Shown piece after piece: positions 1-64,000 of a stretch of DNA of 64,000 bases; the first letter of the stretch is position 1, and each line of letters begins with the position of its first letter. The notes under the pieces were generated by a model. That model searched no databases. It was not told the DNA's origin and saw nothing but the letters and a program-made list of their open reading frames with translations. The stretch is from Hyphomicrobiales bacterium (GTDB lineage Bacteria > Pseudomonadota > Alphaproteobacteria > Rhizobiales > Rhizobiaceae), in assembly GCA_900473915.1 (NCBI GenBank), contig UCNG01000014.1, positions 156,745 to 220,744 on the forward strand. The letters are read 5' to 3'. Position numbers and translations under genes: made by a program.

Positions 1-461
1 GCAATGGCGAGATTTTCGACCGCAGTGAGACGTGCCTTCAAAAGCGCATGGTCGGAAAAATCGCAGGCGAGCGAGAAGCCGATCAGCGGAATGACCTCGG
101 TCTTTTCGGCCTGCCGCAGACAGGTCGCGGCAGTCCCGCCATAGGCGCGCATCAAGCCGCCGCTGCCCAGCAGAATGCCGCCGAACCAGCGCGTAACCAC
201 CACCACGATGTTATCGAGCTGCTGGCCATCGATGGCTTGCAGGATCGGCTTGCCCGCCGTGCCGCTCGGCTCGCCATCGTCGCTGAACCGATAGCTCTGC
301 CCCATGCGCCACGCCCAGCAATTGTGGGTGGCGGCAAGATCCGAATGCTCGCTCAAGAAATCCTTCGCCGCCTGTTCGTTCGCAACAGGCGCGGCAATGG
401 CCAGAAACCGGCTCTTCTTGATCTCCTGGCTGAAGGTTTCGACGCGGCTGATCGTGAACAT
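1..461 (-). CDS. YigZ/IMPACT family protein, C-terminus cut by window edge
   Basis: The reverse strand reads from an ATG at 461 to the left edge without a stop, giving about 153 residues. The start is MFTISRVETF, followed by the family core: KKSRFLA, then RFSDDGEPSGTAGKPIL around residues 58-73 and VVVTRWFGGILLGSGGL around 82-98. These are the conserved blocks of the UPF0029/IMPACT N-terminal domain (E. coli YigZ), whose biochemical role is poorly defined, although eukaryotic IMPACT acts on the GCN2 translation-stress pathway. The C-terminal part lies outside the window. The next gene is divergent, so this one is transcribed alone leftwards. Confidence 0.9.
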   Translation of the reverse strand, partial: MFTISRVETFSQEIKKSRFLAIAAPVANEQAAKDFLSEHSDLAATHNCWAWRMGQSYRFSDDGEPSGTAGKPILQAIDGQQLDNIVVVVTRWFGGILLGSGGLMRAYGGTAATCLRQAEKTEVIPLIGFSLACDFSDHALLKARLTAVENLAI

Positions 462-733
462 GGCAATCCCGAAAACAATAACGTTCGCGCCCTAACATTT
501 TCCATTGAGGATGACGACCCCTTCCAGACTTTATCCGGGCGCTAAGATGCTGACGCATCACGCCCGGAAATGCTCAATCGCCGCACGGGCTTGACCAAAA
601 CTCGATGAGCCAAACTCATTGAGTTTTGGTATTTCCCGCCATTGCGCCCACCGGTTATAGAGTATAAGGCAATTGAAAAATGAGCCCTTCTTTTGGGCTC
701 GGTTCTTGCATACCCAGATGAAAGGTCCCGCCG
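462..733 (+). promoter_or_regulatory. Structured leader region upstream of codA
   Basis: The 272 bases between the divergent yigZ and codA genes hold three strong inverted repeats. Arms 534-541/561-568 enclose a second inner stem 546-550/555-559. A 16-bp stem, 594-609/615-630, has one G-T pair and a CCAAA loop. A third, 682-687/695-700, closes a T-rich loop. None is followed by a T-run, so they are not ordinary intrinsic terminators. The last one lies about 33 bases before the codA start and could belong to a 5' UTR control element. No known riboswitch class was recognised. Confidence 0.45.
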
Positions 734-2029
734 ATGTTCGATTTGATCGTGAGAAACGCCAATCTCCCCGACGGTCGCGAGAAGCAGGACATTCTGGTCC
801 AGGACGGCAAGATTGCCGACATTATCCCATCCAGGGGCGAGCATCAGGCGGCTCAGGAAATTGATGCAACCGACCGGCTCGTAACCCCGCCTTTCGTCGA
901 TCCGCATTTCCATATGGACGCGACCCTGTCGCTCGGCCTGCCGCGCCTCAACCGCTCCGGCACGCTTCTGGAAGGCATCGCGCTCTGGGGTGAACTGAAG
1001 CCGATGCTGACCGTCGAAGCCATGGTCGAGCGCGCATTGCGCTATTGCGATCTGGCCGTCAGCCAAGGCCTGCTGGCGATCCGCAGCCATGTCGATGTCA
1101 GCGACCCGCGCCTTCTCACCGCAGAAGCGATGATCGAGGTGCGCGAGAAGGTGAAGCCTTATATCGACCTGCAACTGGTCGCCTTCCCGCAGGACGGCTA
1201 TTACCGTTCGCCGGGCGCGGTCGATCTCGTCAACCGCTCGCTCGACATGGGTCTCGATGTCGTTGGTGGCATTCCGCATTTCGAACGCACCATGGCCGAT
1301 GGCGCGGCCTCGCTGGAAGCGCTGTGCCGCATCGCCGCCGAGCGCGGTCTGCCGGTCGATATTCATTGCGACGAGAGCGACGACCCGATGTCGCGCCATG
1401 TCGAAACGCTGGCCGCCGAGACCATGCGCTTCGGGCTACAAGGCCGCGTTTCCGGCTCGCACCTCACCTCCATGCACTCCATGGACAATTACTACGTCTC
1501 GAAACTCATTCCGCTGATCGCGGAAGCGAAGATGAACGCTATTCCGAACCCGCTCATCAACATTACGCTGCAGGGACGCGCCGACACCTATCCGAAGCGC
1601 CGCGGCATGACCCGCGTGCCGGAACTGATGGCGGCGGGCATCAATGTCGCCTTCGGCCACGACTGCGTGATGGACCCGTGGTATTCGATGGGTTCCGGCG
1701 ACATGCTGGAAGTGGGACACATGGCAATCCATGTCGCGCAGATGACGTCCATCGAAGGCAAGCGGCAGGTTTTCGACGCGCTGACCGTCAACTCGGCCAA
1801 GGCGCTCGGCCTCGAAGGCTACGGTCTGGCCAAGGGCTGCAATGCGGATTTCGTGGTGTTGCAGGCACGCGACCCCATTGAAGCGCTGCGGCTCAAGGCA
1901 AACCGCCTCAAGGTCGTGAAGCGCGGCAAGATCATCGCCGAGACCCCGCAGCGTGTAAGCGCACTCAACCTCGAAGGCCGCCCGTCTTCGGTTGATGGAG
2001 CTGACTACGCACCAGTCGGCCAGCTTTAG
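734..2029 (+). CDS. codA: Cytosine deaminase (amidohydrolase superfamily)
   Basis: A 431-residue metal-dependent hydrolase predicted to convert cytosine to uracil and ammonia in pyrimidine salvage. The metal and catalytic residues sit at HFH 58-60, H211, E214 (HCDE), H243 (SHLTSMH) and D310 (GHDC). From memory of the E. coli enzyme (61/63, 214, 217, 246, 313), every one is shifted by exactly three positions, which is strong support for CodA rather than a generic amidohydrolase. The C-terminus has the usual SAKALGL and DFVVL blocks. It is followed by a BMP-type ABC transporter on the same strand, suggesting that the transporter supplies nucleobases or nucleosides. An upstream start at 673 is in another frame and was not chosen. 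Confidence 0.93.
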   Translation: MFDLIVRNANLPDGREKQDILVQDGKIADIIPSRGEHQAAQEIDATDRLVTPPFVDPHFHMDATLSLGLPRLNRSGTLLEGIALWGELKPMLTVEAMVERALRYCDLAVSQGLLAIRSHVDVSDPRLLTAEAMIEVREKVKPYIDLQLVAFPQDGYYRSPGAVDLVNRSLDMGLDVVGGIPHFERTMADGAASLEALCRIAAERGLPVDIHCDESDDPMSRHVETLAAETMRFGLQGRVSGSHLTSMHSMDNYYVSKLIPLIAEAKMNAIPNPLINITLQGRADTYPKRRGMTRVPELMAAGINVAFGHDCVMDPWYSMGSGDMLEVGHMAIHVAQMTSIEGKRQVFDALTVNSAKALGLEGYGLAKGCNADFVVLQARDPIEALRLKANRLKVVKRGKIIAETPQRVSALNLEGRPSSVDGADYAPVGQL

Positions 2030-2158
2030 AATCTTCTTGAATTAAAGGCGGTTTGGGCAATGATGGAAATCGTTGCTCATGACATACGCACGTCGAAACG
2101 AAGCAACCGGCTGCGCGCACCCGCGCGCCGAAAACACACATGAGGGGTCCCTGACCAA

Positions 2159-3157
2159 ATGACCAAAATCATCAAGACATCGAACTTCACGCGCCGCGAT
2201 TTTCTTGCAATGTCGGCAGCGCTTGGTGCAACGGCAATGACCACCCGCGCCTTCGCCGCCGATGAAAAGCTGAAAGTCGCAGGCATCCACGCCTCGCCGG
2301 TTGAAAATGCCTGGAACTCGCGCCTTCATGCCGCCCTGCAACAGGCCAATGATGCTGGCCTGATCGACTATGTTTTTTCCGAAGGCGTTTCGGCGAGCGA
2401 CTATCCCCGCGCCATGCGCGAATATGCCGAACAGGGCATCAAGCTGATCGTGGGCGAATCCTACGCCGTCGAGCGTGAAGCACGGCAGGTAGCGGGCGAC
2501 TATCCGCAGACGGCTTTCGTCATGGGTTCCTCCGGCAAGCCGCAGGGCGACAATTTCGGCGTGTTCGGCACCTGGAATTTCGAAGCGGGCTATCTCACCG
2601 GAATGCTGGCGGGCGCGATGAGCAAGTCCGGCATCTTCGGCTCGGTCGGCGCGGTGCCGATCCCGGAAATCAACATGCTGATCAACGCCTTTCAGGACGG
2701 CGTTCGCGAAACGCGGCCCGACGCGAAATTCGTCGCCTCCTTCATGGGCACCTTCTTCGATCCGCCAAAGGCGCGCGAGGCCGGGCTTGCGGCAATCGAT
2801 TCCGGCGCGGACATTCTGTTTGGCGAGCGCATCGGCACGGCGGATGCCGCCAAGGAGCGCGGCATCAAGGCCATCGGTTCGCTGACCGACTATACGCCGC
2901 GTTATCCCGATACGGTTTTTGCCAATGCAATCTGGAACTTCGGGCCAATCCTTAACGCAGCGATCGCGGATGTGAAGGCTGGACAGCCTGCGGGCAAGGA
3001 CTACACGCCTTTCAGCATGATGAAGGAAGGCGGCAACGACATCATCTATGTCAAGGGCATCGCACCGGCGGAAGCGGAAGCGAAGATGGAAGCGCGCCGC
3101 AACGAGATCAAATCCGGCACCTTTACGCTCAAGCTGAACGCCGAAGAGCCGAAATAA
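2159..3157 (+). CDS. BMP-family ABC transporter substrate-binding protein (nucleoside/nucleobase type)
   Basis: 332 residues of the basic membrane protein (BMP/PnrA, Pfam Bmp) family, periplasmic receptors that mostly bind purine nucleosides. The N-terminus has a twin-arginine signal (RRDFLAM at about residues 13-19, hydrophobic stretch, cleavage near AFA-ADE) and no lipobox cysteine, so the protein should be soluble in the periplasm. It is the first gene of a transporter set with the ATPase and two permeases downstream. The 129-bp gap after codA leaves room for a separate promoter. Substrate is inferred from the codA neighbour: cytosine, another nucleobase or a nucleoside. Confidence 0.88.
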   Translation: MTKIIKTSNFTRRDFLAMSAALGATAMTTRAFAADEKLKVAGIHASPVENAWNSRLHAALQQANDAGLIDYVFSEGVSASDYPRAMREYAEQGIKLIVGESYAVEREARQVAGDYPQTAFVMGSSGKPQGDNFGVFGTWNFEAGYLTGMLAGAMSKSGIFGSVGAVPIPEINMLINAFQDGVRETRPDAKFVASFMGTFFDPPKAREAGLAAIDSGADILFGERIGTADAAKERGIKAIGSLTDYTPRYPDTVFANAIWNFGPILNAAIADVKAGQPAGKDYTPFSMMKEGGNDIIYVKGIAPAEAEAKMEARRNEIKSGTFTLKLNAEEPK

Positions 3158-3168
3158 TCATGCCTCCG

Positions 3169-3204
3169 CGCCGGTGCTTCAACGCTCGTTCCAGCACCGG
3201 CGCG
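3169..3204 (+). other. Intercistronic hairpin after the BMP gene
   Basis: Perfect 10-bp inverted repeat, arms 3169-3178 and 3195-3204, in the 69-bp gap between the binding-protein gene and the ATPase gene. It lacks a T-run. Such hairpins commonly protect the upstream binding-protein message from 3' decay so that it exceeds the membrane components; that role is inferred here. Confidence 0.55.
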
Positions 3205-3226
3205 CCCACCTGCACGGGCCCCTCCC

Positions 3227-4756
3227 ATGACCTCCACCGTCCTTGAACTGCAAAATATCACCAAGCGCTTTGGCCCGTTGACCGCCAATGACGATATTTC
3301 GCTCAAACTCGAACGCGGCGAAATTCTTGCATTTCTTGGCGAAAACGGTGCAGGCAAGACCACGCTGATGAATATCCTGTTCGGCCATTATGTGCCGGAT
3401 GAAGGCCGCGTCTTCGTCAAGGGCGCGGAAATCCCGCAGGGCAAGCCCCGCGCGGCAATCGATGCGGGCGTGGGCATGGTGCACCAGCATTTCACGCTGG
3501 CGCCCAATCTTACCGTGCTTGAAAACATCATCACCGGCACCGAAAGCCTGTGGAAGCTCAAATCCGCGCACGGGCCTGCGCGCACCAAAATCGCCCAGAT
3601 TGCAAAGCGCTTCGGCTTGCAGGTCGATCCCGACGCGCGGCTGGGCGATCTGTCGGTGGGCGAGCAGCAGCGCGTCGAAATTCTGAAAGCGCTCTATAAC
3701 AACGCCGACATTCTGATCCTCGACGAGCCAACCGCCGTTTTGACCACGCAGGAAGCAGAAAGCCTGTTCGCGACGCTCAAGGAGATGGCGCGTCAGGGCC
3801 TGTCGCTGATCTTCATTTCGCACAAGCTGCATGAAGTCATGTCGGCAGCCGACCGCGTGGTCGTCCTGCGCGGCGGCAAGCTTGTCGCCGAACGCAAGGC
3901 TTCCGAAACCTCGAAAGAAGAACTCGCCGAACTGATGGTCGGCCGTCGCGTTTCGCGCCCTGCACGCGCTGCGGCCACACCCGGCGAGACCTTGCTGGAA
4001 GCAAAGAATGTAACGGTCGTTGAAGATGGGGCTTCCCGCCTTTCCGACCTCCATTTCCACGTTCGCGCCGGTGAAACGCTTGGCATCATCGGCGTGTCGG
4101 GCAACGGCCAGGCAGCGCTTGGACGTCTCGTTTCCGGCCTCAGCCAACCGGCAAGCGGCGAGCTTGCAATGTTCGGGCAGATGGTCACGAAATTCGACCC
4201 TCGCCAGTTTGTGGCAGCGGGTGTTGGCCGCATCCCGGAAGACCGCAATGCCGAAGGCGCAATCGGCGATCTGACGCTATGGGAAAATGCGGTGCTGGAG
4301 CGCGTGCGCGATCCGCAATTTTCCAATGGACTTCTGGTCAACCGCACGGCAGCGCGGGAATTTACCAACCGCATCATCAAGGATTTCGATGTGCGCGGCG
4401 GCACGCCCGACAGTCGCATTCGCCTGCTTTCCGGCGGCAACATGCAAAAGCTAATTCTGGGCCGTAATCTGGAAACCGCGCCGCGCATCCTGATCGCCGC
4501 GCAGCCGACGCGCGGCCTTGACGAAGGCGCCGTCGCGGCCATCCACGCCCGCATTCTGGAAGCGCGCGCCAAGGGCGCCGCCGTATTGCTGATTTCGGAA
4601 GATCTCGATGAAATCATTGGCTTGGCGGATCGGGTTCAAGCGATTGTTAAAGGCCGTCTTTCCCCGGCCATCGACGCGGAAGAAGCCAATGCGCAACGAT
4701 TGGGCCTGATGATGGCTGGCGAATGGCAGAATAATACCAACAAGGGGCTGAACTGA
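3227..4756 (+). CDS. ABC transporter ATP-binding protein, duplicated (nucleoside type)
   Basis: 509 residues with two ABC domains, as in sugar and BMP-linked nucleoside importers. The first half has an intact Walker A (GENGAGKT), signature (LSVGEQQR) and Walker B (LILDEPTAVL). In the second half Walker A is degenerate (GVSGNGQAAL) and the Walker B region reads IAAQPTRGLD, lacking the catalytic glutamate, while the signature LSGGNMQK remains. This asymmetry is normal for the family. The gene overlaps the next permease start by one base (TGATG), indicating translational coupling. Confidence 0.92.
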   Translation: MTSTVLELQNITKRFGPLTANDDISLKLERGEILAFLGENGAGKTTLMNILFGHYVPDEGRVFVKGAEIPQGKPRAAIDAGVGMVHQHFTLAPNLTVLENIITGTESLWKLKSAHGPARTKIAQIAKRFGLQVDPDARLGDLSVGEQQRVEILKALYNNADILILDEPTAVLTTQEAESLFATLKEMARQGLSLIFISHKLHEVMSAADRVVVLRGGKLVAERKASETSKEELAELMVGRRVSRPARAAATPGETLLEAKNVTVVEDGASRLSDLHFHVRAGETLGIIGVSGNGQAALGRLVSGLSQPASGELAMFGQMVTKFDPRQFVAAGVGRIPEDRNAEGAIGDLTLWENAVLERVRDPQFSNGLLVNRTAAREFTNRIIKDFDVRGGTPDSRIRLLSGGNMQKLILGRNLETAPRILIAAQPTRGLDEGAVAAIHARILEARAKGAAVLLISEDLDEIIGLADRVQAIVKGRLSPAIDAEEANAQRLGLMMAGEWQNNTNKGLN

Positions 4757-5799
4757 TGCGTATTGAACGACGCGAAACACGGCCCATGGCTCTGGTGGCA
4801 ACGGCACCGATCATCGCCGTCCTGACCGCCTTCGTGCTTGCCGGATTGCTGATCGCCGCCGCCGGTGCGCCGGTTCTGGAAGCCTTCCGGCAGATCGCCA
4901 TTGGCGCTTTCGGCAACAAGCTTTCGATCACCGAAACGCTCACCCGCGCAACGCCCCTGATGCTGACCGGCCTTGCCGCCGCCGTCGCCTTCCGCTCGAA
5001 GCTCTGGAATATCGGTGCTGAAGGCCAGTTCTATATGGGCGCGCTGGCGGTGGTCGCCTGCGGTACGCAGTTGCAGCTTCCAGCCGCCATCCTCATACCG
5101 CTTCTGCTGATCGTCGGAGCGATAGCGGGCATGATTTTTCTTCTGATCCCGCTCGGGCTTCGCCTGCGCTTTGGCGTCGATGAAGTGGTGACGACGCTGC
5201 TTTTGAATTTCGTCGCCGTGCTCATCGTTTCTATGATGATCGAAGGGCCTATGAAAGATCCGCTTGCCTTTGGCTGGCCGCAATCCGAACCTGTTCCCGA
5301 TGCTGCCGTGCTGCCCAAAATCATGTCCGGCATGCGGCTCCATATCGGCATCGTGATTGCCATCGCTCTGGCGCTCATCATCGCCTATGTGCAGAAGCGA
5401 ACCGTATTCGGGCTTGAAACCAAGGCTGCGGGGCTCAATCCTGCCGCTGCCCGCTTCGCCGGTGTGTCCCTGGCCAGAACGCTGATAAAGGTCGCCTGCA
5501 TTTCCGGCGGGCTGGCCGGGCTTGCAGGCGCGATACAGGTCATGGGCGTGAAGGGCTATGTCACGACCGATCTTTCGCCCGGCTTCGGCTATTCGGGCAT
5601 CATTGTCGCGATGCTCGCCAATCTGAACCCCATCGGCGCGATCTTCTCCGCGCTTTTTGCTGCCGCCATGTTCGTCGGCGCCGACGGCATGAGCCGTGCC
5701 ATCGGCATCCCGAGCTTCATCGCCGATGTTACCGTCGCGCTGTCGCTCCTGACCATGCTGGTTGCTCTGTTCTTTACACAATACAGGATCGCCCGATGA
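4756..5799 (+). CDS. ABC transporter permease (BMP/nucleoside system, first)
   Basis: 347-residue hydrophobic protein of the BPD_transp_2 family (RbsC/NupP-like), with about eight to ten membrane segments. A cytoplasmic-loop block of the family (GLETKAAGLNPAAARFAGV) precedes the last membrane bundle. It is the larger of the two permeases of this importer. Start and stop codons overlap with both neighbours: one base with the ATPase gene and four bases (ATGA) with the next permease, so the three are read as one unit. Confidence 0.9.
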   Translation: MRIERRETRPMALVATAPIIAVLTAFVLAGLLIAAAGAPVLEAFRQIAIGAFGNKLSITETLTRATPLMLTGLAAAVAFRSKLWNIGAEGQFYMGALAVVACGTQLQLPAAILIPLLLIVGAIAGMIFLLIPLGLRLRFGVDEVVTTLLLNFVAVLIVSMMIEGPMKDPLAFGWPQSEPVPDAAVLPKIMSGMRLHIGIVIAIALALIIAYVQKRTVFGLETKAAGLNPAAARFAGVSLARTLIKVACISGGLAGLAGAIQVMGVKGYVTTDLSPGFGYSGIIVAMLANLNPIGAIFSALFAAAMFVGADGMSRAIGIPSFIADVTVALSLLTMLVALFFTQYRIAR

Positions 5800-6740
5800 A
5801 CGAGTTGATGGATATTCTTCTCTCTGCCGGTCTGTGGGTTTCGGTCCTGCGCATTGCAACGCCGCTGATTTTCGGCACGCTCGGCGCGCTTTATTGCGAA
5901 CGCGCCGGTGTGCTCAATCTCGGCATCGAAGGCATCATGACCTTCGGCGCAATGATCGGCTGGCTGACCGTGTTCAACGGCGCGGACCTATGGACCGGCG
6001 TAGCGGTTGCGGCAGCTTCCGGCGCGCTGTTCGGCCTGCTTCATGCAGCGCTCACCGTGCCGCTCGGCCTGTCACAGCACGTTGTGGGCCTCGGCATCAC
6101 GCTGTTTGCATCGAGCCTTTCCTATTTCCTGTTCCGGCTTCTGGTGCCGCTGTCCTCAACACCGCCGTCCATCACGCCTTTTCAGCCGCTCAATCCGGCC
6201 TGGCTTGCGGAAGTCCCATTCATCGGACAGGTGCTCGGCACACAGACGGCCTTGACATGGATTGCCGTTCCGCTGGCACTTCTGCTCGGTTACGTCCTGT
6301 TCCGCACGCCTCTCGGCCTTGCCATCCGCATGACCGGCGAAAACCCGCATGCGGCGGAAGCGCAGGGCATCAACCCGATCCGCGTGCGCATTTTCACGAT
6401 CATGTTCGGCAGCGCGCTGATGGCCGTGGGCGGCGCGTTCCTGACGCTTTCGGCGTTCAATTCGTTCTTCCCCACCATGATGCAGGGACGCGGCTGGGTC
6501 TGTATCGCGCTTGTCGTCTTCGCCTCATGGAAACCGGCTCGCGCCCTTCTGGGTGCCCTGCTCTTTGCGCTGTTCGATGCGTTCCAGCTTCGATTGCAGA
6601 CGGTTTACGGCAAGGCCGTGCCCTACCAGCTTTTCCTCATGATCCCTTACATCATGTCGATTGTGGCGTTGATCGTCATGGCGCGCCGCGCCCGTGTTCC
6701 GCAGGCGCTGATGCAGCCCTATCGTCGCGGCGAGCGGTAA
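5796..6740 (+). CDS. ABC transporter permease (BMP/nucleoside system, second)
   Basis: 314-residue membrane protein of the same BPD_transp_2 family (NupQ-like), opening with a short N-terminus and the family block YCERAGVLNLGIEGIM at about residues 29-44. Pairs with the preceding permease as the heterodimeric channel. Its last eleven bases (GERR end plus stop) are repeated 70 bases downstream on the far side of a palindromic insertion, so the original 3' flank of the gene has been altered. Confidence 0.9.
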   Translation: MNELMDILLSAGLWVSVLRIATPLIFGTLGALYCERAGVLNLGIEGIMTFGAMIGWLTVFNGADLWTGVAVAAASGALFGLLHAALTVPLGLSQHVVGLGITLFASSLSYFLFRLLVPLSSTPPSITPFQPLNPAWLAEVPFIGQVLGTQTALTWIAVPLALLLGYVLFRTPLGLAIRMTGENPHAAEAQGINPIRVRIFTIMFGSALMAVGGAFLTLSAFNSFFPTMMQGRGWVCIALVVFASWKPARALLGALLFALFDAFQLRLQTVYGKAVPYQLFLMIPYIMSIVALIVMARRARVPQALMQPYRRGER

Positions 6741-6821
6741 GCGCTTCGCGCAACACCAGCCCCTCATCCTGAGGAGCCGCCGCAGGCGGCGTCTCGAAGG
6801 GCAAGGGGCCGCGAGCGGTAA
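6730..6821. repeat. REP-like palindromic insertion flanked by 11-bp direct repeats
   Basis: Bases 6741-6810 hold a small element of the type scattered through rhizobial genomes (CCTCATCCTGAGG start at 6761, GCCGCC/GGCGGC hairpin around 6775-6789, GTCTCGAAGGG end). It is bracketed by identical copies of GCGAGCGGTAA at 6730-6740 and 6811-6821. The left copy is the end of the permease gene including its stop codon. Direct repeats of this kind look like a target-site duplication, so the element probably arrived by insertion exactly behind the stop codon. Confidence 0.65.
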
Positions 6822-6837
6822 AACTCTCCAAACAAAA

Positions 6838-6867
6838 ACGGCGGCCTTTCGGACCGCCGTTTCTTTT
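6838..6867. terminator. Bidirectional terminator between permease and typA
   Basis: Inverted repeat with 7-bp arms 6838-6844 and 6854-6860, an inner CC/GG pair and TTTC loop. It is followed by TTTCTTTT on the plus strand and, read the other way, by a run of T (five A at 6834-6838). It can end both the transporter operon and typA, which converge here. Confidence 0.85.
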
Positions 6868-6879
6868 ACGCTGTCGGGC

Positions 6880-8703
6880 TTATGCAGCGCTCGACTTGCT
6901 CTTTTCAAAGCGCTTGCGCTCATTCGGATCAAGATAGAGCTTGCGAAGACGGATCGACTTCGGCGTTACTTCCACCAGCTCGTCGTCCTGAATCCACGAC
7001 AGGGCGCGTTCCAGCGTCATCTTGATTGGCGGGGTCAGCTTCACGGCTTCATCCTTGCCAGCGGCGCGGATGTTGGTGAGCTTCTTGCCCTTCAGGACGT
7101 TGACTTCCAGATCGTTGTCGCGGCTGTGAATGCCGATCAGCATGCCCTGATAGACCTTGACGCCTGCGTCGATGATCATCGGGCCGCGATCTTCAAGGTT
7201 GAACAGTGCGTAGGCCACTGCTTCACCCTGATCGTTGGAGATCAGAACGCCATTGCTGCGGCCTGCGATTTCGCCCTTATATGGCTGATAATCGTGGAAC
7301 AGGCGGTTCATGATCGCCGTGCCGCGCGTATCGGTCAGAAGTTCCGACTGATAGCCGATCAGGCCACGGGTCGGCGCATAGAACACCAGACGCACGCGAT
7401 TGCCGCCCGAAGGACGCAGCTCGACCATTTCGGCCTTGCGTTCGGACATCTTCTGCACAACCGTGCCGGAATATTCTTCATCGACGTCGATGACGACTTC
7501 CTCAATCGGCTCCAGCTTTTCGCCGTTCTCGCCGTCCTTCATGACGACGCGCGGACGCGAAACGCCAAGCTCAAAACCTTCACGGCGCATGTTTTCGATC
7601 AGAACCGCAAGCTGCAATTCACCGCGACCGGACACAAAGAACGAATCCTTTTCGTTCGATTCCTCGATCTTCAGCGCGACATTGCCTTCTGCTTCCTTCA
7701 GCAGACGGTCGCGAATGACGCGGCTCGTCACCTTGTCGCCTTCGGTGCCCGCATAAGGGCTGTCGTTGACGATGAAGGACATGGTGACCGTCGGCGGATC
7801 AATCGGCTGGGCTTCCAGCGGCGTATTGACCGATGGATCGCAGAACGTGTCGGCAACAGTTCCCTTGGAAAGACCGGCAATAGCGACGATGTCGCCTGCC
7901 TGCGCTTCTTCAATCGGCTGACGCTCGATGCCGCGGAAAGCGAGAATTTTCGAGATACGGCCATTTTCCAGCAGCGAACCATCCTGACCGAGAACCTTGA
8001 CGGCCTGGTTCGGCTTGATCGAGCCCGAATGAATGCGGCCCGTAATGATACGGCCCAGGAATGGATCGGCTTCAAGAATGGTGCCGATCATGCGGAACGG
8101 ACCTTCGGCGACCTTCGGCGCCGGAACGTGCTTCAGCACGAGGTCGAACAGCGGGGCCAGACCTTCGTCCTTCGGACCGTCCGGATTCAGCGCCATCCAG
8201 CCATTGCGGCCCGAACCGTAGAGAATCGGGAAGTCGAGCTGTTCGTCGGTCGCATCGAGATTGGCGAAGAGATCGAACACTTCGTTGACGACTTCTTCAT
8301 GGCGGCCATCCGGGCGGTCGATCTTGTTGATCGCGACGATGGGCTTCAGGCCGACTTTCAGCGCCTTGCCGACGACGAATTTCGTTTGCGGCATCGGGCC
8401 TTCAGCAGAGTCGACGAGCACGATCGCGCCGTCCACCATCGACAGGATACGCTCCACCTCGCCGCCGAAATCGGCGTGGCCGGGCGTGTCGACAATGTTG
8501 ATGCGGGTGTTCTTCCAGACAACCGAAGTCGCCTTGGCCAGAATGGTGATGCCGCGCTCACGCTCGATGTCGCCGGAGTCCATCATGCGTTCACCAACAC
8601 GCTGGTTCTCGCGGAACGAGCCAGCCTGTTTCAAAAGTTCGTCAACCAGAGTGGTTTTGCCATGATCGACGTGTGCGATAATAGCGATATTACGCAATTC
8701 CAT
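6880..8703 (-). CDS. typA: Ribosome-associated GTPase TypA/BipA
   Basis: 607 residues, the usual length. This EF-G-like GTPase binds the 70S ribosome and aids large-subunit assembly and growth under cold or stress. G1 is AHVDHGKTT at about residues 10-18, switch II DTPGHADFGGEV near 70, and NKIDRPDGR around 125. EF-Tu domain 2 and the EF-G C-terminal domains follow, ending in the typical lysine-rich tail. The start at 8703 (MELRNIAIIAHVDHG) matches the family N-terminus. Transcribed alone. Confidence 0.97.
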   Translation of the reverse strand: MELRNIAIIAHVDHGKTTLVDELLKQAGSFRENQRVGERMMDSGDIERERGITILAKATSVVWKNTRINIVDTPGHADFGGEVERILSMVDGAIVLVDSAEGPMPQTKFVVGKALKVGLKPIVAINKIDRPDGRHEEVVNEVFDLFANLDATDEQLDFPILYGSGRNGWMALNPDGPKDEGLAPLFDLVLKHVPAPKVAEGPFRMIGTILEADPFLGRIITGRIHSGSIKPNQAVKVLGQDGSLLENGRISKILAFRGIERQPIEEAQAGDIVAIAGLSKGTVADTFCDPSVNTPLEAQPIDPPTVTMSFIVNDSPYAGTEGDKVTSRVIRDRLLKEAEGNVALKIEESNEKDSFFVSGRGELQLAVLIENMRREGFELGVSRPRVVMKDGENGEKLEPIEEVVIDVDEEYSGTVVQKMSERKAEMVELRPSGGNRVRLVFYAPTRGLIGYQSELLTDTRGTAIMNRLFHDYQPYKGEIAGRSNGVLISNDQGEAVAYALFNLEDRGPMIIDAGVKVYQGMLIGIHSRDNDLEVNVLKGKKLTNIRAAGKDEAVKLTPPIKMTLERALSWIQDDELVEVTPKSIRLRKLYLDPNERKRFEKSKSSAA

Positions 8704-8798
8704 ATGGAGATCACTTCTATATGAGTTGGGAGCCGCGCCAACAGACCCGCGCGGAAAAACAATGCGGCGCTCTTACAGGTTTTTTTGCCTTTTAGAAA

Positions 8799-8819
8799 GG
8801 GGCAGCACGAAACTGCCCC
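8799..8819 (-). terminator. Hairpin downstream of mgtE, weak terminator
   Basis: Perfect 7-bp arms (8799-8805 and 8813-8819) about 85 bases beyond the mgtE stop. On the reverse strand it is followed by only a short broken T tract (TTTCT), so termination is plausible but weak. The rest of 8704-8903 shows nothing further except the typA promoter region. Confidence 0.4.
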
Positions 8820-8903
8820 CCAATTAACCCGAAAAACCCGAATTTCATTACGTTTTTACACGGCTAATCTGTCAGTTTTTTGTCACCGAAAGCATTCAGG
8901 CCG

Positions 8904-10301
8904 TTATAAAAGCGTGCCCGACAAAATTACCAGCGCGACGCTGAAATAGATCACAAGACCGGTCACATCGACCAGCGTGGCAACGAAAGGCGCCGATGCG
9001 CTGGCCGGATCGAAGCCGAGCCTTTGCAATATGAACGGCAACATGGACCCGGTCAGCGAGCCGAATGTCACGATGCAGACCAGCGCCATGCCGACGGTTG
9101 CGGCCACAAGAATCCAGTGTTCGCCGTAGTCATAGATGCCGAGCGTCTGCCAGATGGCGATGCGTATGATGCCGATGACGCCGAGGAAGCTTCCGAGCGC
9201 CAGACCCGTTGGCAATTCGCGAAGCGCGACGCGCCACCAGTCCTTGAGCCTGATTTCCTGCAGGGCAAGCGCACGAATAATCAGGGACGTTGCCTGCGAG
9301 CCGGAATTGCCGCCCGAAGACATGATGAGCGGGATGAACAATGTCAGCACCAGCGCCTTTTCAAGCTCCAGCTCGAAATGCTGCATCGCGCTCGCGGTCA
9401 GCATTTCGCCGAGGAAAAGGATGCCGAGCCAGCCAGCGCGTTTTTTCAGCATCTCGCCGAAACCGATGCGCATATAGGGCTTGTCCAGCGCCTCCATACC
9501 GCCGAAACGGTAAGCGTCCTCGCTGGCCTCTTCGGTCATGGCGTCCAGCACGTCATCGACGGTCACGATGCCGATGATGTGACGGCTTTCGTCCACCACA
9601 GGCACGGCCAGAAGGTCATGCTTGCGGAAAAGCCGAGCCACTTCCTCACGGCTTGCCAGCGGCGAAATCGTAATTGGCTCGTCATCGCGAGCAATCGACA
9701 GGATCGGCTCGTCCGGCTCGCGGATGATAAGGCGGCGCAGGCTGACCACGCCCAGCAGAACGCGGCTGACCGGATCGATCACATAGATCGCATAAACCGT
9801 CTCGCGGGTGCGCTCGACCTTGCGGATATGTTCCAGCGTCTGGCCGACATTCCAGTTGGAAGGCACGGCAATGAATTCGATGGTCATGAGCGAACCCGCC
9901 GTATTCGGCGGATAGCCCATCAGCTTTTTCAGCGCGACCTTGGTCTCAGGCGCGAGAATTGGAAACAGGCGTGCGCGGTCGTCGTCTTCCAGTTCCTGAA
10001 AAACGTCGGTTGCACGGTCCGCAGACATGCCATCGAGCAAAAGACTTGCGAGGCCGGGCGGGAGCGTGGCGATGATTTCGGTAGCACGGTGCAGTTCCGG
10101 CTGATCGAGCAGGCGGATGGCATCTTCGTGCGAAAGCTGGGCGATGACGGCGACTGCATCATCGGCATCGAGTTCGTTAACGAGTTCCACTGCATCGCCG
10201 GTACGCATATCCGCAATGCGGCTTGCGATGGCAGCAGCAGGAAGGTCGGCAACATTGAGTACTTCCGGGGAGAAGTTGTTGTCGGTCTTAAGGCCGGTCA
10301 T
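8904..10301 (-). CDS. mgtE: Magnesium transporter MgtE
   Basis: 465 residues, typical for MgtE. The N-terminal helical MgtE_N domain (about 30-140, with MGYPPNTAGSLMT following) is joined to two CBS domains (about 145-265; VPVVDE and VTVDDVLD), then the C-terminal five-helix channel (about 290-465) with GGNSGSQATSLIIRALAL, the conserved pore region. Known members gate a Mg2+ channel by sensing cytosolic Mg2+ in the CBS and N domains. Monocistronic. No M-box riboswitch was recognised in its leader. Confidence 0.95.
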   Translation of the reverse strand: MTGLKTDNNFSPEVLNVADLPAAAIASRIADMRTGDAVELVNELDADDAVAVIAQLSHEDAIRLLDQPELHRATEIIATLPPGLASLLLDGMSADRATDVFQELEDDDRARLFPILAPETKVALKKLMGYPPNTAGSLMTIEFIAVPSNWNVGQTLEHIRKVERTRETVYAIYVIDPVSRVLLGVVSLRRLIIREPDEPILSIARDDEPITISPLASREEVARLFRKHDLLAVPVVDESRHIIGIVTVDDVLDAMTEEASEDAYRFGGMEALDKPYMRIGFGEMLKKRAGWLGILFLGEMLTASAMQHFELELEKALVLTLFIPLIMSSGGNSGSQATSLIIRALALQEIRLKDWWRVALRELPTGLALGSFLGVIGIIRIAIWQTLGIYDYGEHWILVAATVGMALVCIVTFGSLTGSMLPFILQRLGFDPASASAPFVATLVDVTGLVIYFSVALVILSGTLL

Positions 10302-10640
10302 GGGGCTTGCCTTTCTGTCGATCCGCCGTCAAAGGCAGACCGTGCAAGCCGACCGCAAGCGATCAGATCACGAACTGCCTTGACGGCTGAAACAATCGAC
10401 TGTGACTGTCGCTTGGCATAAGAGAATAAAACTCCGGTTGAAAATGCTGCCGCTGAATTCCGGCTGCGAGCGTGATTTGCGCTTGGCCGCCCATAAAGTC
10501 AAGCCCTGCCGGACGATGTGGAACGGTTTTCCCGCAAGTTAGCTCCCACGGTTTCCCTCTTGCTTGGTAGCAAGGCGGCGCATAGGGTCACGACTTATTA
10601 ATTTGCTGCATATCGATGCCATCTCAACCGGAGCTTCATC
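10302..10640. other. Divergent intergenic region, mgtE and M3 peptidase
   Basis: About 340 bases between the divergent mgtE and oligopeptidase genes; it must carry both promoters. I see no convincing ORF, RNA gene, strong hairpin or consensus promoter that would allow a firmer statement. Confidence 0.5.
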
Positions 10641-12689
10641 ATGTCCGACAAAACCGCCCACAATCACGCGCTGACAGACTGGAGCGGACCACTGGGCCTG
10701 CCGGATTTCACCGCGTTCAGGGACGAGGATTTCGCACCCGCCTTCGATGTGGCGCTGGCGGAAGACCTTGCCGAAGTGGAAGTCATCGCCGGGGCGAGCG
10801 ACGCGCCAACCATCGACAATACGCTGAAGGCGCTGCAATTGACGGGCAAGGCGCTCGACCGCGTTTCCTCCATTTTCTGGCTGCGTGCGGGCGCGCATAC
10901 CAACAACACGATTCAGGCGCTGGAGCGCGAAATTGCACCGAGAATGTCGCGTCATTATTCGCGCATCATGATGGACCCCGCACTTTTCGCCCGCATTGAC
11001 GCGCTTTATGAAAACCGCGACATGCTGGACCTCGACACCGAGACCAAGCGCGTTCTTGAAAAGACGTGGAAGGGTTTCGTCCGCTCGGGTGCGAAGCTCG
11101 ATGAAGCGGGCAAGACGGAACTCGCAGGCATCAATGAAAAGCTTGCCGGACTTGGCGCCCGCTTCGGCCAGAACGTGCTGAAGGATGAATCGAGCTGGGC
11201 GTTGTTCATCACCGATGAGGCTGACCTCGCCGGTCTGCCCGATTTCCTGAAAAACGCCATGCAGAGCGCTGCCGCCGAGCGCGGCAAGCCGGATGCATGG
11301 GCCGTTACGCTGTCGCGCTCGATTGTCGAGCCGTTTCTGTCATTCTCGCAGAACCGAAGCTTGCGCGAACAGGCGTTCAACGCCTGGGCGAAGCGCGGTG
11401 AAAATGGCGGTGAAAGCGACAATCGTGAAATCGTGCGCGAAATGGTGGAACTGCGCGAGCGCAAGGCGCATCTGCTCGGCTACGCCAACTTTGCCGCCTA
11501 CAAGCTCGATGACACCATGGCCAAGACGCCCAAGGCGGTTATGGATCTTCTCGAACCGGTCTGGGACAAGGCACGCGCCAAAGCCCGCCAGGAAGAGGTA
11601 GAACTGGAGCGTCTGATCGCAGCCGATGGCGGCAATCACAAGGTCGCGCCATGGGACTGGCGCTTCTATACGGAAAAGCTGCGTGCCGAACGTTTTGCCT
11701 TCGATGAAGCGGAACTGAAGCCTTATCTTCAGCTTGAAAAGATCATCGAAGCCGCTTTCGATGTGGCAGGCCGACTGTTCGGCGTCCGCTTCGAGGAGAA
11801 GACAGGCATTGCCGCATGGCACCCCGATGTGCGCGTGTTTCAGGTGCTCAACGCCGATGGCAGCGAACGCGGCCTGTTCCTTGGCGATTATTTCGCGCGA
11901 ACATCGAAGCGTTCGGGCGCGTGGATGAGTTCCATGCAATCAAGTCACAAGCTTGATGGCGGGCAGAAGCCGATCATCTACAATGTGATGAATTTTGCCA
12001 AGCCGAAGGCCGGTGAACCGGCCCTGCTCTCGCTCGATGATGCACGCACGCTGTTCCACGAATTCGGCCATGCGCTGCATGGGCTTCTGTCGGACGTGAC
12101 ATGGCCTGCCGTTGCCGGCACCGCTGTTTCCCGCGATTTCGTGGAACTGCCGTCGCAGCTTTATGAACATTGGCTCACAGTTCCTGCGGTTCTCGAAAAA
12201 TACGCCGTGCATTATCGCACTGGAGACGCCATGCCGAAGGCGCTGTTGGACAAGGTATTGGCCGCCCGCACCTTCAATTCGGGGTTCAACACGGTCGAGT
12301 TCACCTCTTCGGCGCTCGTGGACATGGCATTCCACACCGGCACGGAAAAGATCGCCGATCCGCTCGCTTTCGAGGTAAAGACACTGGAAAAGCTCTCCAT
12401 GCCCGATGCAATCATCATGCGTCATCGCACGCCGCACTTCACCCACGTATTCTCGGGCGACGGTTATTCCGCGGGCTACTATTCCTATATGTGGTCGGAG
12501 GTGCTGGACGCAGACGCGTTTTCCGCATTCGAGGAAACCGGCGATACCTTCAACCCGGAACTGGCTGCGAAACTGAAGCAGCATATCTATGCCGCCGGTG
12601 GCAGCCGCGACCCGGAAGAGCTTTACAAGGCATTCCGCGGCAAGATGCCGACACCGGACGCGATGATCGAAAAGCGCGGACTGAACTAA
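10641..12689 (+). CDS. M3 family oligopeptidase (Dcp/PrlC-like)
   Basis: 682-residue zinc metallopeptidase of the thimet oligopeptidase family, expected to act in the cytoplasm on short peptides and cleaved signal peptides. The zinc-binding motif HEFGHALHG has H473, E474 and H477, and the third ligand lies in the following helix. The family block SGDGYSAGYYSYMWSEV is present near residues 605-620. There is no signal peptide. Whether it releases dipeptides (Dcp) or works as oligopeptidase A (PrlC) cannot be settled from sequence alone. Confidence 0.93.
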   Translation: MSDKTAHNHALTDWSGPLGLPDFTAFRDEDFAPAFDVALAEDLAEVEVIAGASDAPTIDNTLKALQLTGKALDRVSSIFWLRAGAHTNNTIQALEREIAPRMSRHYSRIMMDPALFARIDALYENRDMLDLDTETKRVLEKTWKGFVRSGAKLDEAGKTELAGINEKLAGLGARFGQNVLKDESSWALFITDEADLAGLPDFLKNAMQSAAAERGKPDAWAVTLSRSIVEPFLSFSQNRSLREQAFNAWAKRGENGGESDNREIVREMVELRERKAHLLGYANFAAYKLDDTMAKTPKAVMDLLEPVWDKARAKARQEEVELERLIAADGGNHKVAPWDWRFYTEKLRAERFAFDEAELKPYLQLEKIIEAAFDVAGRLFGVRFEEKTGIAAWHPDVRVFQVLNADGSERGLFLGDYFARTSKRSGAWMSSMQSSHKLDGGQKPIIYNVMNFAKPKAGEPALLSLDDARTLFHEFGHALHGLLSDVTWPAVAGTAVSRDFVELPSQLYEHWLTVPAVLEKYAVHYRTGDAMPKALLDKVLAARTFNSGFNTVEFTSSALVDMAFHTGTEKIADPLAFEVKTLEKLSMPDAIIMRHRTPHFTHVFSGDGYSAGYYSYMWSEVLDADAFSAFEETGDTFNPELAAKLKQHIYAAGGSRDPEELYKAFRGKMPTPDAMIEKRGLN

Positions 12690-12695
12690 ACAAGG

Positions 12696-12721
12696 AAAAA
12701 GGCCGGGAAACCGGCCTTTTT
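12696..12721. terminator. Terminator between M3 peptidase and VOC gene
   Basis: Perfect 11-bp inverted repeat around a GAAA tetraloop, with A-run and T-run forming the outer part of the stem. It is bidirectional, and the two genes converge on it; the VOC stop codon directly abuts it. Confidence 0.9.
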
Positions 12722-13074
12722 CAACGCTTGTGGGTCAGGATATTCACGAGCCGCCCATAAGGGTCACGCGTGAAGAAACGGCGTACGCCCCATTCCTCTT
12801 CCGCCGGACCGTATTCGACGGGGAAACCCAGCGCGATCGTGCGTTCCAGCACGGCGTCGACGTCATCGACCTCTATGGAAAGATCGGGCACCGGCGTGCC
12901 CGCCCCACCTTCGCTCATGATGCTTACCTGTACCCGCGCCTCAGCATCGGTGGCATAGGTGACGATCCAGCCGAAATCCATCGCCACATCGAGGCCCAGC
13001 AAGTCGCCATAGAAGCGCTTTGCCGCCGCCGGATCACCGGCGGCGATATTGGCGACGATGCGGTGCACGGCCAT
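12721..13074 (-). CDS. VOC (glyoxalase/bleomycin-resistance fold) protein
   Basis: 117 residues forming one VOC domain: the N-terminal half MAVHRIVANIAAGDPAAAKRFYGDLLGL, the middle VDDVDAVLERT and the C-terminal FTRDPYGRLVNIL, the usual metal-site region. Such proteins include glyoxalases, dioxygenases and antibiotic-binding proteins, and the substrate cannot be assigned. Its start overlaps the stop of the upstream DUF1737 gene (ATGA), so the two form a small operon. Confidence 0.85.
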   Translation of the reverse strand: MAVHRIVANIAAGDPAAAKRFYGDLLGLDVAMDFGWIVTYATDAEARVQVSIMSEGGAGTPVPDLSIEVDDVDAVLERTIALGFPVEYGPAEEEWGVRRFFTRDPYGRLVNILTHKR

Positions 13075-13280
13075 CAGTATTCGCCGAGCTTGATGTCTGG
13101 CGTGTAGTCAACGCCGTCGACTTCCTTCACCACCGGCTGGCCGCAATGCATGACGCCGGTGGCGGCGTTGAAGGCATAGGTCGGCGAGCCATAGAGCTGC
13201 CAGCCCTTGTTGAGGGCCGCCGTGACGCGATGGCAGAATGCGGAATCGTCCGGGCCTGTAATGAAACGATATAACTTCAT
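13074..13280 (-). CDS. DUF1737 domain protein
   Basis: 68 residues from an ATG at 13280 (MKLYRFITGPDD). The block LNKGWQLYGSPTYAF and the closing KEVDG are characteristic of DUF1737, small proteins of unknown function seen in alphaproteobacteria. The reading frame continues upstream of 13280, but the family begins at this methionine and the upstream part overlaps the lyase gene. Translationally coupled to the following VOC gene. Confidence 0.8.
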   Translation of the reverse strand: MKLYRFITGPDDSAFCHRVTAALNKGWQLYGSPTYAFNAATGVMHCGQPVVKEVDGVDYTPDIKLGEY

Positions 13281-13296
13281 GCTGGTACTTCCTCTG

Positions 13297-14172
13297 TTAT
13301 AACTTTGTGCCCGCCTTGGCGAGCAAACGCTCGGCCATTTCGAGATGCAGTCTTTCGACCATTTGCCCATCAAGCGAAACGACGCCCTTGTCGGCGTTTT
13401 CGGGCTGGGCGAAAATATCAACAACGGCGCGGGCATAGGCCAATTCGCTTTCCGTTGGCGAGAATGCGCGATTGGCCGCTTCGATCTGGCCGGGATGAAT
13501 CAACGTCTTGCCGTCGAACCCCATGGCGGCACCTTGCGCGCATTCCGCCTCGAAGCCAACGCTGTCGCGAAAATCATTATAAACACCATCGAGAACGGTG
13601 ATCCCCCCGGCGCGCGCCGCAAGAATGATCTGCATCAGCCAGGGGATCAGATAGGGTCGCCCCGGTTGCGGACGCACGCCCGTTTCCCGCGCAATATCGT
13701 TCGGCCCGACGACAAAGCAGGCAAGCCGCACCGCCGAACGGTGTCCGAGAACCGCAATTTCGTCGGCATTGAGAATGCCTCTTGCCGTCTCGATCATCGC
13801 CCAGACGCCAACTGCGGGATCGGCATCGTGACGATCAAGCCGGTTGGCCGCGTCGATTATATCCTGCGGACGTTCGACCTTGGGCAGAAGGATCGCATCC
13901 GCCCCCATCTTCGCCGCAGCCGCAACATCGTCCCTGCCCCATGGCGTTTCCGCCGTATTCACCCGCACGATGCGTTCGAAACCTGCCTTCGGATGGCTTG
14001 CAAAATGCGCCGACAGCGCGTCACGCGCCAAAACCTTTGCCTCCGGCGCAACGGAATCTTCCAGATCATAGATCACGCAATCGGCGGCAAGCGTCAGCGA
14101 CTTTTCCAATGCCCGTGCATTGACGGCAGGAACGAACAGGACGGAACGGCGAGGACGAGCAATGGTTTTCAT
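13297..14172 (-). CDS. HpcH/HpaI aldolase, CitE-like CoA-ester lyase
   Basis: 291 residues starting MKTIARPRRSVLFVPA, the family N-terminus (RSxLFVP). Conserved blocks follow: DLEDSVAP around 50-57, RVNTAETPWGRDD, LLPKVE, and the C-terminal GFDGKTLIHPGQI, which shapes the acetyl-CoA/malate site in CitE-like and malyl-CoA lyases. Members cleave or form beta-hydroxyacyl-CoA esters (malyl-CoA, methylmalyl-CoA, citramalyl-CoA); which one is not clear here. A longer frame to 14412 exists, but the extension does not match the family. Sixteen bases separate it from the DUF1737 gene, so all three genes may be one unit. Confidence 0.88.
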   Translation of the reverse strand: MKTIARPRRSVLFVPAVNARALEKSLTLAADCVIYDLEDSVAPEAKVLARDALSAHFASHPKAGFERIVRVNTAETPWGRDDVAAAAKMGADAILLPKVERPQDIIDAANRLDRHDADPAVGVWAMIETARGILNADEIAVLGHRSAVRLACFVVGPNDIARETGVRPQPGRPYLIPWLMQIILAARAGGITVLDGVYNDFRDSVGFEAECAQGAAMGFDGKTLIHPGQIEAANRAFSPTESELAYARAVVDIFAQPENADKGVVSLDGQMVERLHLEMAERLLAKAGTKL

Positions 14173-14411
14173 GTCCCGATTTGTGCACCGAACCGCCGGG
14201 CAGCGCAAGCACAGAGAGCGCTTGCGGACCGGGCCTTGAAATCCTGCGTCGACACGCCTATTTTCCGGCCTTCGGTTGAATGCACCTGCCGCCCGCAGCT
14301 TCCAAGCCATGGTAAAGCATTCTGACTTCTCGTTCCTGTTCCGGTGACGGCAGAAACGGCAATGCGGGCACCCGTTCATGAAAACGCCGCTCACAACCAG
14401 GAGCGAAAACA

Positions 14412-14876
14412 ATGACCACAGCTATCATCGCTGGGACCAATAACGTTGACTTCAAGCACCAGGCCCGCCGTCTGCGGCAGGCACTGAGCGAGGAAGGCAT
14501 CACCATCAGCCACGGCAAGGCGCTTGACCTTGTGGCACGCCAGTCCGGCACGCGCGACTGGAATACGCTTGCCGCCAATGGCAGCAAGGCGGAACCCGCT
14601 TTCGTTTCGGACGAAACCGCGCCTTACCGCGTCGGACAGCGCATCACCGGCATGTTTCACACCACGCCGTTCGATGCCCGCATCATCGCAGTCGAGGAAA
14701 CGATCAAGCCTGAATTGTGGCGTATCACCTTGCGGTTCGATCCTGCCATCGATGTGGCTATGTCGCCAAACCTCTCAATGCGGCGGGGGCGTTATACGAT
14801 CGTCGTCGGCACCGACGGCAAATCCCGCCGCCTGACCGGCAGCGAGAGCGGCGGCGTCGCGCTGAATGTCGCATAA
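14412..14876 (+). CDS. Glyoxalase-related small protein
   Basis: 154 residues. The N-terminal part (about 13-60, HQARRLRQALSEEG, ISHGKALDLVARQSG, RDWNTLAA) resembles the short helical domain annotated as glyoxalase-related and found in many proteobacterial toxin- or plasmid-associated proteins. The C-terminal half is beta-rich and unfamiliar. A ribosome site (AGGAGC) precedes the ATG. No function can be assigned. Monocistronic. Confidence 0.75.
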   Translation: MTTAIIAGTNNVDFKHQARRLRQALSEEGITISHGKALDLVARQSGTRDWNTLAANGSKAEPAFVSDETAPYRVGQRITGMFHTTPFDARIIAVEETIKPELWRITLRFDPAIDVAMSPNLSMRRGRYTIVVGTDGKSRRLTGSESGGVALNVA

Positions 14877-14963
14877 TTGCTCGAAATACCTCGCATACGC
14901 ATGATCCGGAAAACTTGACGCCGTTTACAGACAGGATTATGCGCATAACCCGACAGTCGAACG

Positions 14964-14991
14964 ATCCGGCGCGTTTGCAAGCGCGCCGGAT
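14964..14991. other. Hairpin in the leuD upstream region
   Basis: Perfect 10-bp arms 14964-14973 and 14982-14991. No T-run follows. It lies between the glyoxalase-related gene and leuD and may be a factor-dependent stop signal or part of the leuD leader. No leucine-rich leader peptide was found between 14877 and 15114. Confidence 0.4.
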
Positions 14992-15114
14992 AATTCGCAA
15001 GGCGGGTCGGGAGTTGCGACCTATTGGGCAGTTTCGGCCTCAAACGTTGACTCTCGGTCAAGCTGATGTAAACCAGTTTGCAAATTGCAAATTCCCAACC
15101 GACAGGTTCAGGAC

Positions 15115-15720
15115 ATGGATAAGTTCACCAAGCTCACAGGCGTCGCTGCCCCCCTGCCGATCGTCAATATCGACACGGATATGATCATTCCGAAGGATTA
15201 CCTGAAGACGATCAAGCGCACGGGTCTGAGCAAGGGTCTTTTCGCCGAAATGCGCTTCAACGAAGACGGCACGGAGAACCCGGATTTCGTCCTGAACAAG
15301 CCGGGCTATCGCAACGCGCAGATCCTCGTTGCAGGCGACAATTTCGGCTGCGGCTCCTCGCGCGAGCATGCGCCATGGGCGTTGCTCGATTTCGGCATCC
15401 GCTGCGTGATCTCGACCTCGTTCGCCGATATCTTCTACAATAACTGCTTCAAGAACGGCATTCTGCCGATCAAGGTCGCCCAGGAAGACCTCGACAAGCT
15501 GATGGATGACGCTTCGCGCGGCGCCAATGCAACCCTCACCATCGATCTGGAAGCCAAGGAAATTCACGGCCCCGATGGTGGCACCATTTCCTTCGACCTT
15601 GATGATTTCAAGCGCCATTGCCTGCTCAACGGTCTCGACGATATCGGCCTGACCATGGAAAAGGCTGGCAGCATTGACGCATTCGAGGCTAAACGCGCCG
15701 AACAGCGCCCCTGGGCATGA
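15115..15720 (+). CDS. leuD: 3-Isopropylmalate dehydratase small subunit
   Basis: 201 residues, the standard LeuD length. With LeuC (not in this window) it isomerises 2- to 3-isopropylmalate in leucine synthesis. The swivel-domain signature is clear: [10 protein letters not shown] near 20-29 and [17 protein letters not shown] near 77-93. The ATG at 15115 was chosen over the in-frame ATG at 15085 because homologues begin MDKFTKLTG. leuB lies 7 kb downstream on the other strand, so the pathway genes are scattered. Confidence 0.96.
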
Positions 15721-15793
15721 TGACTGAAAGCATTATATATGGCCTGCAAGAGCCCGGTGGCCTGAGACATTGAATAGGACACGATTGGCTGGA

Positions 15794-16216
15794 ATGGCCC
15801 GAGAAGATCAAAGCGGTGACTGGGCGGGACGACTCTCGCCCTCGCTCGACGAAATTGAATCCATCGCGATTGAAGCTCTTGCGCATCTGCCGCAGGAGTT
15901 TCGTGCGCTGTGCGGAGACATCATCATTCAGATCGCTGACTTTCCCGATGATCAGATCATCGAGGATATGGGGCTGGAAACGCCTTTCGACCTGCTCGGC
16001 CTCTTCGAAGGTCGCGGCATCGGCGAACGCTTCAGCCTTCAGACCGGCGATGGCCCGAACCGCATTACGCTCTATCGTCGCGCGATCCTCGACTACTGGT
16101 CCGAGCATGAAGAAGTGCTGGGAGATATCATCACCCATGTACTGATTCACGAGATCGGTCATCACTTCGGCCTGTCGGACGACGACATGGAAAATATCGA
16201 AGCTCAGGCGGAGTAG
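15794..16216 (+). CDS. Zinicin-like metallopeptidase family protein (DUF1025)
   Basis: 140 residues from ATG 15794; a TTG at 15770 in frame would add eight residues. The C-terminal motif HEIGHHFGLSDDDM carries the HExxH zinc site with a downstream Asp, diagnostic of the minimal-zincin (DUF1025) family common in alphaproteobacteria and actinobacteria. Members are small cytoplasmic putative proteases with no established substrate. It follows leuD by about 70 bases and may be cotranscribed. Confidence 0.87.
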   Translation: MAREDQSGDWAGRLSPSLDEIESIAIEALAHLPQEFRALCGDIIIQIADFPDDQIIEDMGLETPFDLLGLFEGRGIGERFSLQTGDGPNRITLYRRAILDYWSEHEEVLGDIITHVLIHEIGHHFGLSDDDMENIEAQAE

Positions 16217-16240
16217 TCGTCTGCCGTTTACGGGAGCGAT

Positions 16241-16441
16241 TTAAAGCGCTCCATCGTCCTTCAAGAATTTGATCGCCATGAGCGCGGCGCACCGGCTGAG
16301 CAAGACGTCTCGCTCTTCTGAGAGGTCTGCGGCAAAGCGATCTGCAAGCCTGCGATATGAGGCATTTATTACTGGATTTGTAAGGTAGCGCGCTTCCATT
16401 CTTTCACACGTGGAGCGAAGTTCGCGAATATCCGGGTTCAT
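16241..16441 (-). CDS. Small hypothetical protein
   Basis: 66 residues, predicted largely helical and charged (ERMEARYL, ERDVLLSRCAALMAIKFL). An AGGAAG ribosome site precedes the ATG at a suitable distance. No domain recognised. It converges on the zinicin gene and is separated from ohr by a terminator on its upstream side, so it has its own promoter between 16442 and 16477. Confidence 0.6.
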   Translation of the reverse strand: MNPDIRELRSTCERMEARYLTNPVINASYRRLADRFAADLSEERDVLLSRCAALMAIKFLKDDGAL

Positions 16442-16477
16442 CGAAATGGCTTCCTGCTAAAATTTGGAAAATATCAT

Positions 16478-16503
16478 AAAAGGCGCCCTCATCAGGCGCC
16501 TTT
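16478..16503 (-). terminator. Terminator of ohr
   Basis: Arms 16478-16486 and 16495-16503 form a stem ending in AAA/TTT, just past the ohr stop. Continued A residues at 16478-16480 and beyond give a T-run on the reverse strand. Confidence 0.8.
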
Positions 16504-16512
16504 CCATGTCTG

Positions 16513-16935
16513 TCAGGCCACACTCAGTCGAACATCGATGTTGCCGCGGGTTGCGTGCGAATATGGGCAGACAATGTGTGCTGCCTGAACCAGCTCTTCT
16601 GCTTTTGCCTTGTCTACGCCCGGCAAGGCCACTTGCAGCGCGACATCGAGGCCGAATCCTGTACCATCTTCTCGCGGACCGATACCGACTGTCGCGGTAA
16701 CCGTGCTGTCGGCTGAAATGGCAACTTTTTCCTTTGCAGCAACGAACTTCAACGCGCCGAGGAAGCAGGCCGCATAGCCGGAAGCGAAAAGCTGCTCGGG
16801 ATTGGTGCCCTCGCCGCCCGAGCCGCCGAGTTCCTTCGGCGTGTCGAGAACGACGCTGAGCCGTCCGTCGGCGGTTTTGGCGCTGCCGGTACGGCCGCCG
16901 GTTGCTGTGGACTGGGTGGTATACAGAATTGGCAT
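16513..16935 (-). CDS. ohr: Organic hydroperoxide resistance protein Ohr
   Basis: 140 residues, family-typical. Ohr is a thiol peroxidase that reduces organic hydroperoxides using a lipoyl- or dithiol-dependent cycle. Both catalytic cysteines are present in their motifs, YAACFLGAL near residue 60 and VCPYSHATRGN near 125. The start at 16935 (MPILYTTQ) matches homologues; the longer frame to 16968 does not. It is divergent from its MarR-type repressor ohrR, the classic arrangement. Confidence 0.95.
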   Translation of the reverse strand: MPILYTTQSTATGGRTGSAKTADGRLSVVLDTPKELGGSGGEGTNPEQLFASGYAACFLGALKFVAAKEKVAISADSTVTATVGIGPREDGTGFGLDVALQVALPGVDKAKAEELVQAAHIVCPYSHATRGNIDVRLSVA

Positions 16936-16982
16936 TGGGTTTCTCCTTTGGCTTGTCTTCGCAACCAAGCTTGCAGATTATT

Positions 16983-17048
16983 AAATTGTGCGCAATCTAA
17001 TTTTGTAAAATATAATATCACGATTATATGATGCACAATTGGATTGCA
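16983..17048. promoter_or_regulatory. Candidate OhrR operators between ohr and ohrR
   Basis: The divergent promoter region is strongly AT-rich and holds two imperfect palindromes: 16983-17003 (AAATT, TGCGCA core, AATTT) and 17032-17048 (TGCA flanks around an AATTGG core). OhrR proteins bind AT-rich dyads overlapping the ohr and ohrR promoters, so these are the natural candidates. Confidence 0.5.
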
Positions 17049-17081
17049 CTTGATGTATATATTTCCCAAGGAGTTATCCCG

Positions 17082-17537
17082 ATGAAGCGCGACGAACAGG
17101 AATCCAGTCTCGACCTATCCAACATGGTCTGCTTTGCGATCTATTCGACCGCGAATGCGCTGTCGCGCGCCTATCAGCCCATCCTCAACAAACTTGACCT
17201 CACCTATCCGCAGTTTCTGGTGATGATCGTGCTGTGGGAACAAGATGATCGGACCGTCTCGGAAATCGGCGCAAAACTCAATCTAGATTCAGGAACCCTG
17301 ACCCCGTTGCTGAAACGGCTTGAAGCTGCCGGACGCATTGCACGGCGGCGCGATCCCCGCGACGAGCGGCAAGTGCGCATTACACTGACCGACGAGGGCC
17401 GGGAATTGCGCAAGGAGGCTGAGAACATTCCCGAGCAGGTGTTCTGCGCGCTTGGTCAGCCTGTCGATGAGTTGCAGGATTTGCGCACGCGCTTGCTCAA
17501 CATACGCGGCAATCTCGCCGACAGTCTCAACCGCTAA
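17082..17537 (+). CDS. ohrR: MarR-family organic peroxide sensor OhrR
   Basis: 151 residues. The peroxide-sensing cysteine is C17 in NMVCFAIYS, the conserved OhrR N-terminal position, and C122 (QVFCALGQ) matches the second cysteine of two-Cys OhrR proteins such as that of Xanthomonas, so oxidation should end in an intersubunit disulfide. The winged helix covers about 58-100 (LTPLLKRLEAAG, RDERQVRITLTDEG). Start ATG 17082 has an AAGGAG site; an in-frame ATG at 17028 lacks one. It represses ohr and probably itself. Confidence 0.94.
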   Translation: MKRDEQESSLDLSNMVCFAIYSTANALSRAYQPILNKLDLTYPQFLVMIVLWEQDDRTVSEIGAKLNLDSGTLTPLLKRLEAAGRIARRRDPRDERQVRITLTDEGRELRKEAENIPEQVFCALGQPVDELQDLRTRLLNIRGNLADSLNR

Positions 17538-17544
17538 CAAAAAA

Positions 17545-17562
17545 GCGCCGGAAAACCGGCGC
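17545..17562 (-). terminator. Terminator of the small membrane-protein pair
   Basis: Stem arms 17545-17551 and 17556-17562 around AAAA. On the reverse strand it is followed by a T-run (A run at 17538-17544), ending the two small genes to its right; ohrR converges from the left. The same stem-loop sequence recurs at 17975-17992 behind asd. Confidence 0.8.
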
Positions 17563-17589
17563 TCGGACTTCTGATAAGGCTATGCCAGA

Positions 17590-17694
17590 TCAGCGATAAT
17601 GGTCGTTATAATGCTTGTCGTACCAAAGCCAGCCAAAAGCAGCGGCCGCTACGATCAACGGGAAAACATACCAGAAGAACACTTCAGACGTCAT
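17590..17694 (-). CDS. Tiny single-span membrane protein (34 aa)
   Basis: 34 residues from ATG 17694. One membrane helix (FFWYVFPLIVAAAAFGWLWY) is followed by a His/Tyr/Asp-rich tail DKHYNDHYR. Too short for automatic gene finders at common cut-offs, but its ATG overlaps the stop of the preceding 71-residue gene (ATGA), which argues for real translation. No homologue recognised; possibly a small subunit or stabiliser of a membrane complex. Confidence 0.6.
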   Translation of the reverse strand: MTSEVFFWYVFPLIVAAAAFGWLWYDKHYNDHYR

Positions 17695-17906
17695 GGCTTT
17701 AGTCTCCCTAGAACACGCCTTGCCGCTAAATGTAAGCCAATCGCCGGCAAAATCCAAGCTGCAACGCCGAGAAAAGACACAAGCAGTCCACTCCCCGGCG
17801 TGAAATTGAAGGTTTTGCCCAAAACCCCAACAGCAAGAAACGCCGTGGAAAGGCGATCAAGATTGTTCGCCAGCAACTTGGTTCGTTCGTTGTGTATCAA
17901 ACTCAT
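17691..17906 (-). CDS. Small two-helix membrane protein (71 aa)
   Basis: 71 residues from ATG 17906, which has an excellent GAGGAGGGC ribosome site; the frame extends to 17972 but lacks a comparable start. The N-terminal SLIHNERTKLLANNLDRLSTAF is followed by two hydrophobic segments (AFLAVGVLGKTF and LLVSFLGVAAWILPAIGLHLA). I recall small membrane proteins with a similar HNERTKLLAN opening in other proteobacteria, all of unknown function. Coupled to the 34-residue gene downstream. Confidence 0.65.
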   Translation of the reverse strand: MSLIHNERTKLLANNLDRLSTAFLAVGVLGKTFNFTPGSGLLVSFLGVAAWILPAIGLHLAARRVLGRLKP

Positions 17907-17971
17907 ATTGCCCTCCTCGTCCCGATCACTTCTTATCCCAGGGGTTAATGGACCGCCACTTGCATCAAACA

Positions 17972-17996
17972 AAAAGCGCCGGAAAACCGGCGCTTT
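17972..17996 (-). terminator. Terminator of asd
   Basis: Eleven-bp stem (17972-17982 and 17986-17996) around AAA, flanked by A/T runs on both sides; lies 25 bases past the asd stop. Confidence 0.88.
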
Positions 17997-18021
17997 TCAA
18001 TCTCAGTACTGAGAAAACAGA

Positions 18022-19056
18022 TCAGGCGGCAAGCGCCTTCGGCTTGATGAGGCCGCGTGCGACCAGAAGTTCGGCAATCTGGATCGTGTTGAGAGCAGCA
18101 CCCTTACGCAGATTGTCCGAAACAACCCATATGGCAAGACCGTTTTCGACCGTGATATCCTCGCGGATGCGGCTGATATAGGTCGCGTCTTCGCCAGCGG
18201 ATTCATAAGGCGTGATGTAGCCGCCGTTCTCGTGCTTGTCGACAACCTGGCAGCCTGGGGCTTCGCGCAGGATTTCGCGTGCTTCTTCGGGCGTAATCGG
18301 ATTTTCGAACTCGATATTGACCGCTTCGGAATGGCCGATGAAGACAGGAACGCGAACAGCCGTTGCCGTCAGCTTGATCTTCGGATCAAGCATCTTCTTG
18401 GTTTCGGCCACCATTTTCCATTCTTCCTTGGTGTAGCCGTCTTCCATGAACACATCGATATGCGGGATCACGTTGAACGCAATGCGCTTGGTGAACTTCT
18501 TCGCGGTGACCGGATCGGCCACGAAAACAGCGCGTGACTGTTCGAACAGCTCATCCATGCCTTCCTTGCCCGCGCCCGAGACCGACTGGTAGGTCGACAC
18601 GACGACGCGCTTGATCTTGGCGACATCGTGCAGCGGCTTCAAAGCCACGACGAGCTGGGCGGTCGAGCAGTTCGGATTGGCGATGATGTTCTTCTTGCGG
18701 AAGCCTTCAATTGCGTCCGGGTTCACTTCCGGCACGATCAGCGGCACTTCCGAGTCATAACGCCAGGCCGAGGAATTATCGATGACGACGCAGCCCTGCT
18801 TGCCGATCTTCGGCGACCATTCCTTGGAAATCTCGCCGCCGGCAGACATCAGGCAGATGTCGGTATCGGAGAAATCATACGTGTCGAGCGCCTTGACCTT
18901 CAGCGTCCGGTCGCCATAGGACACTTCCGTGCCCTGGCTGCGGCGCGATGCGAGCGCAACAACTTCGTCAGCCGGGAAGCCGCGTTCTTCGAGGATATTG
19001 AGCATTTCGCGCCCGACATTTCCGGTAGCGCCGACAACTGCAACCTTGAAACCCAT
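18022..19056 (-). CDS. asd: Aspartate-semialdehyde dehydrogenase
   Basis: 344 residues. Reduces aspartyl phosphate to aspartate semialdehyde, the branch-point precursor of lysine/diaminopimelate, threonine and methionine. The Rossmann motif VVGATGNVGREML opens the protein; the catalytic cysteine is in NPNCSTAQLV near residue 130, and the substrate-binding block SGAGKEGMDEL near 165 is intact. The start is fixed by MGFKVAVVGATG and an AGGAGA ribosome site; the longer frame to 19257 runs through the leader. A structured region and a Thr-rich short ORF precede it. Confidence 0.97.
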   Translation of the reverse strand: MGFKVAVVGATGNVGREMLNILEERGFPADEVVALASRRSQGTEVSYGDRTLKVKALDTYDFSDTDICLMSAGGEISKEWSPKIGKQGCVVIDNSSAWRYDSEVPLIVPEVNPDAIEGFRKKNIIANPNCSTAQLVVALKPLHDVAKIKRVVVSTYQSVSGAGKEGMDELFEQSRAVFVADPVTAKKFTKRIAFNVIPHIDVFMEDGYTKEEWKMVAETKKMLDPKIKLTATAVRVPVFIGHSEAVNIEFENPITPEEAREILREAPGCQVVDKHENGGYITPYESAGEDATYISRIREDITVENGLAIWVVSDNLRKGAALNTIQIAELLVARGLIKPKALAA

Positions 19057-19060
19057 TTTT

Positions 19061-19145
19061 CGTCTCCTGTCCCTCTCCGCTTCCAGATTCGGAACCCCGC
19101 AGGCCACGCGGGACTTCCGCCCCCGGGCCAGACCCGGGGAGAGGG
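19061..19145 (-). promoter_or_regulatory. Branched palindromic leader next to the asd start
   Basis: Between the Thr-rich ORF and asd the transcript can fold into a closed structure. An 8-bp perfect outer stem pairs 19138-19145 with 19071-19078, with two internal hairpins: 19096-19100/19108-19112 and 19121-19127/19133-19139 (the latter overlaps the outer stem by two bases, so the forms compete). The downstream outer arm directly abuts the asd ribosome site at 19061-19070. There is no T-run, so translational rather than transcriptional control is the simpler reading. Confidence 0.5.
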
Positions 19146-19162
19146 CGAGCAGGCCAAGGGAA

Positions 19163-19288
19163 TCAGACCGTTTTCGTGGTCGTTTTGGTAATGGCCGTGA
19201 GTGTTTTGGAAATCGAAGGCATGCGCGCTGCCCCGGCAAGAATGCCGGCAGTTCCAAGCGAAACTGACGCTACGTTGACGCGATCCAC
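19163..19288 (-). CDS. Putative threonine-rich leader peptide of asd
   Basis: A 41-codon ORF starts at GTG 19288 with an AAGGAG site seven bases upstream and ends 106 bases before asd. Its last 13 residues, TLTAITKTTTKTV, contain seven threonines, with an isoleucine, as in E. coli ThrL. An internal ATG (MPSISKT) could also start it. The product of asd feeds threonine synthesis, so ribosome stalling on these codons could gate asd. Function is inferred from position and composition only. Confidence 0.55.
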   Translation of the reverse strand: MDRVNVASVSLGTAGILAGAARMPSISKTLTAITKTTTKTV

Positions 19289-19592
19289 GCGGGTTCTCCT
19301 TCGTTCGCCACTGCTTTTACGCGGTTTATAGATGGAGTCAATTCTCCAACGCTTCAAGGAGCGTATTTTTCGACGCTTTGTTGTTTCTTCCAGTATTTCA
19401 AGCCGTCAATTCTGTCTCATACTAAAGACTACTGCACGAATCCCCTTTTTCGGTTCATCATGCAAGTGTGAGGAGAGCGCCCGGACAGTTGAGAGGAACT
19501 GTTCCCGGCGCATCAGGCGAACTTCATTTACCCGGTGAAGAAGGATCGTCTTACATTTGCCCGTCAGGGGCTCTGTTTGGGAGGACAGATTA
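19289..19592. other. Divergent promoter region of asd leader and MHS transporter
   Basis: About 300 bases, AT-richer than its flanks, that must hold promoters for both strands. A short hairpin with a following ATTTTT lies near 19350-19375. The 68-residue plus-strand frame at 19332-19538 has no ribosome site or family resemblance and was not accepted. Confidence 0.4.
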
Positions 19593-21488
19593 ATGGCAGT
19601 CTCGTCAAGTGCCGATGTGGGCACGCAGAAAATGACGAGCGAAGAACGCAAGGTGATCTTTGCGTCATCGCTTGGTACCGTCTTCGAATGGTACGACTTT
19701 TATCTCTATGGAACGCTCGCTGCCTTCATCGGCGCGGCTTTCTTCAACGAATATCCGGAAGCAACCCGAAACATCTTCGTTCTGCTCGCCTTCGCGGCAG
19801 GCTTTCTCGTCCGTCCGTTCGGCGCGCTCGTTTTCGGGCGCATCGGCGATCTCGTCGGCCGTAAGTACACATTCCTTGTTACCATCGTCATCATGGGCGC
19901 ATCCACTTTCCTCGTGGGTGTCCTGCCCGGCTCCGCCACGCTCGGCATTTTCGCCCCGATCATCCTGATCGCGCTGCGCATGTTGCAGGGCCTCGCACTC
20001 GGCGGTGAATATGGCGGTGCGGCCACCTATGTCGCGGAACATGCGCCAAACAATCGCCGCGGTTTCTTCACGTCATGGATCCAGACCACTGCGACGCTCG
20101 GTCTGTTCCTGTCGCTGCTGATCATCCTCGGCATCCAGTCAGCCATGAGCAAGGAAGCCTTCGCGGCCTGGGGCTGGCGCATTCCGTTCCTCGTCTCGAT
20201 CATCCTGCTTGGCATTTCCGTCTGGATTCGCATGCAGATGAGCGAGTCGCCCGCTTTCAAGCGCATGAAAGAAGAAGGCAAAACCTCCAAGGCTCCGCTT
20301 TCTGAAGCATTCGGCCAGTGGAAGAATGCTAAGATCGCGCTCATCGCCCTTTTCGGCCTCACCGCCGGTCAGGCCGTGGTCTGGTATTGCGGCCAGTTCT
20401 ATGCGCTGTTCTTCCTGCAAAACGTGCTTAAGGTGGAAAACCAGTCGGCCAATATCATGGTGGCCATCGCGCTCCTGATCGGCACCAGCGGCTTCGTCTT
20501 CTTTGGCTGGCTGTCGGACAAGATCGGGCGCAAGCCCATCATCATGGCGGGCCTGCTTCTTGCGGCTGTGACCTACTTCCCGCTGTTCAAGGCGCTGACC
20601 AATGCCGCCAACCCGGCACTGGCACAGGCTGAGCAGACCATCAAGGCAACTGTGACGGCTGCGCCCGGCGATTGCAACTTCCAGTTCAACGCCACCGGCA
20701 CGTCCAAGTTCACCACGTCTTGCGATGTCGCAACAAGCTTCCTCGCAAAGACCTCGGTGCCGTACGAAATCGTCCAGACGGCGGCGGCTGGCACTGCTGC
20801 AACCGTCACGATCGGCGACAGCACGATCACGTCCTACGACGCTGTTCAAGCCGGAGCCGATGCTGCAACCAAGCAGTCGGCATTGGCTCATGACGTAAAC
20901 CTTGCTTTGCAAAAAGCCGGTTTCCCGCTCGTTCGCGACCCCGCGAAAGTGCCGGACAGCAAGCTCGAAGCATTCGTCGCCGCCAATCCGGAGCTTCAGC
21001 TGAATGCCGAAGCCATCCGCGCCGGCGACAAATCCATGGTTCCGGCTGCCGATCTGGTGAAGCAGAAGCTTCTGACCCAGACCGAAGCTGACGGCCTTGG
21101 CGTCAGCACCGAGCAGGCCGTCTACACCATCCCGAATGCTGGCGCTTTCAAGATGGTTGCCGACCCTGCACAGGTGAACTGGGTCCTTACAATCGCCATC
21201 CTGACCATCCTCGTCATCTATGTGACGATGGTGTACGGCCCGATTGCCGCGATCCTCGTCGAGATGTTCCCGACCCGCATCCGCTACACTGGCATGTCGC
21301 TGCCTTATCACATTGGCAATGGCTGGTTCGGCGGCCTGCTTCCGGCTGGCGTGTTCGCACTCAGCGCCGCCAAGGGCGACATCTATTACGGTCTCTGGTA
21401 CCCGATCATCATCGCCTCCGTCACCTTTGTGATCGGCATGATCTTCGTCAAGGAAACCAAGGGCGTGGATCTGCACAAGGTCGACTGA
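19593..21488 (+). CDS. MHS-family MFS transporter with large periplasmic insertion
   Basis: 631 residues, well above the usual 430-550 of the metabolite:H+ symporter family (ProP, KgtP, ShiA). The family signature is clear: SLGTVFEWYDFYLYG near residues 26-40, GRIGDLVGRKYTF near 85, and LALGGEYGGAATYVAE near 135. A polar block of about 190 residues (roughly 338-525), with two cysteines (GDCNF, TSCDV) and no membrane segment, separates the hydrophobic segment LLLAAVTYFPLF from VNWVLTIAILTILVIYV, in what should be a periplasmic loop. The ATG at 19593 has a GGGAGGA site. Substrate unknown; an organic acid or osmolyte is likely. Confidence 0.88.
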   Translation: MAVSSSADVGTQKMTSEERKVIFASSLGTVFEWYDFYLYGTLAAFIGAAFFNEYPEATRNIFVLLAFAAGFLVRPFGALVFGRIGDLVGRKYTFLVTIVIMGASTFLVGVLPGSATLGIFAPIILIALRMLQGLALGGEYGGAATYVAEHAPNNRRGFFTSWIQTTATLGLFLSLLIILGIQSAMSKEAFAAWGWRIPFLVSIILLGISVWIRMQMSESPAFKRMKEEGKTSKAPLSEAFGQWKNAKIALIALFGLTAGQAVVWYCGQFYALFFLQNVLKVENQSANIMVAIALLIGTSGFVFFGWLSDKIGRKPIIMAGLLLAAVTYFPLFKALTNAANPALAQAEQTIKATVTAAPGDCNFQFNATGTSKFTTSCDVATSFLAKTSVPYEIVQTAAAGTAATVTIGDSTITSYDAVQAGADAATKQSALAHDVNLALQKAGFPLVRDPAKVPDSKLEAFVAANPELQLNAEAIRAGDKSMVPAADLVKQKLLTQTEADGLGVSTEQAVYTIPNAGAFKMVADPAQVNWVLTIAILTILVIYVTMVYGPIAAILVEMFPTRIRYTGMSLPYHIGNGWFGGLLPAGVFALSAAKGDIYYGLWYPIIIASVTFVIGMIFVKETKGVDLHKVD

Positions 21489-21507
21489 TCCCGCAAAAAA
21501 CGATGCG

Positions 21508-21534
21508 AAACGCCGCCTCCCGGGGCGGCGTTTT
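21508..21534. terminator. Terminator between MHS transporter and ada
   Basis: Perfect 10-bp arms 21508-21517 and 21524-21533 followed by TTTT; serves the two converging genes. Confidence 0.88.
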
Positions 21535-21551
21535 CATATTCGTATGGTGCG

Positions 21552-22625
21552 CTATCGGCGATATTGCGCCTCGATCTCGATCAGCTTCTGCTTGCGCCAG
21601 AGACCGCCGCCATAGCCCGTCAGCGATCCGTCCGCGCCAATCACACGATGGCAGGGAATGATGATCGCGATCTGGTTCGCGCCATTGGCCCGCGCAACCG
21701 CACGCACGGCAAGCGGCTTGTCGATAGCTTGCGCAAGCTCGCTATAGCTGCGTGTGTCCCCTGCCCGGATGTTCTGAAGCGCACGCCAGACATCTTGCGT
21801 AAAAGCACTGCCGTGCAGCACCAACGGCAGGTCGAACGTTGGGGAATTACCCTCGAAAAAGGCATTCAGCTGACCTTCCACCAGATCATGCGTTTCGAAA
21901 CGGCCGATCCCCAGATTACCGCGACAGGTGGCATGGAGCTTCTTTAATTCAGCGGGCAGTGCCTTGCGATCCACGAATTCGAGAAGATGCAGGTTTCGGG
22001 CATCACAGATGGCGATCATCGTGCCCAGCGGCGTCCTGATCCAGTCGGCGCGCAGCATACCATCGCCCCGCAATTTGCCAGGCGGAAGCCCAAGAATGCG
22101 CGCAAAGGCATTGCGGAAAGCTTCGGGAGATTCAAATCCCGCGTCAATCTGCGCATCAATCACACGTCCGCCATCGGCAAGCGCCTGAAATCCGTGCCGC
22201 AGACGCTCCTGCCGCGCCATTTCCAGAAACGTCATTCCAAAATGGCGGCGGAAACTGCGGCGAACAGTCGATAGATCAAGCCCCATTCGGGCCACATCCT
22301 CTTCGTTCCAGCGCCGCGCAGGATCGGATTCAAGCGCATCGAGAAGCATTTTCACCGCAGGTTCGGATTCCGCTGCCGGTTGCAGGGGATGGCATCTCTT
22401 GCAGGGCCGGAAGCCGTCGGCCATGCATTCGGCAACCGACGCAAAGAAGCGGCAGTTTTCCTGTTTGGGCTTGCGCGCCGGACAGGTCAGGCGGCAGAAA
22501 ATTCCGGTTGAGATTACGCCGACATAGGCCCTGCCCTCATAAGCGGCATCGCGGGCGACAAGCGCATCGTAAAGTTTGTCTTGATCAGGGAGCGTGAACA
22601 ACATGCCGCTATTCTTATGCAGCAC
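21552..22625 (-). CDS. ada: Bifunctional Ada regulator / O6-methylguanine-DNA methyltransferase
   Basis: 357 residues, complete Ada architecture. The N-terminal Zn domain has FCRLTCPARKP and FRPCKRC (methylphosphotriester-accepting Cys plus ligands, about residues 43-80). The AraC-type helix-turn-helix spans about 105-185 (STVRRSFRRHFG, AGFESPEAFRNAFARILG). The C-terminal alkyltransferase has the IIPCHRVIG active site around 322-330. Known Ada transfers alkyl groups to its own cysteines and, once methylated at the N-domain, activates the adaptive response. Start 22625 or the in-frame ATG at 22604 are both possible. Confidence 0.95.
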   Translation of the reverse strand: MLHKNSGMLFTLPDQDKLYDALVARDAAYEGRAYVGVISTGIFCRLTCPARKPKQENCRFFASVAECMADGFRPCKRCHPLQPAAESEPAVKMLLDALESDPARRWNEEDVARMGLDLSTVRRSFRRHFGMTFLEMARQERLRHGFQALADGGRVIDAQIDAGFESPEAFRNAFARILGLPPGKLRGDGMLRADWIRTPLGTMIAICDARNLHLLEFVDRKALPAELKKLHATCRGNLGIGRFETHDLVEGQLNAFFEGNSPTFDLPLVLHGSAFTQDVWRALQNIRAGDTRSYSELAQAIDKPLAVRAVARANGANQIAIIIPCHRVIGADGSLTGYGGGLWRKQKLIEIEAQYRR

Positions 22626-22669
22626 GCCATGAATTTACAGCCTCAAATCGGGCACTTATTCAAAAAAGA

Positions 22670-22702
22670 AAAGCCCGCCATGCGAGTAGTATGACGGGCT
22701 TT
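22670..22702 (-). terminator. Terminator of leuB
   Basis: Arms 22670-22677 and 22695-22702 form a stem followed on the reverse strand by TTTTCTTTTTTG; 23 bases past the leuB stop. Confidence 0.85.
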
Positions 22703-22724
22703 CGTTCTTATGATTTTGTCGCGC

Positions 22725-23840
22725 TTATTCAGCCGAGAGCTTCGAAAACTTGTCGAGGATGGCATCGCCCATTTCGACAGTGCCGACCTTGGTTGTACCT
22801 TCCGACCAGATGTCGGCGGTGCGCAGACCGTCATCCAGCACCTGAGCAATCGCTGCTTCCAGACGGTCGGCTTCCTCAACGAGATTGAACGAGTAACGCA
22901 GGCACATGGCAAGCGAGGCAATCATCGCAATCGGATTGGCGACGCCCTTGCCGGCGATATCCGGTGCGGAACCGTGAACGGGCTCATACAGCGCCTTGCG
23001 CTTGCCGGTCTTGGAATCGACCGCACCGAGCGAAGCCGATGGCAACATGCCGAGCGAGCCGGTCAGCATCGCGGCAACGTCCGACAGCATGTCGCCGAAC
23101 AGATTGTCGGTCACGATGACGTCGAACTGCTTCGGCCAGCGCACGAGCTGCATGCCGCCAGCGTCGGCCAGCATATGCTCCAGTTCCACGTCGGCGTGCT
23201 TTTCCTTGTGACGCGCGGTCACAACCTGGTTCCACAGGACGCCCGACTTCATCACATTGCGCTTTTCCATCGACGTGACCTTGTTGCGGCGCGTGCGCGC
23301 CAGCTCGAAGGCAACATCGGCGATACGTTCGATTTCGTAGGTGTCATAGACCTGCGTGTCGATGCCACGCTTCTGGCCGTTGCCAAGATCGATGATTTCC
23401 TTCGGCTCGCCAAAATAGACGCCGCCGGTCAGCTCGCGCAGGATGAGGATGTCGAGGCCCTCGATCACTTCCGGCTTCAACGAGGAAGAATGAGCCAGCG
23501 CCGGATAGCAGATGGCCGGGCGCAGGTTTGCATAAAGCTGCATGTCCTTACGCAGACGCAGAAGACCGGCTTCCGGGCGCACTTCATAAGGCACGCTATC
23601 CCACTTCGGGCCGCCAACGGCACCGAAAAGCACGGCATCGGCAGCCAGCGCCTTCTCCATATCCGCATCGGAAATCGCCTGGCCATGCGCGTCGTAGGCA
23701 GAACCGCCAACCAGACCTTCTTCGGTTTCGAAACCAAGATTGAGTCCCGAATTGAGGAAAGCGATGATCTTGCGGACTTCCGCCATCGCCTCTGGACCGA
23801 TGCCGTCGCCGGGCAGGAGAAGGAGTTTTCTGGATGCCAT
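22725..23840 (-). CDS. leuB: 3-Isopropylmalate dehydrogenase
   Basis: 371 residues. Oxidatively decarboxylates 3-isopropylmalate with NAD+ in leucine synthesis. Motifs include [11 protein letters not shown] at the N-terminus, [16 protein letters not shown] near 95-110 (substrate arginines), [17 protein letters not shown] near 245-260 (metal aspartates), and [17 protein letters not shown] near 285-300 (NAD-binding loop). Single-gene unit with its own terminator. No leucine-rich leader peptide was found in the 284 bases upstream. Confidence 0.97.
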
Positions 23841-24124
23841 AATGCCAAGCCTCTGTTTTATTTCGAATATTCCACGAAACGGAGAGCCGTTTCGCCAGGA
23901 ATTCTGCGTTCGAATTCACGGCATCAACGACCGGCGCGATGCCTTCCGTTACTGCCTTTTTCAAGTTCCGCGAGGGTTATAGAGCCCTGTTGTCCGACAA
24001 GCAATAATGCGCAGGGCTGAAACTTATGAAAAAGATGAGGGCTTGTGCAGAAATTATATAACCATCAATCCGGCATGCGCTGCTCAGCGTCTCGCGCATT
24101 CACAACCGATGAGCCGGCTTGCGG

Positions 24125-24319
24125 TCAGTCCGTCAGGCTGCGTGCTTCGGAAGGCAGCATGATCGGGATGCCACCGCGAACCGGATAGGCAAGCTTTGCC
24201 TTGCGCGAGATCAGCTCGCCATGTTCCGCATCATATTCCAGCGGCCCCTTGGTGAGTGGGCAAACGAGCAGTTCCAGCAGGCGCACGTCGATATTGCCGG
24301 TATCCGTCTTGTCTTCCAT
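24125..24319 (-). CDS. Trm112 family protein
   Basis: 64 residues with the family core [17 protein letters not shown] and [16 protein letters not shown]. Bacterial Trm112-like (YcaR) proteins are small zinc-ribbon-like folds; eukaryotic and archaeal Trm112 activates methyltransferases, while the bacterial role is uncertain. Only one cysteine remains here, so zinc binding is unlikely. It follows the LON-domain gene by 17 bases and is probably cotranscribed with it. Confidence 0.88.
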
Positions 24320-24336
24320 TGTCCTGTTTCCGAAAT

Positions 24337-25032
24337 CTATTGCAAACGCGAACCGAAATCGTCGTCCTTCACCTTGGCCAATACCATTTCGGTGATGGCG
24401 ATCAAGGTCGCTGCACGTGTCTTCAGATCGGGAGCTTCCAGAAGCGCCTGTTTTTCAGCCGGACCGAAAGGTGACATGATGGAAAGCGCGTTGACGAGAG
24501 TTTCGTTGTTCGCCCGCGCGATACTGTCCCAGTCCGCTTCCAGATTGTGCGCTTCCAGATAATCGCGGAATGCACCGAGCAAGGCATCCCGGTCGATTTC
24601 CGACGAATCCCGCGCTTCTTCCAGATCGGCCAGAAACGGCATGATCCGGCATTGCCGATAAGGCTGGCGGCAGTTGACTTCCTCGCGCACGCGAAAACGG
24701 CAGATGCCCTGAAGGGTAATCAGCAAGCGGCCATCGCCGGTCTCGGCAAAGGTCGTGATGCGGCCAAGACAACCGACATTGCTCAACTGGGGACGAAAGC
24801 TCTCATCCAGTTCGTCGATCGTCTCGTCATCGTCGCCATCGATTTTCGGCTGGATCAGGCCAATGATGCGTTTGCCTGCCAGGGCATTCTCCACCATCGC
24901 CAGGTAGCGCGGCTCGAAAATGTTAAGCGGAAGCTGGCCACCGGGCAGAAGCAGCGCCCCCTTCAACGGAAAAACCGGCACGGTTTCCGGTATGTCAGCG
25001 CCCGTTCTATAACGGGCATTGCCCACCTGCAT
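24337..25032 (-). CDS. LON peptidase substrate-binding domain protein
   Basis: 231 residues comprising only the N-terminal (LAN) domain of Lon: [33 protein letters not shown] near 20-50 and [30 protein letters not shown] near 85-120. There is no AAA+ or protease part. Such stand-alone domains are widespread in proteobacteria beside a thioredoxin gene, as here; they may act in substrate recognition, but no enzyme activity is established. Likely operon: thioredoxin, this gene, Trm112. Confidence 0.92.
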
Positions 25033-25132
25033 TGCAACCTCCTTTTAGAGCCCACCGCAGAGGTGGTTCTAACGGTTGGATTCTGTGTGACGGGAAAACG
25101 CAACTTACCCGTCACATCCCGACCGCATGCGA

Positions 25133-26095
25133 TCAGGAAAAGAGAAGAGACGACAGCTTGCGCCGAGCACCGAGCGTCGCCGGATCGGCATTGCCCCACG
25201 CCTCAAAAAACTGGAGCAACTGCTTGCGCGCACCGTCATCGTTCCACTCGCGGCTGGCCTTCATGATGAAAAGCAGCTCATTGGCTGCATCTTCACGCCG
25301 CCCCTGCGCGTTGCGCACCTGCGCAAGATCGAACCGGGCCTGATAATCCTTCGGATCGGCCTGAATTCGCTTTTCAAGCTCAATCGGATCGCCAATGAGC
25401 TTGACCTGATCGGCGAGCGCAAGACGCGCTTCCAGTGCGCGAACGGCAGGCGCATTCTGCTTGTCGGCAGGAACCTGGGCCAGAATTTCGCGCGCCTTTT
25501 CCGCATCGCCGGATTCCAGAACGCAAGTTGCAAGTCCGACGACTGCATCGACATTATCCGGCACGGCCTGAAGAATGGAGGAGAAAATCTCCGCTGCCTG
25601 AACGAAATCTCCGGCTTCCATCAGCTCATTCGCCGCTGTGACCGCCTCGGCAATCGCAGTTTCCGCGTCGCTCGGACCGCCGATCTTGGCAATGAATTCC
25701 TTCACCTTCGATTCCGGCACCGCGCCCATGAAACCATCGACCGGCTGGCCATTGACGAAAGCGATGACCGCCGGAATGGACTGAATGCCAAGCTGGCCAG
25801 CGATGGACGGATGATCGTCGATATTCATCTTGACCAGCTTGACGGCGCCGCCAGCCTCGCGAACCGCTTTTTCGATGATCGGGGTCAGCTGCTTGCAAGG
25901 TCCGCACCATGGCGCCCAGAAGTCCACCAGCACCGGCTGCCTGCGGGATTCTGCGATCACATCTGCCTGAAAGCCTGCCGTCGTCGTGTCCTTGACAAGG
26001 TCCGCGCTTCCCGAAGCTGCGGGCGCCGAACCGAAAGAGACATTCGCCGTCATCTGGCCGCCTGCGCCGGCATAAGGATTGTTCTGGCTGGTCAT
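25133..26095 (-). CDS. Thioredoxin with C-terminal TPR region (YbbN/CnoX-like)
   Basis: 320 residues. The thioredoxin domain (about 35-140) contains the intact active site WAPWCGPCK, unlike E. coli YbbN/CnoX where the motif is altered, so the protein may be redox-active as well as a holdase. The remainder (about 150-320) is helical tetratricopeptide-like (AAEIFSSILQAVPDNVDAVVGLA, QADPKDYQARFDLAQV), seen in CnoX partners of GroEL. Start ATG 26095 has an AAGGAA site; the upstream extension to 26173 lacks support. Confidence 0.92.
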   Translation of the reverse strand: MTSQNNPYAGAGGQMTANVSFGSAPAASGSADLVKDTTTAGFQADVIAESRRQPVLVDFWAPWCGPCKQLTPIIEKAVREAGGAVKLVKMNIDDHPSIAGQLGIQSIPAVIAFVNGQPVDGFMGAVPESKVKEFIAKIGGPSDAETAIAEAVTAANELMEAGDFVQAAEIFSSILQAVPDNVDAVVGLATCVLESGDAEKAREILAQVPADKQNAPAVRALEARLALADQVKLIGDPIELEKRIQADPKDYQARFDLAQVRNAQGRREDAANELLFIMKASREWNDDGARKQLLQFFEAWGNADPATLGARRKLSSLLFS

Positions 26096-26287
26096 GAGAA
26101 ATTCCTTCGTATTTTCCGCCCCATGCAAAGTCCGCATGCAAGCCGGTGTCGATCTTTCAGTTCGTATCTTCAACGGCGAAATTCAAGACGGTTGATCAGG
26201 CAATTTGCGCTGTAATCTAGCGCTCCCGCGCCTCACTTCAATCGCTGTTCGCCATGTGTGAAAAGGCAACCGGTTTCGAAAATCAGT

Positions 26288-26809
26288 TTATACCGAAGCA
26301 TCCACCTTCGCACCCTCGGAAACGGCCAGAATACGCGGTTCGTGTCCCGTGGACTTCAGAAAAGCGACAAGATCGTCGCGCTTGATAGAGGTCGTGGCTT
26401 CGTTGGTCAGCGGATGCCCGTTGATGACATCATGTTTCATCAAATCGGCGTCGAGAACGACCTGCACATTATGCGCGGTATCGTTGACCGCACCGAATAC
26501 GGTGACCGAACCGGGGATCACGCCCAGATATTCCATCAGCTTTTCCGGCTTGCCGAACGATACGCGGCTTGCCGCGCCGATCAATTGATGGATCGATTTC
26601 AGATCGACAACCGCATCTTCCTCTACCGTCATCAGAAAGAAATTGTCTTTCTTGTCCTTCAGAAAGAGGTTCTTCGTATGGCCGCCGGGAATTTCACCGC
26701 GCAGTTTTTGGGAATCGGCGACCGTGAACAAGGGGGGATGTTCGACCGTTTTCACTTCGATACCAAGTTTCTGAAGATAATCGTGAAGCTCGCTCGGCGA
26801 CAAAGGCAT
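26288..26809 (-). CDS. ProX-type prolyl-tRNA editing domain protein
   Basis: 173 residues of the YbaK/ProRS-associated (INS-like) family. The catalytic lysine is K46 in GGHTKNLFLKD, and the family blocks VDLKSIHQLIG, PGSVTVFGAVND and HPLTNEATTSI are all present. Caulobacter ProXp-ala, the best-known member, hydrolyses Ala-tRNA(Pro) in trans; this protein probably does the same. ATG 26809 was chosen (GGGGTGG site) over a GTG three codons upstream. Confidence 0.92.
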   Translation of the reverse strand: MPLSPSELHDYLQKLGIEVKTVEHPPLFTVADSQKLRGEIPGGHTKNLFLKDKKDNFFLMTVEEDAVVDLKSIHQLIGAASRVSFGKPEKLMEYLGVIPGSVTVFGAVNDTAHNVQVVLDADLMKHDVINGHPLTNEATTSIKRDDLVAFLKSTGHEPRILAVSEGAKVDASV

Positions 26810-27137
26810 GATTTCCACCCCATTCTGTTCGGCACTGATATGTTGGGCATGTCACCACGCTCCTCACGTTCGGCGACACGCAACAGCGCTTATAGACCAT
26901 GGCTGCATGCTTAGAAACCATGCAACGCAAATTGGATTGATCGTTCGAAACGCCACGAGCTGACTCGCGCCGCAAGCGCCTGATTCCGCCATCCGCAGAG
27001 GTGCTTTTTTCCTGTTTCGCGGAGAAACCACAGCCGAAAACCTGACAAACACCTCTGGAATAGATAATATTTACAGATAGTTATGATTTAACCGACTGCT
27101 AAATTCACTGAAACTGTATTTTCCTGCAATTTCCCTG
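26810..27137. other. Gene-free stretch before tRNA-Gly
   Basis: No ORF with a ribosome site or family resemblance was seen. The AT-rich part around 27060-27120 leads into the tRNA promoter. A small non-coding RNA cannot be excluded. Confidence 0.4.
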
Positions 27138-27167
27138 TTGCAATCTCCGGGGCGTTGGTTCATATAG
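27138..27167 (+). promoter_or_regulatory. Probable promoter of tRNA-Gly
   Basis: TTGCAA at 27138-27143 and ATATAG at 27162-27167 are separated by 18 bases and lie about 30 bases before the mature tRNA start, a good fit to a housekeeping promoter. Confidence 0.55.
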
Positions 27168-27196
27168 CGCCTGCCTGACGGAAACGACTGGCGCGA

Positions 27197-27271
27197 GCGG
27201 GTGTAGCTCAGGGGTAGAGCACAACCTTGCCAAGGTTGGGGTCGAGGGTTCGAATCCCTTCGCCCGCTCCA
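27197..27271 (+). tRNA. tRNA-Gly(GCC)
   Basis: Complete cloverleaf. The acceptor stem 27197-27203 pairs with 27261-27267 (one G-T pair). The D-loop is short, the anticodon stem CAACC/GGTTG carries GCC at 27229-27231, and the T-arm contains GGTTCGAATCC. Discriminator T, CCA encoded at 27269-27271. GCC reads the GGC and GGU glycine codons. Confidence 0.97.
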
Positions 27272-27294
27272 GTTTACCGTTAAGTATAGGCAAC

Positions 27295-27321
27295 AAAATC
27301 CCGGCTTTGTCCGGGATTTTT
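27295..27321 (+). terminator. Terminator of tRNA-Gly
   Basis: Arms 27295-27304 and 27311-27320 followed by TTTTTG, 24 bases past the CCA end. Confidence 0.9.
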
Positions 27322-27415
27322 GCTTTTCAGGCTTTTTTCTTCATGGTCAAAGTGCGCCGGTGCGATTGCAGCAGCCGCACAAGCTCAGCCGGCGTGAAAT
27401 CAATCATCGGCTGGA

Positions 27416-27506
27416 GCATTTTCGAGCCAAAAGTGTGAAACGTCTACGCGGGGAAATCAGTTCACTGGACTGATTTCTTATCCCGCTTCGATGCGTTGGA
27501 AAATGC
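27416..27506. repeat. Palindromic interspersed element
   Basis: About 90 bases bounded by inverted 8-mers GCATTTTC (27416-27423) and GAAAATGC (27499-27506), with a central hairpin whose 9-bp arms are 27453-27461 and 27469-27477. The GAGCATTTTC opening resembles a short palindromic repeat family scattered through Rhizobiales genomes. No coding capacity. Confidence 0.55.
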
Positions 27507-27522
27507 GACAAACAAATCGTTA

Positions 27523-27560
27523 GAGCGGTTCCGGTGATTCCGTAAAAATAGGAACCGCTC
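27523..27560. repeat. Second palindromic element (GAGCGGTTCC arms)
   Basis: Perfect 10-bp inverted repeat, arms 27523-27532 and 27551-27560, with an 18-base loop. This motif is common between genes in Brucella-group genomes. It follows the previous element directly, making a composite repeat site just outside the MFS gene end. Confidence 0.55.
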
Positions 27561-27592
27561 CAAGCCCTTTGCTTGCAAAAATTCGAGAGCGC

Positions 27593-29056
27593 TCAGGTCA
27601 CCACGTTTTCTTCGTATGTCTTTTTACCCCCCGGCACACAGAGGCAGGTCGGTACGATCAAAGCGGCGATAAGCATCATCGCAACAAACGTCGCGTGCAG
27701 CGCCTGTTGAAGCGCGAGCCGAAGCTCCTGCCGATCAATCAACATCTCCGCGCCGTTCAGAAGATCCCGGAGTTGGTCCGAGGTAATCGCTTCACCGTGA
27801 TTGGCATTTGCGAGGCCGTAGGCTAGAATCGCTCCCAGAATGGCTGCTCCAAGGGTGCTGCCCAAATTGCGCGAGAATACGTTCGATGCCGTGGCGCTGC
27901 CGCGCTCCGACCAGTTCACGCTGTCCTGCGTCAAGATCAGCGCCCCGATATTAAGCAGCCCCATGCCGAACCCCATGACAAGAGAACCGGCTCCGGCCAA
28001 AATGGCCGAGCTTGATGGGGTGAGCATGACGAGCAGAGACGTTCCAATCGGAATGCAAACGCTCCCGGCAATCATGATGGGGCGCAGTCCGAAACGCGTA
28101 AACTGCCGCGAAGCAATCGTTGCTCCGCAAGGCCAGCCCAACAGCAGCATGGTCAGGGCAAAGCCCGCTACCACCGGAGAACGGTCAAGAACCGTCTGCA
28201 CATACATCGGCAGGAATGTCGTCAGCCCCATGATCGACATGCTGGCCAGAAAGACCGCCAGATTGGAGAATGCGATCGGACGCTTCAACCACAGCCCGGG
28301 CGCAACCATGGGCTCCTTTGCACGGCGCTCCTGCCAGATGAAGGCAACCAGCGACAAGCCAAAAAGAATGAACGCCAGAACCGCTTCGAGCGAGACTGCA
28401 CTTTCGATAAGAGTGAGCGCAATCATCAGGGAAGAGATGGACACGGCGAAAAGCGCCGCGCCCAGCACATCGACCGAAACCGGCTTTGTCCGCTTCTCTT
28501 CATGCAGGAAAAGAAGAAAACCCGATGCCGCCAGGATGCCGACCGGCACGTTGATCCAGAACACCCAAGCCCAGCTCACATTATGAATGATCAGGCTGCC
28601 AAGCAGCGGACCCACAACCGCTGACAGTGCCCAGACGCTTGCAAGATATCCCTGCACCTTGCTGCGCTGCGCGCCCGGAAAAAGATCCGCGACCACGGTC
28701 ATGGATGCTGGCTGGATGGCCCCTGCCCCGATGCCCTGCAATAACCGGAAAACAATCATCGAAGGCATCGACCAGGAGAAACCGGCCAAGACCGACGCGG
28801 AAAGGAACAACGCGATGCCGAAAACAAGCACCGGCTTGCGTCCGTATATATCGGCCAGCTTGCCAAACACCACCGTCGTTGCAGTTTGGCTCAACAGGAA
28901 CGACGAGAAAACCCAGGAATACAGATTGAGCTGCCCCAGCTGCGCTGCGATCTGCGGCATGGCAGTTGACACAATCGTTGCCTCGACGGCGATCATGGCC
29001 ATGCTTGCCATGATCGCAGCGACAACAAGCCCGCGATGAGAATGTTTTTCTGTCAT
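27593..29056 (-). CDS. DHA2-type MFS multidrug efflux transporter
   Basis: 487 residues with 13-14 hydrophobic segments, EmrB/QacA type. Motif A is GKLADIYGRKPVL near residues 65-77, and motif C-like WALSAVVGPLLGSLI near 142-156, as in drug:H+ antiporters. The N-terminus is short and cytoplasmic (MTEKHSHRG). No membrane-fusion partner or dedicated regulator is adjacent; the divergent gene is a RidA homologue. Substrate unknown. Confidence 0.9.
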   Translation of the reverse strand: MTEKHSHRGLVVAAIMASMAMIAVEATIVSTAMPQIAAQLGQLNLYSWVFSSFLLSQTATTVVFGKLADIYGRKPVLVFGIALFLSASVLAGFSWSMPSMIVFRLLQGIGAGAIQPASMTVVADLFPGAQRSKVQGYLASVWALSAVVGPLLGSLIIHNVSWAWVFWINVPVGILAASGFLLFLHEEKRTKPVSVDVLGAALFAVSISSLMIALTLIESAVSLEAVLAFILFGLSLVAFIWQERRAKEPMVAPGLWLKRPIAFSNLAVFLASMSIMGLTTFLPMYVQTVLDRSPVVAGFALTMLLLGWPCGATIASRQFTRFGLRPIMIAGSVCIPIGTSLLVMLTPSSSAILAGAGSLVMGFGMGLLNIGALILTQDSVNWSERGSATASNVFSRNLGSTLGAAILGAILAYGLANANHGEAITSDQLRDLLNGAEMLIDRQELRLALQQALHATFVAMMLIAALIVPTCLCVPGGKKTYEENVVT

Positions 29057-29325
29057 GGATAGCTTTCAGACCAGAACGGTCGTCGTTGAGTGGAAGCCTC
29101 CTCGCTTCCGACCCTGTTTCTTAGACCTGTCCGCTTCCCATCGCAACAGGTTGCCCGCATGGCGGATACACAATGTTGCTACCTCGTTCGAGCCATTCAG
29201 CTGTTGCCATTGGAAACGTTTGGCGTTCGGTTTGAGTGGGAACGATGTTCATGCGGCTTGTTTTAACGCGCGATTTATTCGACAAGCGCTTCGCAAATTC
29301 AGATGAGCCTGCTTGGAGAATGACC

Positions 29326-29712
29326 ATGACAAACAACGCAATACCCTATTTTCTTGAGGATACGGACGAAAGCGAGATTTCTTCCGATGTCGCAGGTATC
29401 GGCAATCTTCTTGTAACGACCCATGTTCCCATTCGGGCAGATGGCTCAATGGAAACCGGCGACATAACCGCCCAAAGCGAATGCACGCTGAACAGCCTCA
29501 AAACATCCCTTGAAAAGGCTGGCAGCAGCTTGGCGAACGTCATTCATCTGACGATCTATCTGACCGATATCAACGAACGCCCCGCCTTCAACGAAGTTTA
29601 TCTGCGCTATTTCAAGAAACCTTTTCCGGTTCGTTGCGCGGTCGGCGTTGCGGGGCTGGCAACGCCGGAGATGCGGGTTGAAGTCACTGCGATGGCCGTC
29701 CGCAATCAGTAG
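29326..29712 (+). CDS. RidA family imine/enamine deaminase
   Basis: 128 residues of the Rid (YjgF/YER057c/UK114) family, which hydrolyses reactive imines left by amino-acid-processing enzymes. The substrate-binding arginine is in PVRCAVGV near residue 103, and the trimer-interface block VIHLTIYLTDI is typical. ATG 29326 was chosen because GGAG at 29315-29318 is correctly spaced for it and too close for ATG 29320. The nearby FAD-dependent oxidase could generate its imine substrate. Confidence 0.9.
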   Translation: MTNNAIPYFLEDTDESEISSDVAGIGNLLVTTHVPIRADGSMETGDITAQSECTLNSLKTSLEKAGSSLANVIHLTIYLTDINERPAFNEVYLRYFKKPFPVRCAVGVAGLATPEMRVEVTAMAVRNQ

Positions 29713-29737
29713 CCGCCGACACACGGCACAGTTCGCC

Positions 29738-29768
29738 TTCGGGGCCGTGGGATATGAACGGCCCCGAA
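29738..29768 (+). terminator. Hairpin behind ridA-like gene
   Basis: Perfect 11-bp arms 29738-29748 and 29758-29768 without a T-run. Likely end or attenuation point of the RidA transcript. Confidence 0.5.
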
Positions 29769-29799
29769 CTTGTCCAGCCCTGACCTGACTCCTGCGCGA

Positions 29800-29821
29800 T
29801 TAGCATATAATCATACGCTAA
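29800..29821 (+). promoter_or_regulatory. Candidate operator upstream of the binding-protein gene
   Basis: An AT-rich dyad TTAGCATAT-4-ATACGCTAA with eight of nine arm positions complementary, centred about 100 bases before the start at 29910. Size and symmetry suit a dimeric repressor, but the regulator is unknown. Confidence 0.45.
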
Positions 29822-29909
29822 TTTCATAATTCGTTTCCGCGAGCAGCCTAGCCGATGCTTGCGTGTTTATGCCATGCTCGTGCGTCAGACCAGTGGAGGG
29901 GTCGATAAG

Positions 29910-30737
29910 ATGAGAAAAATCATAACAATAATGGGTATCGCAGGCGCCATTCTGGCAACGGGATTCGCGGCTCATGCGGGAGAGACGCTGGATCGCGTCA
30001 TGGAAAAGAAAGCCATGGTTGTCGCAACCAATGCAGGCTGGCCTCCTCAAAGCTTTCTCGATGATTCCAACCAGCTCGTAGGCTTTGACGTCGACGTGGC
30101 CAACGAGATCGGCAAGCGTCTCGGCGTCGCCGTATCCTTCGAGACACCGGACTGGGCAACCTTGACCGGCGGACGCTGGCAAGGGCGCTATGACGTAGGC
30201 GTCGGATCGGTCACGCCGACCAAGGCGCGCGCCAATGTCATTGATTTTGCTGGCATTTATTATTACAGCCCATATGTCTATGTCGTGCACAAGGACAGTG
30301 AGGCGAAATCGGTCGCAGACCTCAAAGGCAAGGTTATCGGCGTCGAGACCGCCACCACTTCGGAAGATTATGCGCGTCACCAGCTGGAGATCGACGCACC
30401 CGGCCTTCCCCCAATCGAATACAAGCTCGAACCGGGCGACATTCGCACTTTCGCGGATTCCATGCTGCCGTTCGACGATCTGAGACTGGGAGATGGCGTT
30501 CGTATCGATGCGATTGTCGCACCGGAGCAGACGGCTCAGAACGCGATCAAGAACGGCTACCCCGTAAAAATCCTTGAAGGCGACTATGCTTTCCGCGAGC
30601 CGCTCGTCGTTATCGCCGAGAAGAACGATCCCGACTGGACTGCCAAGATTGGCGAAATCATCAAGCAGATGAAGTCCGACGGCACTCTCGGGACGCTCAC
30701 CGCAAAGTGGTACGGCAAGGACTACAGCGCCGACTAA
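29910..30737 (+). CDS. Amino-acid ABC transporter substrate-binding protein
   Basis: 275 residues of SBP family 3. The Sec signal is MRKIITIMGIAGAILATGFAAHA. Family blocks are GFDVDVANEIGKRLG near 60-74, and YDVGVGSVTPTKAR near 93-106, with DFAGIYYYSPYVYVV following. The start at 29910 has a GTGGAGGGG site; the frame upstream of it is not supported. It heads a unit with an FAD oxidase and a permease but no ATPase. Ligand probably a polar amino acid or amine. Confidence 0.9.
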   Translation: MRKIITIMGIAGAILATGFAAHAGETLDRVMEKKAMVVATNAGWPPQSFLDDSNQLVGFDVDVANEIGKRLGVAVSFETPDWATLTGGRWQGRYDVGVGSVTPTKARANVIDFAGIYYYSPYVYVVHKDSEAKSVADLKGKVIGVETATTSEDYARHQLEIDAPGLPPIEYKLEPGDIRTFADSMLPFDDLRLGDGVRIDAIVAPEQTAQNAIKNGYPVKILEGDYAFREPLVVIAEKNDPDWTAKIGEIIKQMKSDGTLGTLTAKWYGKDYSAD

Positions 30738-30761
30738 CCTGTCCCTTGCTTCGATATTGAA

Positions 30762-30786
30762 ATGAGCCATCCATGCGGTGGCTCAT
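30762..30786 (+). other. Intercistronic hairpin after the binding-protein gene
   Basis: Perfect 8-bp arms 30762-30769 and 30779-30786 between this binding-protein gene and the oxidase gene; no T-run. Likely message stabiliser or partial attenuator. Confidence 0.5.
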
Positions 30787-30811
30787 CCGATACCCTTATT
30801 TTGGTGTTACG

Positions 30812-32095
30812 ATGACATATCCCGTCACTTACTACAGCCGTACCAAGGCGGACGACTTCGCACGTCCGACGCTGGAGCGTGAAATAACAGCAGATGTCGC
30901 GGTGATCGGCGGCGGGCTTGCCGGATTGTCGGCTGCCTTGCAGATGTCGCGCGCGGGTAAGAAAGTTGTTGTTCTTGAAGCCGAAAGCATCGGCTTCGGC
31001 GCGTCCGGGCGCAATGGCGGATTTGTCAGCCCCGGTTTTGCAACCGGCGGCGATGCTATTGCCGCCCGCACCAACGATGCCGTCGCCAGAACGCTGCATG
31101 AAATGTCGATCGAGGGCGTCGAGTTCGTTCGGCAGAACATTGCCTCGCTGAACATCGAGGAAGCCCAGCTATCTCCCGGCATTATGAGCGTTCGTCGCTA
31201 TGACGATGGCGACAGCCTGAAACACTACGCCGACGAGCTCTACCGCGACTACGGCTACAAGCTCGAATTTCATACAACAGCCGAAACCCGCAATATTTTG
31301 AATTCCAAGCGTTATTTCCAGTCTGTCACTGACCCCAATGCGTTTCATATTCACCCGCTGAATTATCTGCGGGCGCTCGGTCGTGAGATCGAACGGCTTG
31401 ACGGGCGGATATTCGAACATAGCCGCGTGGTCCAGCTGCTCGACGATAGAGATGGCAAGCTCATAAAAACGGCACAGGGACAAGTTAAGGCAGGTGCAGT
31501 TCTGATCACTACCGGAGGCTATACCGATGGACTGGTTGGTCGGATCAAGCGTGCCTATCTGTCCATCGCGACTTATGTGATGGTCAGCGAAGAAGCGCCC
31601 GAACTCATCGCATCAGCAATCCGCACAACCGCCGCGATTGGAGACAACCGCCGGGCGGGCGACTATTACCGCGTGATTGATGGCGGCCGCAGACTATTGT
31701 GGGGCGGACGTATCACGACAAGAGCAGCCGATACGCCCGGTGTCGTGCGGGAACTGCGCAACGAAATGGTGGGGACCTACCCTCAGCTCGCTTCGCTAAA
31801 GACGGAACTCGCATGGTCGGGCCTGATGTCTTACGCAAGACATCTCATGCCCCAGATCGGCCAGCTCGATCGGGCCACCTGGTACTGCACGGCATTTGGC
31901 GGACATGGGCTCAACACCACCGCAATCGGCGGCAAGGTCGTCGCCGAAGCCATTTGCGGACAAAGTGAGCGCTACAAGCTCTTCGAGAAATTCGGGCTGG
32001 TTTGGGCCGGAGGCGCCGCAGGTCTCGCAGCCGCCCAGTTGACCTATTGGAAATTGCAGATGCAGGATTGGCTTGCCGAGCGAAAAGCAGGCTGA
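30812..32095 (+). CDS. FAD-dependent amine/amino-acid oxidoreductase (DAO family, PuuB-like)
   Basis: 427 residues. The FAD-binding Rossmann motif DVAVIGGGLAGLSAALQMSRAGKKVVVLEAE lies at about residues 28-58, followed by GFGASGRNGGFVSPG, the flavin-contact block of gamma-glutamylputrescine oxidase-like DAO proteins. The C-terminus has the closing WYCTAFGGHGLNTTAIGGKVVAEA. Probably oxidises an amine or secondary amino acid to an imine, which links it to the RidA gene upstream. Start ATG 30812 follows homologue length; an ATG at 30773 is possible. Both have weak ribosome sites. Confidence 0.86.
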   Translation: MTYPVTYYSRTKADDFARPTLEREITADVAVIGGGLAGLSAALQMSRAGKKVVVLEAESIGFGASGRNGGFVSPGFATGGDAIAARTNDAVARTLHEMSIEGVEFVRQNIASLNIEEAQLSPGIMSVRRYDDGDSLKHYADELYRDYGYKLEFHTTAETRNILNSKRYFQSVTDPNAFHIHPLNYLRALGREIERLDGRIFEHSRVVQLLDDRDGKLIKTAQGQVKAGAVLITTGGYTDGLVGRIKRAYLSIATYVMVSEEAPELIASAIRTTAAIGDNRRAGDYYRVIDGGRRLLWGGRITTRAADTPGVVRELRNEMVGTYPQLASLKTELAWSGLMSYARHLMPQIGQLDRATWYCTAFGGHGLNTTAIGGKVVAEAICGQSERYKLFEKFGLVWAGGAAGLAAAQLTYWKLQMQDWLAERKAG

Positions 32096-32108
32096 CAGGG
32101 GAGAAAAT

Positions 32109-33080
32109 ATGCTCGGGAGGTTTTTTCTGACACGGCCTGAGGCCGCTAAACGAACTGTTCAGGTAGCGTTTTTTGTTATCCTGACAGCGCTCTTCTGTTT
32201 CATGAATGTCCGGTTCTCGGGCATAACAAACTGGCTGGGGATCGACCCCAAAGTCGCGAAGGCGGGTTTCACCAAGGCGACGTTGCTGTCCTCCGTTCTG
32301 CTTAGCCTCCTGATCTTCGCCAATTGGAGTTTTTTGAGACTATTTCCACGTTGGGTACAGATTATAGCCATATGGCTGGAACTGTTCCTGCTGCTGATGG
32401 TCTTCTTCTATTCATTCAATCTCTCGTTTGAATTCATCGCCAGAAAGATCGGATTTCTCATCAGCCAGGGCGTCGTCACGACGCTTTATATTTCCACCGC
32501 TTCCATCTTCTTCGCAACCGTTCTGGCGCTGATCGGCGCTGTCGCCAAACTCTCCAAGAACGGTCTGGTCTACGGTCTGGCGACGTTTTACACCTCGCTC
32601 TTCCGCGGCCTGCCCTTGCTGATGCAGATTTACATTATTTACCTCGGCTTGCCGCAGGTGGGATATGTCATTGGGCCGATCCCCGCCGGTATTCTGGCGC
32701 TTTCGCTGTGTTACGGCGCTTATATGACGGAAATCTTTCGTGCGGGCATCGAAAGCATCCCGCGCGGACAGCAGGAAGGTGCCGCCGCTCTGGGGCTGGG
32801 GCCATCGCAAACGATGTGGCTGGTCATTCTTCCGCAGGCGATGCGCATCATCATTCCGCCAACGGGCAACCAGTTCATCGCGATGCTCAAAGACTCGTCG
32901 CTGGTCTCTGTCATCGGTGTATGGGAGCTTATGTATCTTGCCCGCACACAGGGCCAAACCGAGTTCCGGCATATCGAGATGCTCATCACGGCATCAATGA
33001 TCTACTGGGCACTGTCCGTCGTGCTGGAATATGGCCAGGCGAAGCTCGAAGCTCGCTTCAAACGTTCCCTCGTGCGTTGA
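32109..33080 (+). CDS. Amino-acid ABC transporter permease (HisM type) with N-terminal extension
   Basis: 323 residues. The first 110 residues hold about three extra membrane helices. The HisM/GlnP-type permease domain follows (about 125-315), with GLPLLMQIYIIYLGLP and the EAA-loop IESIPRGQQEGAAALGLGPSQTMWLVILPQAMR that docks the ATPase. Start ATG 32109 has an AGGGGAGAA site. No ATP-binding subunit accompanies this set, so it must borrow one, the nearest being the polar amino acid ATPase at 37540-38313. Confidence 0.9.
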   Translation: MLGRFFLTRPEAAKRTVQVAFFVILTALFCFMNVRFSGITNWLGIDPKVAKAGFTKATLLSSVLLSLLIFANWSFLRLFPRWVQIIAIWLELFLLLMVFFYSFNLSFEFIARKIGFLISQGVVTTLYISTASIFFATVLALIGAVAKLSKNGLVYGLATFYTSLFRGLPLLMQIYIIYLGLPQVGYVIGPIPAGILALSLCYGAYMTEIFRAGIESIPRGQQEGAAALGLGPSQTMWLVILPQAMRIIIPPTGNQFIAMLKDSSLVSVIGVWELMYLARTQGQTEFRHIEMLITASMIYWALSVVLEYGQAKLEARFKRSLVR

Positions 33081-33125
33081 ACGCGTCACCATTAAGGCGT
33101 CGGGCCTGAGCAACATCAAACGAAA

Positions 33126-33150
33126 ATCGGCGCGGAATTACCGCGCCGAT
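33126..33150. terminator. Terminator-like hairpin between converging operons
   Basis: Perfect 10-bp GC-rich arms 33126-33135 and 33141-33150 around AATTA, in the 92-bp gap where the permease and DDAH genes converge; flanked by A-rich sequence on the left, giving T residues for the leftward transcript. Confidence 0.7.
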
Positions 33151-33172
33151 CCATTGTAAAACCTGTTTCAGA

Positions 33173-33958
33173 TTATCGCCGCCACCTGAGCGACATGCAT
33201 GACAGACCTGCATCGATCCGTCCGATTTCGCCTGTCTTGAGGGCAACAACCCTATATCCCTCTTTATCAAGCTTATCGATCGTGCGGGGATAGTCCGCGC
33301 CGACGAAAACGACATCGTTGACCCGAAGCGCATTGGCGGCTGCCTCTTCACCCTCCGGCGTCACAATTTCACGCATGCCTCGAAAGAAGCCGGAGCCCGC
33401 CAGCCTGTGCGTCGCAAGCACCGTCTCCTCGTCCAGCAGCGAACAGTCGGTCTTGAAGTGCAGTACACCCTTCGGCGTCTCGACAATCTCGGCGGCACGT
33501 CCGAGCGCCGTCAGTGCAGCCCGAAGCCCTTCGGCGCCACTCTTGTCGGTACGCGCCGACAGGCCGATCATCACCACCTTGGGCGTCACCAGCACATCAC
33601 CGCCATCGGCGAAACCGGGTGAAGGGAGCGACACGACATTCTCAAAGAGCGAACGCAGAACCGGTTCTATTTCAGCCGTCTCACCCATGCGCGATGGTGC
33701 ACCAGGACGCAGCAGAACTGCGCCTTCGTGGAACACCAGCGCCGGATCTTCTACAAATATCGAATCCGGAAAATCCTCCATCGGCGGCAGAACCGTCACC
33801 TCGACACCAGCGTTTCGCAACGCCTGCACATAGGCTTCGTGTTCTTCCCTGACACCTTCGTAGGTCGGATTGCCCCTGTCATCGGCGCGCAAACCATTGA
33901 CGACGGATCGTCCCGGCGTGCGAACAATGGCTGCATTGAATTGATAAACGGCGGTCAT
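33173..33958 (-). CDS. ddaH: Dimethylarginine dimethylaminohydrolase homologue (guanidino-modifying enzyme fold)
   Basis: 261 residues of the pentein superfamily, DDAH branch. Known DDAH hydrolyses N-omega-methylated arginines to citrulline and a methylamine. Visible blocks are MEDFPDSIFVEDPALVF near 58-75, FADGGDVLV, the catalytic histidine in GVLHFKTDCSLL, and the nucleophile C254 in GLSCMSLRW, eight residues from the end. It is the last gene of the leftward transporter operon, five bases after the M20 gene. Substrate is inferred: a methylarginine, or another guanidino compound made by the divergent operon. Confidence 0.87.
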   Translation of the reverse strand: MTAVYQFNAAIVRTPGRSVVNGLRADDRGNPTYEGVREEHEAYVQALRNAGVEVTVLPPMEDFPDSIFVEDPALVFHEGAVLLRPGAPSRMGETAEIEPVLRSLFENVVSLPSPGFADGGDVLVTPKVVMIGLSARTDKSGAEGLRAALTALGRAAEIVETPKGVLHFKTDCSLLDEETVLATHRLAGSGFFRGMREIVTPEGEEAAANALRVNDVVFVGADYPRTIDKLDKEGYRVVALKTGEIGRIDAGLSCMSLRWRR

Positions 33959-33963
33959 GGAAA

Positions 33964-35136
33964 TCACTCGGGTTTGAGATAGGCTTCAGCAAGCTCGGTC
34001 CAGAAGGCCGCGCCGATGGGAATCAAATCATCGTTGAAATCGTAAGACGGATGGTGGAGCTGGAAATCGTTTTCTCCCTTGCCGCCCCCCACAAAGAAGT
34101 AAGTTCCGGGTCGCTCACGGAGCATATAGGCAAAATCCTCGCTGCCCATGAAAGGTCGTTCCAGATCGATCACGTTCGTTGCGCCAAACGAGTTCACCGC
34201 CAGTGAGCGCGCGAAATCAGTTTCCGCGGTATGGTTGATCGTCGCATCATAACTGCGCAGATACTCCACTTCAGCAGTTAGTCCGAAGCTCTCTGCCTGA
34301 TGCGCTGCAACACGTTTGATGCGTTGCTCGATCTGATCGCGAATGGTGGGCGAAAAAGTGCGAATGCCGACCACGATTTCTGCCGTCGATGGAATGATAT
34401 TGCTGGCCGAACCACCATGGAATGCGGCAACCGTCACAACCGCCGGATCGAGCGCTGGCACGTTACGGGACTTGATGGTCTGCAGGGCCATCACAATCGA
34501 AGCGCCCGCGGTTATCGGATCAGCAGTTTTTTCCGGTTCCGAGCCGTGACCGCCGTAGCCGTTCACCCTGATAAATGCTTCATCGACCGCCGCCATGATC
34601 GGCCCATCGCGGAAGGCAAACTTGCCGAGGGGAATGCCGGGATCGTTGTGAAGGGCAAAAACAGCATCACAAGGAAAACGGTCGAACAATCCTTCGTCTA
34701 TCATGATCTTGGCACCGCCGAAATTCTCTTCCGCCGGCTGGAAAATCAGATGAATGGTTCCGTCGAAATTGCGCCGTTCAGCCAGAGCCTTGGCAGCACC
34801 GAGCAACATCGTCGTATGGCCATCATGTCCACAGGCATGCATCAGCCCCGGGGACTTGCTGGAATAGGGCAGATTTGTCTGCTCATGAATGGGAAGCGCG
34901 TCGATATCGGCACGAATGCCGACCGACTTCCGGCCCGATCCATTCGTCAAAGTCCCAATGACCCCGGTTTTTGCAAGTCCTCGCGTGACCTTGTATCCCA
35001 GGGCCTCGAGCTGCCGCGCAATGATCTCGGAAGTCCGTTTCTCCTCGAGCCCCAGTTCAGGGTGAGCATGAAGGTCATGCCGCAACGCTGTCAGCTCTGG
35101 AAGATTGTTGCGAATAGCAGTCGAAAAATCGCGCAT
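33964..35136 (-). CDS. M20 family amidohydrolase (hippurate hydrolase/N-acyl amino acid type)
   Basis: 390 residues. The metal-site blocks are ALRHDLHAHPELGLEE near 18-33, GIRADIDALPI near 73-83, MHACGHDGHTTMLLG near 99-113 and FQPAEENFGGAK near 133-144, typical of peptidase M20D enzymes that release amino acids from N-acyl or amide conjugates. Start and preceding permease stop are adjacent (no gap), so it is fully within the transporter operon. It could deacylate an imported N-acyl-arginine-type compound; that is inference. Confidence 0.9.
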   Translation of the reverse strand: MRDFSTAIRNNLPELTALRHDLHAHPELGLEEKRTSEIIARQLEALGYKVTRGLAKTGVIGTLTNGSGRKSVGIRADIDALPIHEQTNLPYSSKSPGLMHACGHDGHTTMLLGAAKALAERRNFDGTIHLIFQPAEENFGGAKIMIDEGLFDRFPCDAVFALHNDPGIPLGKFAFRDGPIMAAVDEAFIRVNGYGGHGSEPEKTADPITAGASIVMALQTIKSRNVPALDPAVVTVAAFHGGSASNIIPSTAEIVVGIRTFSPTIRDQIEQRIKRVAAHQAESFGLTAEVEYLRSYDATINHTAETDFARSLAVNSFGATNVIDLERPFMGSEDFAYMLRERPGTYFFVGGGKGENDFQLHHPSYDFNDDLIPIGAAFWTELAEAYLKPE

Positions 35137-35946
35137 TCAAGCACCTCTTGTCGGAATTCGGTTCTCAAGACGCCGGAAGACCAGGACCAGGCCTGCGGTC
35201 AATATCATGTAGATCAAGGCCAGCAGCAGAAGCGGCTCATAAGTGAGATAGGTTTCCTGGCGCACCCGCGAAACGACGCCGTAGACATCGACGACGGTTA
35301 TGGTTGCCACCAGCGGCGTCGATTTCAATTGAAGGACCGTTTCGCCGTTCAGGGTCGGCAGAGCGCGATGGATCGCGCGCGGCAGCCAGATACGGCGAAA
35401 CACTTTCCAGGGTGACATGCCGAAGGCACGACCGGCCTGCAGCTCGCCGGATGGCACGCCAGCAAACGCACCGCGCATGACCTCCCCCTCATAGGCCGCG
35501 AAAGAGATCGTCAGCGCGGCAAGTCCATATGGCCATGCCTCGCGCAGATAAGGCCAGATAAACGAGCCGCGAATGCCGGGAATGGAGGGAAACAGCGACC
35601 CAAGGCCGTAATAGAGCAGCCACAGCTGCAACAGCAACGGCGTCCCCCGGATGACGGTGCAGAACGCCTTCGCTGGCCAGCTCAACCACCATGGGCCAGT
35701 CACCTGAAGCAATCCGAGGGGAAGAGCCAGCATAAACCCCAGAATTGCAGACCCGAAAAGCATGAACAGAGTTACCACGATGCCGGAACCCAGACGAGGC
35801 AGGTATTGCGGCAGCCAGTCCCAGCGGCCCAGCACCACCGCCGAGGCAAACAGCGCTATCGCGATGACAATCAGCACAAGGCGGTGCGGTTCGAGCCAGT
35901 TTCTGACGGACATCCGGTTTTCCAATACTGCTGAAGATGTGCTCAT
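35137..35946 (-). CDS. Polar amino acid ABC permease (ArtM/HisM type)
   Basis: 269 residues from ATG 35946; a longer in-frame start at 35991 would overlap the upstream permease. Four to five membrane helices, with the family block VIRGTPLLLQLWLLYYGLG and the ATPase-docking loop AFAGVPSGELQAGRAFGMSPWKVFRRIWLPRAI. One base separates it from the partner permease, so the two are coupled halves of one channel. Confidence 0.92.
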   Translation of the reverse strand: MSTSSAVLENRMSVRNWLEPHRLVLIVIAIALFASAVVLGRWDWLPQYLPRLGSGIVVTLFMLFGSAILGFMLALPLGLLQVTGPWWLSWPAKAFCTVIRGTPLLLQLWLLYYGLGSLFPSIPGIRGSFIWPYLREAWPYGLAALTISFAAYEGEVMRGAFAGVPSGELQAGRAFGMSPWKVFRRIWLPRAIHRALPTLNGETVLQLKSTPLVATITVVDVYGVVSRVRQETYLTYEPLLLLALIYMILTAGLVLVFRRLENRIPTRGA

Positions 35947-35947
35947 C

Positions 35948-36670
35948 TCAGTCAATCCGTGCGAAGCCACGGCGCGCGCGCCGCTCGACAATGCCGATGA
36001 AGACGTTCGAAATCAGGGTAAGCCCGAGGTACAGCACGCCAGCGGCCATGAAAAACAGCAGATAATGCTTGGTCGTGCCCGCTGCCTGTCTCGTCACCAG
36101 GGTCAGTTCGCTGAAGCCGACAACCGCCAGAAGGGCTGTATCCTTGGTTGAGATAAGCCACAGATTGGCAAGGCCAGGTGTGGCGAAGGGCAGCATGGCC
36201 GGTATCGTGATGCGTCTGAGCATCTTGGACGGGGGCATGCCGAATGCGCGCGCTGCCTCGATCTGGCCGGGCGCGATCGCTTTGATCGCACCGCGCAGGA
36301 CTTCCGTCGAATATGCGCCCTGCACGACACCGATGACGAAAATACCGGCCGCAAGTCCGCTGATATCGACCTTGCCTTGCCCAAGCAGAGCAAGCAACTG
36401 GTTCAACAGGTCGGTGCCTGCGTAGTACAGGATAAGGATCAGCACCAGCTCCGGCACGGCGCGGACCACTGTCGTATACACTTCCAGAAGGTCGCGAATG
36501 ATCGGACCGCCATAGAGCTTGCCCAGCGCACCGAACATGCCGATCAGCAGACCGAGCGAATAACCGCCAACGGCAATTTGCAGCGTGTGCCAGAAACCCT
36601 GCAGAAGCACCCCTCCCCATCCCGGCGGATTGAGAGCAAGCAGGCTCCAGTTGATCAGTGGTGCATCCAT
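35948..36670 (-). CDS. Polar amino acid ABC permease (ArtQ/HisQ type)
   Basis: 240 residues with about five membrane segments. Typical blocks are FWHTLQIAVGGYSLGLLIG near 26-44, VVRAVPELVLILILYY, and the docking loop IKAIAPGQIEAARAFGMPPSKMLRRITIPAML. Cotranscribed with the binding protein upstream and the second permease downstream. Ligand type by family is a basic or polar amino acid (His/Arg/opine). Confidence 0.92.
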   Translation of the reverse strand: MDAPLINWSLLALNPPGWGGVLLQGFWHTLQIAVGGYSLGLLIGMFGALGKLYGGPIIRDLLEVYTTVVRAVPELVLILILYYAGTDLLNQLLALLGQGKVDISGLAAGIFVIGVVQGAYSTEVLRGAIKAIAPGQIEAARAFGMPPSKMLRRITIPAMLPFATPGLANLWLISTKDTALLAVVGFSELTLVTRQAAGTTKHYLLFFMAAGVLYLGLTLISNVFIGIVERRARRGFARID

Positions 36671-36700
36671 GGGCAGTTCCGTTCATGCTGAAATCGGGGA

Positions 36701-36727
36701 GGCCAGCCGAAGAGAAACCGGCTGGCC
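36701..36727 (-). other. Intercistronic hairpin after the binding-protein gene
   Basis: Perfect 9-bp arms 36701-36709 and 36719-36727 in the 64-bp gap behind the binding-protein gene of the leftward operon. No T-run. It probably lets the binding protein be made in excess over the permeases. Confidence 0.55.
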
Positions 36728-36734
36728 AGGAAAC

Positions 36735-37517
36735 TCACTGGCCGTAAATGTCGAAATCGAAATATTTTTTGGTGAAGGTATCGTAGGTTCCATTCGCGCG
36801 GATGGCCTTGATCGCGGCGTTCAGCTTGTCCTTGAGTTCCGTATCGCCCTTGCGCAATCCGATGCCCACACCCGGCCCCAGAACCTCGACATCCTGAGCG
36901 ACGGTTCCTTTTTCCTCGCAGCATGCCTTGCCGTTATCCGTCGCAAGGAACGTCCGCAGAGCCAGGGAATCCGCCTGCACGGCATCGATGCGCCCGGCGG
37001 TGAGGTCGTTGTTGGCTTCGTCCTGCGTCTGATATACCTTGATCGTGGCACCGGCGGGCGCGAAATGCTTCACCGCATAGGCCTGATGGATGGTAGAAAC
37101 CTGCACGCCAATCATCTTGTCCTTCAGCCCCTCCGGCGTCGCGTCGAATTTGAGATCCTTGGTGCCGATGACGATCGTCGGTGTATTATAATATTTGTCA
37201 GAGAAATCGATGGTCTTGAGACGTTCAGGCGTCATCGACATTGAGCCGACGATCATGTCGATCTTGCCGGTGGTGAGTGCGGGGATGATGCCATCCCAGG
37301 CGACCGGCGTTATCACGCAATCAAGCTTGGCCTCTTTGCAGACTGCATCCGCAAAATCGATTTCCCAGCCGTGCCATTTTCCCGTGGCGTCAGGTTCCGT
37401 GAAAGGGGGATAAGGTTCTGCTGCGATACCGAGCTTCACCTGTTCGGCACTTGCCGCCCCCACTCCCGCAACGGCAAATGTTACACCCACGCACAGACTA
37501 GCCAAAAGACACTTCAT
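36735..37517 (-). CDS. Polar amino acid ABC substrate-binding protein (LAO/ArgT-like)
   Basis: 260 residues, SBP family 3. The signal peptide is MKCLLASLCVGVTFAVAGVGAASA. Mature blocks are IAAEPYPPFTEPDATGKWHGWEIDFADAVC near 32-61 and MIVGSMSMTPERLKTIDFSDKYYNTP, close to lysine/arginine/ornithine-, octopine- and histidine-binding proteins. Start ATG 37517 has a GGGAGGAG site. A CC pair (KACCEEKG) near residue 199 is unusual. Ligand by context is arginine or a guanidino derivative. Confidence 0.92.
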   Translation of the reverse strand: MKCLLASLCVGVTFAVAGVGAASAEQVKLGIAAEPYPPFTEPDATGKWHGWEIDFADAVCKEAKLDCVITPVAWDGIIPALTTGKIDMIVGSMSMTPERLKTIDFSDKYYNTPTIVIGTKDLKFDATPEGLKDKMIGVQVSTIHQAYAVKHFAPAGATIKVYQTQDEANNDLTAGRIDAVQADSLALRTFLATDNGKACCEEKGTVAQDVEVLGPGVGIGLRKGDTELKDKLNAAIKAIRANGTYDTFTKKYFDFDIYGQ

Positions 37518-37539
37518 TGGTACTCCTCCCATTCCCATT

Positions 37540-38313
37540 TCAGTGTGTTGAACTGATAAACTTCTTCAATCGCTCGGATTTGGGCGCCCCGAAGACCTCT
37601 TCGGGAGGTCCCTCTTCCTCAATCCTGCCATTGTGCAGAAAAACGATATGATTGGCGACCTTGCGCGCAAACTTCATCTCGTGCGTAACCAGGATCATCG
37701 TGCGTTTTTCCTTGGCCAGATCACCGATAACAGTGAGTACCTCGCCGACCAGTTCAGGGTCCAGCGCAGATGTCGGCTCGTCGAAAAGCATCACCAATGG
37801 CTCTATCGCCAGCGCCCGCGCAATCGCGGCACGCTGCTGCTGGCCACCGGACATGAAAGCGGGATAGACGTCTCGCTTCTCGTAAAGCCCGACGCGCCTT
37901 AGAAGCGCTTCGGCCCGCTCTGTCGCTTCGGCCTTGGGCACACCCAGCACATGCACAGGCGCTTCGATCACATTCTCCAGGACGGTCATGTGCTGCCAGA
38001 GATTGAAGCTCTGGAAGACCATTCCGAGCCGCGTGCGAATACGCTCGATCTGCCTTCGGTCCGCGGGTATCTGGCCGCCATTGCCGGTGTTTCGCATGGC
38101 GATGGTTTCACCGTGGATGGTGACCGCCCCCGATGTTGGCAGTTCCAGCATGTTGATGCAGCGAAGAAATGTCGATTTACCGGAGCCTGATCCGCCAATA
38201 ATGGCGATGACATCGCCCTCGCGCGCCCTGAGTGAAACGCCTTTAAGCACCTCGAGATCACCGAAACGCTTGTGAAGGTCGACGACGGAGATCGCCTCTT
38301 CGCCTTGACTCAT
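37540..38313 (-). CDS. Polar amino acid ABC ATP-binding protein (HisP/ArtP type)
   Basis: 257 residues. Walker A GGSGSGKST near 39-47, Q-loop VFQSFNLW, signature FMSGGQQQRAAIARAL, Walker B VMLFDEPTSALDP, H-loop VTHEMKFA. The insert MRNTGNGGQIPADRRQIERIRTRLG before the Q-loop is the HisP/OccP subgroup feature that tracks with basic amino acid and opine uptake. First gene of the leftward operon, facing the TetR gene across a palindromic operator. Confidence 0.94.
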   Translation of the reverse strand: MSQGEEAISVVDLHKRFGDLEVLKGVSLRAREGDVIAIIGGSGSGKSTFLRCINMLELPTSGAVTIHGETIAMRNTGNGGQIPADRRQIERIRTRLGMVFQSFNLWQHMTVLENVIEAPVHVLGVPKAEATERAEALLRRVGLYEKRDVYPAFMSGGQQQRAAIARALAIEPLVMLFDEPTSALDPELVGEVLTVIGDLAKEKRTMILVTHEMKFARKVANHIVFLHNGRIEEEGPPEEVFGAPKSERLKKFISSTH

Positions 38314-38441
38314 GCGGCACAAACCTCCCTTGGCCCGACACCCTTACGGTTTGTCACAAGCCACCTGGATATTGCTTTATTATCAGCCACTTCGGAGTTC
38401 TTTTGACTTCTCGACAAGCGGCCAACCGTTCCCTTGACGTT

Positions 38442-38480
38442 GACTATACACTTGAATAAGTATTGCGCAAGTGCATAGTC
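38442..38480. promoter_or_regulatory. Palindromic operator between the divergent transporter and aru-like operons
   Basis: Arms GACTATACACTTG (38442-38454) and CAAGTGCATAGTC (38468-38480) are complementary at 12 of 13 positions around a 13-base spacer. A possible -35 TTGACG at 38434-38439 with a weak -10 TAAGTA at 38457-38462 places the plus-strand promoter inside the dyad. The TetR-type regulator gene starts 20 bases downstream, so autoregulation and control of the leftward operon are both likely. Confidence 0.7.
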
Positions 38481-38500
38481 AGACATCGAGGGAGGAGAGG

Positions 38501-39145
38501 ATGACCGCATCGTTTCGACGTGCGCCGGACTTCGATCGTCGCACGGACATGATAGAGGCTACGCTCGACTGCATTGCCGATCTCGGAATACAGGCGACAA
38601 CGGTTCGTGCCGTTGCGGCGCGTGCTGGCGTCAGCAATGGCCTGATCCGGCATCATTTCGCATCGAAGGCCAATCTCATCGCCGCCGCCTACCAGCGCAT
38701 GATCGAAATGATGACCCTGCCCGCGCTGAGCGTTCTGGAATCGGATGGCGGCACGCCCCACGACCGGCTGACGCGGTTCATCGCAGCCAGCCTCGGCGGA
38801 GCTGTGGCCGATCCGCGGATGCTCTCGCTGTGGGCGACTTTCGTCAGCCAGGTTCATCTTGATCCGAATCTGGAGCACGAACATCGCGAAGGCTATCTCG
38901 CTTTCCGGCGCGCGACCGAGACCTTGATTGCCGAGGTGCTATCGGCAGAAGGCCGGGAACCGGCCCCGCAATCGCGCAGAAACCTCGCTATCGCAGTCAA
39001 CGCCCTGATTGACGGCCTTTGGATCGAAGGCTGTCTCAGCGCGGCTGAAATCGACGAAACCACGCAAATTGGCATCGGACTAAGCTCAATCGGCGCTCTT
39101 CTCGGCATCGAGCTTCCCGCTGCGCCACCACTTCCGAGAAATTGA
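38501..39145 (+). CDS. TetR/BetI-like transcriptional regulator
   Basis: 214 residues. The helix-turn-helix spans about 15-60 (MIEATLDCIADLGIQATTVRAVAARAGVSNGLIRHHFASKANLIAAAYQ), very like BetI. The C-terminal half is a ligand pocket with LIDGLWIEGCL near 173-183, also BetI-like. Start ATG 38501 has a GGAGGAGAGG site. It is one base from the transaminase gene and so leads the rightward operon. By position it should repress both divergent operons through the adjacent palindrome; the inducer would be a cationic pathway intermediate. Confidence 0.92.
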   Translation: MTASFRRAPDFDRRTDMIEATLDCIADLGIQATTVRAVAARAGVSNGLIRHHFASKANLIAAAYQRMIEMMTLPALSVLESDGGTPHDRLTRFIAASLGGAVADPRMLSLWATFVSQVHLDPNLEHEHREGYLAFRRATETLIAEVLSAEGREPAPQSRRNLAIAVNALIDGLWIEGCLSAAEIDETTQIGIGLSSIGALLGIELPAAPPLPRN

Positions 39146-39146
39146 C

Positions 39147-40343
39147 ATGCATTACGCTTCCATCACCGATAGACTCTCAGGATTGGGTTCGGACAAATGG
39201 CGGGTCCATGCACGAGGCAGGGAACTGCGCGCGCTTGGCCATCCCGTCATAGAATTTACGATCGGCGAACCCGACGTTGCCCCGGATTCCTCGCTGCTCG
39301 AAGCATGCAATAACGCCATGCGCGCCGGACGCACCCGCTATTCCAACGGTCGCGGCGAACCGGCGGTGCTGGCGGCGCTGGCGGCAAAATATTCAAAGCG
39401 CACCGGCCGTGCCATCACGACCAATAATGTCCTCTATTTTCCTGGAACCCAAACAGCGCTTTATGCCGTTTTGACAGGATTGGTCGAGAGTGGCGACAAG
39501 GTTCTCGTCCCCGATCCCTATTACGCAACCTATGAAGGCGTGGTACGGGCGCCCGGAGCCGATATCGTCCCGGTGCCACTGCGGGCCGAAGATGGCTTTC
39601 ATCTTCGAGCAGAAATACTGGAAGCGGCGATCACGCCCGGCTGCCGGGTATTGCTTCTCAACAACCCGCACAATCCGACCGGAGCGGTTCTCACAAAACC
39701 CGAAATTGCTGCGATCAGCGAAGTCTGCCGCAAGCACGATCTCTGGATCGTTTGCGATGAGGTCTATGAAGAGCTTACTTTCGGCGCCGCATTTGCGTCG
39801 CCGCTCGATCTTCCGGAAATGGGGGACCGCACCATCGTGGTCTCCTCCATCTCGAAGTCACACGCAGCCCCCGGCTTTCGTGCAGGCTGGGCTGTGGGTT
39901 CGGAGGAGTTTTGCCAGAGATTGCTGCCTTTCTCCGAATCCATGCTCTTCGGTGGACAGCCTTTCATCGCCGACATGGCAGCCTATGCGCTGACACATGA
40001 TCTGCCGACAGCCTCAATCATGCGCGCGCAGTACAAGGCGCGGTCCGAGCTGATTGTAGAGCGTTTGCAAGGCGTTGCGGGTATCAAGCCCCTGATGCCG
40101 GAAGCGGGCATGTTCGTGCTGCTGGATATTGGCGGCACTGGCCTCAATGGTGAGGAATTCGCCAGCCGGCTGCTTGAAGAACACTACGTCTCGATGATGC
40201 CCGGCACGTCTTTCGGCCAGGTCGCGAAGAATCTGGTCCGCATGAGCGTCACCGTTCCTGAAGACAGCATAATCGAGGCTTGTGACCGCATTGCCCGGTT
40301 TGCCCGCAGCCTGAACTACAGAGCGGAAAGTCTGGTTTCATGA
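39147..40343 (+). CDS. Class I/II PLP aminotransferase, AruH-like (arginine:pyruvate transaminase)
   Basis: 398 residues, fold type I. Visible are NPHNPTGAVLT near 174-184, CDEVYEELTF near 203-212 and the PLP lysine K237 in SSISKSHAAPGFRAGW. It stands immediately before a gene resembling AruI (overlap of four bases), the pairing of the Pseudomonas aeruginosa arginine transaminase pathway, where AruH converts L-arginine and pyruvate to 2-ketoarginine and alanine. The name rests on that context plus general similarity; a methylarginine substrate is also possible. Confidence 0.85.
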   Translation: MHYASITDRLSGLGSDKWRVHARGRELRALGHPVIEFTIGEPDVAPDSSLLEACNNAMRAGRTRYSNGRGEPAVLAALAAKYSKRTGRAITTNNVLYFPGTQTALYAVLTGLVESGDKVLVPDPYYATYEGVVRAPGADIVPVPLRAEDGFHLRAEILEAAITPGCRVLLLNNPHNPTGAVLTKPEIAAISEVCRKHDLWIVCDEVYEELTFGAAFASPLDLPEMGDRTIVVSSISKSHAAPGFRAGWAVGSEEFCQRLLPFSESMLFGGQPFIADMAAYALTHDLPTASIMRAQYKARSELIVERLQGVAGIKPLMPEAGMFVLLDIGGTGLNGEEFASRLLEEHYVSMMPGTSFGQVAKNLVRMSVTVPEDSIIEACDRIARFARSLNYRAESLVS

Positions 40344-41989
40344 GCAGCAAAATAACGGTCGGGCAAGCGCTGATCCGCCTTCTGGAAGCATACGATGTCG
40401 ATACAGTATTTGGCATTCCGGGCGTGCACACAGCCGAACTTTATCGTAGCCTTGCCGGATCGAGCATCCGGCATGTTACCCCGCGCGACGAACAGGATGC
40501 GGGCTTCATGGCAGATGGCTATGCGCGGGTTTCGGGCAAGCCGGGTATCTGCCTGCTGATTACGGGGCCGGGGCTTACCAATGCGATAACCCCGATGGCC
40601 CAGGCGCGAGCCGATTCCATACCGATGCTCGTCATCTCAGGCGTCAACGCGCGCCACACGCTTGGACAATATAAGGGGCACCTGCACGAGCTTCCCGACC
40701 AGTCTGCGACCATGCGAACAATCGCCCTGTCGTCAGAACGACTGGAACAGCCCGGCGATCTTGCAGAACTGGTTGGCCGTGCCTTCGCCCGGATGAAATC
40801 CGGACGTCCGGGCCCTGTCCATATTGAAATCCCGACGGACCTTATGGAAGCCCCGTTTGAAGGAAACTTGCGCAAGTCCCCGGCAGTCGCGAACGCTACG
40901 GCTGTGGATTCCAATGTCGGGAAAATCAAAGCCGCTGCAACACTTTGCGCCGAAGCCCGCCGTCCTTTGATCCTCGCAGGCGGAGGCGCCAACCGGGCGG
41001 GTGATGCCGTTTCCGTCCTTTCGCAGATGCTTGACGCCCCGGTCGTGACCACAACGAACGCCCGTGGTTTGCTTGGCCGTCATCCGCTCGCGGTGCAGGC
41101 AAGCCCCAGCCTGCCGCCTATCCGCCAGCTGATCGCCGATGCCGATCTCGTCATTGCGATAGGAACCCAGTTCGGTCCGACCGATTACGACATGTATGTA
41201 GACGGAGGTTTCGAGCCTCCTGCCGACATGATCCGCATCGACATCGACCCGGATGCGGAGGCAACCAGCGCCCCGGCTGGCCTGATGATCGTGGGCGATG
41301 CCGCCCCAATAACGGAAGATCTCATTTCTGTTCTGCAGCTTCTTCCTCAGGCATCACGTGAGGACGGAAAGGAGCGCGCAACGGCGGCTAAGGCTGCGGC
41401 ATACGACTTCCTTTCACCCAAGATGCAGGCTTTGACCGAAGTTCTGGACACCATTCGGAATGCCCTGCCCGGCAGTATCATAGTCGGAGATTCCACGCAG
41501 CTCGCCTATGCTGGCAACCTTTTCTTCGAAGCCGATAGCGCACGAAGCTGGTTCAATGCTTCGACGGGGTACGGCGCGCTCGGATTTGGTCCCCCGGCCG
41601 CAGTGGGCGCCAGTCTTGCGCAGGCCGACACACCGGTGGTCTGCCTGGTGGGAGACGGCGGTTTCCAGTTCTGTCTCGGCACTCTCGGCACTGCCACAGA
41701 CGAGAAAGCGCCGGTGATTTTCGTCGTCTGGAACAATCATGGTTATCAGGAAATCGAAGATTACATGCTTTCTCGGGATATCGAGCCCGTGGGCGTTCGC
41801 CCGACACCTCCCGATTTTCTCAAGCTCGCGCAGGCCTATGGCATACCGGGTGAACATATCCGCCTGACTAATCAAGACAATCAGGATGCGCTTCATCCAG
41901 GCGCACTCGACCTTGCGCAACTCGTCGGGGCGCTTCACCGCGCCCAGGCTGTCGAGGGGCCCGCACTTATAGAAATAACGACGCCATAG
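40340..41989 (+). CDS. aruI: ThDP-dependent decarboxylase, AruI-like (5-guanidino-2-oxopentanoate decarboxylase)
   Basis: 549 residues of the acetolactate-synthase fold. The N-terminal block FGIPGVHTAELYR and HVTPRDEQDAGFMADGYARV match AruI closely; the ThDP-activating glutamate is E51. GQYKGHLHELPDQ is also AruI-like. The C-terminal ThDP/Mg motif is VGDGGFQFCLGTLGTATDEKAPVIFVVWNN near 436-465. AruI decarboxylates 2-ketoarginine to 4-guanidinobutyraldehyde. No aldehyde dehydrogenase gene lies nearby, so the next step is encoded elsewhere. Confidence 0.87.
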   Translation: MSSKITVGQALIRLLEAYDVDTVFGIPGVHTAELYRSLAGSSIRHVTPRDEQDAGFMADGYARVSGKPGICLLITGPGLTNAITPMAQARADSIPMLVISGVNARHTLGQYKGHLHELPDQSATMRTIALSSERLEQPGDLAELVGRAFARMKSGRPGPVHIEIPTDLMEAPFEGNLRKSPAVANATAVDSNVGKIKAAATLCAEARRPLILAGGGANRAGDAVSVLSQMLDAPVVTTTNARGLLGRHPLAVQASPSLPPIRQLIADADLVIAIGTQFGPTDYDMYVDGGFEPPADMIRIDIDPDAEATSAPAGLMIVGDAAPITEDLISVLQLLPQASREDGKERATAAKAAAYDFLSPKMQALTEVLDTIRNALPGSIIVGDSTQLAYAGNLFFEADSARSWFNASTGYGALGFGPPAAVGASLAQADTPVVCLVGDGGFQFCLGTLGTATDEKAPVIFVVWNNHGYQEIEDYMLSRDIEPVGVRPTPPDFLKLAQAYGIPGEHIRLTNQDNQDALHPGALDLAQLVGALHRAQAVEGPALIEITTP

Positions 41990-42026
41990 GCCGGGACGGT
42001 CTGGCAAAGCGACTGGGAGGAACGCT

Positions 42027-43187
42027 ATGCATTTCGGACTGACTGAAGAACAGGAAATGATCGTCTCGACAGTTCGGAGCTTTGTCGAGAACGAGATTTA
42101 TCCGCATGAAACGACCGTCGAGCGGCTTGGTTACGTGCCGGTGGAAATCGGCGACGAAATCAAGCGGAAGACCATCGAACTTGATTTCTATGCCAGCAAT
42201 TTCCCGGAATCGGCGGGTGGCCCCGGACTTTCCCATCTCGAGTTCGCGCTGGTGGAACGCGAGCTTGGGCGCGGGTCGATGGCGCTCACCCATTTTTTCG
42301 GACGCCCGCAAAATATCCTGATGGCCTGCAAGGGTGAGCAGATCGAGCGCTACCTCCTGCCAGCGGTGCGCGGCGAAAGGATGGATGCACTTGCCATGAC
42401 CGAGCCCGACGCCGGCTCCGACATTCGCGGTATGAAAGCCAGTGCGCGTCGCGACGGTGGCGATTGGGTGCTGAACGGCACCAAGCACTTCATTTCCGGC
42501 GCCGAGCACGCCGACTTCGTCATTGTCTTCATGGCGACAGGCGAGGAACAGTCCTCCGCCGGAACGAAGAAGAAAATCACGACCTTTCTGGTGGATCGTG
42601 GAACACCGGGCTTCACCATCCGCGAGGGTTACAAATCCGTCAGCCATCGCGGCTACAAGAACATGATCCTTGAATTCGACGACTGCCGTCTTCCCGATGC
42701 GCAGGTTCTCGGAGAGGTCGATGGCGGCTTTGCGGTCATGAATGAGTGGCTTTACGCGACCCGCATAACAGTTGCGACGATGGCGGTGGGGCGCGCGCGC
42801 CGCGTGTTCGACTTGATGGTCGACTACGCTGCCCAGCGCAAGCAATTTGGCCAGCCTATCGGCCGCTTTCAGGGCGTCGGCTTCCAGCTTGCCGATTCCG
42901 TCACCGAAATCGACGCAGCCGACTGGCTGACGCTGGCAGCGGCCTGGCGTCTCGATCAGGGATTGCCGGCAAACCGCGAGATCGCCTCGGCGAAAGTCTA
43001 CGCCTCCGAAATGCTGGCTCGCGTCACTGATCGGGCTATCCAGGTGCATGGAGGCATGGGCCTGATGGACGACCTCCCGCTGGAACGCTTCTGGCGTGAT
43101 GCCCGTGTCGAGCGGATATGGGACGGCACAAGCGAGATCCAGCGCCATATCATCGCCCGCGACCTCCTTCGCCCGCTCGGAGCCTGA
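42027..43187 (+). CDS. Acyl-CoA dehydrogenase
   Basis: 386 residues, standard ACAD length and three-domain layout: N-terminal helical part, middle domain with AMTEPDAGSDIRGMKASARRDGGDWVLNGTKHFISGAEHAD (FAD contacts), C-terminal helices with QRKQFGQPIGRFQGVGF. At the usual catalytic-base position (YEGT in many short/medium-chain enzymes) it reads IWDGTSEIQ, so D366 replaces glutamate. In context it should introduce a 2,3-double bond into a guanidinobutyryl-CoA or similar cationic C4 thioester, as CaiA does with butyrobetainyl-CoA. Start ATG 42027 has a GGGAGGA site. Confidence 0.9.
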   Translation: MHFGLTEEQEMIVSTVRSFVENEIYPHETTVERLGYVPVEIGDEIKRKTIELDFYASNFPESAGGPGLSHLEFALVERELGRGSMALTHFFGRPQNILMACKGEQIERYLLPAVRGERMDALAMTEPDAGSDIRGMKASARRDGGDWVLNGTKHFISGAEHADFVIVFMATGEEQSSAGTKKKITTFLVDRGTPGFTIREGYKSVSHRGYKNMILEFDDCRLPDAQVLGEVDGGFAVMNEWLYATRITVATMAVGRARRVFDLMVDYAAQRKQFGQPIGRFQGVGFQLADSVTEIDAADWLTLAAAWRLDQGLPANREIASAKVYASEMLARVTDRAIQVHGGMGLMDDLPLERFWRDARVERIWDGTSEIQRHIIARDLLRPLGA

Positions 43188-43189
43188 TC

Positions 43190-45241
43190 GTGAGCAAAAA
43201 GAACCTGTCTCGTGTCTTGCGTCCCAGTTCCATCGCCATCTTTGGCGGAGGATGGTCTACGGCTGTCCTCAGGCAATGCCGTAAAATGGGCTTTGAGGGA
43301 GAACTCTGGCCTGTCCACCCCACCCGCGATACTATCGACGACATTCCCTGCTATCGATCTGTCGCCGACCTTCCCGGCGCACCGGATGTAAGCTTCATCG
43401 GCGTCAACCGCGACGGAACAATCGATATTGTTCGCCAGCTCTCGGCGCGCGGAAGTGGCGGCGCAGTGTGCTTTGCCTCTGGCTTCAACGAAGTATCCGA
43501 CGGCGCCGAACGCAATCAGGCCCTGCTGGCCTCAGCAGGCGAAATGCCGATCCTCGGCCCCAACTGCTACGGCTTCATCAACTACCTTGATGGAGCCCTG
43601 CTCTGGCCTGACCAGCATGGCGGCAAGAGGGTGGAAAGCGGCGCCGCCATCGTCGTTCAATCGTCCAACATAGCTATCAATCTTACGATGCAGCGCCGAG
43701 GTCTTCCCATTGCCTATGTGCTGACAGCCGGAAATCAGGCACAGACCGGTCTTTCCGAATTGGCGGAAGCCGCGCTCGAAGACCCGCGGGTTACTGTTCT
43801 CGGTTTGCATATAGAAGGCTTCGACAATATTTCACGGTTGGAACGTGTCTTTGCCAGAGCGCGTGAGTTGAAAAAGCCCGTTGTTGCCATCAAGGTCGGA
43901 ACTTCCGCCGCTGCACAGGCGATGACCCTTTCACACACGGCATCGCTTGCCGGAGCCGACACGCTTGCCGACGCTTTCTTTGCGCGGTGTGGCGTCGTCC
44001 GTGTTGGAACGCTCGACGAATTTATCGAAACGCTGAAGCTTCTGCATGTGCTTGGCCCCTCACCGGACAACAGTCTCGGCTCGATGAGCTGTTCCGGCGG
44101 CGAAGCCTCACTCGTCGGCGATCTCGCAAACGCCGCAGGTCTCGATCTCAGACCGCTGGCGCCGCACGAGGCAAACAGGCTTCGCGCCACCCTGCCCGAG
44201 ATGGTCACCATCTCGAACCCCCTCGACTATCACACCTTTACATGGGGAAACGGACCGTCGCTGACTGAGACCTATCGCGCCATGCTCGACGGCAATTTCG
44301 GCCTGACCATACTGGTGCTCGATTTTCCCCGTGGGGACCGTTGTATTGACAATGGTTGCGAAACATCGCTCGAAGCCGCGATAGCGGCGCACAAAGCTGG
44401 AGGCGGTCGCTTTGCGCTGGTTGCCAGTTTGCCGGAGAACATGACGGAAGCCCATGCCGAACGTCTGATAGCAGCAGGAATAGCCCCGATGATGGGGCTT
44501 GCAACTGCGCTTGCGGCAGCAGCCAATGCTGCCTGGATTGGCGAAATCTGGTCGAAACCGCAATCTCCAATGCTGGCCGACCAAGCGCCAGCGTCGCCAT
44601 CTGCAGCCACCGCAATGGACGAGTGGTCATCGAAATCCGCCTTGCGCGAAATCGGCCTGATAACCCCAACAGGCGGCGTAGTATCGACTCTCGACGATGC
44701 TGTCGCCCTTGCCGAAAAGCTGGGTTACCCTGTCGTTCTCAAGGGCGTTGGTGAGCACTTGCTCCACAAAACGGAAATGGCGGCGGTGTGCCTCAATTTG
44801 GCGAATGCCGAAGCAGTACGCGCTGCCGCTCTTTCGCTTACTGCTTTGAAATGCGATTTTCTGGTCGAGAAAATGGTTCAGGGCGGTGTAGCTGAACTGA
44901 TTATCGGCATCGCGCGCGACCCGCAATTCGGGCTTTATCTGACCATTGGCGCGGGCGGCGTGATGGTTGAGCTTTGGAACGATACACGTTCGCTGCTCTT
45001 ACCTGCGAGCCGCGATGAAATCCGCGAGGCGCTTCTTTCCCTGCGCTCCGCCCCCCTCCTGACCGGCTTTCGCGGCAGGCCAAAAGCCAATATCGAAGCC
45101 GCTGTCGAGGCCACATGGCAGATTGGCAACTATGCGCTCGAACAGGCAGGGAAACTTGAGGAGCTCGACATCAACCCACTCATCGTCACAGCGGATGATG
45201 CAATCGCCGTCGATGCCCTGATACGCAACAGGAGAGCTTGA
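43190..45241 (+). CDS. ADP-forming acyl-CoA synthetase, fused alpha-beta (ACD/acetyl-CoA ligase type)
   Basis: 683 residues from GTG 43190, two bases after the dehydrogenase stop, with GGAG upstream; a longer frame lies inside that gene. Order of domains: CoA-binding Rossmann (about 1-120, RPSSIAIFGGG), succinyl-CoA-synthetase-like ligase (about 140-450, with the phospho-histidine motif LSHTASLAGAD), ATP-grasp (about 470-683; YPVVLKGVGEHLLHKTE, DINPLIV). Makes an acyl-CoA from acid, CoA and ATP with ADP release. Here it plausibly activates 4-guanidinobutyrate; carnitine pathways use the unrelated CaiC for this step. Confidence 0.9.
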   Translation: MSKKNLSRVLRPSSIAIFGGGWSTAVLRQCRKMGFEGELWPVHPTRDTIDDIPCYRSVADLPGAPDVSFIGVNRDGTIDIVRQLSARGSGGAVCFASGFNEVSDGAERNQALLASAGEMPILGPNCYGFINYLDGALLWPDQHGGKRVESGAAIVVQSSNIAINLTMQRRGLPIAYVLTAGNQAQTGLSELAEAALEDPRVTVLGLHIEGFDNISRLERVFARARELKKPVVAIKVGTSAAAQAMTLSHTASLAGADTLADAFFARCGVVRVGTLDEFIETLKLLHVLGPSPDNSLGSMSCSGGEASLVGDLANAAGLDLRPLAPHEANRLRATLPEMVTISNPLDYHTFTWGNGPSLTETYRAMLDGNFGLTILVLDFPRGDRCIDNGCETSLEAAIAAHKAGGGRFALVASLPENMTEAHAERLIAAGIAPMMGLATALAAAANAAWIGEIWSKPQSPMLADQAPASPSAATAMDEWSSKSALREIGLITPTGGVVSTLDDAVALAEKLGYPVVLKGVGEHLLHKTEMAAVCLNLANAEAVRAAALSLTALKCDFLVEKMVQGGVAELIIGIARDPQFGLYLTIGAGGVMVELWNDTRSLLLPASRDEIREALLSLRSAPLLTGFRGRPKANIEAAVEATWQIGNYALEQAGKLEELDINPLIVTADDAIAVDALIRNRRA

Positions 45242-46029
45242 TGACTGACGAGGTGAAGGCCGTTCGCAACGGTCAGATATTGGAGATCACGCTCGACCGG
45301 CCAAAGGCCAATGCCATCGACCAGCCAACCAGCCGAAAGCTCGGCGATGTCTTCGCCATGTTTCGAGACGACCCGGATCTGCGCGTTGCTATTTTCACAG
45401 GCGGGGGAGAGAAGTTTTTTTCCGCCGGCTGGGATCTGAACGAAGCGGCTTCAACCGGCGGAGACGGGTATATCGCCGACTATGGTCAGGGTGGAATCTA
45501 TGGCTTTTCCGAATTGCCCGGATTGGAGAAGCCCGTCATCTGCGCGATCAACGGTTATGCCATCGGCGCGGGTTTCGAAATTCTCTTGACTGCCGACTTC
45601 GTCATTGCCGCCGACCACGCGCAATTCTGGCTGCCGGAAACTTCGCTCGGGGTTTTGCCGGATATCGGCTCATTCGTTCTGCCCAAGCTCCTGCCCAAGG
45701 TTATAGCGAACGAAGTTCTTTATGGAGGGCGGCGTTTCAGCGCGCAGGACTGCCTCCGCTGGGGTCTGGTCAATGACGTGGTGCCGCAGGCAGAGCTGAT
45801 GAGTGCTGCCCGTAGGCTCGCTGCCCGTATCCTGCGCTCCGCACCGCTTTCTGTTGCCGCAGCCAAACAGACAGCGCGTATGGCCGAACATATGAGCCTG
45901 ACCGAAAGCTACGCCGCCATGCGGGCTGGTAATTTCCCACTGTTCAAATCGCTGATCGAAAGCGAAGACGCCCTGGAAGGACCGCGCGCAGCGGTCGAAA
46001 AGCGCGATCCCGTATGGAAAGGCAGATGA
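45241..46029 (+). CDS. CaiD-like enoyl-CoA hydratase, first paralogue
   Basis: 262 residues, crotonase fold. N-terminus RNGQILEITLDRPKANAID and C-terminus EDALEGPRAAVEKRDPVWKGR are nearly those of E. coli CaiD (crotonobetainyl-CoA hydratase), including FFSAGWDLN, GAGFEILLTADF and RWGLVNDVV. CaiD hydrates a C4 enoyl-CoA with a quaternary ammonium at C4; a guanidinium cation is a close mimic. Start overlaps the ligase stop by one base (TGATG). A second paralogue follows after one base. Confidence 0.92.
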   Translation: MTDEVKAVRNGQILEITLDRPKANAIDQPTSRKLGDVFAMFRDDPDLRVAIFTGGGEKFFSAGWDLNEAASTGGDGYIADYGQGGIYGFSELPGLEKPVICAINGYAIGAGFEILLTADFVIAADHAQFWLPETSLGVLPDIGSFVLPKLLPKVIANEVLYGGRRFSAQDCLRWGLVNDVVPQAELMSAARRLAARILRSAPLSVAAAKQTARMAEHMSLTESYAAMRAGNFPLFKSLIESEDALEGPRAAVEKRDPVWKGR

Positions 46030-46030
46030 A

Positions 46031-46825
46031 ATGAACACATATGCCGAAGGCGCCATAACAACCCGCCGGGACGGTGCTATTCTGGAAGTTACGCTGGATC
46101 GGCCCAAGGCCAACGCCATCGATCTGCCGACATCGCGCGCGATGGGTCAAATTTTCGCAGCCTTCCGCGATGACCCGGAATTACGTGTCGCCATCCTCAA
46201 GACCGCTGGCGACCGTTTCTTTTCTGCCGGTTGGGATTTGAAAGCCGCGGCAGAAGGCGCGCCTATCGATGGCGACTACGGAATTGGCGGTTTCGGCGGT
46301 ATCCAGGAACTGCGAGACCTGAACAAACCCGTCATCGCATGTGTCAGCGGCATGGCCGCAGGCGGCGGCTTCGAACTGGCGCTGTCCTGTGACCTGATCT
46401 ATGCCTCGGACCATTCGACCTTTTCGCTTCCCGAAATTTGCTCCGGAACCATTGCAGACGCAGCAAGTATCCGGCTTCCGAAACGCATTCCATACCACAT
46501 AGCCATGGAACTTTTGCTGACCGGCCGGTGGGTCGACGCTCAAGAAGCTCATCGCTGGGGTTTCGTCAACGAAGTCCTGCCTCAGGAGAGGCTCGAGGAA
46601 CGCGTTTGGGAGATCGCCCGTCTGCTCGCCTCCGGTCCTCCACTCGTTTACGCCGCGATCAAGGAGACTGTTCGGCGCGCAGAAAGCGAGGACTTCCAAA
46701 CCATGATGAACCTCATTATGCGGCGCAAGTTGGCGACGGTCGACATTCTTTATGGATCGGAGGATAATTTGGAAGGCGCCAGAGCTTTCGCCGAAAAGCG
46801 CGATCCTGTCTGGAAGGGGAAATAG
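46031..46825 (+). CDS. CaiD-like enoyl-CoA hydratase, second paralogue
   Basis: 264 residues with the same CaiD marks (DGAILEVTLDRPKANAIDLPTS, RFFSAGWDLKAAAEGAP, GGGFELALSCDL, AFAEKRDPVWKGK). It keeps more of the CaiD N-terminal half (WDLKAAAEG) than the first copy, whereas the first keeps LGVLPD; this one has a changed CSGTIADAAS in the region of the second catalytic glutamate. The two may act in sequence or on different substrates, or as hydratase and epimerase. Last gene of the operon, followed by a terminator. Confidence 0.92.
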   Translation: MNTYAEGAITTRRDGAILEVTLDRPKANAIDLPTSRAMGQIFAAFRDDPELRVAILKTAGDRFFSAGWDLKAAAEGAPIDGDYGIGGFGGIQELRDLNKPVIACVSGMAAGGGFELALSCDLIYASDHSTFSLPEICSGTIADAASIRLPKRIPYHIAMELLLTGRWVDAQEAHRWGFVNEVLPQERLEERVWEIARLLASGPPLVYAAIKETVRRAESEDFQTMMNLIMRRKLATVDILYGSEDNLEGARAFAEKRDPVWKGK

Positions 46826-46897
46826 CGACCGTCGTATCAAGGAGTAGACGCGCTGCCGGTGGCAGATACCATCCGCCAAACCGGCTTTTTATCGTAG

Positions 46898-46926
46898 GCT
46901 GCCGATCAGAAAATCCGGCAGCTTTT
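46898..46926. terminator. Terminator of the rightward catabolic operon
   Basis: Arms 46898-46904 and 46916-46922 followed by TTTTA, 72 bases past the last hydratase and just before the converging DUF995 gene. Confidence 0.75.
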
Positions 46927-46950
46927 ATCTGCGTTTAATATGTCCCGCAA

Positions 46951-47520
46951 TTAGTGATTGCGGAGTTTCTCCAGCTTCTCCGAAACCAGGTCCTCAGGGA
47001 CGAGTTTGGTGAATTCATCGCCATCCTGCGGTTCGGAATGCTTGAACACGTACCAGCCGCCGGTCGGTTCCTTCCTCTGGTAGATGGTCTGGCCATCGAT
47101 CATGTGCTCGAAACACGTCCTGTCGCTGGATGTGCCATTTGGAGCATGCCAGTCGGCCTCGAGGCACATCCTTCCGGTGTCGGCCACGGTCCAATGTCCC
47201 AATGCCCAGGAAGCACGGGCACCCGATCCTGCCCATCCCTTGAATATCCGCTCCTTGTCCTGCATGTAAGCGGCGCCATCGCACCATTTCCAGCTCTTGT
47301 CGCGGTAGAGTTCATGAAGTTCCACTGCTGTCATTGGCCGTGCATTCTCCGGCAAACGCAGGCTGACTCGCGCTTCGCCATTTTCTGGAGCGCTACAGGT
47401 TAATTCGTCAGCCACGGCTGAGGACCACGCCATCATCACGCCCACCGACGCGGCCATGATTGTCATGCAGGTCTTTCCGATACGTGATTTAAAATGTGGG
47501 AATTCGTTGGTCTTTAACAT
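46951..47520 (-). CDS. DUF995 exported protein 1
   Basis: 189 residues with a signal peptide (TCMTIMAASVGVMMAWSSAVA, cleavage near residue 38). The DUF995 domain is recognised by PMTAVELHELYRDKSWKW, GHWTVADTGRMCLEADWH and YQRKEPTGGWYVFKHSEPQDGDEF. DUF995 proteins occur mainly in Rhizobiales and have no known activity. Four cysteines remain in the mature part. It closes a leftward polysaccharide gene series; a ribosome site (GAGGGC) supports the start. The 116-bp gap upstream may hold its own promoter. Confidence 0.85.
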   Translation of the reverse strand: MLKTNEFPHFKSRIGKTCMTIMAASVGVMMAWSSAVADELTCSAPENGEARVSLRLPENARPMTAVELHELYRDKSWKWCDGAAYMQDKERIFKGWAGSGARASWALGHWTVADTGRMCLEADWHAPNGTSSDRTCFEHMIDGQTIYQRKEPTGGWYVFKHSEPQDGDEFTKLVPEDLVSEKLEKLRNH

Positions 47521-47636
47521 CGTTTTTCGCCCTCTACGTGAAACTTTTCATCTGTTAAATTAACGACAGGCCAGAGTTGGTGCGATTTACAGCCTTCTCC
47601 CGAGCAACGCTCGAAAAGCCCCCGCACTATCGTTCT

Positions 47637-48185
47637 TTATCGGCGATTAGCCTTCAGCCGCGCCACTTCTGCGCCTACCCGATCACCTTTAACCAGTTTG
47701 CGTATTTCATCGTCTTTCCGAACTGGATTGTGCGCAAAGACATACCATTTTCCGCCAAGAGCGGGCTTCTGGTAGATCACGCCATTTTTCTCGCGGTGCA
47801 GGAAGCAGGTGACTGCGCCGCTGCCGTCGCCTTGGCTGCTCCAGAGCGCGCGCAAGCAGAGCTTTCCGCCATCGGTCACATACCAATAGCCTGTGGCATG
47901 GGTTGTGGCCGCGCCTTTGCCGGACCAAGCGGAGAATTGTTTCTGTTCTCCAGAAAGAAACCAGCCACGGGCTTTCTCACTGGAAAAGAATCCGCCACCG
48001 GTTTTCCATTTCCAGGTGCGACCGGCATAGAGCTTTTCAAGCGCATGGCCTTTCATCGGTGAGGCTGCGGCGGCCAGTTGGGTGACGGTATTATCCGTCG
48101 CCGGCTTTGGCGCTGCACTGGCATTGCCTGCCAGCGAGAGCGCTAACATCGCAGCGCTCGCAATGATGAAATGCTTCAATCGCAT
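47637..48185 (-). CDS. DUF995 exported protein 2
   Basis: 182 residues from ATG 48185 (AGGAAGAAG site); the frame upstream is not supported. Signal peptide MRLKHFIIASAAMLALSLAGNASA. Same domain plan as its two neighbours: MKGHALEKLYAGRTWKWKTGGGFF, GYWYVTDGGKLCLRALW, VIYQKPALGGKWYVFAHNPVRKDDEIRKL. Diverged enough from the others (lacking MTAVE) to be an old paralogue. Periplasmic or secreted; role possibly in polysaccharide handling, inferred from context. Confidence 0.85.
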   Translation of the reverse strand: MRLKHFIIASAAMLALSLAGNASAAPKPATDNTVTQLAAAASPMKGHALEKLYAGRTWKWKTGGGFFSSEKARGWFLSGEQKQFSAWSGKGAATTHATGYWYVTDGGKLCLRALWSSQGDGSGAVTCFLHREKNGVIYQKPALGGKWYVFAHNPVRKDDEIRKLVKGDRVGAEVARLKANRR

Positions 48186-48305
48186 TTTCTTCTTCCTGTT
48201 GATCGAGCAATTCCAGCAAGCTGGCTTGGCGGAACTGCAAGAATGCAAAGAAAAGAGCGGCGGCGTTTTCACAAATAACGAGCCGCTCCGGTTGAATTAC
48301 CCGGA

Positions 48306-49247
48306 TCAATCGAGCGGATGGTTTGCGACGCGCCAGTCCGGGCGTCCGACACCACGCGGCCATGGGTAGACTTCACGGTCGTTAAAGTAGATGACGGCGG
48401 TCAGGGCCGGAAATTCGGCGTGGGGCTTGTTAGCTTCCGCCGCCCAGTCCCGAACGTAGCTATCACTGCCTTCATAACCGAGCTCGGCAATGGCAACTGG
48501 TTTGCCAAAACCTGCCACACGATCATATCCCGGCTTGGTGCGCTCGACGAATGTCGTGTCTCGCCCGACAACCAGCTTGTCATAGGGTTGGTAGCCGAAC
48601 ACCGACAGACCGACGATGTCGAGATACTCGTCACCCGGATAATAGGCTTCCAACTCGGCATCTCCTCGCGGTGACCACATATATTGCGCGTTTGGAAGAT
48701 GCTTGCGGCAGATGTCGATGACATGCCGGTAAGCCTTCACATAACCTTCCGGTTTCCAGTAGGCCCAGGTAAACTGCCCCTCCTTGTCGTCCATTTCCTG
48801 TGCCCAGCGGATGGTGACCGGGCTCTTCAACTTTGCTGCTTCAGAACAGACCGCAGCCATATTGGAATCGTACCGCCCCGCCAGAATTCCACTCAGGAGG
48901 TCCTCCGGGCTGACACGCCAGTCGCGGGCCCATGACCAGGGTTCAATAGTAATCAGCAAGGAGCGCCCGCGTTGACGTGCATATTCGTCTGCCGTCTTAA
49001 GTGTCGCAAGATCCACGTCCTCCCAGGGAAGGAACAGGTGCTCGATCTTCGAATTCGGATCATTGGTATAGTCCCCGTGCGGATCATAGGCACCGGGCGT
49101 GATTGATCGCTCCGTTATTACAGGGCGCTTGTCATGAAACGGGCGCCCGTCGACGCTGGCACCCGACACGCCGCTGGCAGCAAAGACTGCACCGCAAACA
49201 ACCGCACTCCCGAGCAATCCCGCGATGACTTTCAAGAGACCTTTCAT
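48306..49247 (-). CDS. Secreted glycoside hydrolase, GH26-like
   Basis: 313 residues with signal peptide MKGLLKVIAGLLGSAVVCGAVFAASG. The fold appears to be a TIM barrel like GH26/clan A beta-mannanases: the acid/base glutamate in IRWAQEMD near 147-154 and nucleophile in VAIAELGYEG near 250-258. It probably trims, releases or remodels the polysaccharide made by the neighbouring synthase. Good ribosome site (GGGAGGGGG). Lies between two DUF995 genes in the same orientation. Confidence 0.82.
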   Translation of the reverse strand: MKGLLKVIAGLLGSAVVCGAVFAASGVSGASVDGRPFHDKRPVITERSITPGAYDPHGDYTNDPNSKIEHLFLPWEDVDLATLKTADEYARQRGRSLLITIEPWSWARDWRVSPEDLLSGILAGRYDSNMAAVCSEAAKLKSPVTIRWAQEMDDKEGQFTWAYWKPEGYVKAYRHVIDICRKHLPNAQYMWSPRGDAELEAYYPGDEYLDIVGLSVFGYQPYDKLVVGRDTTFVERTKPGYDRVAGFGKPVAIAELGYEGSDSYVRDWAAEANKPHAEFPALTAVIYFNDREVYPWPRGVGRPDWRVANHPLD

Positions 49248-49260
49248 AGCCCCCTCCCTT

Positions 49261-49815
49261 CTATTGTTCGGATGTTTGTGTCGAAGAAAGCACAGCCTTC
49301 ATACCTTCCAGCCGTTCGGACACCAGATCGGACGTCATGAGCTTGCTGGCCTCGTCACCTTCCTGGGGCTTGGAATGCCGGAAGACATACCACCCACCAT
49401 CGGGTTCTCGTTTTTGATAGACAGTTCCATCATGGACCCTATGCGAGAAACAAACGCTGCCCGGAGCCGCGCCATTTGCCGAATGCCATGTCGCCTTGAG
49501 GCACATCTGGCCGGTATGGGTGATAACCCATCGGCCTTCAGCCCACGATTTGCCCTCGTCACTGTCGATCCATGCGCTGAAGTGGCGCCCTGCAACCTTC
49601 ATCCGGCCTGCACCATTCTCCCACTGCCAGCTCTTGTTTCTATAGAGTTTGAATATCTCGATCGCCGTCATGGCGCGGGCTCCAGCGGGCAACACAACAT
49701 TCTGCGGCACCTCTGCATAAGCCGGCCCCGCAAGCGTAAATACCGCTGTAACAATAGCCATCATCATTCGAATACCGCTGCGGTTCTGCGAGCGTTCCGA
49801 TTTAAGGATTGTCAA
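49261..49815 (-). CDS. DUF995 exported protein 3
   Basis: 184 residues from TTG 49815, chosen because a GGAGG site lies five bases upstream and the frame then overlaps the UDP-glucose dehydrogenase end by only 14 bases. The long upstream frame is inside that gene. Signal peptide GIRMMMAIVTAVFTLAGPAYA. Domain blocks AMTAIEIFKLYRNKSWQWENGAGRM, GRWVITHTGQMCLKATWH and YQKREPDGGWYVFRHSKPQEGDE are closest to DUF995 protein 1. An ATG at the MMM cluster is an alternative start. Confidence 0.8.
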   Translation of the reverse strand: MTILKSERSQNRSGIRMMMAIVTAVFTLAGPAYAEVPQNVVLPAGARAMTAIEIFKLYRNKSWQWENGAGRMKVAGRHFSAWIDSDEGKSWAEGRWVITHTGQMCLKATWHSANGAAPGSVCFSHRVHDGTVYQKREPDGGWYVFRHSKPQEGDEASKLMTSDLVSERLEGMKAVLSSTQTSEQ

Positions 49816-51229
49816 TGGAACCTCCAGCCAGTTCGATGTGAGTACCGTTTGCTCGTTCTGAATGGGTCCGCCTGACCTTTTGCGGTAATGCGATCTTCGC
49901 ATCGCTAAGATGCCGGACCGGTGTTGGGCGTCCGATTGCCGAAACATGAAAGCCGAGCTCTTCAGCTGCACCGGGTTCGAAAGCATTTCTAAGGTCCACC
50001 AGAACCGGCCGGCGCACGAGCTTCTTCAAACGCGACAGGTCAAGCCTGCGGATGCTGTCCCACTCCGTGATGACGACGATTGCATCGGCATCGCGGGCGC
50101 ATTCGTAGGCGTCATCACAAAACTCCACATCGGTGAGAATTTTGCTTGCGTTTTCTATCCCCACGGGATCGTACGCCCGAACGCTTGCGCCGAAACGCTG
50201 CAATGTTTCAATTAACGGGACCGACGGCGCGTCACGCATATCGTCGGTATCCGGCTTGAAGGTGAGCCCCAGAACAGCAATCGTCCGCCCCTCGATGTCG
50301 CCGTCGAGCGCATCCATGACCTTCAAAGCCATGCGGCGCTTGCGCGCTTCATTTGCTGTAACCGTTTCCTGTACGATCCGCACGGCGACACCATAATCCT
50401 GAGCCGTGCGCAAAAGCGCCATTGTGTCCTTGGGAAAACAGGAGCCACCATAGCCGGGTCCGGCATTGAGGAAACTCGTTCCGATCCGTTTGTCGAGGCC
50501 CATTCCGAGCGCCAGTTCACGAACATTGCTGCCAACCTGTTCACAGAGATCAGCCAGCTCATTGATGAAGGTGATCTTGGTCGCCAGAAACGCGTTGGCG
50601 GCATATTTGATCAATTCCGAAGTGCGGCGCTGCGTTACAACGATCGGAGCATTTTGCGCTTCAAGCGGTGCGCTGTAGAGTTCCATGAGGACCTTGCGGG
50701 CGCGCTCGTCCTCGACGCCGATAACGACGCGGTCCGGCTCCAGGAAATCACGGATGGCAACGCCCTCGCGCAGAAATTCGGGATTTGACGCCACCGAGAA
50801 AGTGCTAGCGTTGCGGACCGAGCCGATGATTTTCTGCACCTCGTCGCCGGTGCCGACAGGCACGGTGGATTTCGTCACCACAACCGTGTGATTGTCGATC
50901 AACGGCGCCAGTTCGCGTGCCGCCATGTAAACGAAGGAAAGGTCTGCATCTCCGGAACCGGGCCGTGGCGGCGTACCAACAGCGATAAAGACGACAGTTG
51001 CACCCTTCACTGCCTCTGCCAGATTACCAGTGAAGCTCAAACGCCCTTCGGCCACGTTGAATTCAACGAGTTCATCCAGGCCTGGCTCATAGATCGGCAA
51101 GATTCCGCTTTTAAGACTATTAATCTTTTGTTGGTTCTTGTCGACGCACACGACTTCGTGGCCCCAGCTTGCAAAACAAGTCCCGCTGACCAATCCGACA
51201 TAGCCGGTTCCAATAACAGCAATCTTCAT
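49802..51229 (-). CDS. UDP-glucose 6-dehydrogenase
   Basis: 475 residues. Oxidises UDP-glucose to UDP-glucuronate in two NAD+ steps. MKIAVIGTGYVGLVSGTCFA opens the Rossmann domain, STVPVGTGDEV near 118-128, the catalytic cysteine is in GPGYGGSCFPKDT near residue 265, and the closing domain has LGLTFKPDTDDMRDAPS. Start at 51229 by homology; the frame continues to 51514 without family resemblance. It supplies the substrate of the decarboxylase gene at 54203. A tail of about 40 residues (QKVRRTHSERANG) exceeds the usual length. Confidence 0.95.
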   Translation of the reverse strand: MKIAVIGTGYVGLVSGTCFASWGHEVVCVDKNQQKINSLKSGILPIYEPGLDELVEFNVAEGRLSFTGNLAEAVKGATVVFIAVGTPPRPGSGDADLSFVYMAARELAPLIDNHTVVVTKSTVPVGTGDEVQKIIGSVRNASTFSVASNPEFLREGVAIRDFLEPDRVVIGVEDERARKVLMELYSAPLEAQNAPIVVTQRRTSELIKYAANAFLATKITFINELADLCEQVGSNVRELALGMGLDKRIGTSFLNAGPGYGGSCFPKDTMALLRTAQDYGVAVRIVQETVTANEARKRRMALKVMDALDGDIEGRTIAVLGLTFKPDTDDMRDAPSVPLIETLQRFGASVRAYDPVGIENASKILTDVEFCDDAYECARDADAIVVITEWDSIRRLDLSRLKKLVRRPVLVDLRNAFEPGAAEELGFHVSAIGRPTPVRHLSDAKIALPQKVRRTHSERANGTHIELAGGSIDNP

Positions 51230-51242
51230 ATGTAATTGTCTC

Positions 51243-53090
51243 TTACTTGCGATTTGAATTGTTGCCGGCATCGGTGCGCCAGCGTGGGTTGAAAATGCTT
51301 TGACGAATGCTACGCCCCCCGACCCCTGCACCGGCCACAGCAAAGCGATCATCGAAGAGAGAAAAGCTCCGAGTTCCCCATGCAAGCGCCTCGATGCCCT
51401 CGCGTCCACGCTCGACAGATGCAAGGGCCGGCAGCGCGACGAGAGCAACAAGACTTGCTGCGAGAGCTGGGCGATAGATGCGTGTTTTGTAGCGAACCGT
51501 GTTCTCGCCTGCATGCTGTACGACGATGACGAATAGGAGCACCGTGTAGATCAGCGCATTGATGATCGCGAAGATGTAGAACCCCCGAGATTCATCGCTG
51601 GCGTCGGGTATGAGCAATACCGGCATGATCGAGGTGATAGCGAGGAAGCCATACGGGGCTAGCACACGCAATGGAAGTGGATCCACGTCGGCTGCGCCCT
51701 TCGGTGTCACGCGGAAATCCACGAAGGAACCCGTTGCCCAGTCACGCACGGCAGCAAGCGTGCCAGCCAGCGCCCATGGCCAGCGTGCGAACAAAAAAAA
51801 CGTCATTTCAAGGCTGAGAACCCTCGCATTGTAAGGACGGAAAGTTCCCGAATTGCGCCAGCGGTATGCCAAAAGGATCAATATGATCGCCTGTGGCAGG
51901 AAGTGGCTCAAGAAATCGGGATAGGTCACGCCGACGAAATTCTCGCCCATCACCAAGGCCGCTATAGGCAAGATGAACATCAATGCCATGAAGAACGAAA
52001 ATAGCGGATACCAGAACTGAGAGAACAGGAACTGGAACTTCAGTCGCGGGGGCAAAGTGCGGACGAACTTCGGAGAATATTGCAGCAGGAGCATCACCAG
52101 GCTGCGAGACCATTGGAACTCCTGGGTCACAAGATCAGCAAAGGTGCGCGGCCCGTCACCGTGAGCGATGGCGTCGAGAGCATGTGCTCCACGCCACCCA
52201 TAAGAATTCATCATGAGCGTGGTGGAATGATCTTCCGCCAGTTCCGGCCCAAGACCGCCAATCTCACGCAAGGCAATGGTGCGGACGGCATAATGCGATC
52301 CTATGCAAAGCGGTGCGAGACCGTTGTTGTAACCAGCCTGTAACGAACCATGCATGCTGGCTTCTGCATAAAGGCGCCCTCGCGCCGACCAGCTCTCCGC
52401 AGCATTGCGATCGCAGATGCTGGGGGCCGAAACATAACCAATTGCGGGATCCGCAAATGGGCGCAGCATCTGGAACAGATAACCCGGTTCAGGAACGTGA
52501 TCGGCGTCGAGCTGCACCACGAAATCATAAAGCTCATAACCGTAATGATCGTAGAAGAAGGCCAGATTGCCTTCCTTGCAGCGCGTACGACGCGGCCAGG
52601 TTTGTCGATGATAATCGGTGCGTCCCTTGCGGGTAGAAATGAAAACCCCGTTCGCCCTGCACCAGGCAATCGTTTCGGGAGACGGATCCTCATCGGCCAA
52701 CCATGTGTCGTGCGGCACGTCTTGCGCCAGCATGGCATGCAGGGTCTCTGCTACCACGGGAAATGGTTCTGACGGAGCTTTCGTCACGACCATTGCGATC
52801 CGGCTGCCTTTCGGCAGGCTCAGCGGCCCGTTCGGACGGGTCGCGCGAAAGAAGAGCACGATGAAATAGATTGGCAACAGCGTCACCCACATCAGGATCG
52901 CCGTAACCACAACGGTGCCGCCAAGCTGAATATGGTTGGCAGGCTCCAGCCACCAACTCCAGAAGTACAGCAGCGCCGCCATCCAAAGTCCCGCGCCGAA
53001 CAGGTATTCAGCCCGCTGCCAGCCGGTAAAAATCGGCACCATCAACGGCACTGTGTGGACGGCGCCGTCGTCTTTCCTGAAAGTTCTCAA
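51243..53090 (-). CDS. Membrane-bound family 2 glycosyltransferase (polysaccharide synthase)
   Basis: 615 residues. Two membrane helices (about 28-80) lead into a cytoplasmic GT-A domain: ADEDPSPETIAW, the DxD QLDADHVPEPGYLFQ near 195-209, the catalytic-base region GPELAEDHSTTLM, and QEFQWSRSL in place of the canonical QxxRW. A C-terminal bundle of six or more helices forms the channel, as in cellulose and hyaluronan synthases. No PilZ domain is attached, so cyclic-di-GMP control would have to be transcriptional. Overlaps the epimerase stop by four bases. Confidence 0.92.
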   Translation of the reverse strand: MRTFRKDDGAVHTVPLMVPIFTGWQRAEYLFGAGLWMAALLYFWSWWLEPANHIQLGGTVVVTAILMWVTLLPIYFIVLFFRATRPNGPLSLPKGSRIAMVVTKAPSEPFPVVAETLHAMLAQDVPHDTWLADEDPSPETIAWCRANGVFISTRKGRTDYHRQTWPRRTRCKEGNLAFFYDHYGYELYDFVVQLDADHVPEPGYLFQMLRPFADPAIGYVSAPSICDRNAAESWSARGRLYAEASMHGSLQAGYNNGLAPLCIGSHYAVRTIALREIGGLGPELAEDHSTTLMMNSYGWRGAHALDAIAHGDGPRTFADLVTQEFQWSRSLVMLLLQYSPKFVRTLPPRLKFQFLFSQFWYPLFSFFMALMFILPIAALVMGENFVGVTYPDFLSHFLPQAIILILLAYRWRNSGTFRPYNARVLSLEMTFFLFARWPWALAGTLAAVRDWATGSFVDFRVTPKGAADVDPLPLRVLAPYGFLAITSIMPVLLIPDASDESRGFYIFAIINALIYTVLLFVIVVQHAGENTVRYKTRIYRPALAASLVALVALPALASVERGREGIEALAWGTRSFSLFDDRFAVAGAGVGGRSIRQSIFNPRWRTDAGNNSNRK

Positions 53091-54073
53091 GAGAGTACCT
53101 CCAGACCGAAGAAGGGAGCAGCTGTGCGAATGATCGTGTCGAGATCGGAGTGAATCGTCTTGAAGCCAAGCTTCTCCGCGGCAAGCGACGGATCAGCATA
53201 GAGCACGGGTGGATCGCCCGCGCGCCGCGCGCGCATTGCAACCGGCACTTCGCGGCCGGTCACCCTGCTGATGGCATCAAGGATTTCCTTGACGGAGGTG
53301 CCCCGCCCGCTGCCGAGATTGACTGCAAGGTTGCCACGATTGTTGATCAGATGTTCAACAGCGAGCACATGCGCACGTGCCAGATCGGTGACATGAATAT
53401 AGTCGCGAATGCAGGTGCCATCCGCTGTATCGTAATCGTCGCCATAAACTTCCAGAACATCAATACATCCGACCGCCGCCATCATGGCCCGGGGAATCAG
53501 ATGTGTTTCCGGATCGTGCGCCTCGCCCAGTTCGCCTTCTACGTCTGCGCCGGAGGCGTTGAAATAGCGCAAGGCAACATAATGCATTCCGTAAGCGGCC
53601 GCATAATCGGCCAGCATTTCCTCAGCGATCAGCTTTGTCCGCCCATAAGGATTGATGGGACGCTGCACTTCGCCTTCGCATATCGGTAATTGATCTGGAA
53701 TCCCGTAGGTCGCACAGCTGGAAGAGAAAATCACATTGCGTCCACCGGTTCTGCGGCATGCCTCCAGCAAAGACTGCGTCCCGCTGACATTGTTTTGATA
53801 ATATTTGGCGGGGTTTTCGACAGACTCACCGACATAGGCGGAAGCGGCGAAGTGAATGACGGCGGCGGGATCGTGTTCTTCGATCGTGTCGATCAGCAAA
53901 CGTGTGTCGAGGATATCACCCTCGACAAAGTCTCCCCAACGGATGGATGCCAGATGTCCCGTCGAGAGATTATCATAGACAACAGGCTCGTAACCCTGCC
54001 TGGCAAGAAGCTTGACCGTATGGCTGCCGATAAAGCCTGCCCCACCGGCAACCAACACCGTTTTCTTAGTCAT
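53087..54073 (-). CDS. GalE-family UDP-sugar 4-epimerase, probable UDP-xylose 4-epimerase
   Basis: 328 residues, extended SDR. NAD motif VAGGAGFIGSHTVKLL, active-site SSSCATYG near 120-127 and YGRTKLIAEE (YxxxK) near 147-156, ANLAVNLGSGRGTSVKE in the C-terminal half. GalE-type enzymes invert C4 of UDP-glucose; placed between the UDP-xylose-forming enzyme and the synthase, this one more likely makes UDP-arabinose, as Uxe does in Sinorhizobium meliloti. Coupled to the glycosyltransferase gene (ATGA). Confidence 0.87.
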   Translation of the reverse strand: MTKKTVLVAGGAGFIGSHTVKLLARQGYEPVVYDNLSTGHLASIRWGDFVEGDILDTRLLIDTIEEHDPAAVIHFAASAYVGESVENPAKYYQNNVSGTQSLLEACRRTGGRNVIFSSSCATYGIPDQLPICEGEVQRPINPYGRTKLIAEEMLADYAAAYGMHYVALRYFNASGADVEGELGEAHDPETHLIPRAMMAAVGCIDVLEVYGDDYDTADGTCIRDYIHVTDLARAHVLAVEHLINNRGNLAVNLGSGRGTSVKEILDAISRVTGREVPVAMRARRAGDPPVLYADPSLAAEKLGFKTIHSDLDTIIRTAAPFFGLEVLS

Positions 54074-54202
54074 CGCTGTCTTTTCCTGGAACGCATAGAA
54101 GTATCTGCGCCGCTAATGCGCAGTGTTCATCGGTTTCACATTTGTGGGTCTGGTGGTTGGATGGCGTTGTCAGTCGCAACGCCATGCCCGTTCGAAGGTG
54201 AC

Positions 54203-55216
54203 TTACGCTGCCTCCGCGAACTTCCCGATAGGATTGGTCAGTTGCCGCTCAAAATAAGCGATCGTTGACCTCAGACCGTCGGCAAGCGCCACGGCGGGTT
54301 CCCATCCGAGTTCACGTTGCGCCACTTCAATATCGGGGCGGCGCTGGCGCGGGTCGTCTATCGGCAGCGGGCGATAGACGATTTTCGAGCGTGAACCGGT
54401 CATATCGATGATCTGCCTTGCCAGTTCGCCGACGGTGAACTCACCGGGATTGCCGATATTGACCGGCGCATGGATCGCCCGGGGGCTATACATTAATCGA
54501 TGGAAGCCCTCGATGAGATCATCCACATAGCAAAAGGAACGGGTCTGCGAACCGTCGCCATAGACGGTGATATCCTGGGACTTCAGTGCCTGTACGATAA
54601 AGTTTGACACGACGCGGCCGTCATCCGGGCGCATACGCGGTCCATACGTATTGAAGATGCGCACAATACGGGTATCGACTCCGTATTGTTGATGAAAATC
54701 ATAGAACAGGGTCTCAGCGGATCGCTTGCCCTCATCATAACAGGCGCGAGGACCGAAAGAATTGACATTGCCCCAATAGTTCTCGGGCTGCGGATGTACA
54801 TGGGGATCACCATAAACTTCCGACGTTGAGGCCTGGAAAATCCGCGCCTGATAGCGAACAGCCAATTCCAGAAGATTGAGCGAGCCAATCACATTCGTCT
54901 TCATCGTATGAACAGGGTCGACCTGATAGTGCGGCGGCGAAGCCGGGCACGCAAGGTTATAGATTTCGTCAACGGGGAGATCGAGAGGCTCCACAATGTC
55001 GTGGCGCACGAAGCTGAACGTGTCAAAGCTCAGAAGGTGTTGCAAGTTCTCCATCCTACCGGTGGAGAAATTATCCACGCAGACCACTGAATGCCCCTCG
55101 TTCAGAAGCCTTTCGCAAAGATGTGAGCCAAGGAAACCAGCACCACCGGCCACCAGAATGCGTCTCACCGATTTCTGATCAGAATTACCGCTTGCTGAAT
55201 TAGTTACTTTACCCAC
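54203..55216 (-). CDS. UDP-glucuronate decarboxylase (UDP-xylose synthase)
   Basis: 337 residues from GTG 55216, which has a CGGAGGC site; a TTG at 55288 in frame lacks one. Extended SDR with [38 protein letters not shown] near 105-125, STSEVYGDP and YDEGKRSAE (YxxxK), and [16 protein letters not shown], all diagnostic of UXS rather than GalE. Converts UDP-glucuronate to UDP-xylose and CO2. First gene of the leftward polysaccharide operon, facing the AraC-type regulator. Confidence 0.93.
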
Positions 55217-55660
55217 GAAAGCCTCCGATGGCAGGAAGGATTGTTGGTCGCCATTGACAGATGGACGAAGATACTTGCTTCGAATCAAAACGTATTTTCT
55301 TGTTCAGATATTTTTCTTGAAATCAACTTTGACGGCCATCTAGATATCCGTTACAACCCAGCATGGCGATATCAACTTGTCCGGAAAAGTTTTCAAAACG
55401 TCCATTTTTGCGGGCAATAGAAAATGTCAGCGAGGAGACGGACAAGCGAGTGATTTCGTAAATCACAGATGTGTTCTGGACAATCGCACCCCATGCATTG
55501 GGCTTTGGAGGGCTGAACAGCGGCGACACAAACCATTCATGAGCCATTCAGCTTGGGTAAGTAATGACTGACTGACCACACCATCCATGGGATGTCGCAG
55601 AATGCATGTCGATCCAGAAATGGACGCACTCATTGGAACTATGAAGTTGGAGGTAGGATT
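55217..55660. promoter_or_regulatory. Divergent control region of the polysaccharide operon and its AraC-type regulator
   Basis: A 444-base AT-rich interval without a supported ORF. Two direct copies of TTTTCTTG at 55295-55302 and 55312-55319 (17-bp period) lie about 80-100 bases before the decarboxylase start, a layout typical of AraC-family half sites on one helix face. A long region upstream of the regulator (55330-55600) shows no obvious hairpin. Both promoters should lie here. Confidence 0.45.
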
Positions 55661-56800
55661 ATGAGTGGCAAGGAGGATCTGTTACAACCGGGATTTGTTG
55701 AACGCCGCCGTCATCCACGCGTGTCCAATGCTCCGCTTGGAATCGATAAGGAGAGGAAGGGCATTCTGGTTCCATTACGATTTGGAACAGCAGAGCTTCC
55801 AAAATCCCAGCAGTTTCCTGCCTGGCAGGAGCATATGGCCCCCGTACTGGATTGCCGGTTGCCGGACGGCGCAGATATTCAGAACGGGTTTATTGTCCAG
55901 CAGACGGTGTGGAATCTGGGAGGCATGTTAGTCGTTCAAGAGACCGTTCCGGCCTATGGATACGAACGCTCGCCCCAAAAGATTCGATTCAGTCCGATTG
56001 ATCACTGGCGCATCGCATTCCTCCGCTCAGGTCGCACTTGGACCGAAGTGGACGGCCATGTTGCACAAAATGAGCCGGGCATGATGGAAGTTCGTTCGCT
56101 CGGCCGACCGTTTCGTGGGCGAAGCCTGGCTGTGACAACGATAAGCCTGGTTATCCCCGTTGACCTGTTTTTTGATCAGGGTGGTTTACCGCCAGCCAGC
56201 AACAATGCCGTTATAGGAGGGCATCGGGTTAGTCTGCTTCTGGACTATCTTTCAAGCGTTGAAGCCAACCTCGAACTTTTCACGCATGACGATTTGGCAG
56301 TTGTGAAAGTCCGCCTGCAAGAAATGGTGTTCGATGCTGTTACTGCCTTGGTGGATCGGACTGAGAGCAAAGATCAGCTTTCTCAAGTCGGATTAATGAC
56401 CCGGGCCAGACGCTTCATCCAAAACAATATTTCTTCACCGGATCTGAACATCGACAGGCTCTGCAAGGAACTGGCGATTTCCAGGACGCGGCTTTATGAG
56501 TTATTTGAAGTTACCGGCGGTGTCGCCAACTATATCCGCCGACGTCGCCTTCTCACTGCTCATGCCATGCTGGCAGATCCTACGGGTAGCCAGAAAATTG
56601 CGGACATCGGACTGGCGATTGGCATCGAATCCTCGGCCAATTTCAGCCGCACCTTTACACAGTATTTCGGTTATAGCCCGAGTAGCGTATACAGGAAAAA
56701 TTCTATTGTAGATCAAATTCCTCCTGCGGAGCGGGGAATTATAAAAGATTATCATCAACATACATTTGAAGGCTTGTTGAGGACCCTCGGTCTCTTCTGA
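55661..56800 (+). CDS. cuxR: AraC-type regulator with PilZ-like RxxxR motif (CuxR-like)
   Basis: 379 residues from ATG 55661 (GGAGGTAGG site). The N-terminus carries FVERRRHPRVSN, with the RxxxR spacing (R16, R20) of PilZ cyclic-di-GMP receptors. An AraC_binding_2-like sensor domain follows (about 60-250), then the C-terminal HTH pair (about 265-375: LNIDRLCKELAISRTRLYELF, QKIADIGLAIGIESSANFSRTFTQYFGYSPSSVYR). In S. meliloti, CuxR is an AraC-type activator of the uxs1-uxe polysaccharide operon that binds cyclic-di-GMP in a PilZ-like manner; gene order here matches. The symbol is by analogy. Confidence 0.82.
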   Translation: MSGKEDLLQPGFVERRRHPRVSNAPLGIDKERKGILVPLRFGTAELPKSQQFPAWQEHMAPVLDCRLPDGADIQNGFIVQQTVWNLGGMLVVQETVPAYGYERSPQKIRFSPIDHWRIAFLRSGRTWTEVDGHVAQNEPGMMEVRSLGRPFRGRSLAVTTISLVIPVDLFFDQGGLPPASNNAVIGGHRVSLLLDYLSSVEANLELFTHDDLAVVKVRLQEMVFDAVTALVDRTESKDQLSQVGLMTRARRFIQNNISSPDLNIDRLCKELAISRTRLYELFEVTGGVANYIRRRRLLTAHAMLADPTGSQKIADIGLAIGIESSANFSRTFTQYFGYSPSSVYRKNSIVDQIPPAERGIIKDYHQHTFEGLLRTLGLF

Positions 56801-56989
56801 TCGTGAATCATTGCATAGTCTTGTATCATATAACCTTACGCTACTTGGATGTGCGGCAGACTGGAACACCTAGCCATTCGACCAGTTCGGTCAACGCAAG
56901 TGATCAGAGGAAAAGCAGAGGGCGGATCGTGGTAGCAATCTTCGATATAACCCGCTCAGATAAGACTATCATATAAGCAAGGCTTCGAA

Positions 56990-57376
56990 ATGTTTCGATC
57001 TATCGTCGTATTTATTGCTTCTCTCTTGGGCGCATCTGTGTTTGCCAACGAGGGCACCGCACAGCCAATTCCCGGCACTATTGTCGTCAATATAAAGCTT
57101 TCAGATGATGCCTTTGGCACATCCGGTGAAACGTTCGATCTTTATCCTCTCGAAGATGCCTTGGAAGAGGCAATGGCGGATACCGCAAGTCTCGACGGCC
57201 AAGAAATTGGGGGCGGCTATTTTGCCTGTCGGTTCCATACAGACAATGTCGAAGACGCATTGCATAAAGCGGGCAAGATACTCGCTTCGCACGAATTTCG
57301 TCCACAATCTTACGTCGCCATCACATATTCTGATGGCCGAACCAAACGAATTAATCTGCCGCTAGCGGGCCGCTAG
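56990..57376 (+). CDS. Small exported hypothetical protein
   Basis: 128 residues with a signal peptide (MFRSIVVFIASLLGASVFA, cleavage before NEGTAQP). The mature part is acidic (DLYPLEDALEEAMAD) and ends in alternating beta-type sequence (SYVAITYSDGRTKRINLPL). No family recognised. Base composition is more AT-rich than the flanking operons, and it stands alone between the regulator and the converging racemase gene, so it may be a recent arrival. Ribosome site weak. Confidence 0.6.
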   Translation: MFRSIVVFIASLLGASVFANEGTAQPIPGTIVVNIKLSDDAFGTSGETFDLYPLEDALEEAMADTASLDGQEIGGGYFACRFHTDNVEDALHKAGKILASHEFRPQSYVAITYSDGRTKRINLPLAGR

Positions 57377-57479
57377 GAGATGATGAAGTTGGTATCATTC
57401 AAACGGAGCTCTTCTTGCCTCAAGATTAGGAACGAAGGCGCCTACAAATCTCGGGGCTATTCAGTTTGTCGGATTGAGC

Positions 57480-58205
57480 TTACAAATAACGACGTGGATT
57501 TGCGGCCAGATAGAAAGTGCTGATCAGCGTGTTGATGTCGAACACCGGTAAACCGGATTCAGCCGCAACATGGGATGAAAAAGGGCACATATTCGTGCAT
57601 TCAAACAGAATAGCGCCCGGATTTTCGCAGCCATTCATGAACTCACGCGTCATTTCCAGCATTTCTTCTTTAAGCACTTCTGTATCGAGATAATCGCGGC
57701 CCTCGATGTACGTCTGCGGAAACTCCGCATTTGCCTTCATCCCCTGCACCTGCACCGGGATCACATCGGATGACCAGCCAACGCCTTTAAAATGCGCCTC
57801 ATTCATGTGATGCGCTCGCTCAGTAAAAATACCGATGATTTTGTCTGGAGCCAGCATGGCATGGATAATCGGCGCTTGCATTAATGCGGACGTGAAGACT
57901 GGAATATTAACCGCCGCCGCTATGTCTTGCTGGAACGGCCCCAGGAAGCCGCAACTCGTGGTGATGGCACGCACGCCTTCCGCTTCCAGTTCACGAGCGG
58001 CTTCGATAAATGGTTCGATTAGTTTTGGATCAGGATTGCTGCCCATGATCCGCGTAGCATGAGCTCCTTTCACCGTCTTGTAGCGAACCGGAAAATCATA
58101 GGAAAGCGCATTGCCGATATCGCCGATCGGACGTGGGAAAATCGTGTCCAGCATAAGCACGCCGATCTGCTGGCCATAATTTGTGAAGCCACCTTTGAGC
58201 ATCAT
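57480..58205 (-). CDS. Aspartate/glutamate racemase family protein A
   Basis: 241 residues. The two active-site cysteines of the family are in TTSCGFLG near residue 88 and FECTNMCP near 206. Fold matches Asp/Glu/hydantoin racemases; the N-terminus GVLMLDTIFPRPIGDIGN is shared with the second copy at 60973. Last gene of the leftward D-amino-acid operon, 18 bases after the dehydrogenase gene. Substrate unknown; a racemase or an isomerase/decarboxylase of the same fold is possible. AGAGGAAG site at the start. Confidence 0.85.
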   Translation of the reverse strand: MMLKGGFTNYGQQIGVLMLDTIFPRPIGDIGNALSYDFPVRYKTVKGAHATRIMGSNPDPKLIEPFIEAARELEAEGVRAITTSCGFLGPFQQDIAAAVNIPVFTSALMQAPIIHAMLAPDKIIGIFTERAHHMNEAHFKGVGWSSDVIPVQVQGMKANAEFPQTYIEGRDYLDTEVLKEEMLEMTREFMNGCENPGAILFECTNMCPFSSHVAAESGLPVFDINTLISTFYLAANPRRYL

Positions 58206-58223
58206 TGCTTCTTCCTCTGAAAT

Positions 58224-59480
58224 TTAGTGGCCGAAACGCGCCGGGGAAAAATCGCGAGCGCGTTCGGAGGCAACATTGTTGATTTCCTCGAAAACCATAT
58301 CGGCTGTTTTGGGGGCCGCCGCGATCCCGATATGACCGTGACCGAAGGCGGCAATAATCCCGGGATGGCGGGAAAGTTTGCCGATCACCGGAACGCCATC
58401 TGCGGGTGACGGGCGATGCCCCATCCAGAGTTTGAGATGCTGGAGATCCTGTTTTGCCAGGTTGGGATAACTCGCCAATGCGTGCTTAAGCAGTACCTCC
58501 GAACGTCGCCAGTCGGGAGCTTTCTCCACCGTTGCAAGTTCGACCTGACCGGATAAACGTAAACCCATGTTGGTCGGCGTATTGCCCATACGGCCGGTAC
58601 TCGGCATGATCGGGATGTCGAAGGGAAGTTCATTCATGGGCAACGTCACGTGATAGCCGCGCTCGCTTTGCATCGGCACATAGAAGCCAAGATCCCGCAT
58701 GATGCGACCGGAATGAATGCCCGCCGCAAGCACGATATGGTCCGCGGCAATACTCTCATTATTGTCGAAGACGACACGAGGAGAGACGCCGGTAAGTACC
58801 CTGATGACATTCTTGCGGATGCGATGAACGCCCACTTTTTCCGCCTGCGCGGCGATACCGGCAACATAGCTCCCGGTATCTAGACAATGCGCACCTTCCC
58901 GCACATGAATGGCAAAGCGAAAATTGTTTCCAAGCGCCGGGATACGTTCACGCAGTTCCACCTCTTCCCACTCGTCGAACAGAATGCCGTTATCGCGACG
59001 CAACTGCCAGCTCAGCGCTTCAGCCTCAAAAGCAGCACGATCAGGGTAAGCGTAAAGCAGGCCCCTCTGCACGATGAGATGTGCCTGCCCGGTCTTGCTA
59101 GCCAGATCAAGATGCCGTTTCGGAGCGTCATTGAGCAACCAGTTCAACGTCGCAGCAGTTTTTGTAACTCGTGATCTGGTGGCACCAGCAAGCAGGAAGC
59201 GCAAAAGCCACGGCGTCAGTCGAGGAACCGATTTCCAGTCAAGGGTCAGCGGCCCGTTGCGATCGAGAAGGAACCCAGGAACCTGCCTCCACAGTCCTGG
59301 CATGCTCATCGGAATGATCGAAGCGGGACTAATCCAGCCCCCATTGCCGTAGCTGGCACTTTGTTCGCCACCCGGTTCCGAACCATCACACAGCGTTACC
59401 TTCATGCCTGCCGCAGCGAGCCGCAAGGCGGTGGTGGAGCCGATAATGCCGGCTCCGACGACAATGACATTGCCTGTCAT
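58224..59480 (-). CDS. D-amino acid dehydrogenase, DadA-like
   Basis: 418 residues. FAD motif VIVVGAGIIGSTTALRLAAAGMKVTLCD at 4-31, then SYGNGGWISPASIIPMSMPGLW, the DadA membrane-contact/flavin block, and C-terminal MGHRPSPADGVPVIGKLSRHPGIIAAFGHGHIGIAAAP. DadA-type enzymes oxidise D-amino acids to 2-oxo acids, feeding the respiratory chain. With two racemase-family genes and an importer in one operon, it probably serves catabolism of a D- or L-amino acid via racemisation. Confidence 0.92.
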   Translation of the reverse strand: MTGNVIVVGAGIIGSTTALRLAAAGMKVTLCDGSEPGGEQSASYGNGGWISPASIIPMSMPGLWRQVPGFLLDRNGPLTLDWKSVPRLTPWLLRFLLAGATRSRVTKTAATLNWLLNDAPKRHLDLASKTGQAHLIVQRGLLYAYPDRAAFEAEALSWQLRRDNGILFDEWEEVELRERIPALGNNFRFAIHVREGAHCLDTGSYVAGIAAQAEKVGVHRIRKNVIRVLTGVSPRVVFDNNESIAADHIVLAAGIHSGRIMRDLGFYVPMQSERGYHVTLPMNELPFDIPIMPSTGRMGNTPTNMGLRLSGQVELATVEKAPDWRRSEVLLKHALASYPNLAKQDLQHLKLWMGHRPSPADGVPVIGKLSRHPGIIAAFGHGHIGIAAAPKTADMVFEEINNVASERARDFSPARFGH

Positions 59481-59506
59481 GACATTTATCCGTTCTGTAC
59501 GTGCAT

Positions 59507-60277
59507 TTATGCGAGGCCGCCATGGAAATGGCTCAGGAACTCTCGCGTTGCGGCTTCGCGCGGCTCATTTATCACCTGGCGAGCATCACCGGTTTCAACG
59601 ACATAGCCATCCTGCATGAAAATGACCTTGTCAGCGACATCACGAGCGAAGGCCATTTCATGGGTAACGAGGATCATTGTCATGCCCTGTTCGGCCAATT
59701 GCCGGATAACCGCGAGAACTTCGCCGACGAGGGCCGGGTCGAGAGCCGATGTCGCCTCATCAAACAGCATCACATCCGGACGCATTGCGAGCGCTCTTGC
59801 AATCGCAACGCGCTGTTTCTGACCTCCTGACAACTGCTCCGGCCTAGAATCCGCGCGGGTTGCGAGTCCGACCTTATCCAGCAATTCCATGGCCAATTCG
59901 CTGGCAATCTTTTTGTCTTGTTTGAGAACGGTCACAGGCCCGATCATGACATTATCGAGAACACTCATATGCGGAAACAGATTGAAGTTCTGGAACACCA
60001 TCCCGGTATTGGCGCGGAATGCCGCCAGATATCTGTCCTTTAGAGACACACGCCCGGACGAGAAATCTATCTTCTGCTCCCCAATTGAGATGTAGCCCGC
60101 GTCTGGCAATGAAAGCAGATTAAGACTGCGCAACAGTGTCGATTTGCCCGAGCCGCTTGGCCCGATAAGCGCAACCACCTGTCCGCGCTCAACCGTGAGG
60201 CTGATATTGCGAAGCACCACGATTTCGCCGAAAGACTTTTTCAGCCCGCGTACTTCGATCATCGGTTCAGCAGTCAT
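59507..60277 (-). CDS. Amino-acid ABC transporter ATP-binding protein
   Basis: 256 residues from ATG 60277 (GGAGAG site). Walker A GPSGSGKST, Q-loop VFQNFNLFPH, signature QLSGGQKQRVAIARAL, Walker B VMLFDEATSALDP (with DEA instead of the common DEP), H-loop VTHEMAFA. GlnQ/HisP family. Works with the permease and binding protein upstream. Confidence 0.93.
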   Translation of the reverse strand: MTAEPMIEVRGLKKSFGEIVVLRNISLTVERGQVVALIGPSGSGKSTLLRSLNLLSLPDAGYISIGEQKIDFSSGRVSLKDRYLAAFRANTGMVFQNFNLFPHMSVLDNVMIGPVTVLKQDKKIASELAMELLDKVGLATRADSRPEQLSGGQKQRVAIARALAMRPDVMLFDEATSALDPALVGEVLAVIRQLAEQGMTMILVTHEMAFARDVADKVIFMQDGYVVETGDARQVINEPREAATREFLSHFHGGLA

Positions 60278-60316
60278 AGCTTCTCTCCGCAAGGATTGCT
60301 TGCCTCGTGCAGTCCG

Positions 60317-60973
60317 TCATTTCAACCTTCCCTCCAGCCCATGGGCGAGCCGTGTCAGAGGGAAAAGAACTGCGAGATAAAGCACTGCAATCAAGGTGTA
60401 GGTTTCGAGCGGCCGATAGGTGGCCGAGGTGACAAGCTGGCCTTGGTAAAGAAGGTCCGGCACGGCGAGAACCGACAAAAGCGATGTGTTCTTAAGCTGA
60501 AGCACGGACTGGTTGACCAATGGCGGCACCATGCGGCGGAGGGCCTGCGGTAGTATGATTTTCCCCATGAGTTGGCCGCGGCGCATTCCGATTGCGCGTC
60601 CTGCATCCCACTGGCCTGCCTCGATGGAAACGATGCCACCACGAATGATTTCTGCATAAAAAGCAGCGCCGTAAAAAGTAAGTGTGATGAAAGCCGCCAT
60701 GGCCGGCGAAATTTCAAAACCAATCAACATTGGAAGTGCGTAATAGCACCAGACCAGCTGCACCAGCACCGGCGTACAGCGGAATATCTCAACAACCGCC
60801 ATAATGGGCACGGTGATGATTTTATTGCCGGAAAGCCTACCCAAAGCGAAGACTGTCCCGACGAAAATTCCCGAAAATACGGTTATGATCGTGAAACCGA
60901 CAGTGTAGGCCAGACCCTGAAGGAATAATCCCCGATATTGCCAAAGGCCGGAAAAGTCCCATTGATAGTCCAT
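60317..60973 (-). CDS. Amino-acid ABC transporter permease
   Basis: 218 residues from ATG 60973, which overlaps the racemase stop by one base (TAATG). About five membrane segments, with EIFRCTPVLVQLVWCYYALP and the docking loop IVSIEAGQWDAGRAIGMRRGQLMGKIILPQALRRMVPP. The only permease of the set, so it should act as a homodimer. The frame extends to 61114 inside the racemase gene and is not used. Confidence 0.92.
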   Translation of the reverse strand: MDYQWDFSGLWQYRGLFLQGLAYTVGFTIITVFSGIFVGTVFALGRLSGNKIITVPIMAVVEIFRCTPVLVQLVWCYYALPMLIGFEISPAMAAFITLTFYGAAFYAEIIRGGIVSIEAGQWDAGRAIGMRRGQLMGKIILPQALRRMVPPLVNQSVLQLKNTSLLSVLAVPDLLYQGQLVTSATYRPLETYTLIAVLYLAVLFPLTRLAHGLEGRLK

Positions 60974-61686
60974 TACTTCACTCTTTCTGACTTCCCGGCG
61001 AAGGCTCCACAATAGGTCGAATTGAACAGCCAATGTCCTAGCGACAGGATGTCGAACACCGGCACTCCGCATGCTGTTGTGACCGCTTGCGCGAATGGCG
61101 GCATGTTCGTGCACTCAAGGACGATGGCGCCAAGATCAGGCTTCCGTGTCTTCAGTTCCCGTGCCGCGTGTACGATTTCGGTTTCGAGCCCCGGGCGGTC
61201 GTAAATTCCACCGCCTTCGATCAACTCACGAAAGGCGCCGCCGACTGGCATGCCAATCCTGGGTGTGCTGATGTCGGCACCACAAGCAGTAAAGATCGCA
61301 TCGTCAAGGCTTGTTTCATCGTAGGTGATGACTCCCACCTTCCGCTGCGGGCCAATCAAGGCGCTGACCATTGGCAACTGAAGCAGGCTGGAGGTCGCAA
61401 TGGGTACCGACAGCTTCCTGCTCAGCGTGCTCTGGTGACGCGCCATGAAGCCACAAGACGTAACGAGCGCGCTGCATCCTTCGCCGATCAAAGTCTCGCC
61501 CGCGATGACGAAGTCTTCGATCAACCCGGCACCACCCTGACGAATGACCCTCTCAGGGGAAGCTTCGCTTACCTTTTTGAACTTTACCGGCATCTCCCAT
61601 GACGCCGGATTGCCGACATCTCCGGGCGGACGCGGAAAGTCAGTGTCAAGCATGATGATACCGAGTGATCCTGGCTGACGCCGCAT
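60973..61686 (-). CDS. Aspartate/glutamate racemase family protein B
   Basis: 237 residues, paralogue of the protein at 57480 (shared GIIMLDTDFPRPPGDVGN and the cysteine blocks LVTSCGFMA and VLECTNMPPF). It lacks the second cysteine of the CTNMC pair in copy A. Its unusual place, between the binding-protein and permease genes, ties its substrate to the transported compound. Weak ribosome site; translation may be coupled to the upstream gene 13 bases away. Confidence 0.85.
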   Translation of the reverse strand: MRRQPGSLGIIMLDTDFPRPPGDVGNPASWEMPVKFKKVSEASPERVIRQGGAGLIEDFVIAGETLIGEGCSALVTSCGFMARHQSTLSRKLSVPIATSSLLQLPMVSALIGPQRKVGVITYDETSLDDAIFTACGADISTPRIGMPVGGAFRELIEGGGIYDRPGLETEIVHAARELKTRKPDLGAIVLECTNMPPFAQAVTTACGVPVFDILSLGHWLFNSTYCGAFAGKSERVK

Positions 61687-61699
61687 GACGGTCGACGGG

Positions 61700-62533
61700 T
61701 CAGAACTTCAAAGTCGGTGGCAGGTCAGACGGTTGGACACCCACCAGCGACAGGCTGCCGACGATCCATTCATTGACCTTCCCCTCTTCACGACGCCTTT
61801 TAAGCCAGACATCAACGTAGTCGCGGAATTCACCATTTGCGTCTTTACGGACGCCGATCGTTGTAGGTTGACTATCCTGCGGCTCAGGAATGAAGACCTT
61901 GTATTTGCCACCAAGTTTATGCGTCGTGACAACCGACATGAGCGCAACCTGCAAGATTGCGTCGGCGCGGCCAGACTGCAGTGCAATGATCGTTTCGTCA
62001 GCCCCTTTGAGCGCAACTAGTGTGCAGTTCGGCAAGGTTCTGCGGGCGAAAAGGTCCTGGGTCGATCCAAGATCGACCGTAACGCGGATCTCGGGCTTGT
62101 TCAGATCTTCCCAGTTTTTAATCTCGCGATCCTTGCTGGTAATGATGGTGAAGACGTTATCCATCATCGCTTGAGTGAAATCGACAGCCTTTGCGCGCTC
62201 AGGATTGTTACTCAATGCAAACATGATGTCGATCTTGTCACCCTGAAGATCCATAACCGAGTTGCCCCAGGTGGTTTCGACCATTTTCAGCTGCACACCA
62301 ATATATTCTGCAAGGTCCTTGCCCATGGATACGCAAAAGCCGGCCCATTCTCCGGTCGCAAGATTTTTCTGATAGTATGGGGCTGTGCCGTTGAACACGC
62401 CGATGCGCAAAACACCGCGCTCTTTGATGGTTTTCAGCGTCGCGCCCCCGTTAACAGCCCAGGATAATCCAGGTGAGAACATGACCGCCGCGCTACCGAA
62501 AAGTGTTGTCTGGATAAACTCACGTCTATTCAT
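61700..62533 (-). CDS. Amino-acid ABC transporter substrate-binding protein
   Basis: 277 residues, SBP family 3. The N-terminus MNRREFIQTTLFGSAAVMFSPGLSWA looks like a Tat-type signal (RRxF). Mature blocks RGVLRIGVFNGTAPYYQKN, VDFTQAMMDNVFTIITSKD and VDLGSTQDLFARRTLP are typical. GAGGGAAAC site before the ATG. Ligand unknown, presumably the amino acid processed by the racemase and dehydrogenase genes of the same operon. Confidence 0.91.
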   Translation of the reverse strand: MNRREFIQTTLFGSAAVMFSPGLSWAVNGGATLKTIKERGVLRIGVFNGTAPYYQKNLATGEWAGFCVSMGKDLAEYIGVQLKMVETTWGNSVMDLQGDKIDIMFALSNNPERAKAVDFTQAMMDNVFTIITSKDREIKNWEDLNKPEIRVTVDLGSTQDLFARRTLPNCTLVALKGADETIIALQSGRADAILQVALMSVVTTHKLGGKYKVFIPEPQDSQPTTIGVRKDANGEFRDYVDVWLKRRREEGKVNEWIVGSLSLVGVQPSDLPPTLKF

Positions 62534-62561
62534 TGTTGTTTCCCTCTTTTTGGAGCAAGCT

Positions 62562-63026
62562 TTACTGTGCGCTGGAATGCGCCAGGCTGCTTTCTCTATT
62601 GAACTTATTGGAAAGTACTACTGAGTAACTGACGTTTTCGACCCCCTCGATCTGCGCCAACTCTTCAATCAAAGCCTCCAGGTCCTCAAGAAAACCCACA
62701 TGAACCCGGCACAATATATTGGCCGGGCCGCTGATGGCATCGGCAGTCACGATTTCCGGATAGGCACGCAATGTTGCGAACAAGCGTTGCACAAGGCGCT
62801 GCGAGGCGGTGATGAACAGATAGGCGAAAATGCTGTTATCGTCCGTTGCCCGGCGCACGATGGCACGGTAACCCAATATAACGCCGCGCCGCTCAAGCCG
62901 ACCTATCCGTTCCTGAACGCTCGACCGGGCAAGACCTACCCGCCGCGCCAATTCACTCGCAGGCATCCGCGCGTTTTCTTCCAGGATACTGACCAGATTG
63001 CGGTCGATACTATCACCGTAGTCCAT
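62562..63026 (-). CDS. Lrp/AsnC family transcriptional regulator
   Basis: 154 residues. N-terminal winged HTH (about 6-60: IDRNLVSILEENARMPASELARRVGLARSSVQERIGRLERRGVI) and C-terminal RAM ligand-binding domain (about 68-145). First gene of the leftward operon and 28 bases from the binding-protein gene. Lrp-type proteins sense amino acids, so it probably controls this operon in response to the imported substrate. Confidence 0.93.
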   Translation of the reverse strand: MDYGDSIDRNLVSILEENARMPASELARRVGLARSSVQERIGRLERRGVILGYRAIVRRATDDNSIFAYLFITASQRLVQRLFATLRAYPEIVTADAISGPANILCRVHVGFLEDLEALIEELAQIEGVENVSYSVVLSNKFNRESSLAHSSAQ

Positions 63027-63140
63027 CGTGTTCCCTTATGTTTATTTTTAATGAGCATGCGGCGCTTTCTCATCAAATAAAAGCATTGAAAATTGGATTA
63101 TGCATGACTTAAACTCATGATGAAACGTAAGGGGAGCCCG

Positions 63141-64000
63141 ATGCGCCGCTTTCTTCCATCGCTTTCTGCACTCCATGCGTTTGATGCTTCAGTGCGTTAC
63201 CTGAGCTTCACGCGGGCATCAGAAAATCTCGGCATGACGCAAAGTGGCGTAAGCCGTCAGATTCAGAATCTCGAATCCTTTCTCGGTCTTAAGCTGTTTG
63301 AGCGTGCGGGACCGCGCCTGGTTCTGACAGAAGAAGGACAGAGCTATTACGAGGAAGTCTCGCGTATTCTCGCAAAACTTGAAGAAGTGTCGATGGATGC
63401 CGTGCGTGGCTATAAAACCCAAAGCCTGCTCAAGATCGGGCTACCGCCAACATTGATGCGAAAATGGGCGCCGGGCATCATCAGTATTTTTGCCAGGTCA
63501 TATCCACAAATATGGTTCGAAGTGTTTCCCTGCTCTCATGATCTTGATTGGAGCAAGTCCGACCTTGATCTAGCCGTGTTGCGCGGAATCGGCAATTGGG
63601 CCCATGTTCGAAGCCATCTGCTCTTCCCGGAAGAGCTTGTCGTCATCGGCTCACCGGACATCGTGCCTGAAAATGGGTTGGCCGGAGATGTCGAATTGCT
63701 CGACTTTCCGCTAATTCAGAATTCAAACAGACCAAGTCTTTGGCTGCATTGGTTGCGCGGCGCCGGCATCCATTACAATAAACGTATTTTTGGTCCGCGC
63801 CTGCCAACGCATGACGTTATTATTGAATGCGCCATCGCTGGCATGGGGCTAGCCATTGCCCCCAGAATTTTCGTTCAAGACGAGTTGCGGTCGGGAAAAC
63901 TCAAGCTTGCGCTGGATCGCGTGCAAACATCGGGAGAAAGCTATTTTCTCTGCACTGCGCAAGCCCGTCAGGGATCAAAGAATGTACGCCTGTTTCGTGA
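63141..64000 (+). CDS. LysR-family regulator (GcvA-like), C-terminus cut by window edge
   Basis: Open from ATG 63141 (AAGGGGAG site) to the right edge, 286 codons seen. In-frame ATGs at 63117 and 63120 would extend it slightly. HTH near 20-45: LSFTRASENLGMTQSGVSRQIQNLESFLGLKLFERAGPRLVLTEEG. The effector domain resembles the GcvA/AmpR subgroup (FARSYPQIWFEV, DLDLAVLRGIGNW). It diverges from the Lrp gene and may regulate the D-amino-acid operon or genes beyond the window. Confidence 0.92.
   Translation, partial: MRRFLPSLSALHAFDASVRYLSFTRASENLGMTQSGVSRQIQNLESFLGLKLFERAGPRLVLTEEGQSYYEEVSRILAKLEEVSMDAVRGYKTQSLLKIGLPPTLMRKWAPGIISIFARSYPQIWFEVFPCSHDLDWSKSDLDLAVLRGIGNWAHVRSHLLFPEELVVIGSPDIVPENGLAGDVELLDFPLIQNSNRPSLWLHWLRGAGIHYNKRIFGPRLPTHDVIIECAIAGMGLAIAPRIFVQDELRSGKLKLALDRVQTSGESYFLCTAQARQGSKNVRLFR

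What the first reader, a model, noticed from the sequence alone, without database searches (positions are those of the whole stretch)
33173..46825. Candidate undescribed regulon: arginine/guanidino compound uptake joined to a carnitine-like CoA pathway
Seen: two divergent operons meet at one palindrome beside a TetR/BetI-type gene. One encodes a basic-amino-acid ABC importer, an M20 amidohydrolase and a DDAH homologue. The other encodes AruH-like and AruI-like enzymes, an acyl-CoA dehydrogenase, an ADP-forming acyl-CoA ligase and two CaiD-like hydratases. Known: AruH and AruI turn L-arginine into 4-guanidinobutyraldehyde; in the described pathway the acid is then split to urea and 4-aminobutyrate. 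CaiA and CaiD act on butyrobetainyl- and crotonobetainyl-CoA. Inferred: 4-guanidinobutyrate (or its dimethyl form from methylarginine) is a cationic C4 acid like butyrobetaine, so it may be activated to the CoA ester, desaturated and hydrated here. DDAH would handle methylated substrates. No aldehyde dehydrogenase, ureohydrolase, CaiB or betaine transporter is present in the locus.
Basis: partly seen in the sequence, partly recalled or inferred. Interest (0 to 1): 0.8.

Follow-up and report, generated by a model that had tools for sequence, protein, structure and literature searches.

The report
Arginine locus with carnitine-type enzymes
A soil bacterium carries, behind one shared DNA switch, genes that import and shorten an arginine-like amino acid together with enzymes of the kind that otherwise turn butyrobetaine into carnitine, which suggests a breakdown route that has not been tested and can be tested directly.

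Summary
The genes and the palindrome are as described. The window comes from the Brucella/Ochrobactrum group. TetR-AruH-AruI facing an ABC importer operon is a recurrent alphaproteobacterial arginine locus, often without CoA genes. The ACD-ligase-CaiD genes belong to the gamma-butyrobetaine-to-carnitine module: in rhizobial plasmids they sit with carnitine dehydrogenase and BKACE. That module lies next to AruI in four arrangements: Brucella/Aurantimonas, Paracoccus methylarcula (with BKACE and carnitine dehydrogenase in the importer operon), Roseicyclus, and genome G044. Most surveyed genomes do not have them adjacent. So the link is real and recurrent. The proposed substrate, 4-guanidinobutyrate, is not established. 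For it: the window's ligase clade has lost a Trp kept in 15 of 15 related ligases and gained an Asp, near a cation-pi residue of DddX, and the two ureohydrolases of B. pseudintermedia are an arginase and an agmatinase. Against it: P. methylarcula has a guanidinobutyrase-like enzyme and keeps the Trp. Rivals are true butyrobetaine made from a trimethylated ornithine, and two nutrients in one regulon.

The parts
33173..33967 (-). DDAH-family hydrolase (distant from Pseudomonas DDAH; Cys and His of the active site aligned)
33964..35136 (-). M20 amidohydrolase (TIGR01891)
35137..35991 (-). ABC permease 1
35948..36670 (-). ABC permease 2
36735..37538 (-). Cationic alpha-amino-acid binding protein (HisJ/LAO kin)
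37540..38322 (-). ABC ATPase (HisP kin)
38441..38481 (.). Operator candidate: 14-nt arms, 13 of 14 matched, 13-nt spacer, between the two operons
38471..39145 (+). BetI-like TetR regulator (likelier start 38501)
39147..40343 (+). AruH-like class I/II aminotransferase
40340..41989 (+). AruI-type 2-ketoarginine decarboxylase (NF005712)
42027..43187 (+). Acyl-CoA dehydrogenase of the butyrobetaine module
43190..45241 (+). ADP-forming acyl-CoA ligase; Trp391 of its kin replaced by Cys, Asp388 gained
45238..46029 (+). CaiD1, hydratase found only in the Brucella/Aurantimonas aru loci among those examined
46031..46825 (+). CaiD2, hydratase close to the CaiD of rhizobial carnitine operons

Best explanation
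A TetR-controlled regulon for a cationic alpha-amino acid, most likely arginine and N-methylarginines. The ABC importer brings it in, M20 frees it from N-acyl forms and the DDAH-family enzyme hydrolyses part of the methylated pool. AruH and AruI convert it to a gamma-cationic butyraldehyde, and an unlinked aldehyde dehydrogenase makes the acid. The ligase, acyl-CoA dehydrogenase and CaiD copies then treat this acid as butyrobetaine is treated: CoA ester, 2-enoyl-CoA, 3-hydroxyacyl-CoA. The unlinked carnitine dehydrogenase/thioesterase (LcdH) and BKACE would finish by cutting it to a cationic acetate (guanidinoacetate or a methyl form) and acetoacetate. Shown: gene content, operator candidate, recurrent importer-aruHI pairing, recurrent joining to the carnitine module, LcdH and BKACE elsewhere in related genomes. 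Inferred: every substrate, every reaction and the regulation. In the window's clade the acid is most likely 4-guanidinobutyrate or a methyl derivative.
For: Module joined to AruI in four arrangements. Of 43 surveyed genomes holding both AruI and the ACD, 6 have them adjacent, 0.18 expected for random placement within 10 kb; leaving out the two centre genomes, 4 of 41, in two lineages, Poisson P about 0.013 for two or more. AruI of Brucella, Aurantimonas and Paracoccus is one clade (SH-aLRT 99), but their ligases are not: Paracoccus falls with rhodobacterial ligases, so the cassettes differ in origin. The SBP aligns along its length with LAO/HisJ, so the import substrate is probably an alpha-amino acid, not butyrobetaine. 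DDAH-family genes of two kinds recur in these loci. Ligase: Trp391 in 15 of 15 rows outside the window's clade (14 distinct), Cys or Ser in 8 of 8 inside it; Asp388 in 8 of 8 inside and 0 of 15 outside. By the alignment these lie at or within one residue of DddX Glu432 and Phe435; Phe435 is reported to form a cation-pi contact. The two ureohydrolases found in B. pseudintermedia pass the arginase and agmatinase cut-offs, the second scoring 312 bits to an agmatinase and 168 to guanidinobutyrase. CoA activation of 4-guanidinobutyrate is proposed in Streptomyces (passage of PMC10322714).
Against: P. methylarcula has a guanidinobutyrase-like protein (521 bits). Its ligase keeps Trp391, and its LcdH passes the carnitine 3-dehydrogenase cut-off (604.6 of 592). 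The ACD is 75-84% identical to four carnitine-operon ACDs, so it shows little sign of a new substrate. LcdH and BKACE are not in the window's locus. Antarcticirhabdus (CoA-linked, same ligase clade) has a ureohydrolase (L106) that groups with L112, which scores 275 bits to guanidinopropionase and 265 to guanidinobutyrase. The S. meliloti AruI-like enzyme was seven times more active on 5-amino-2-oxopentanoate than on 2-ketoarginine (PMC7268258). The residue argument rests on a sequence alignment with a gap at that place, and on a docked model plus mutants in the paper. The operator core gave no regulon proof.
Confidence: 0.4

Rival explanations
1. Two nutrients in one regulon. AruHI with the importer handles arginine; the CoA module handles gamma-butyrobetaine or crotonobetaine that enters by another transporter. 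They are co-regulated because both nutrients occur together.
For: ACD and CaiD2 are close to carnitine-operon enzymes (75-84% and 70-74%); in 37 of 43 surveyed genomes the two parts are not adjacent; LcdH and BKACE with a GlxA-type regulator occur in G001, G003, G004 and G007 and could finish carnitine breakdown.
Against: No quaternary-amine transporter was seen in the window's operons or matched in the P. methylarcula operon; the same link arose in four arrangements; Trp391 is lost in the window's ligase clade.
Confidence: 0.28
2. The acid is true gamma-butyrobetaine. AruH and AruI act on a delta-N-trimethylated ornithine (for example from trimethylornithine lipids), giving 4-trimethylaminobutyraldehyde, then butyrobetaine, carnitine and glycine betaine.
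For: In Roseicyclus AruI follows the GlxA-type regulator of a full carnitine operon, and in G044 AruH-AruI follow ACD-ACL-CaiD-BKACE-LcdH with a TetR gene between. The S. meliloti AruI-like enzyme prefers the ornithine keto acid (PMC7268258). Trimethylornithine lipids are reported from diverse environments (PMC7828035, listing and start of abstract only). M20 could free such an amino acid from N-acyl forms (inference).
Against: DDAH-family genes have no role in this reading; Trp391, a plausible trimethylammonium contact, is lost in the window's clade; no paper seen here treats free trimethylornithine as a nutrient (one search, 20 of 37 papers listed).
Confidence: 0.2
3. AruH and AruI act on another amino acid (ornithine, lysine or methylated lysine), so the CoA module sees a C4 or C5 acid other than guanidinobutyrate or butyrobetaine.
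For: S. meliloti AspC accepts arginine, agmatine, ornithine and putrescine (PMC7268258); the LAO-type SBP could fit several cationic amino acids.
Against: C5 acids would not fit a butyrobetaine-type C4 module, and 4-aminobutyrate has a simple route to succinate (general knowledge).
Confidence: 0.1

Closest known systems
Arginine transaminase pathway (AruH-AruI), P. aeruginosa; AspC-IlvB1 in S. meliloti (PMC7268258)
   Same: Aminotransferase followed by an AruI-type decarboxylase; NF005712 cut-off passed
   Different: TetR control, a CoA module in the same operon, no linked aldehyde dehydrogenase or guanidinobutyrase
Rhizobial gamma-butyrobetaine/L-carnitine operon (BKACE-LcdH-ACD-ACL-CaiD, L001 and L002)
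   Same: ACD 75%, ligase 54-55%, CaiD2 70-74% identical; same gene order ACD-ACL-CaiD
   Different: No BKACE, LcdH or GlxA at the window locus; second hydratase; ligase Trp391 replaced; arginine-type importer
E. coli cai operon
   Same: CaiD-like hydratases and an acyl-CoA dehydrogenase
   Different: ADP-forming instead of AMP-forming ligase; no CaiB, CaiC or CaiT (make-up of the cai operon recalled); CaiD scores under the cut-off
DddX, ADP-forming DMSP-CoA ligase/lyase (7cm9, PMC8163506)
   Same: Best solved relative of the ligase, 219-221 bits; activates a cationic carboxylic acid; phospho-His aligned
   Different: DddX also cleaves its product; its Trp391, Glu432 and Phe435 align with His, Asp and, at a gap, Cys/Glu of the window ligase (residues counted by eye)

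Membership tests
Arginine transaminase pathway | AruI-type 2-ketoarginine decarboxylase | tested here: met
   709.6 bits against cut-off 500
Arginine transaminase pathway | AruH arginine:pyruvate transaminase | tested here: inconclusive
   Class I/II aminotransferase; best NCBIfam model GntC at 251 of 415; no AruH model listed
Arginine transaminase pathway | Guanidinobutyrase that finishes the route | tested here: inconclusive
   None in the locus. B. pseudintermedia: two ureohydrolases, an arginase and an agmatinase; P. methylarcula has a guanidinobutyrase-like one. The window's own genome is not held
Gamma-butyrobetaine/carnitine module | ACD, ADP-forming ligase and CaiD in a row | tested here: met
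Gamma-butyrobetaine/carnitine module | Carnitine dehydrogenase/thioesterase and BKACE in the same operon | tested here: not met
   Absent at the window locus; elsewhere in G001, G003, G004, G007; in the operon in P. methylarcula
Gamma-butyrobetaine/carnitine module | Trp391 of the ligase (feature noted here, not a published definition) | tested here: not met
   Trp in 15 of 15 rows outside the window's clade, Cys/Ser in 8 of 8 inside it
Gamma-butyrobetaine/carnitine module | Acts on gamma-butyrobetaine | not testable with these tools
   Needs enzyme assay
E. coli cai operon | CaiD equivalog score | tested here: not met
   331 and 297 bits, cut-off 500
DDAH (dimethylargininase) | Equivalog score | tested here: not met
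   220 of 450 bits
DDAH (dimethylargininase) | Active-site Cys and His | tested here: met
   Aligned with 3rhy; which residues are catalytic is recalled; the recalled Glu114 aligns with Asp
BetI | Equivalog score | tested here: not met
   99 of 201 bits; C-terminal domain TetR_C_6 present

The most novel reading that the evidence does not exclude
An undescribed breakdown route in which 4-guanidinobutyrate, or N-methylated guanidinobutyrates from methylarginines, is activated to the CoA ester and beta-hydroxylated by a butyrobetaine-type module, giving 3-hydroxy-4-guanidinobutyrate ('guanidino-carnitine') and then guanidinoacetate by carnitine dehydrogenase and BKACE. It would let cells degrade methylated guanidino acids that Mn ureohydrolases may not split.
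Probability: 0.3. Interest if true: 0.75.

Novelty: new variant of a known kind. Interest (0 to 1): 0.5.

Why it matters
Loss of the S. meliloti arginine transaminase AspC halved nitrogenase activity in nodules, and 4-guanidinobutyrate is described there as a ureohydrolase substrate (PMC7268258). If a carnitine-type CoA route takes it, a known set of enzymes would have a second physiological substrate, methylarginine breakdown would gain a route, and genes annotated as CaiD or carnitine enzymes beside AruI would be misread. If butyrobetaine is the acid, a bacterial path from an amino acid to butyrobetaine would be opened. Either result needs only a few enzyme assays.

Tried and rejected
Rejected as an artefact: the palindrome exceeds all 1000 shuffles and keeps its arms in relatives. 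Rejected: a simple split of the native carnitine operon. In the trees the Brucella/Aurantimonas ACD goes with rhodobacterial ACDs, but their LcdH goes with Rhizobium LcdH; CaiD2 does not follow the ACD pattern clearly.

Tried: regulon search with the operator core TATGC-N4-GCATA in 9 genomes. Hits against the reversed-pattern control: 3/2, 5/4, 4/0, 6/0, 4/3, 1/1, 2/2, 2/0, 1/0. So 5 of 9 genomes are at or within one hit of the control; the extra sites of the others were not examined apart from the aru sites and two loci. This is no regulon proof. One extra site in G001 lies beside a TetR paralogue and an old-yellow-enzyme gene; the one in L085 lies among phage- or plasmid-like frames by eye. 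In the window the core with one mismatch hits only at 53592, as chance predicts, and not at the operator; the window has the 14-nt arms instead.

Tried: ureohydrolases as a discriminator. Result mixed: only arginase and agmatinase in G001, a guanidinobutyrase-like one in Paracoccus. One search read many rows on the wrong strand and was discarded; one search repeats it with fixed strands, but L107 still reads as a wrong frame and is not used. NCBIfam calls L103, L106 and L112 agmatinase by TIGR01230, so it does not separate guanidinobutyrase. gene calls are crude; (tblastn) replaces them. An early note placed the Antarcticirhabdus carnitine cluster near its aru locus; this was wrong (different contigs) and was corrected in the notebook. 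The first listing of ligase positions allowed one exception per position; one search recounts the ones used. No structure was predicted.

Not tested: orthology of the window genes with SMc02262/SMc02263; L119 and L120 were fetched and not analysed.
Full report
Observation. The thirteen genes and the palindrome are present as stated. AruI is the best-supported name (709.6 bits, cut-off 500). DDAH, BetI and both CaiD names are loose, all below the curated equivalog cut-offs. The palindrome at 38441-38481 has 13 of 14 matched arm positions; none of 1000 dinucleotide shuffles of 38323-38481 reached that. The arms are unchanged in L005 and L007.

Origin. No genome is held for the window. The closest AruI found is in Brucella pseudintermedia, 96%, so the window belongs to the Brucella/Ochrobactrum group.

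Neighbourhood. One scan of genome contigs with AruI gave 33 loci. Importer genes facing TetR-AruH-AruI without the ACD, ligase and CaiD genes were found in 8 of the 33 (L016, L018, L023, L025, L028, L030, L033, L034). The CoA cassette lies beside AruI in 11 of 33: six Brucella-group loci, two Aurantimonadaceae, P. methylarcula, two Roseicyclus. Several loci are short or end early, so absence there means little. A DDAH-family gene of the window's kind is in L005-L010, L014 and L032, and a second, distant dimethylargininase-like gene (L018: 87 of 340 bits) lies before TetR in several rhizobial loci.

Identity of the CoA module. In a Rhizobium and a Sinorhizobium plasmid the same three genes follow BKACE and a carnitine 3-dehydrogenase/thioesterase, with a GlxA-type regulator. 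The S. meliloti carnitine dehydrogenase is described elsewhere as acting on carnitine and on betainyl-CoA (passage in PMC12482172; the primary paper is not held). In P. methylarcula the importer operon reads ATPase-SBP-permeases-DDAH-ACD-ligase-CaiD-BKACE-LcdH. In B. pseudintermedia, B. daejeonensis, Ochrobactrum sp. RH2CCR150 and Antarcticirhabdus, GlxA-BKACE-LcdH stand elsewhere, and ACD, ligase and CaiD were not matched in the 18-19 kb fetched around them.

How common is the link. AruI matched 28 of 149 genomes of the Paracoccus family sample and 90 of 247 of the Brucella family sample. A carnitine-type ACD was found in 13 of 28 (739 bits or more; 14 further genomes had only weaker matches, 1 none) and in 30 of 80. 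It is adjacent to AruI in G005 and G044, and in G001, G004, G007 and G336, so 6 of 43. In G037 and G078 they are about 24 and 36 kb apart; in many others they lie on different contigs. The chance expectation within 10 kb is 0.18; without the two centre genomes it is 4 of 41 in two lineages, P about 0.013 for two or more. This is a rough model that ignores general clustering of catabolic genes and contig breaks.

Trees. All are quick searches with SH-aLRT support only. AruI and AruH of Brucella, Aurantimonas and Paracoccus form one clade (99; 99). Their ligases do not: the Brucella/Aurantimonas ligases are one clade (98), and Paracoccus lies among rhodobacterial ligases (group support 89). G044 has a distant AruH and AruI. 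So different AruHI lineages and different cassette lineages have come together.

Residues. Comparing 8 ligases of the window's clade with 15 others (14 distinct) gave 15 diagnostic positions under a rule that allows one exception. Recounted: Trp391 in 15 of 15 others, Cys in 6 and Ser in 2 of the 8; Asp388 in 8 of 8, in 0 of 15 others; Pro337 in 8 of 8, Gly in 14 of 15 others. Tyr348, Trp353 and the phospho-His (His250) are the same in all 23. Two far paralogues (L044, L045) have His at 391. Trp391 and Asp388 lie at or within one residue of DddX Phe435 and Glu432 in the alignment; Phe435 is reported from docking and mutation to contact the sulfonium (passages of PMC8163506). By the same rule the ACD shows 7 and CaiD2 11 diagnostic positions. 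Both Glu positions of the crotonase site are present in CaiD1 and CaiD2 (which residues are catalytic is recalled). The SBP aligns along its length with LAO and HisJ proteins, and Arg106 and Asp190 are invariant in 7 aru-locus SBPs; that the matching LAO residues hold the alpha-carboxylate and alpha-amino group is recalled.

Ureohydrolases. All 17 genomes searched have the family. The two in B. pseudintermedia are an arginase (377 of 228 bits) and an agmatinase (483 of 302 bits). P. methylarcula has a guanidinobutyrase-like copy. So need for a CoA route is plausible in the first and not in the second.

Mechanism. I commit to AruHI feeding the CoA module with a gamma-cationic butyrate, most likely guanidino in the window's clade (0.4). 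Rivals: two nutrients (0.28), true butyrobetaine (0.2), other amino acids (0.1). The recount did not change these odds.

Known work. PMC7268258 (parts 1 and 2 of 4 of the Results read, further passages found) characterises S. meliloti AspC and IlvB1; the terms acyl-CoA, enoyl-CoA and carnitin do not occur in its main text (supplements not seen), and it reports a ureohydrolase acting on 4-guanidinobutanoate. A search for 4-guanidinobutyryl-CoA found 4 papers; the listed titles are on Streptomyces vectors, Streptomyces polyketides, azalomycin and an algal-fungal association. Searches listed no paper whose title or abstract start describes a catabolic CoA route for guanidinobutyrate, but only 20 of 1,146, 2 of 2, 12 of 16 and 10 of 43 papers were listed. 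The library is open-licence only.

Noticed in passing
29236-33080: A second amino-acid operon upstream on the + strand: RidA-type protein, family 3 SBP, DAO-type FAD oxidoreductase (AmaA-like, 153 of 600 bits) and a permease; no ATPase seen beside it.
   Followed up: partly
57480-62533: A further DAO-type oxidoreductase (58224-59480) with ABC ATPase and family 3 SBP on the - strand, similar in make-up to the 29-33 kb operon.
   Followed up: no
46951-49986: Two DUF995 genes (46951-47520, 47637-48272), a GH26-like protein (48306-49247) and a third frame that looks DUF995-like by eye (49261-49986).
   Followed up: partly
L088 (G001 contig C39), about 1.4-11.3 kb: In B. pseudintermedia a BetI-like TetR paralogue shares the operator core TATGCAAGTGCATA and sits beside an old-yellow-enzyme/TMA-dehydrogenase-like gene, an AMP-forming CoA ligase, a crotonase and an ABC importer.
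   Followed up: partly
L012 16437-17150; L008, L011: A flavodoxin-like NAD(P)H oxidoreductase follows CaiD2 in Antarcticirhabdus, and a gene of the same cluster is in L011 (Aurantimonadaceae MAG) and L008 (B. daejeonensis), but not in the window.
   Followed up: no
42027-43187 (and all nine aligned ACDs): The expected catalytic Glu of acyl-CoA dehydrogenases (recalled, YEGT motif) reads Asp (WDGT) in aru-linked and carnitine-linked ACDs alike.
   Followed up: no
L029: B. cytisi copy of the locus shows several split frames and a run of N downstream.
   Followed up: no
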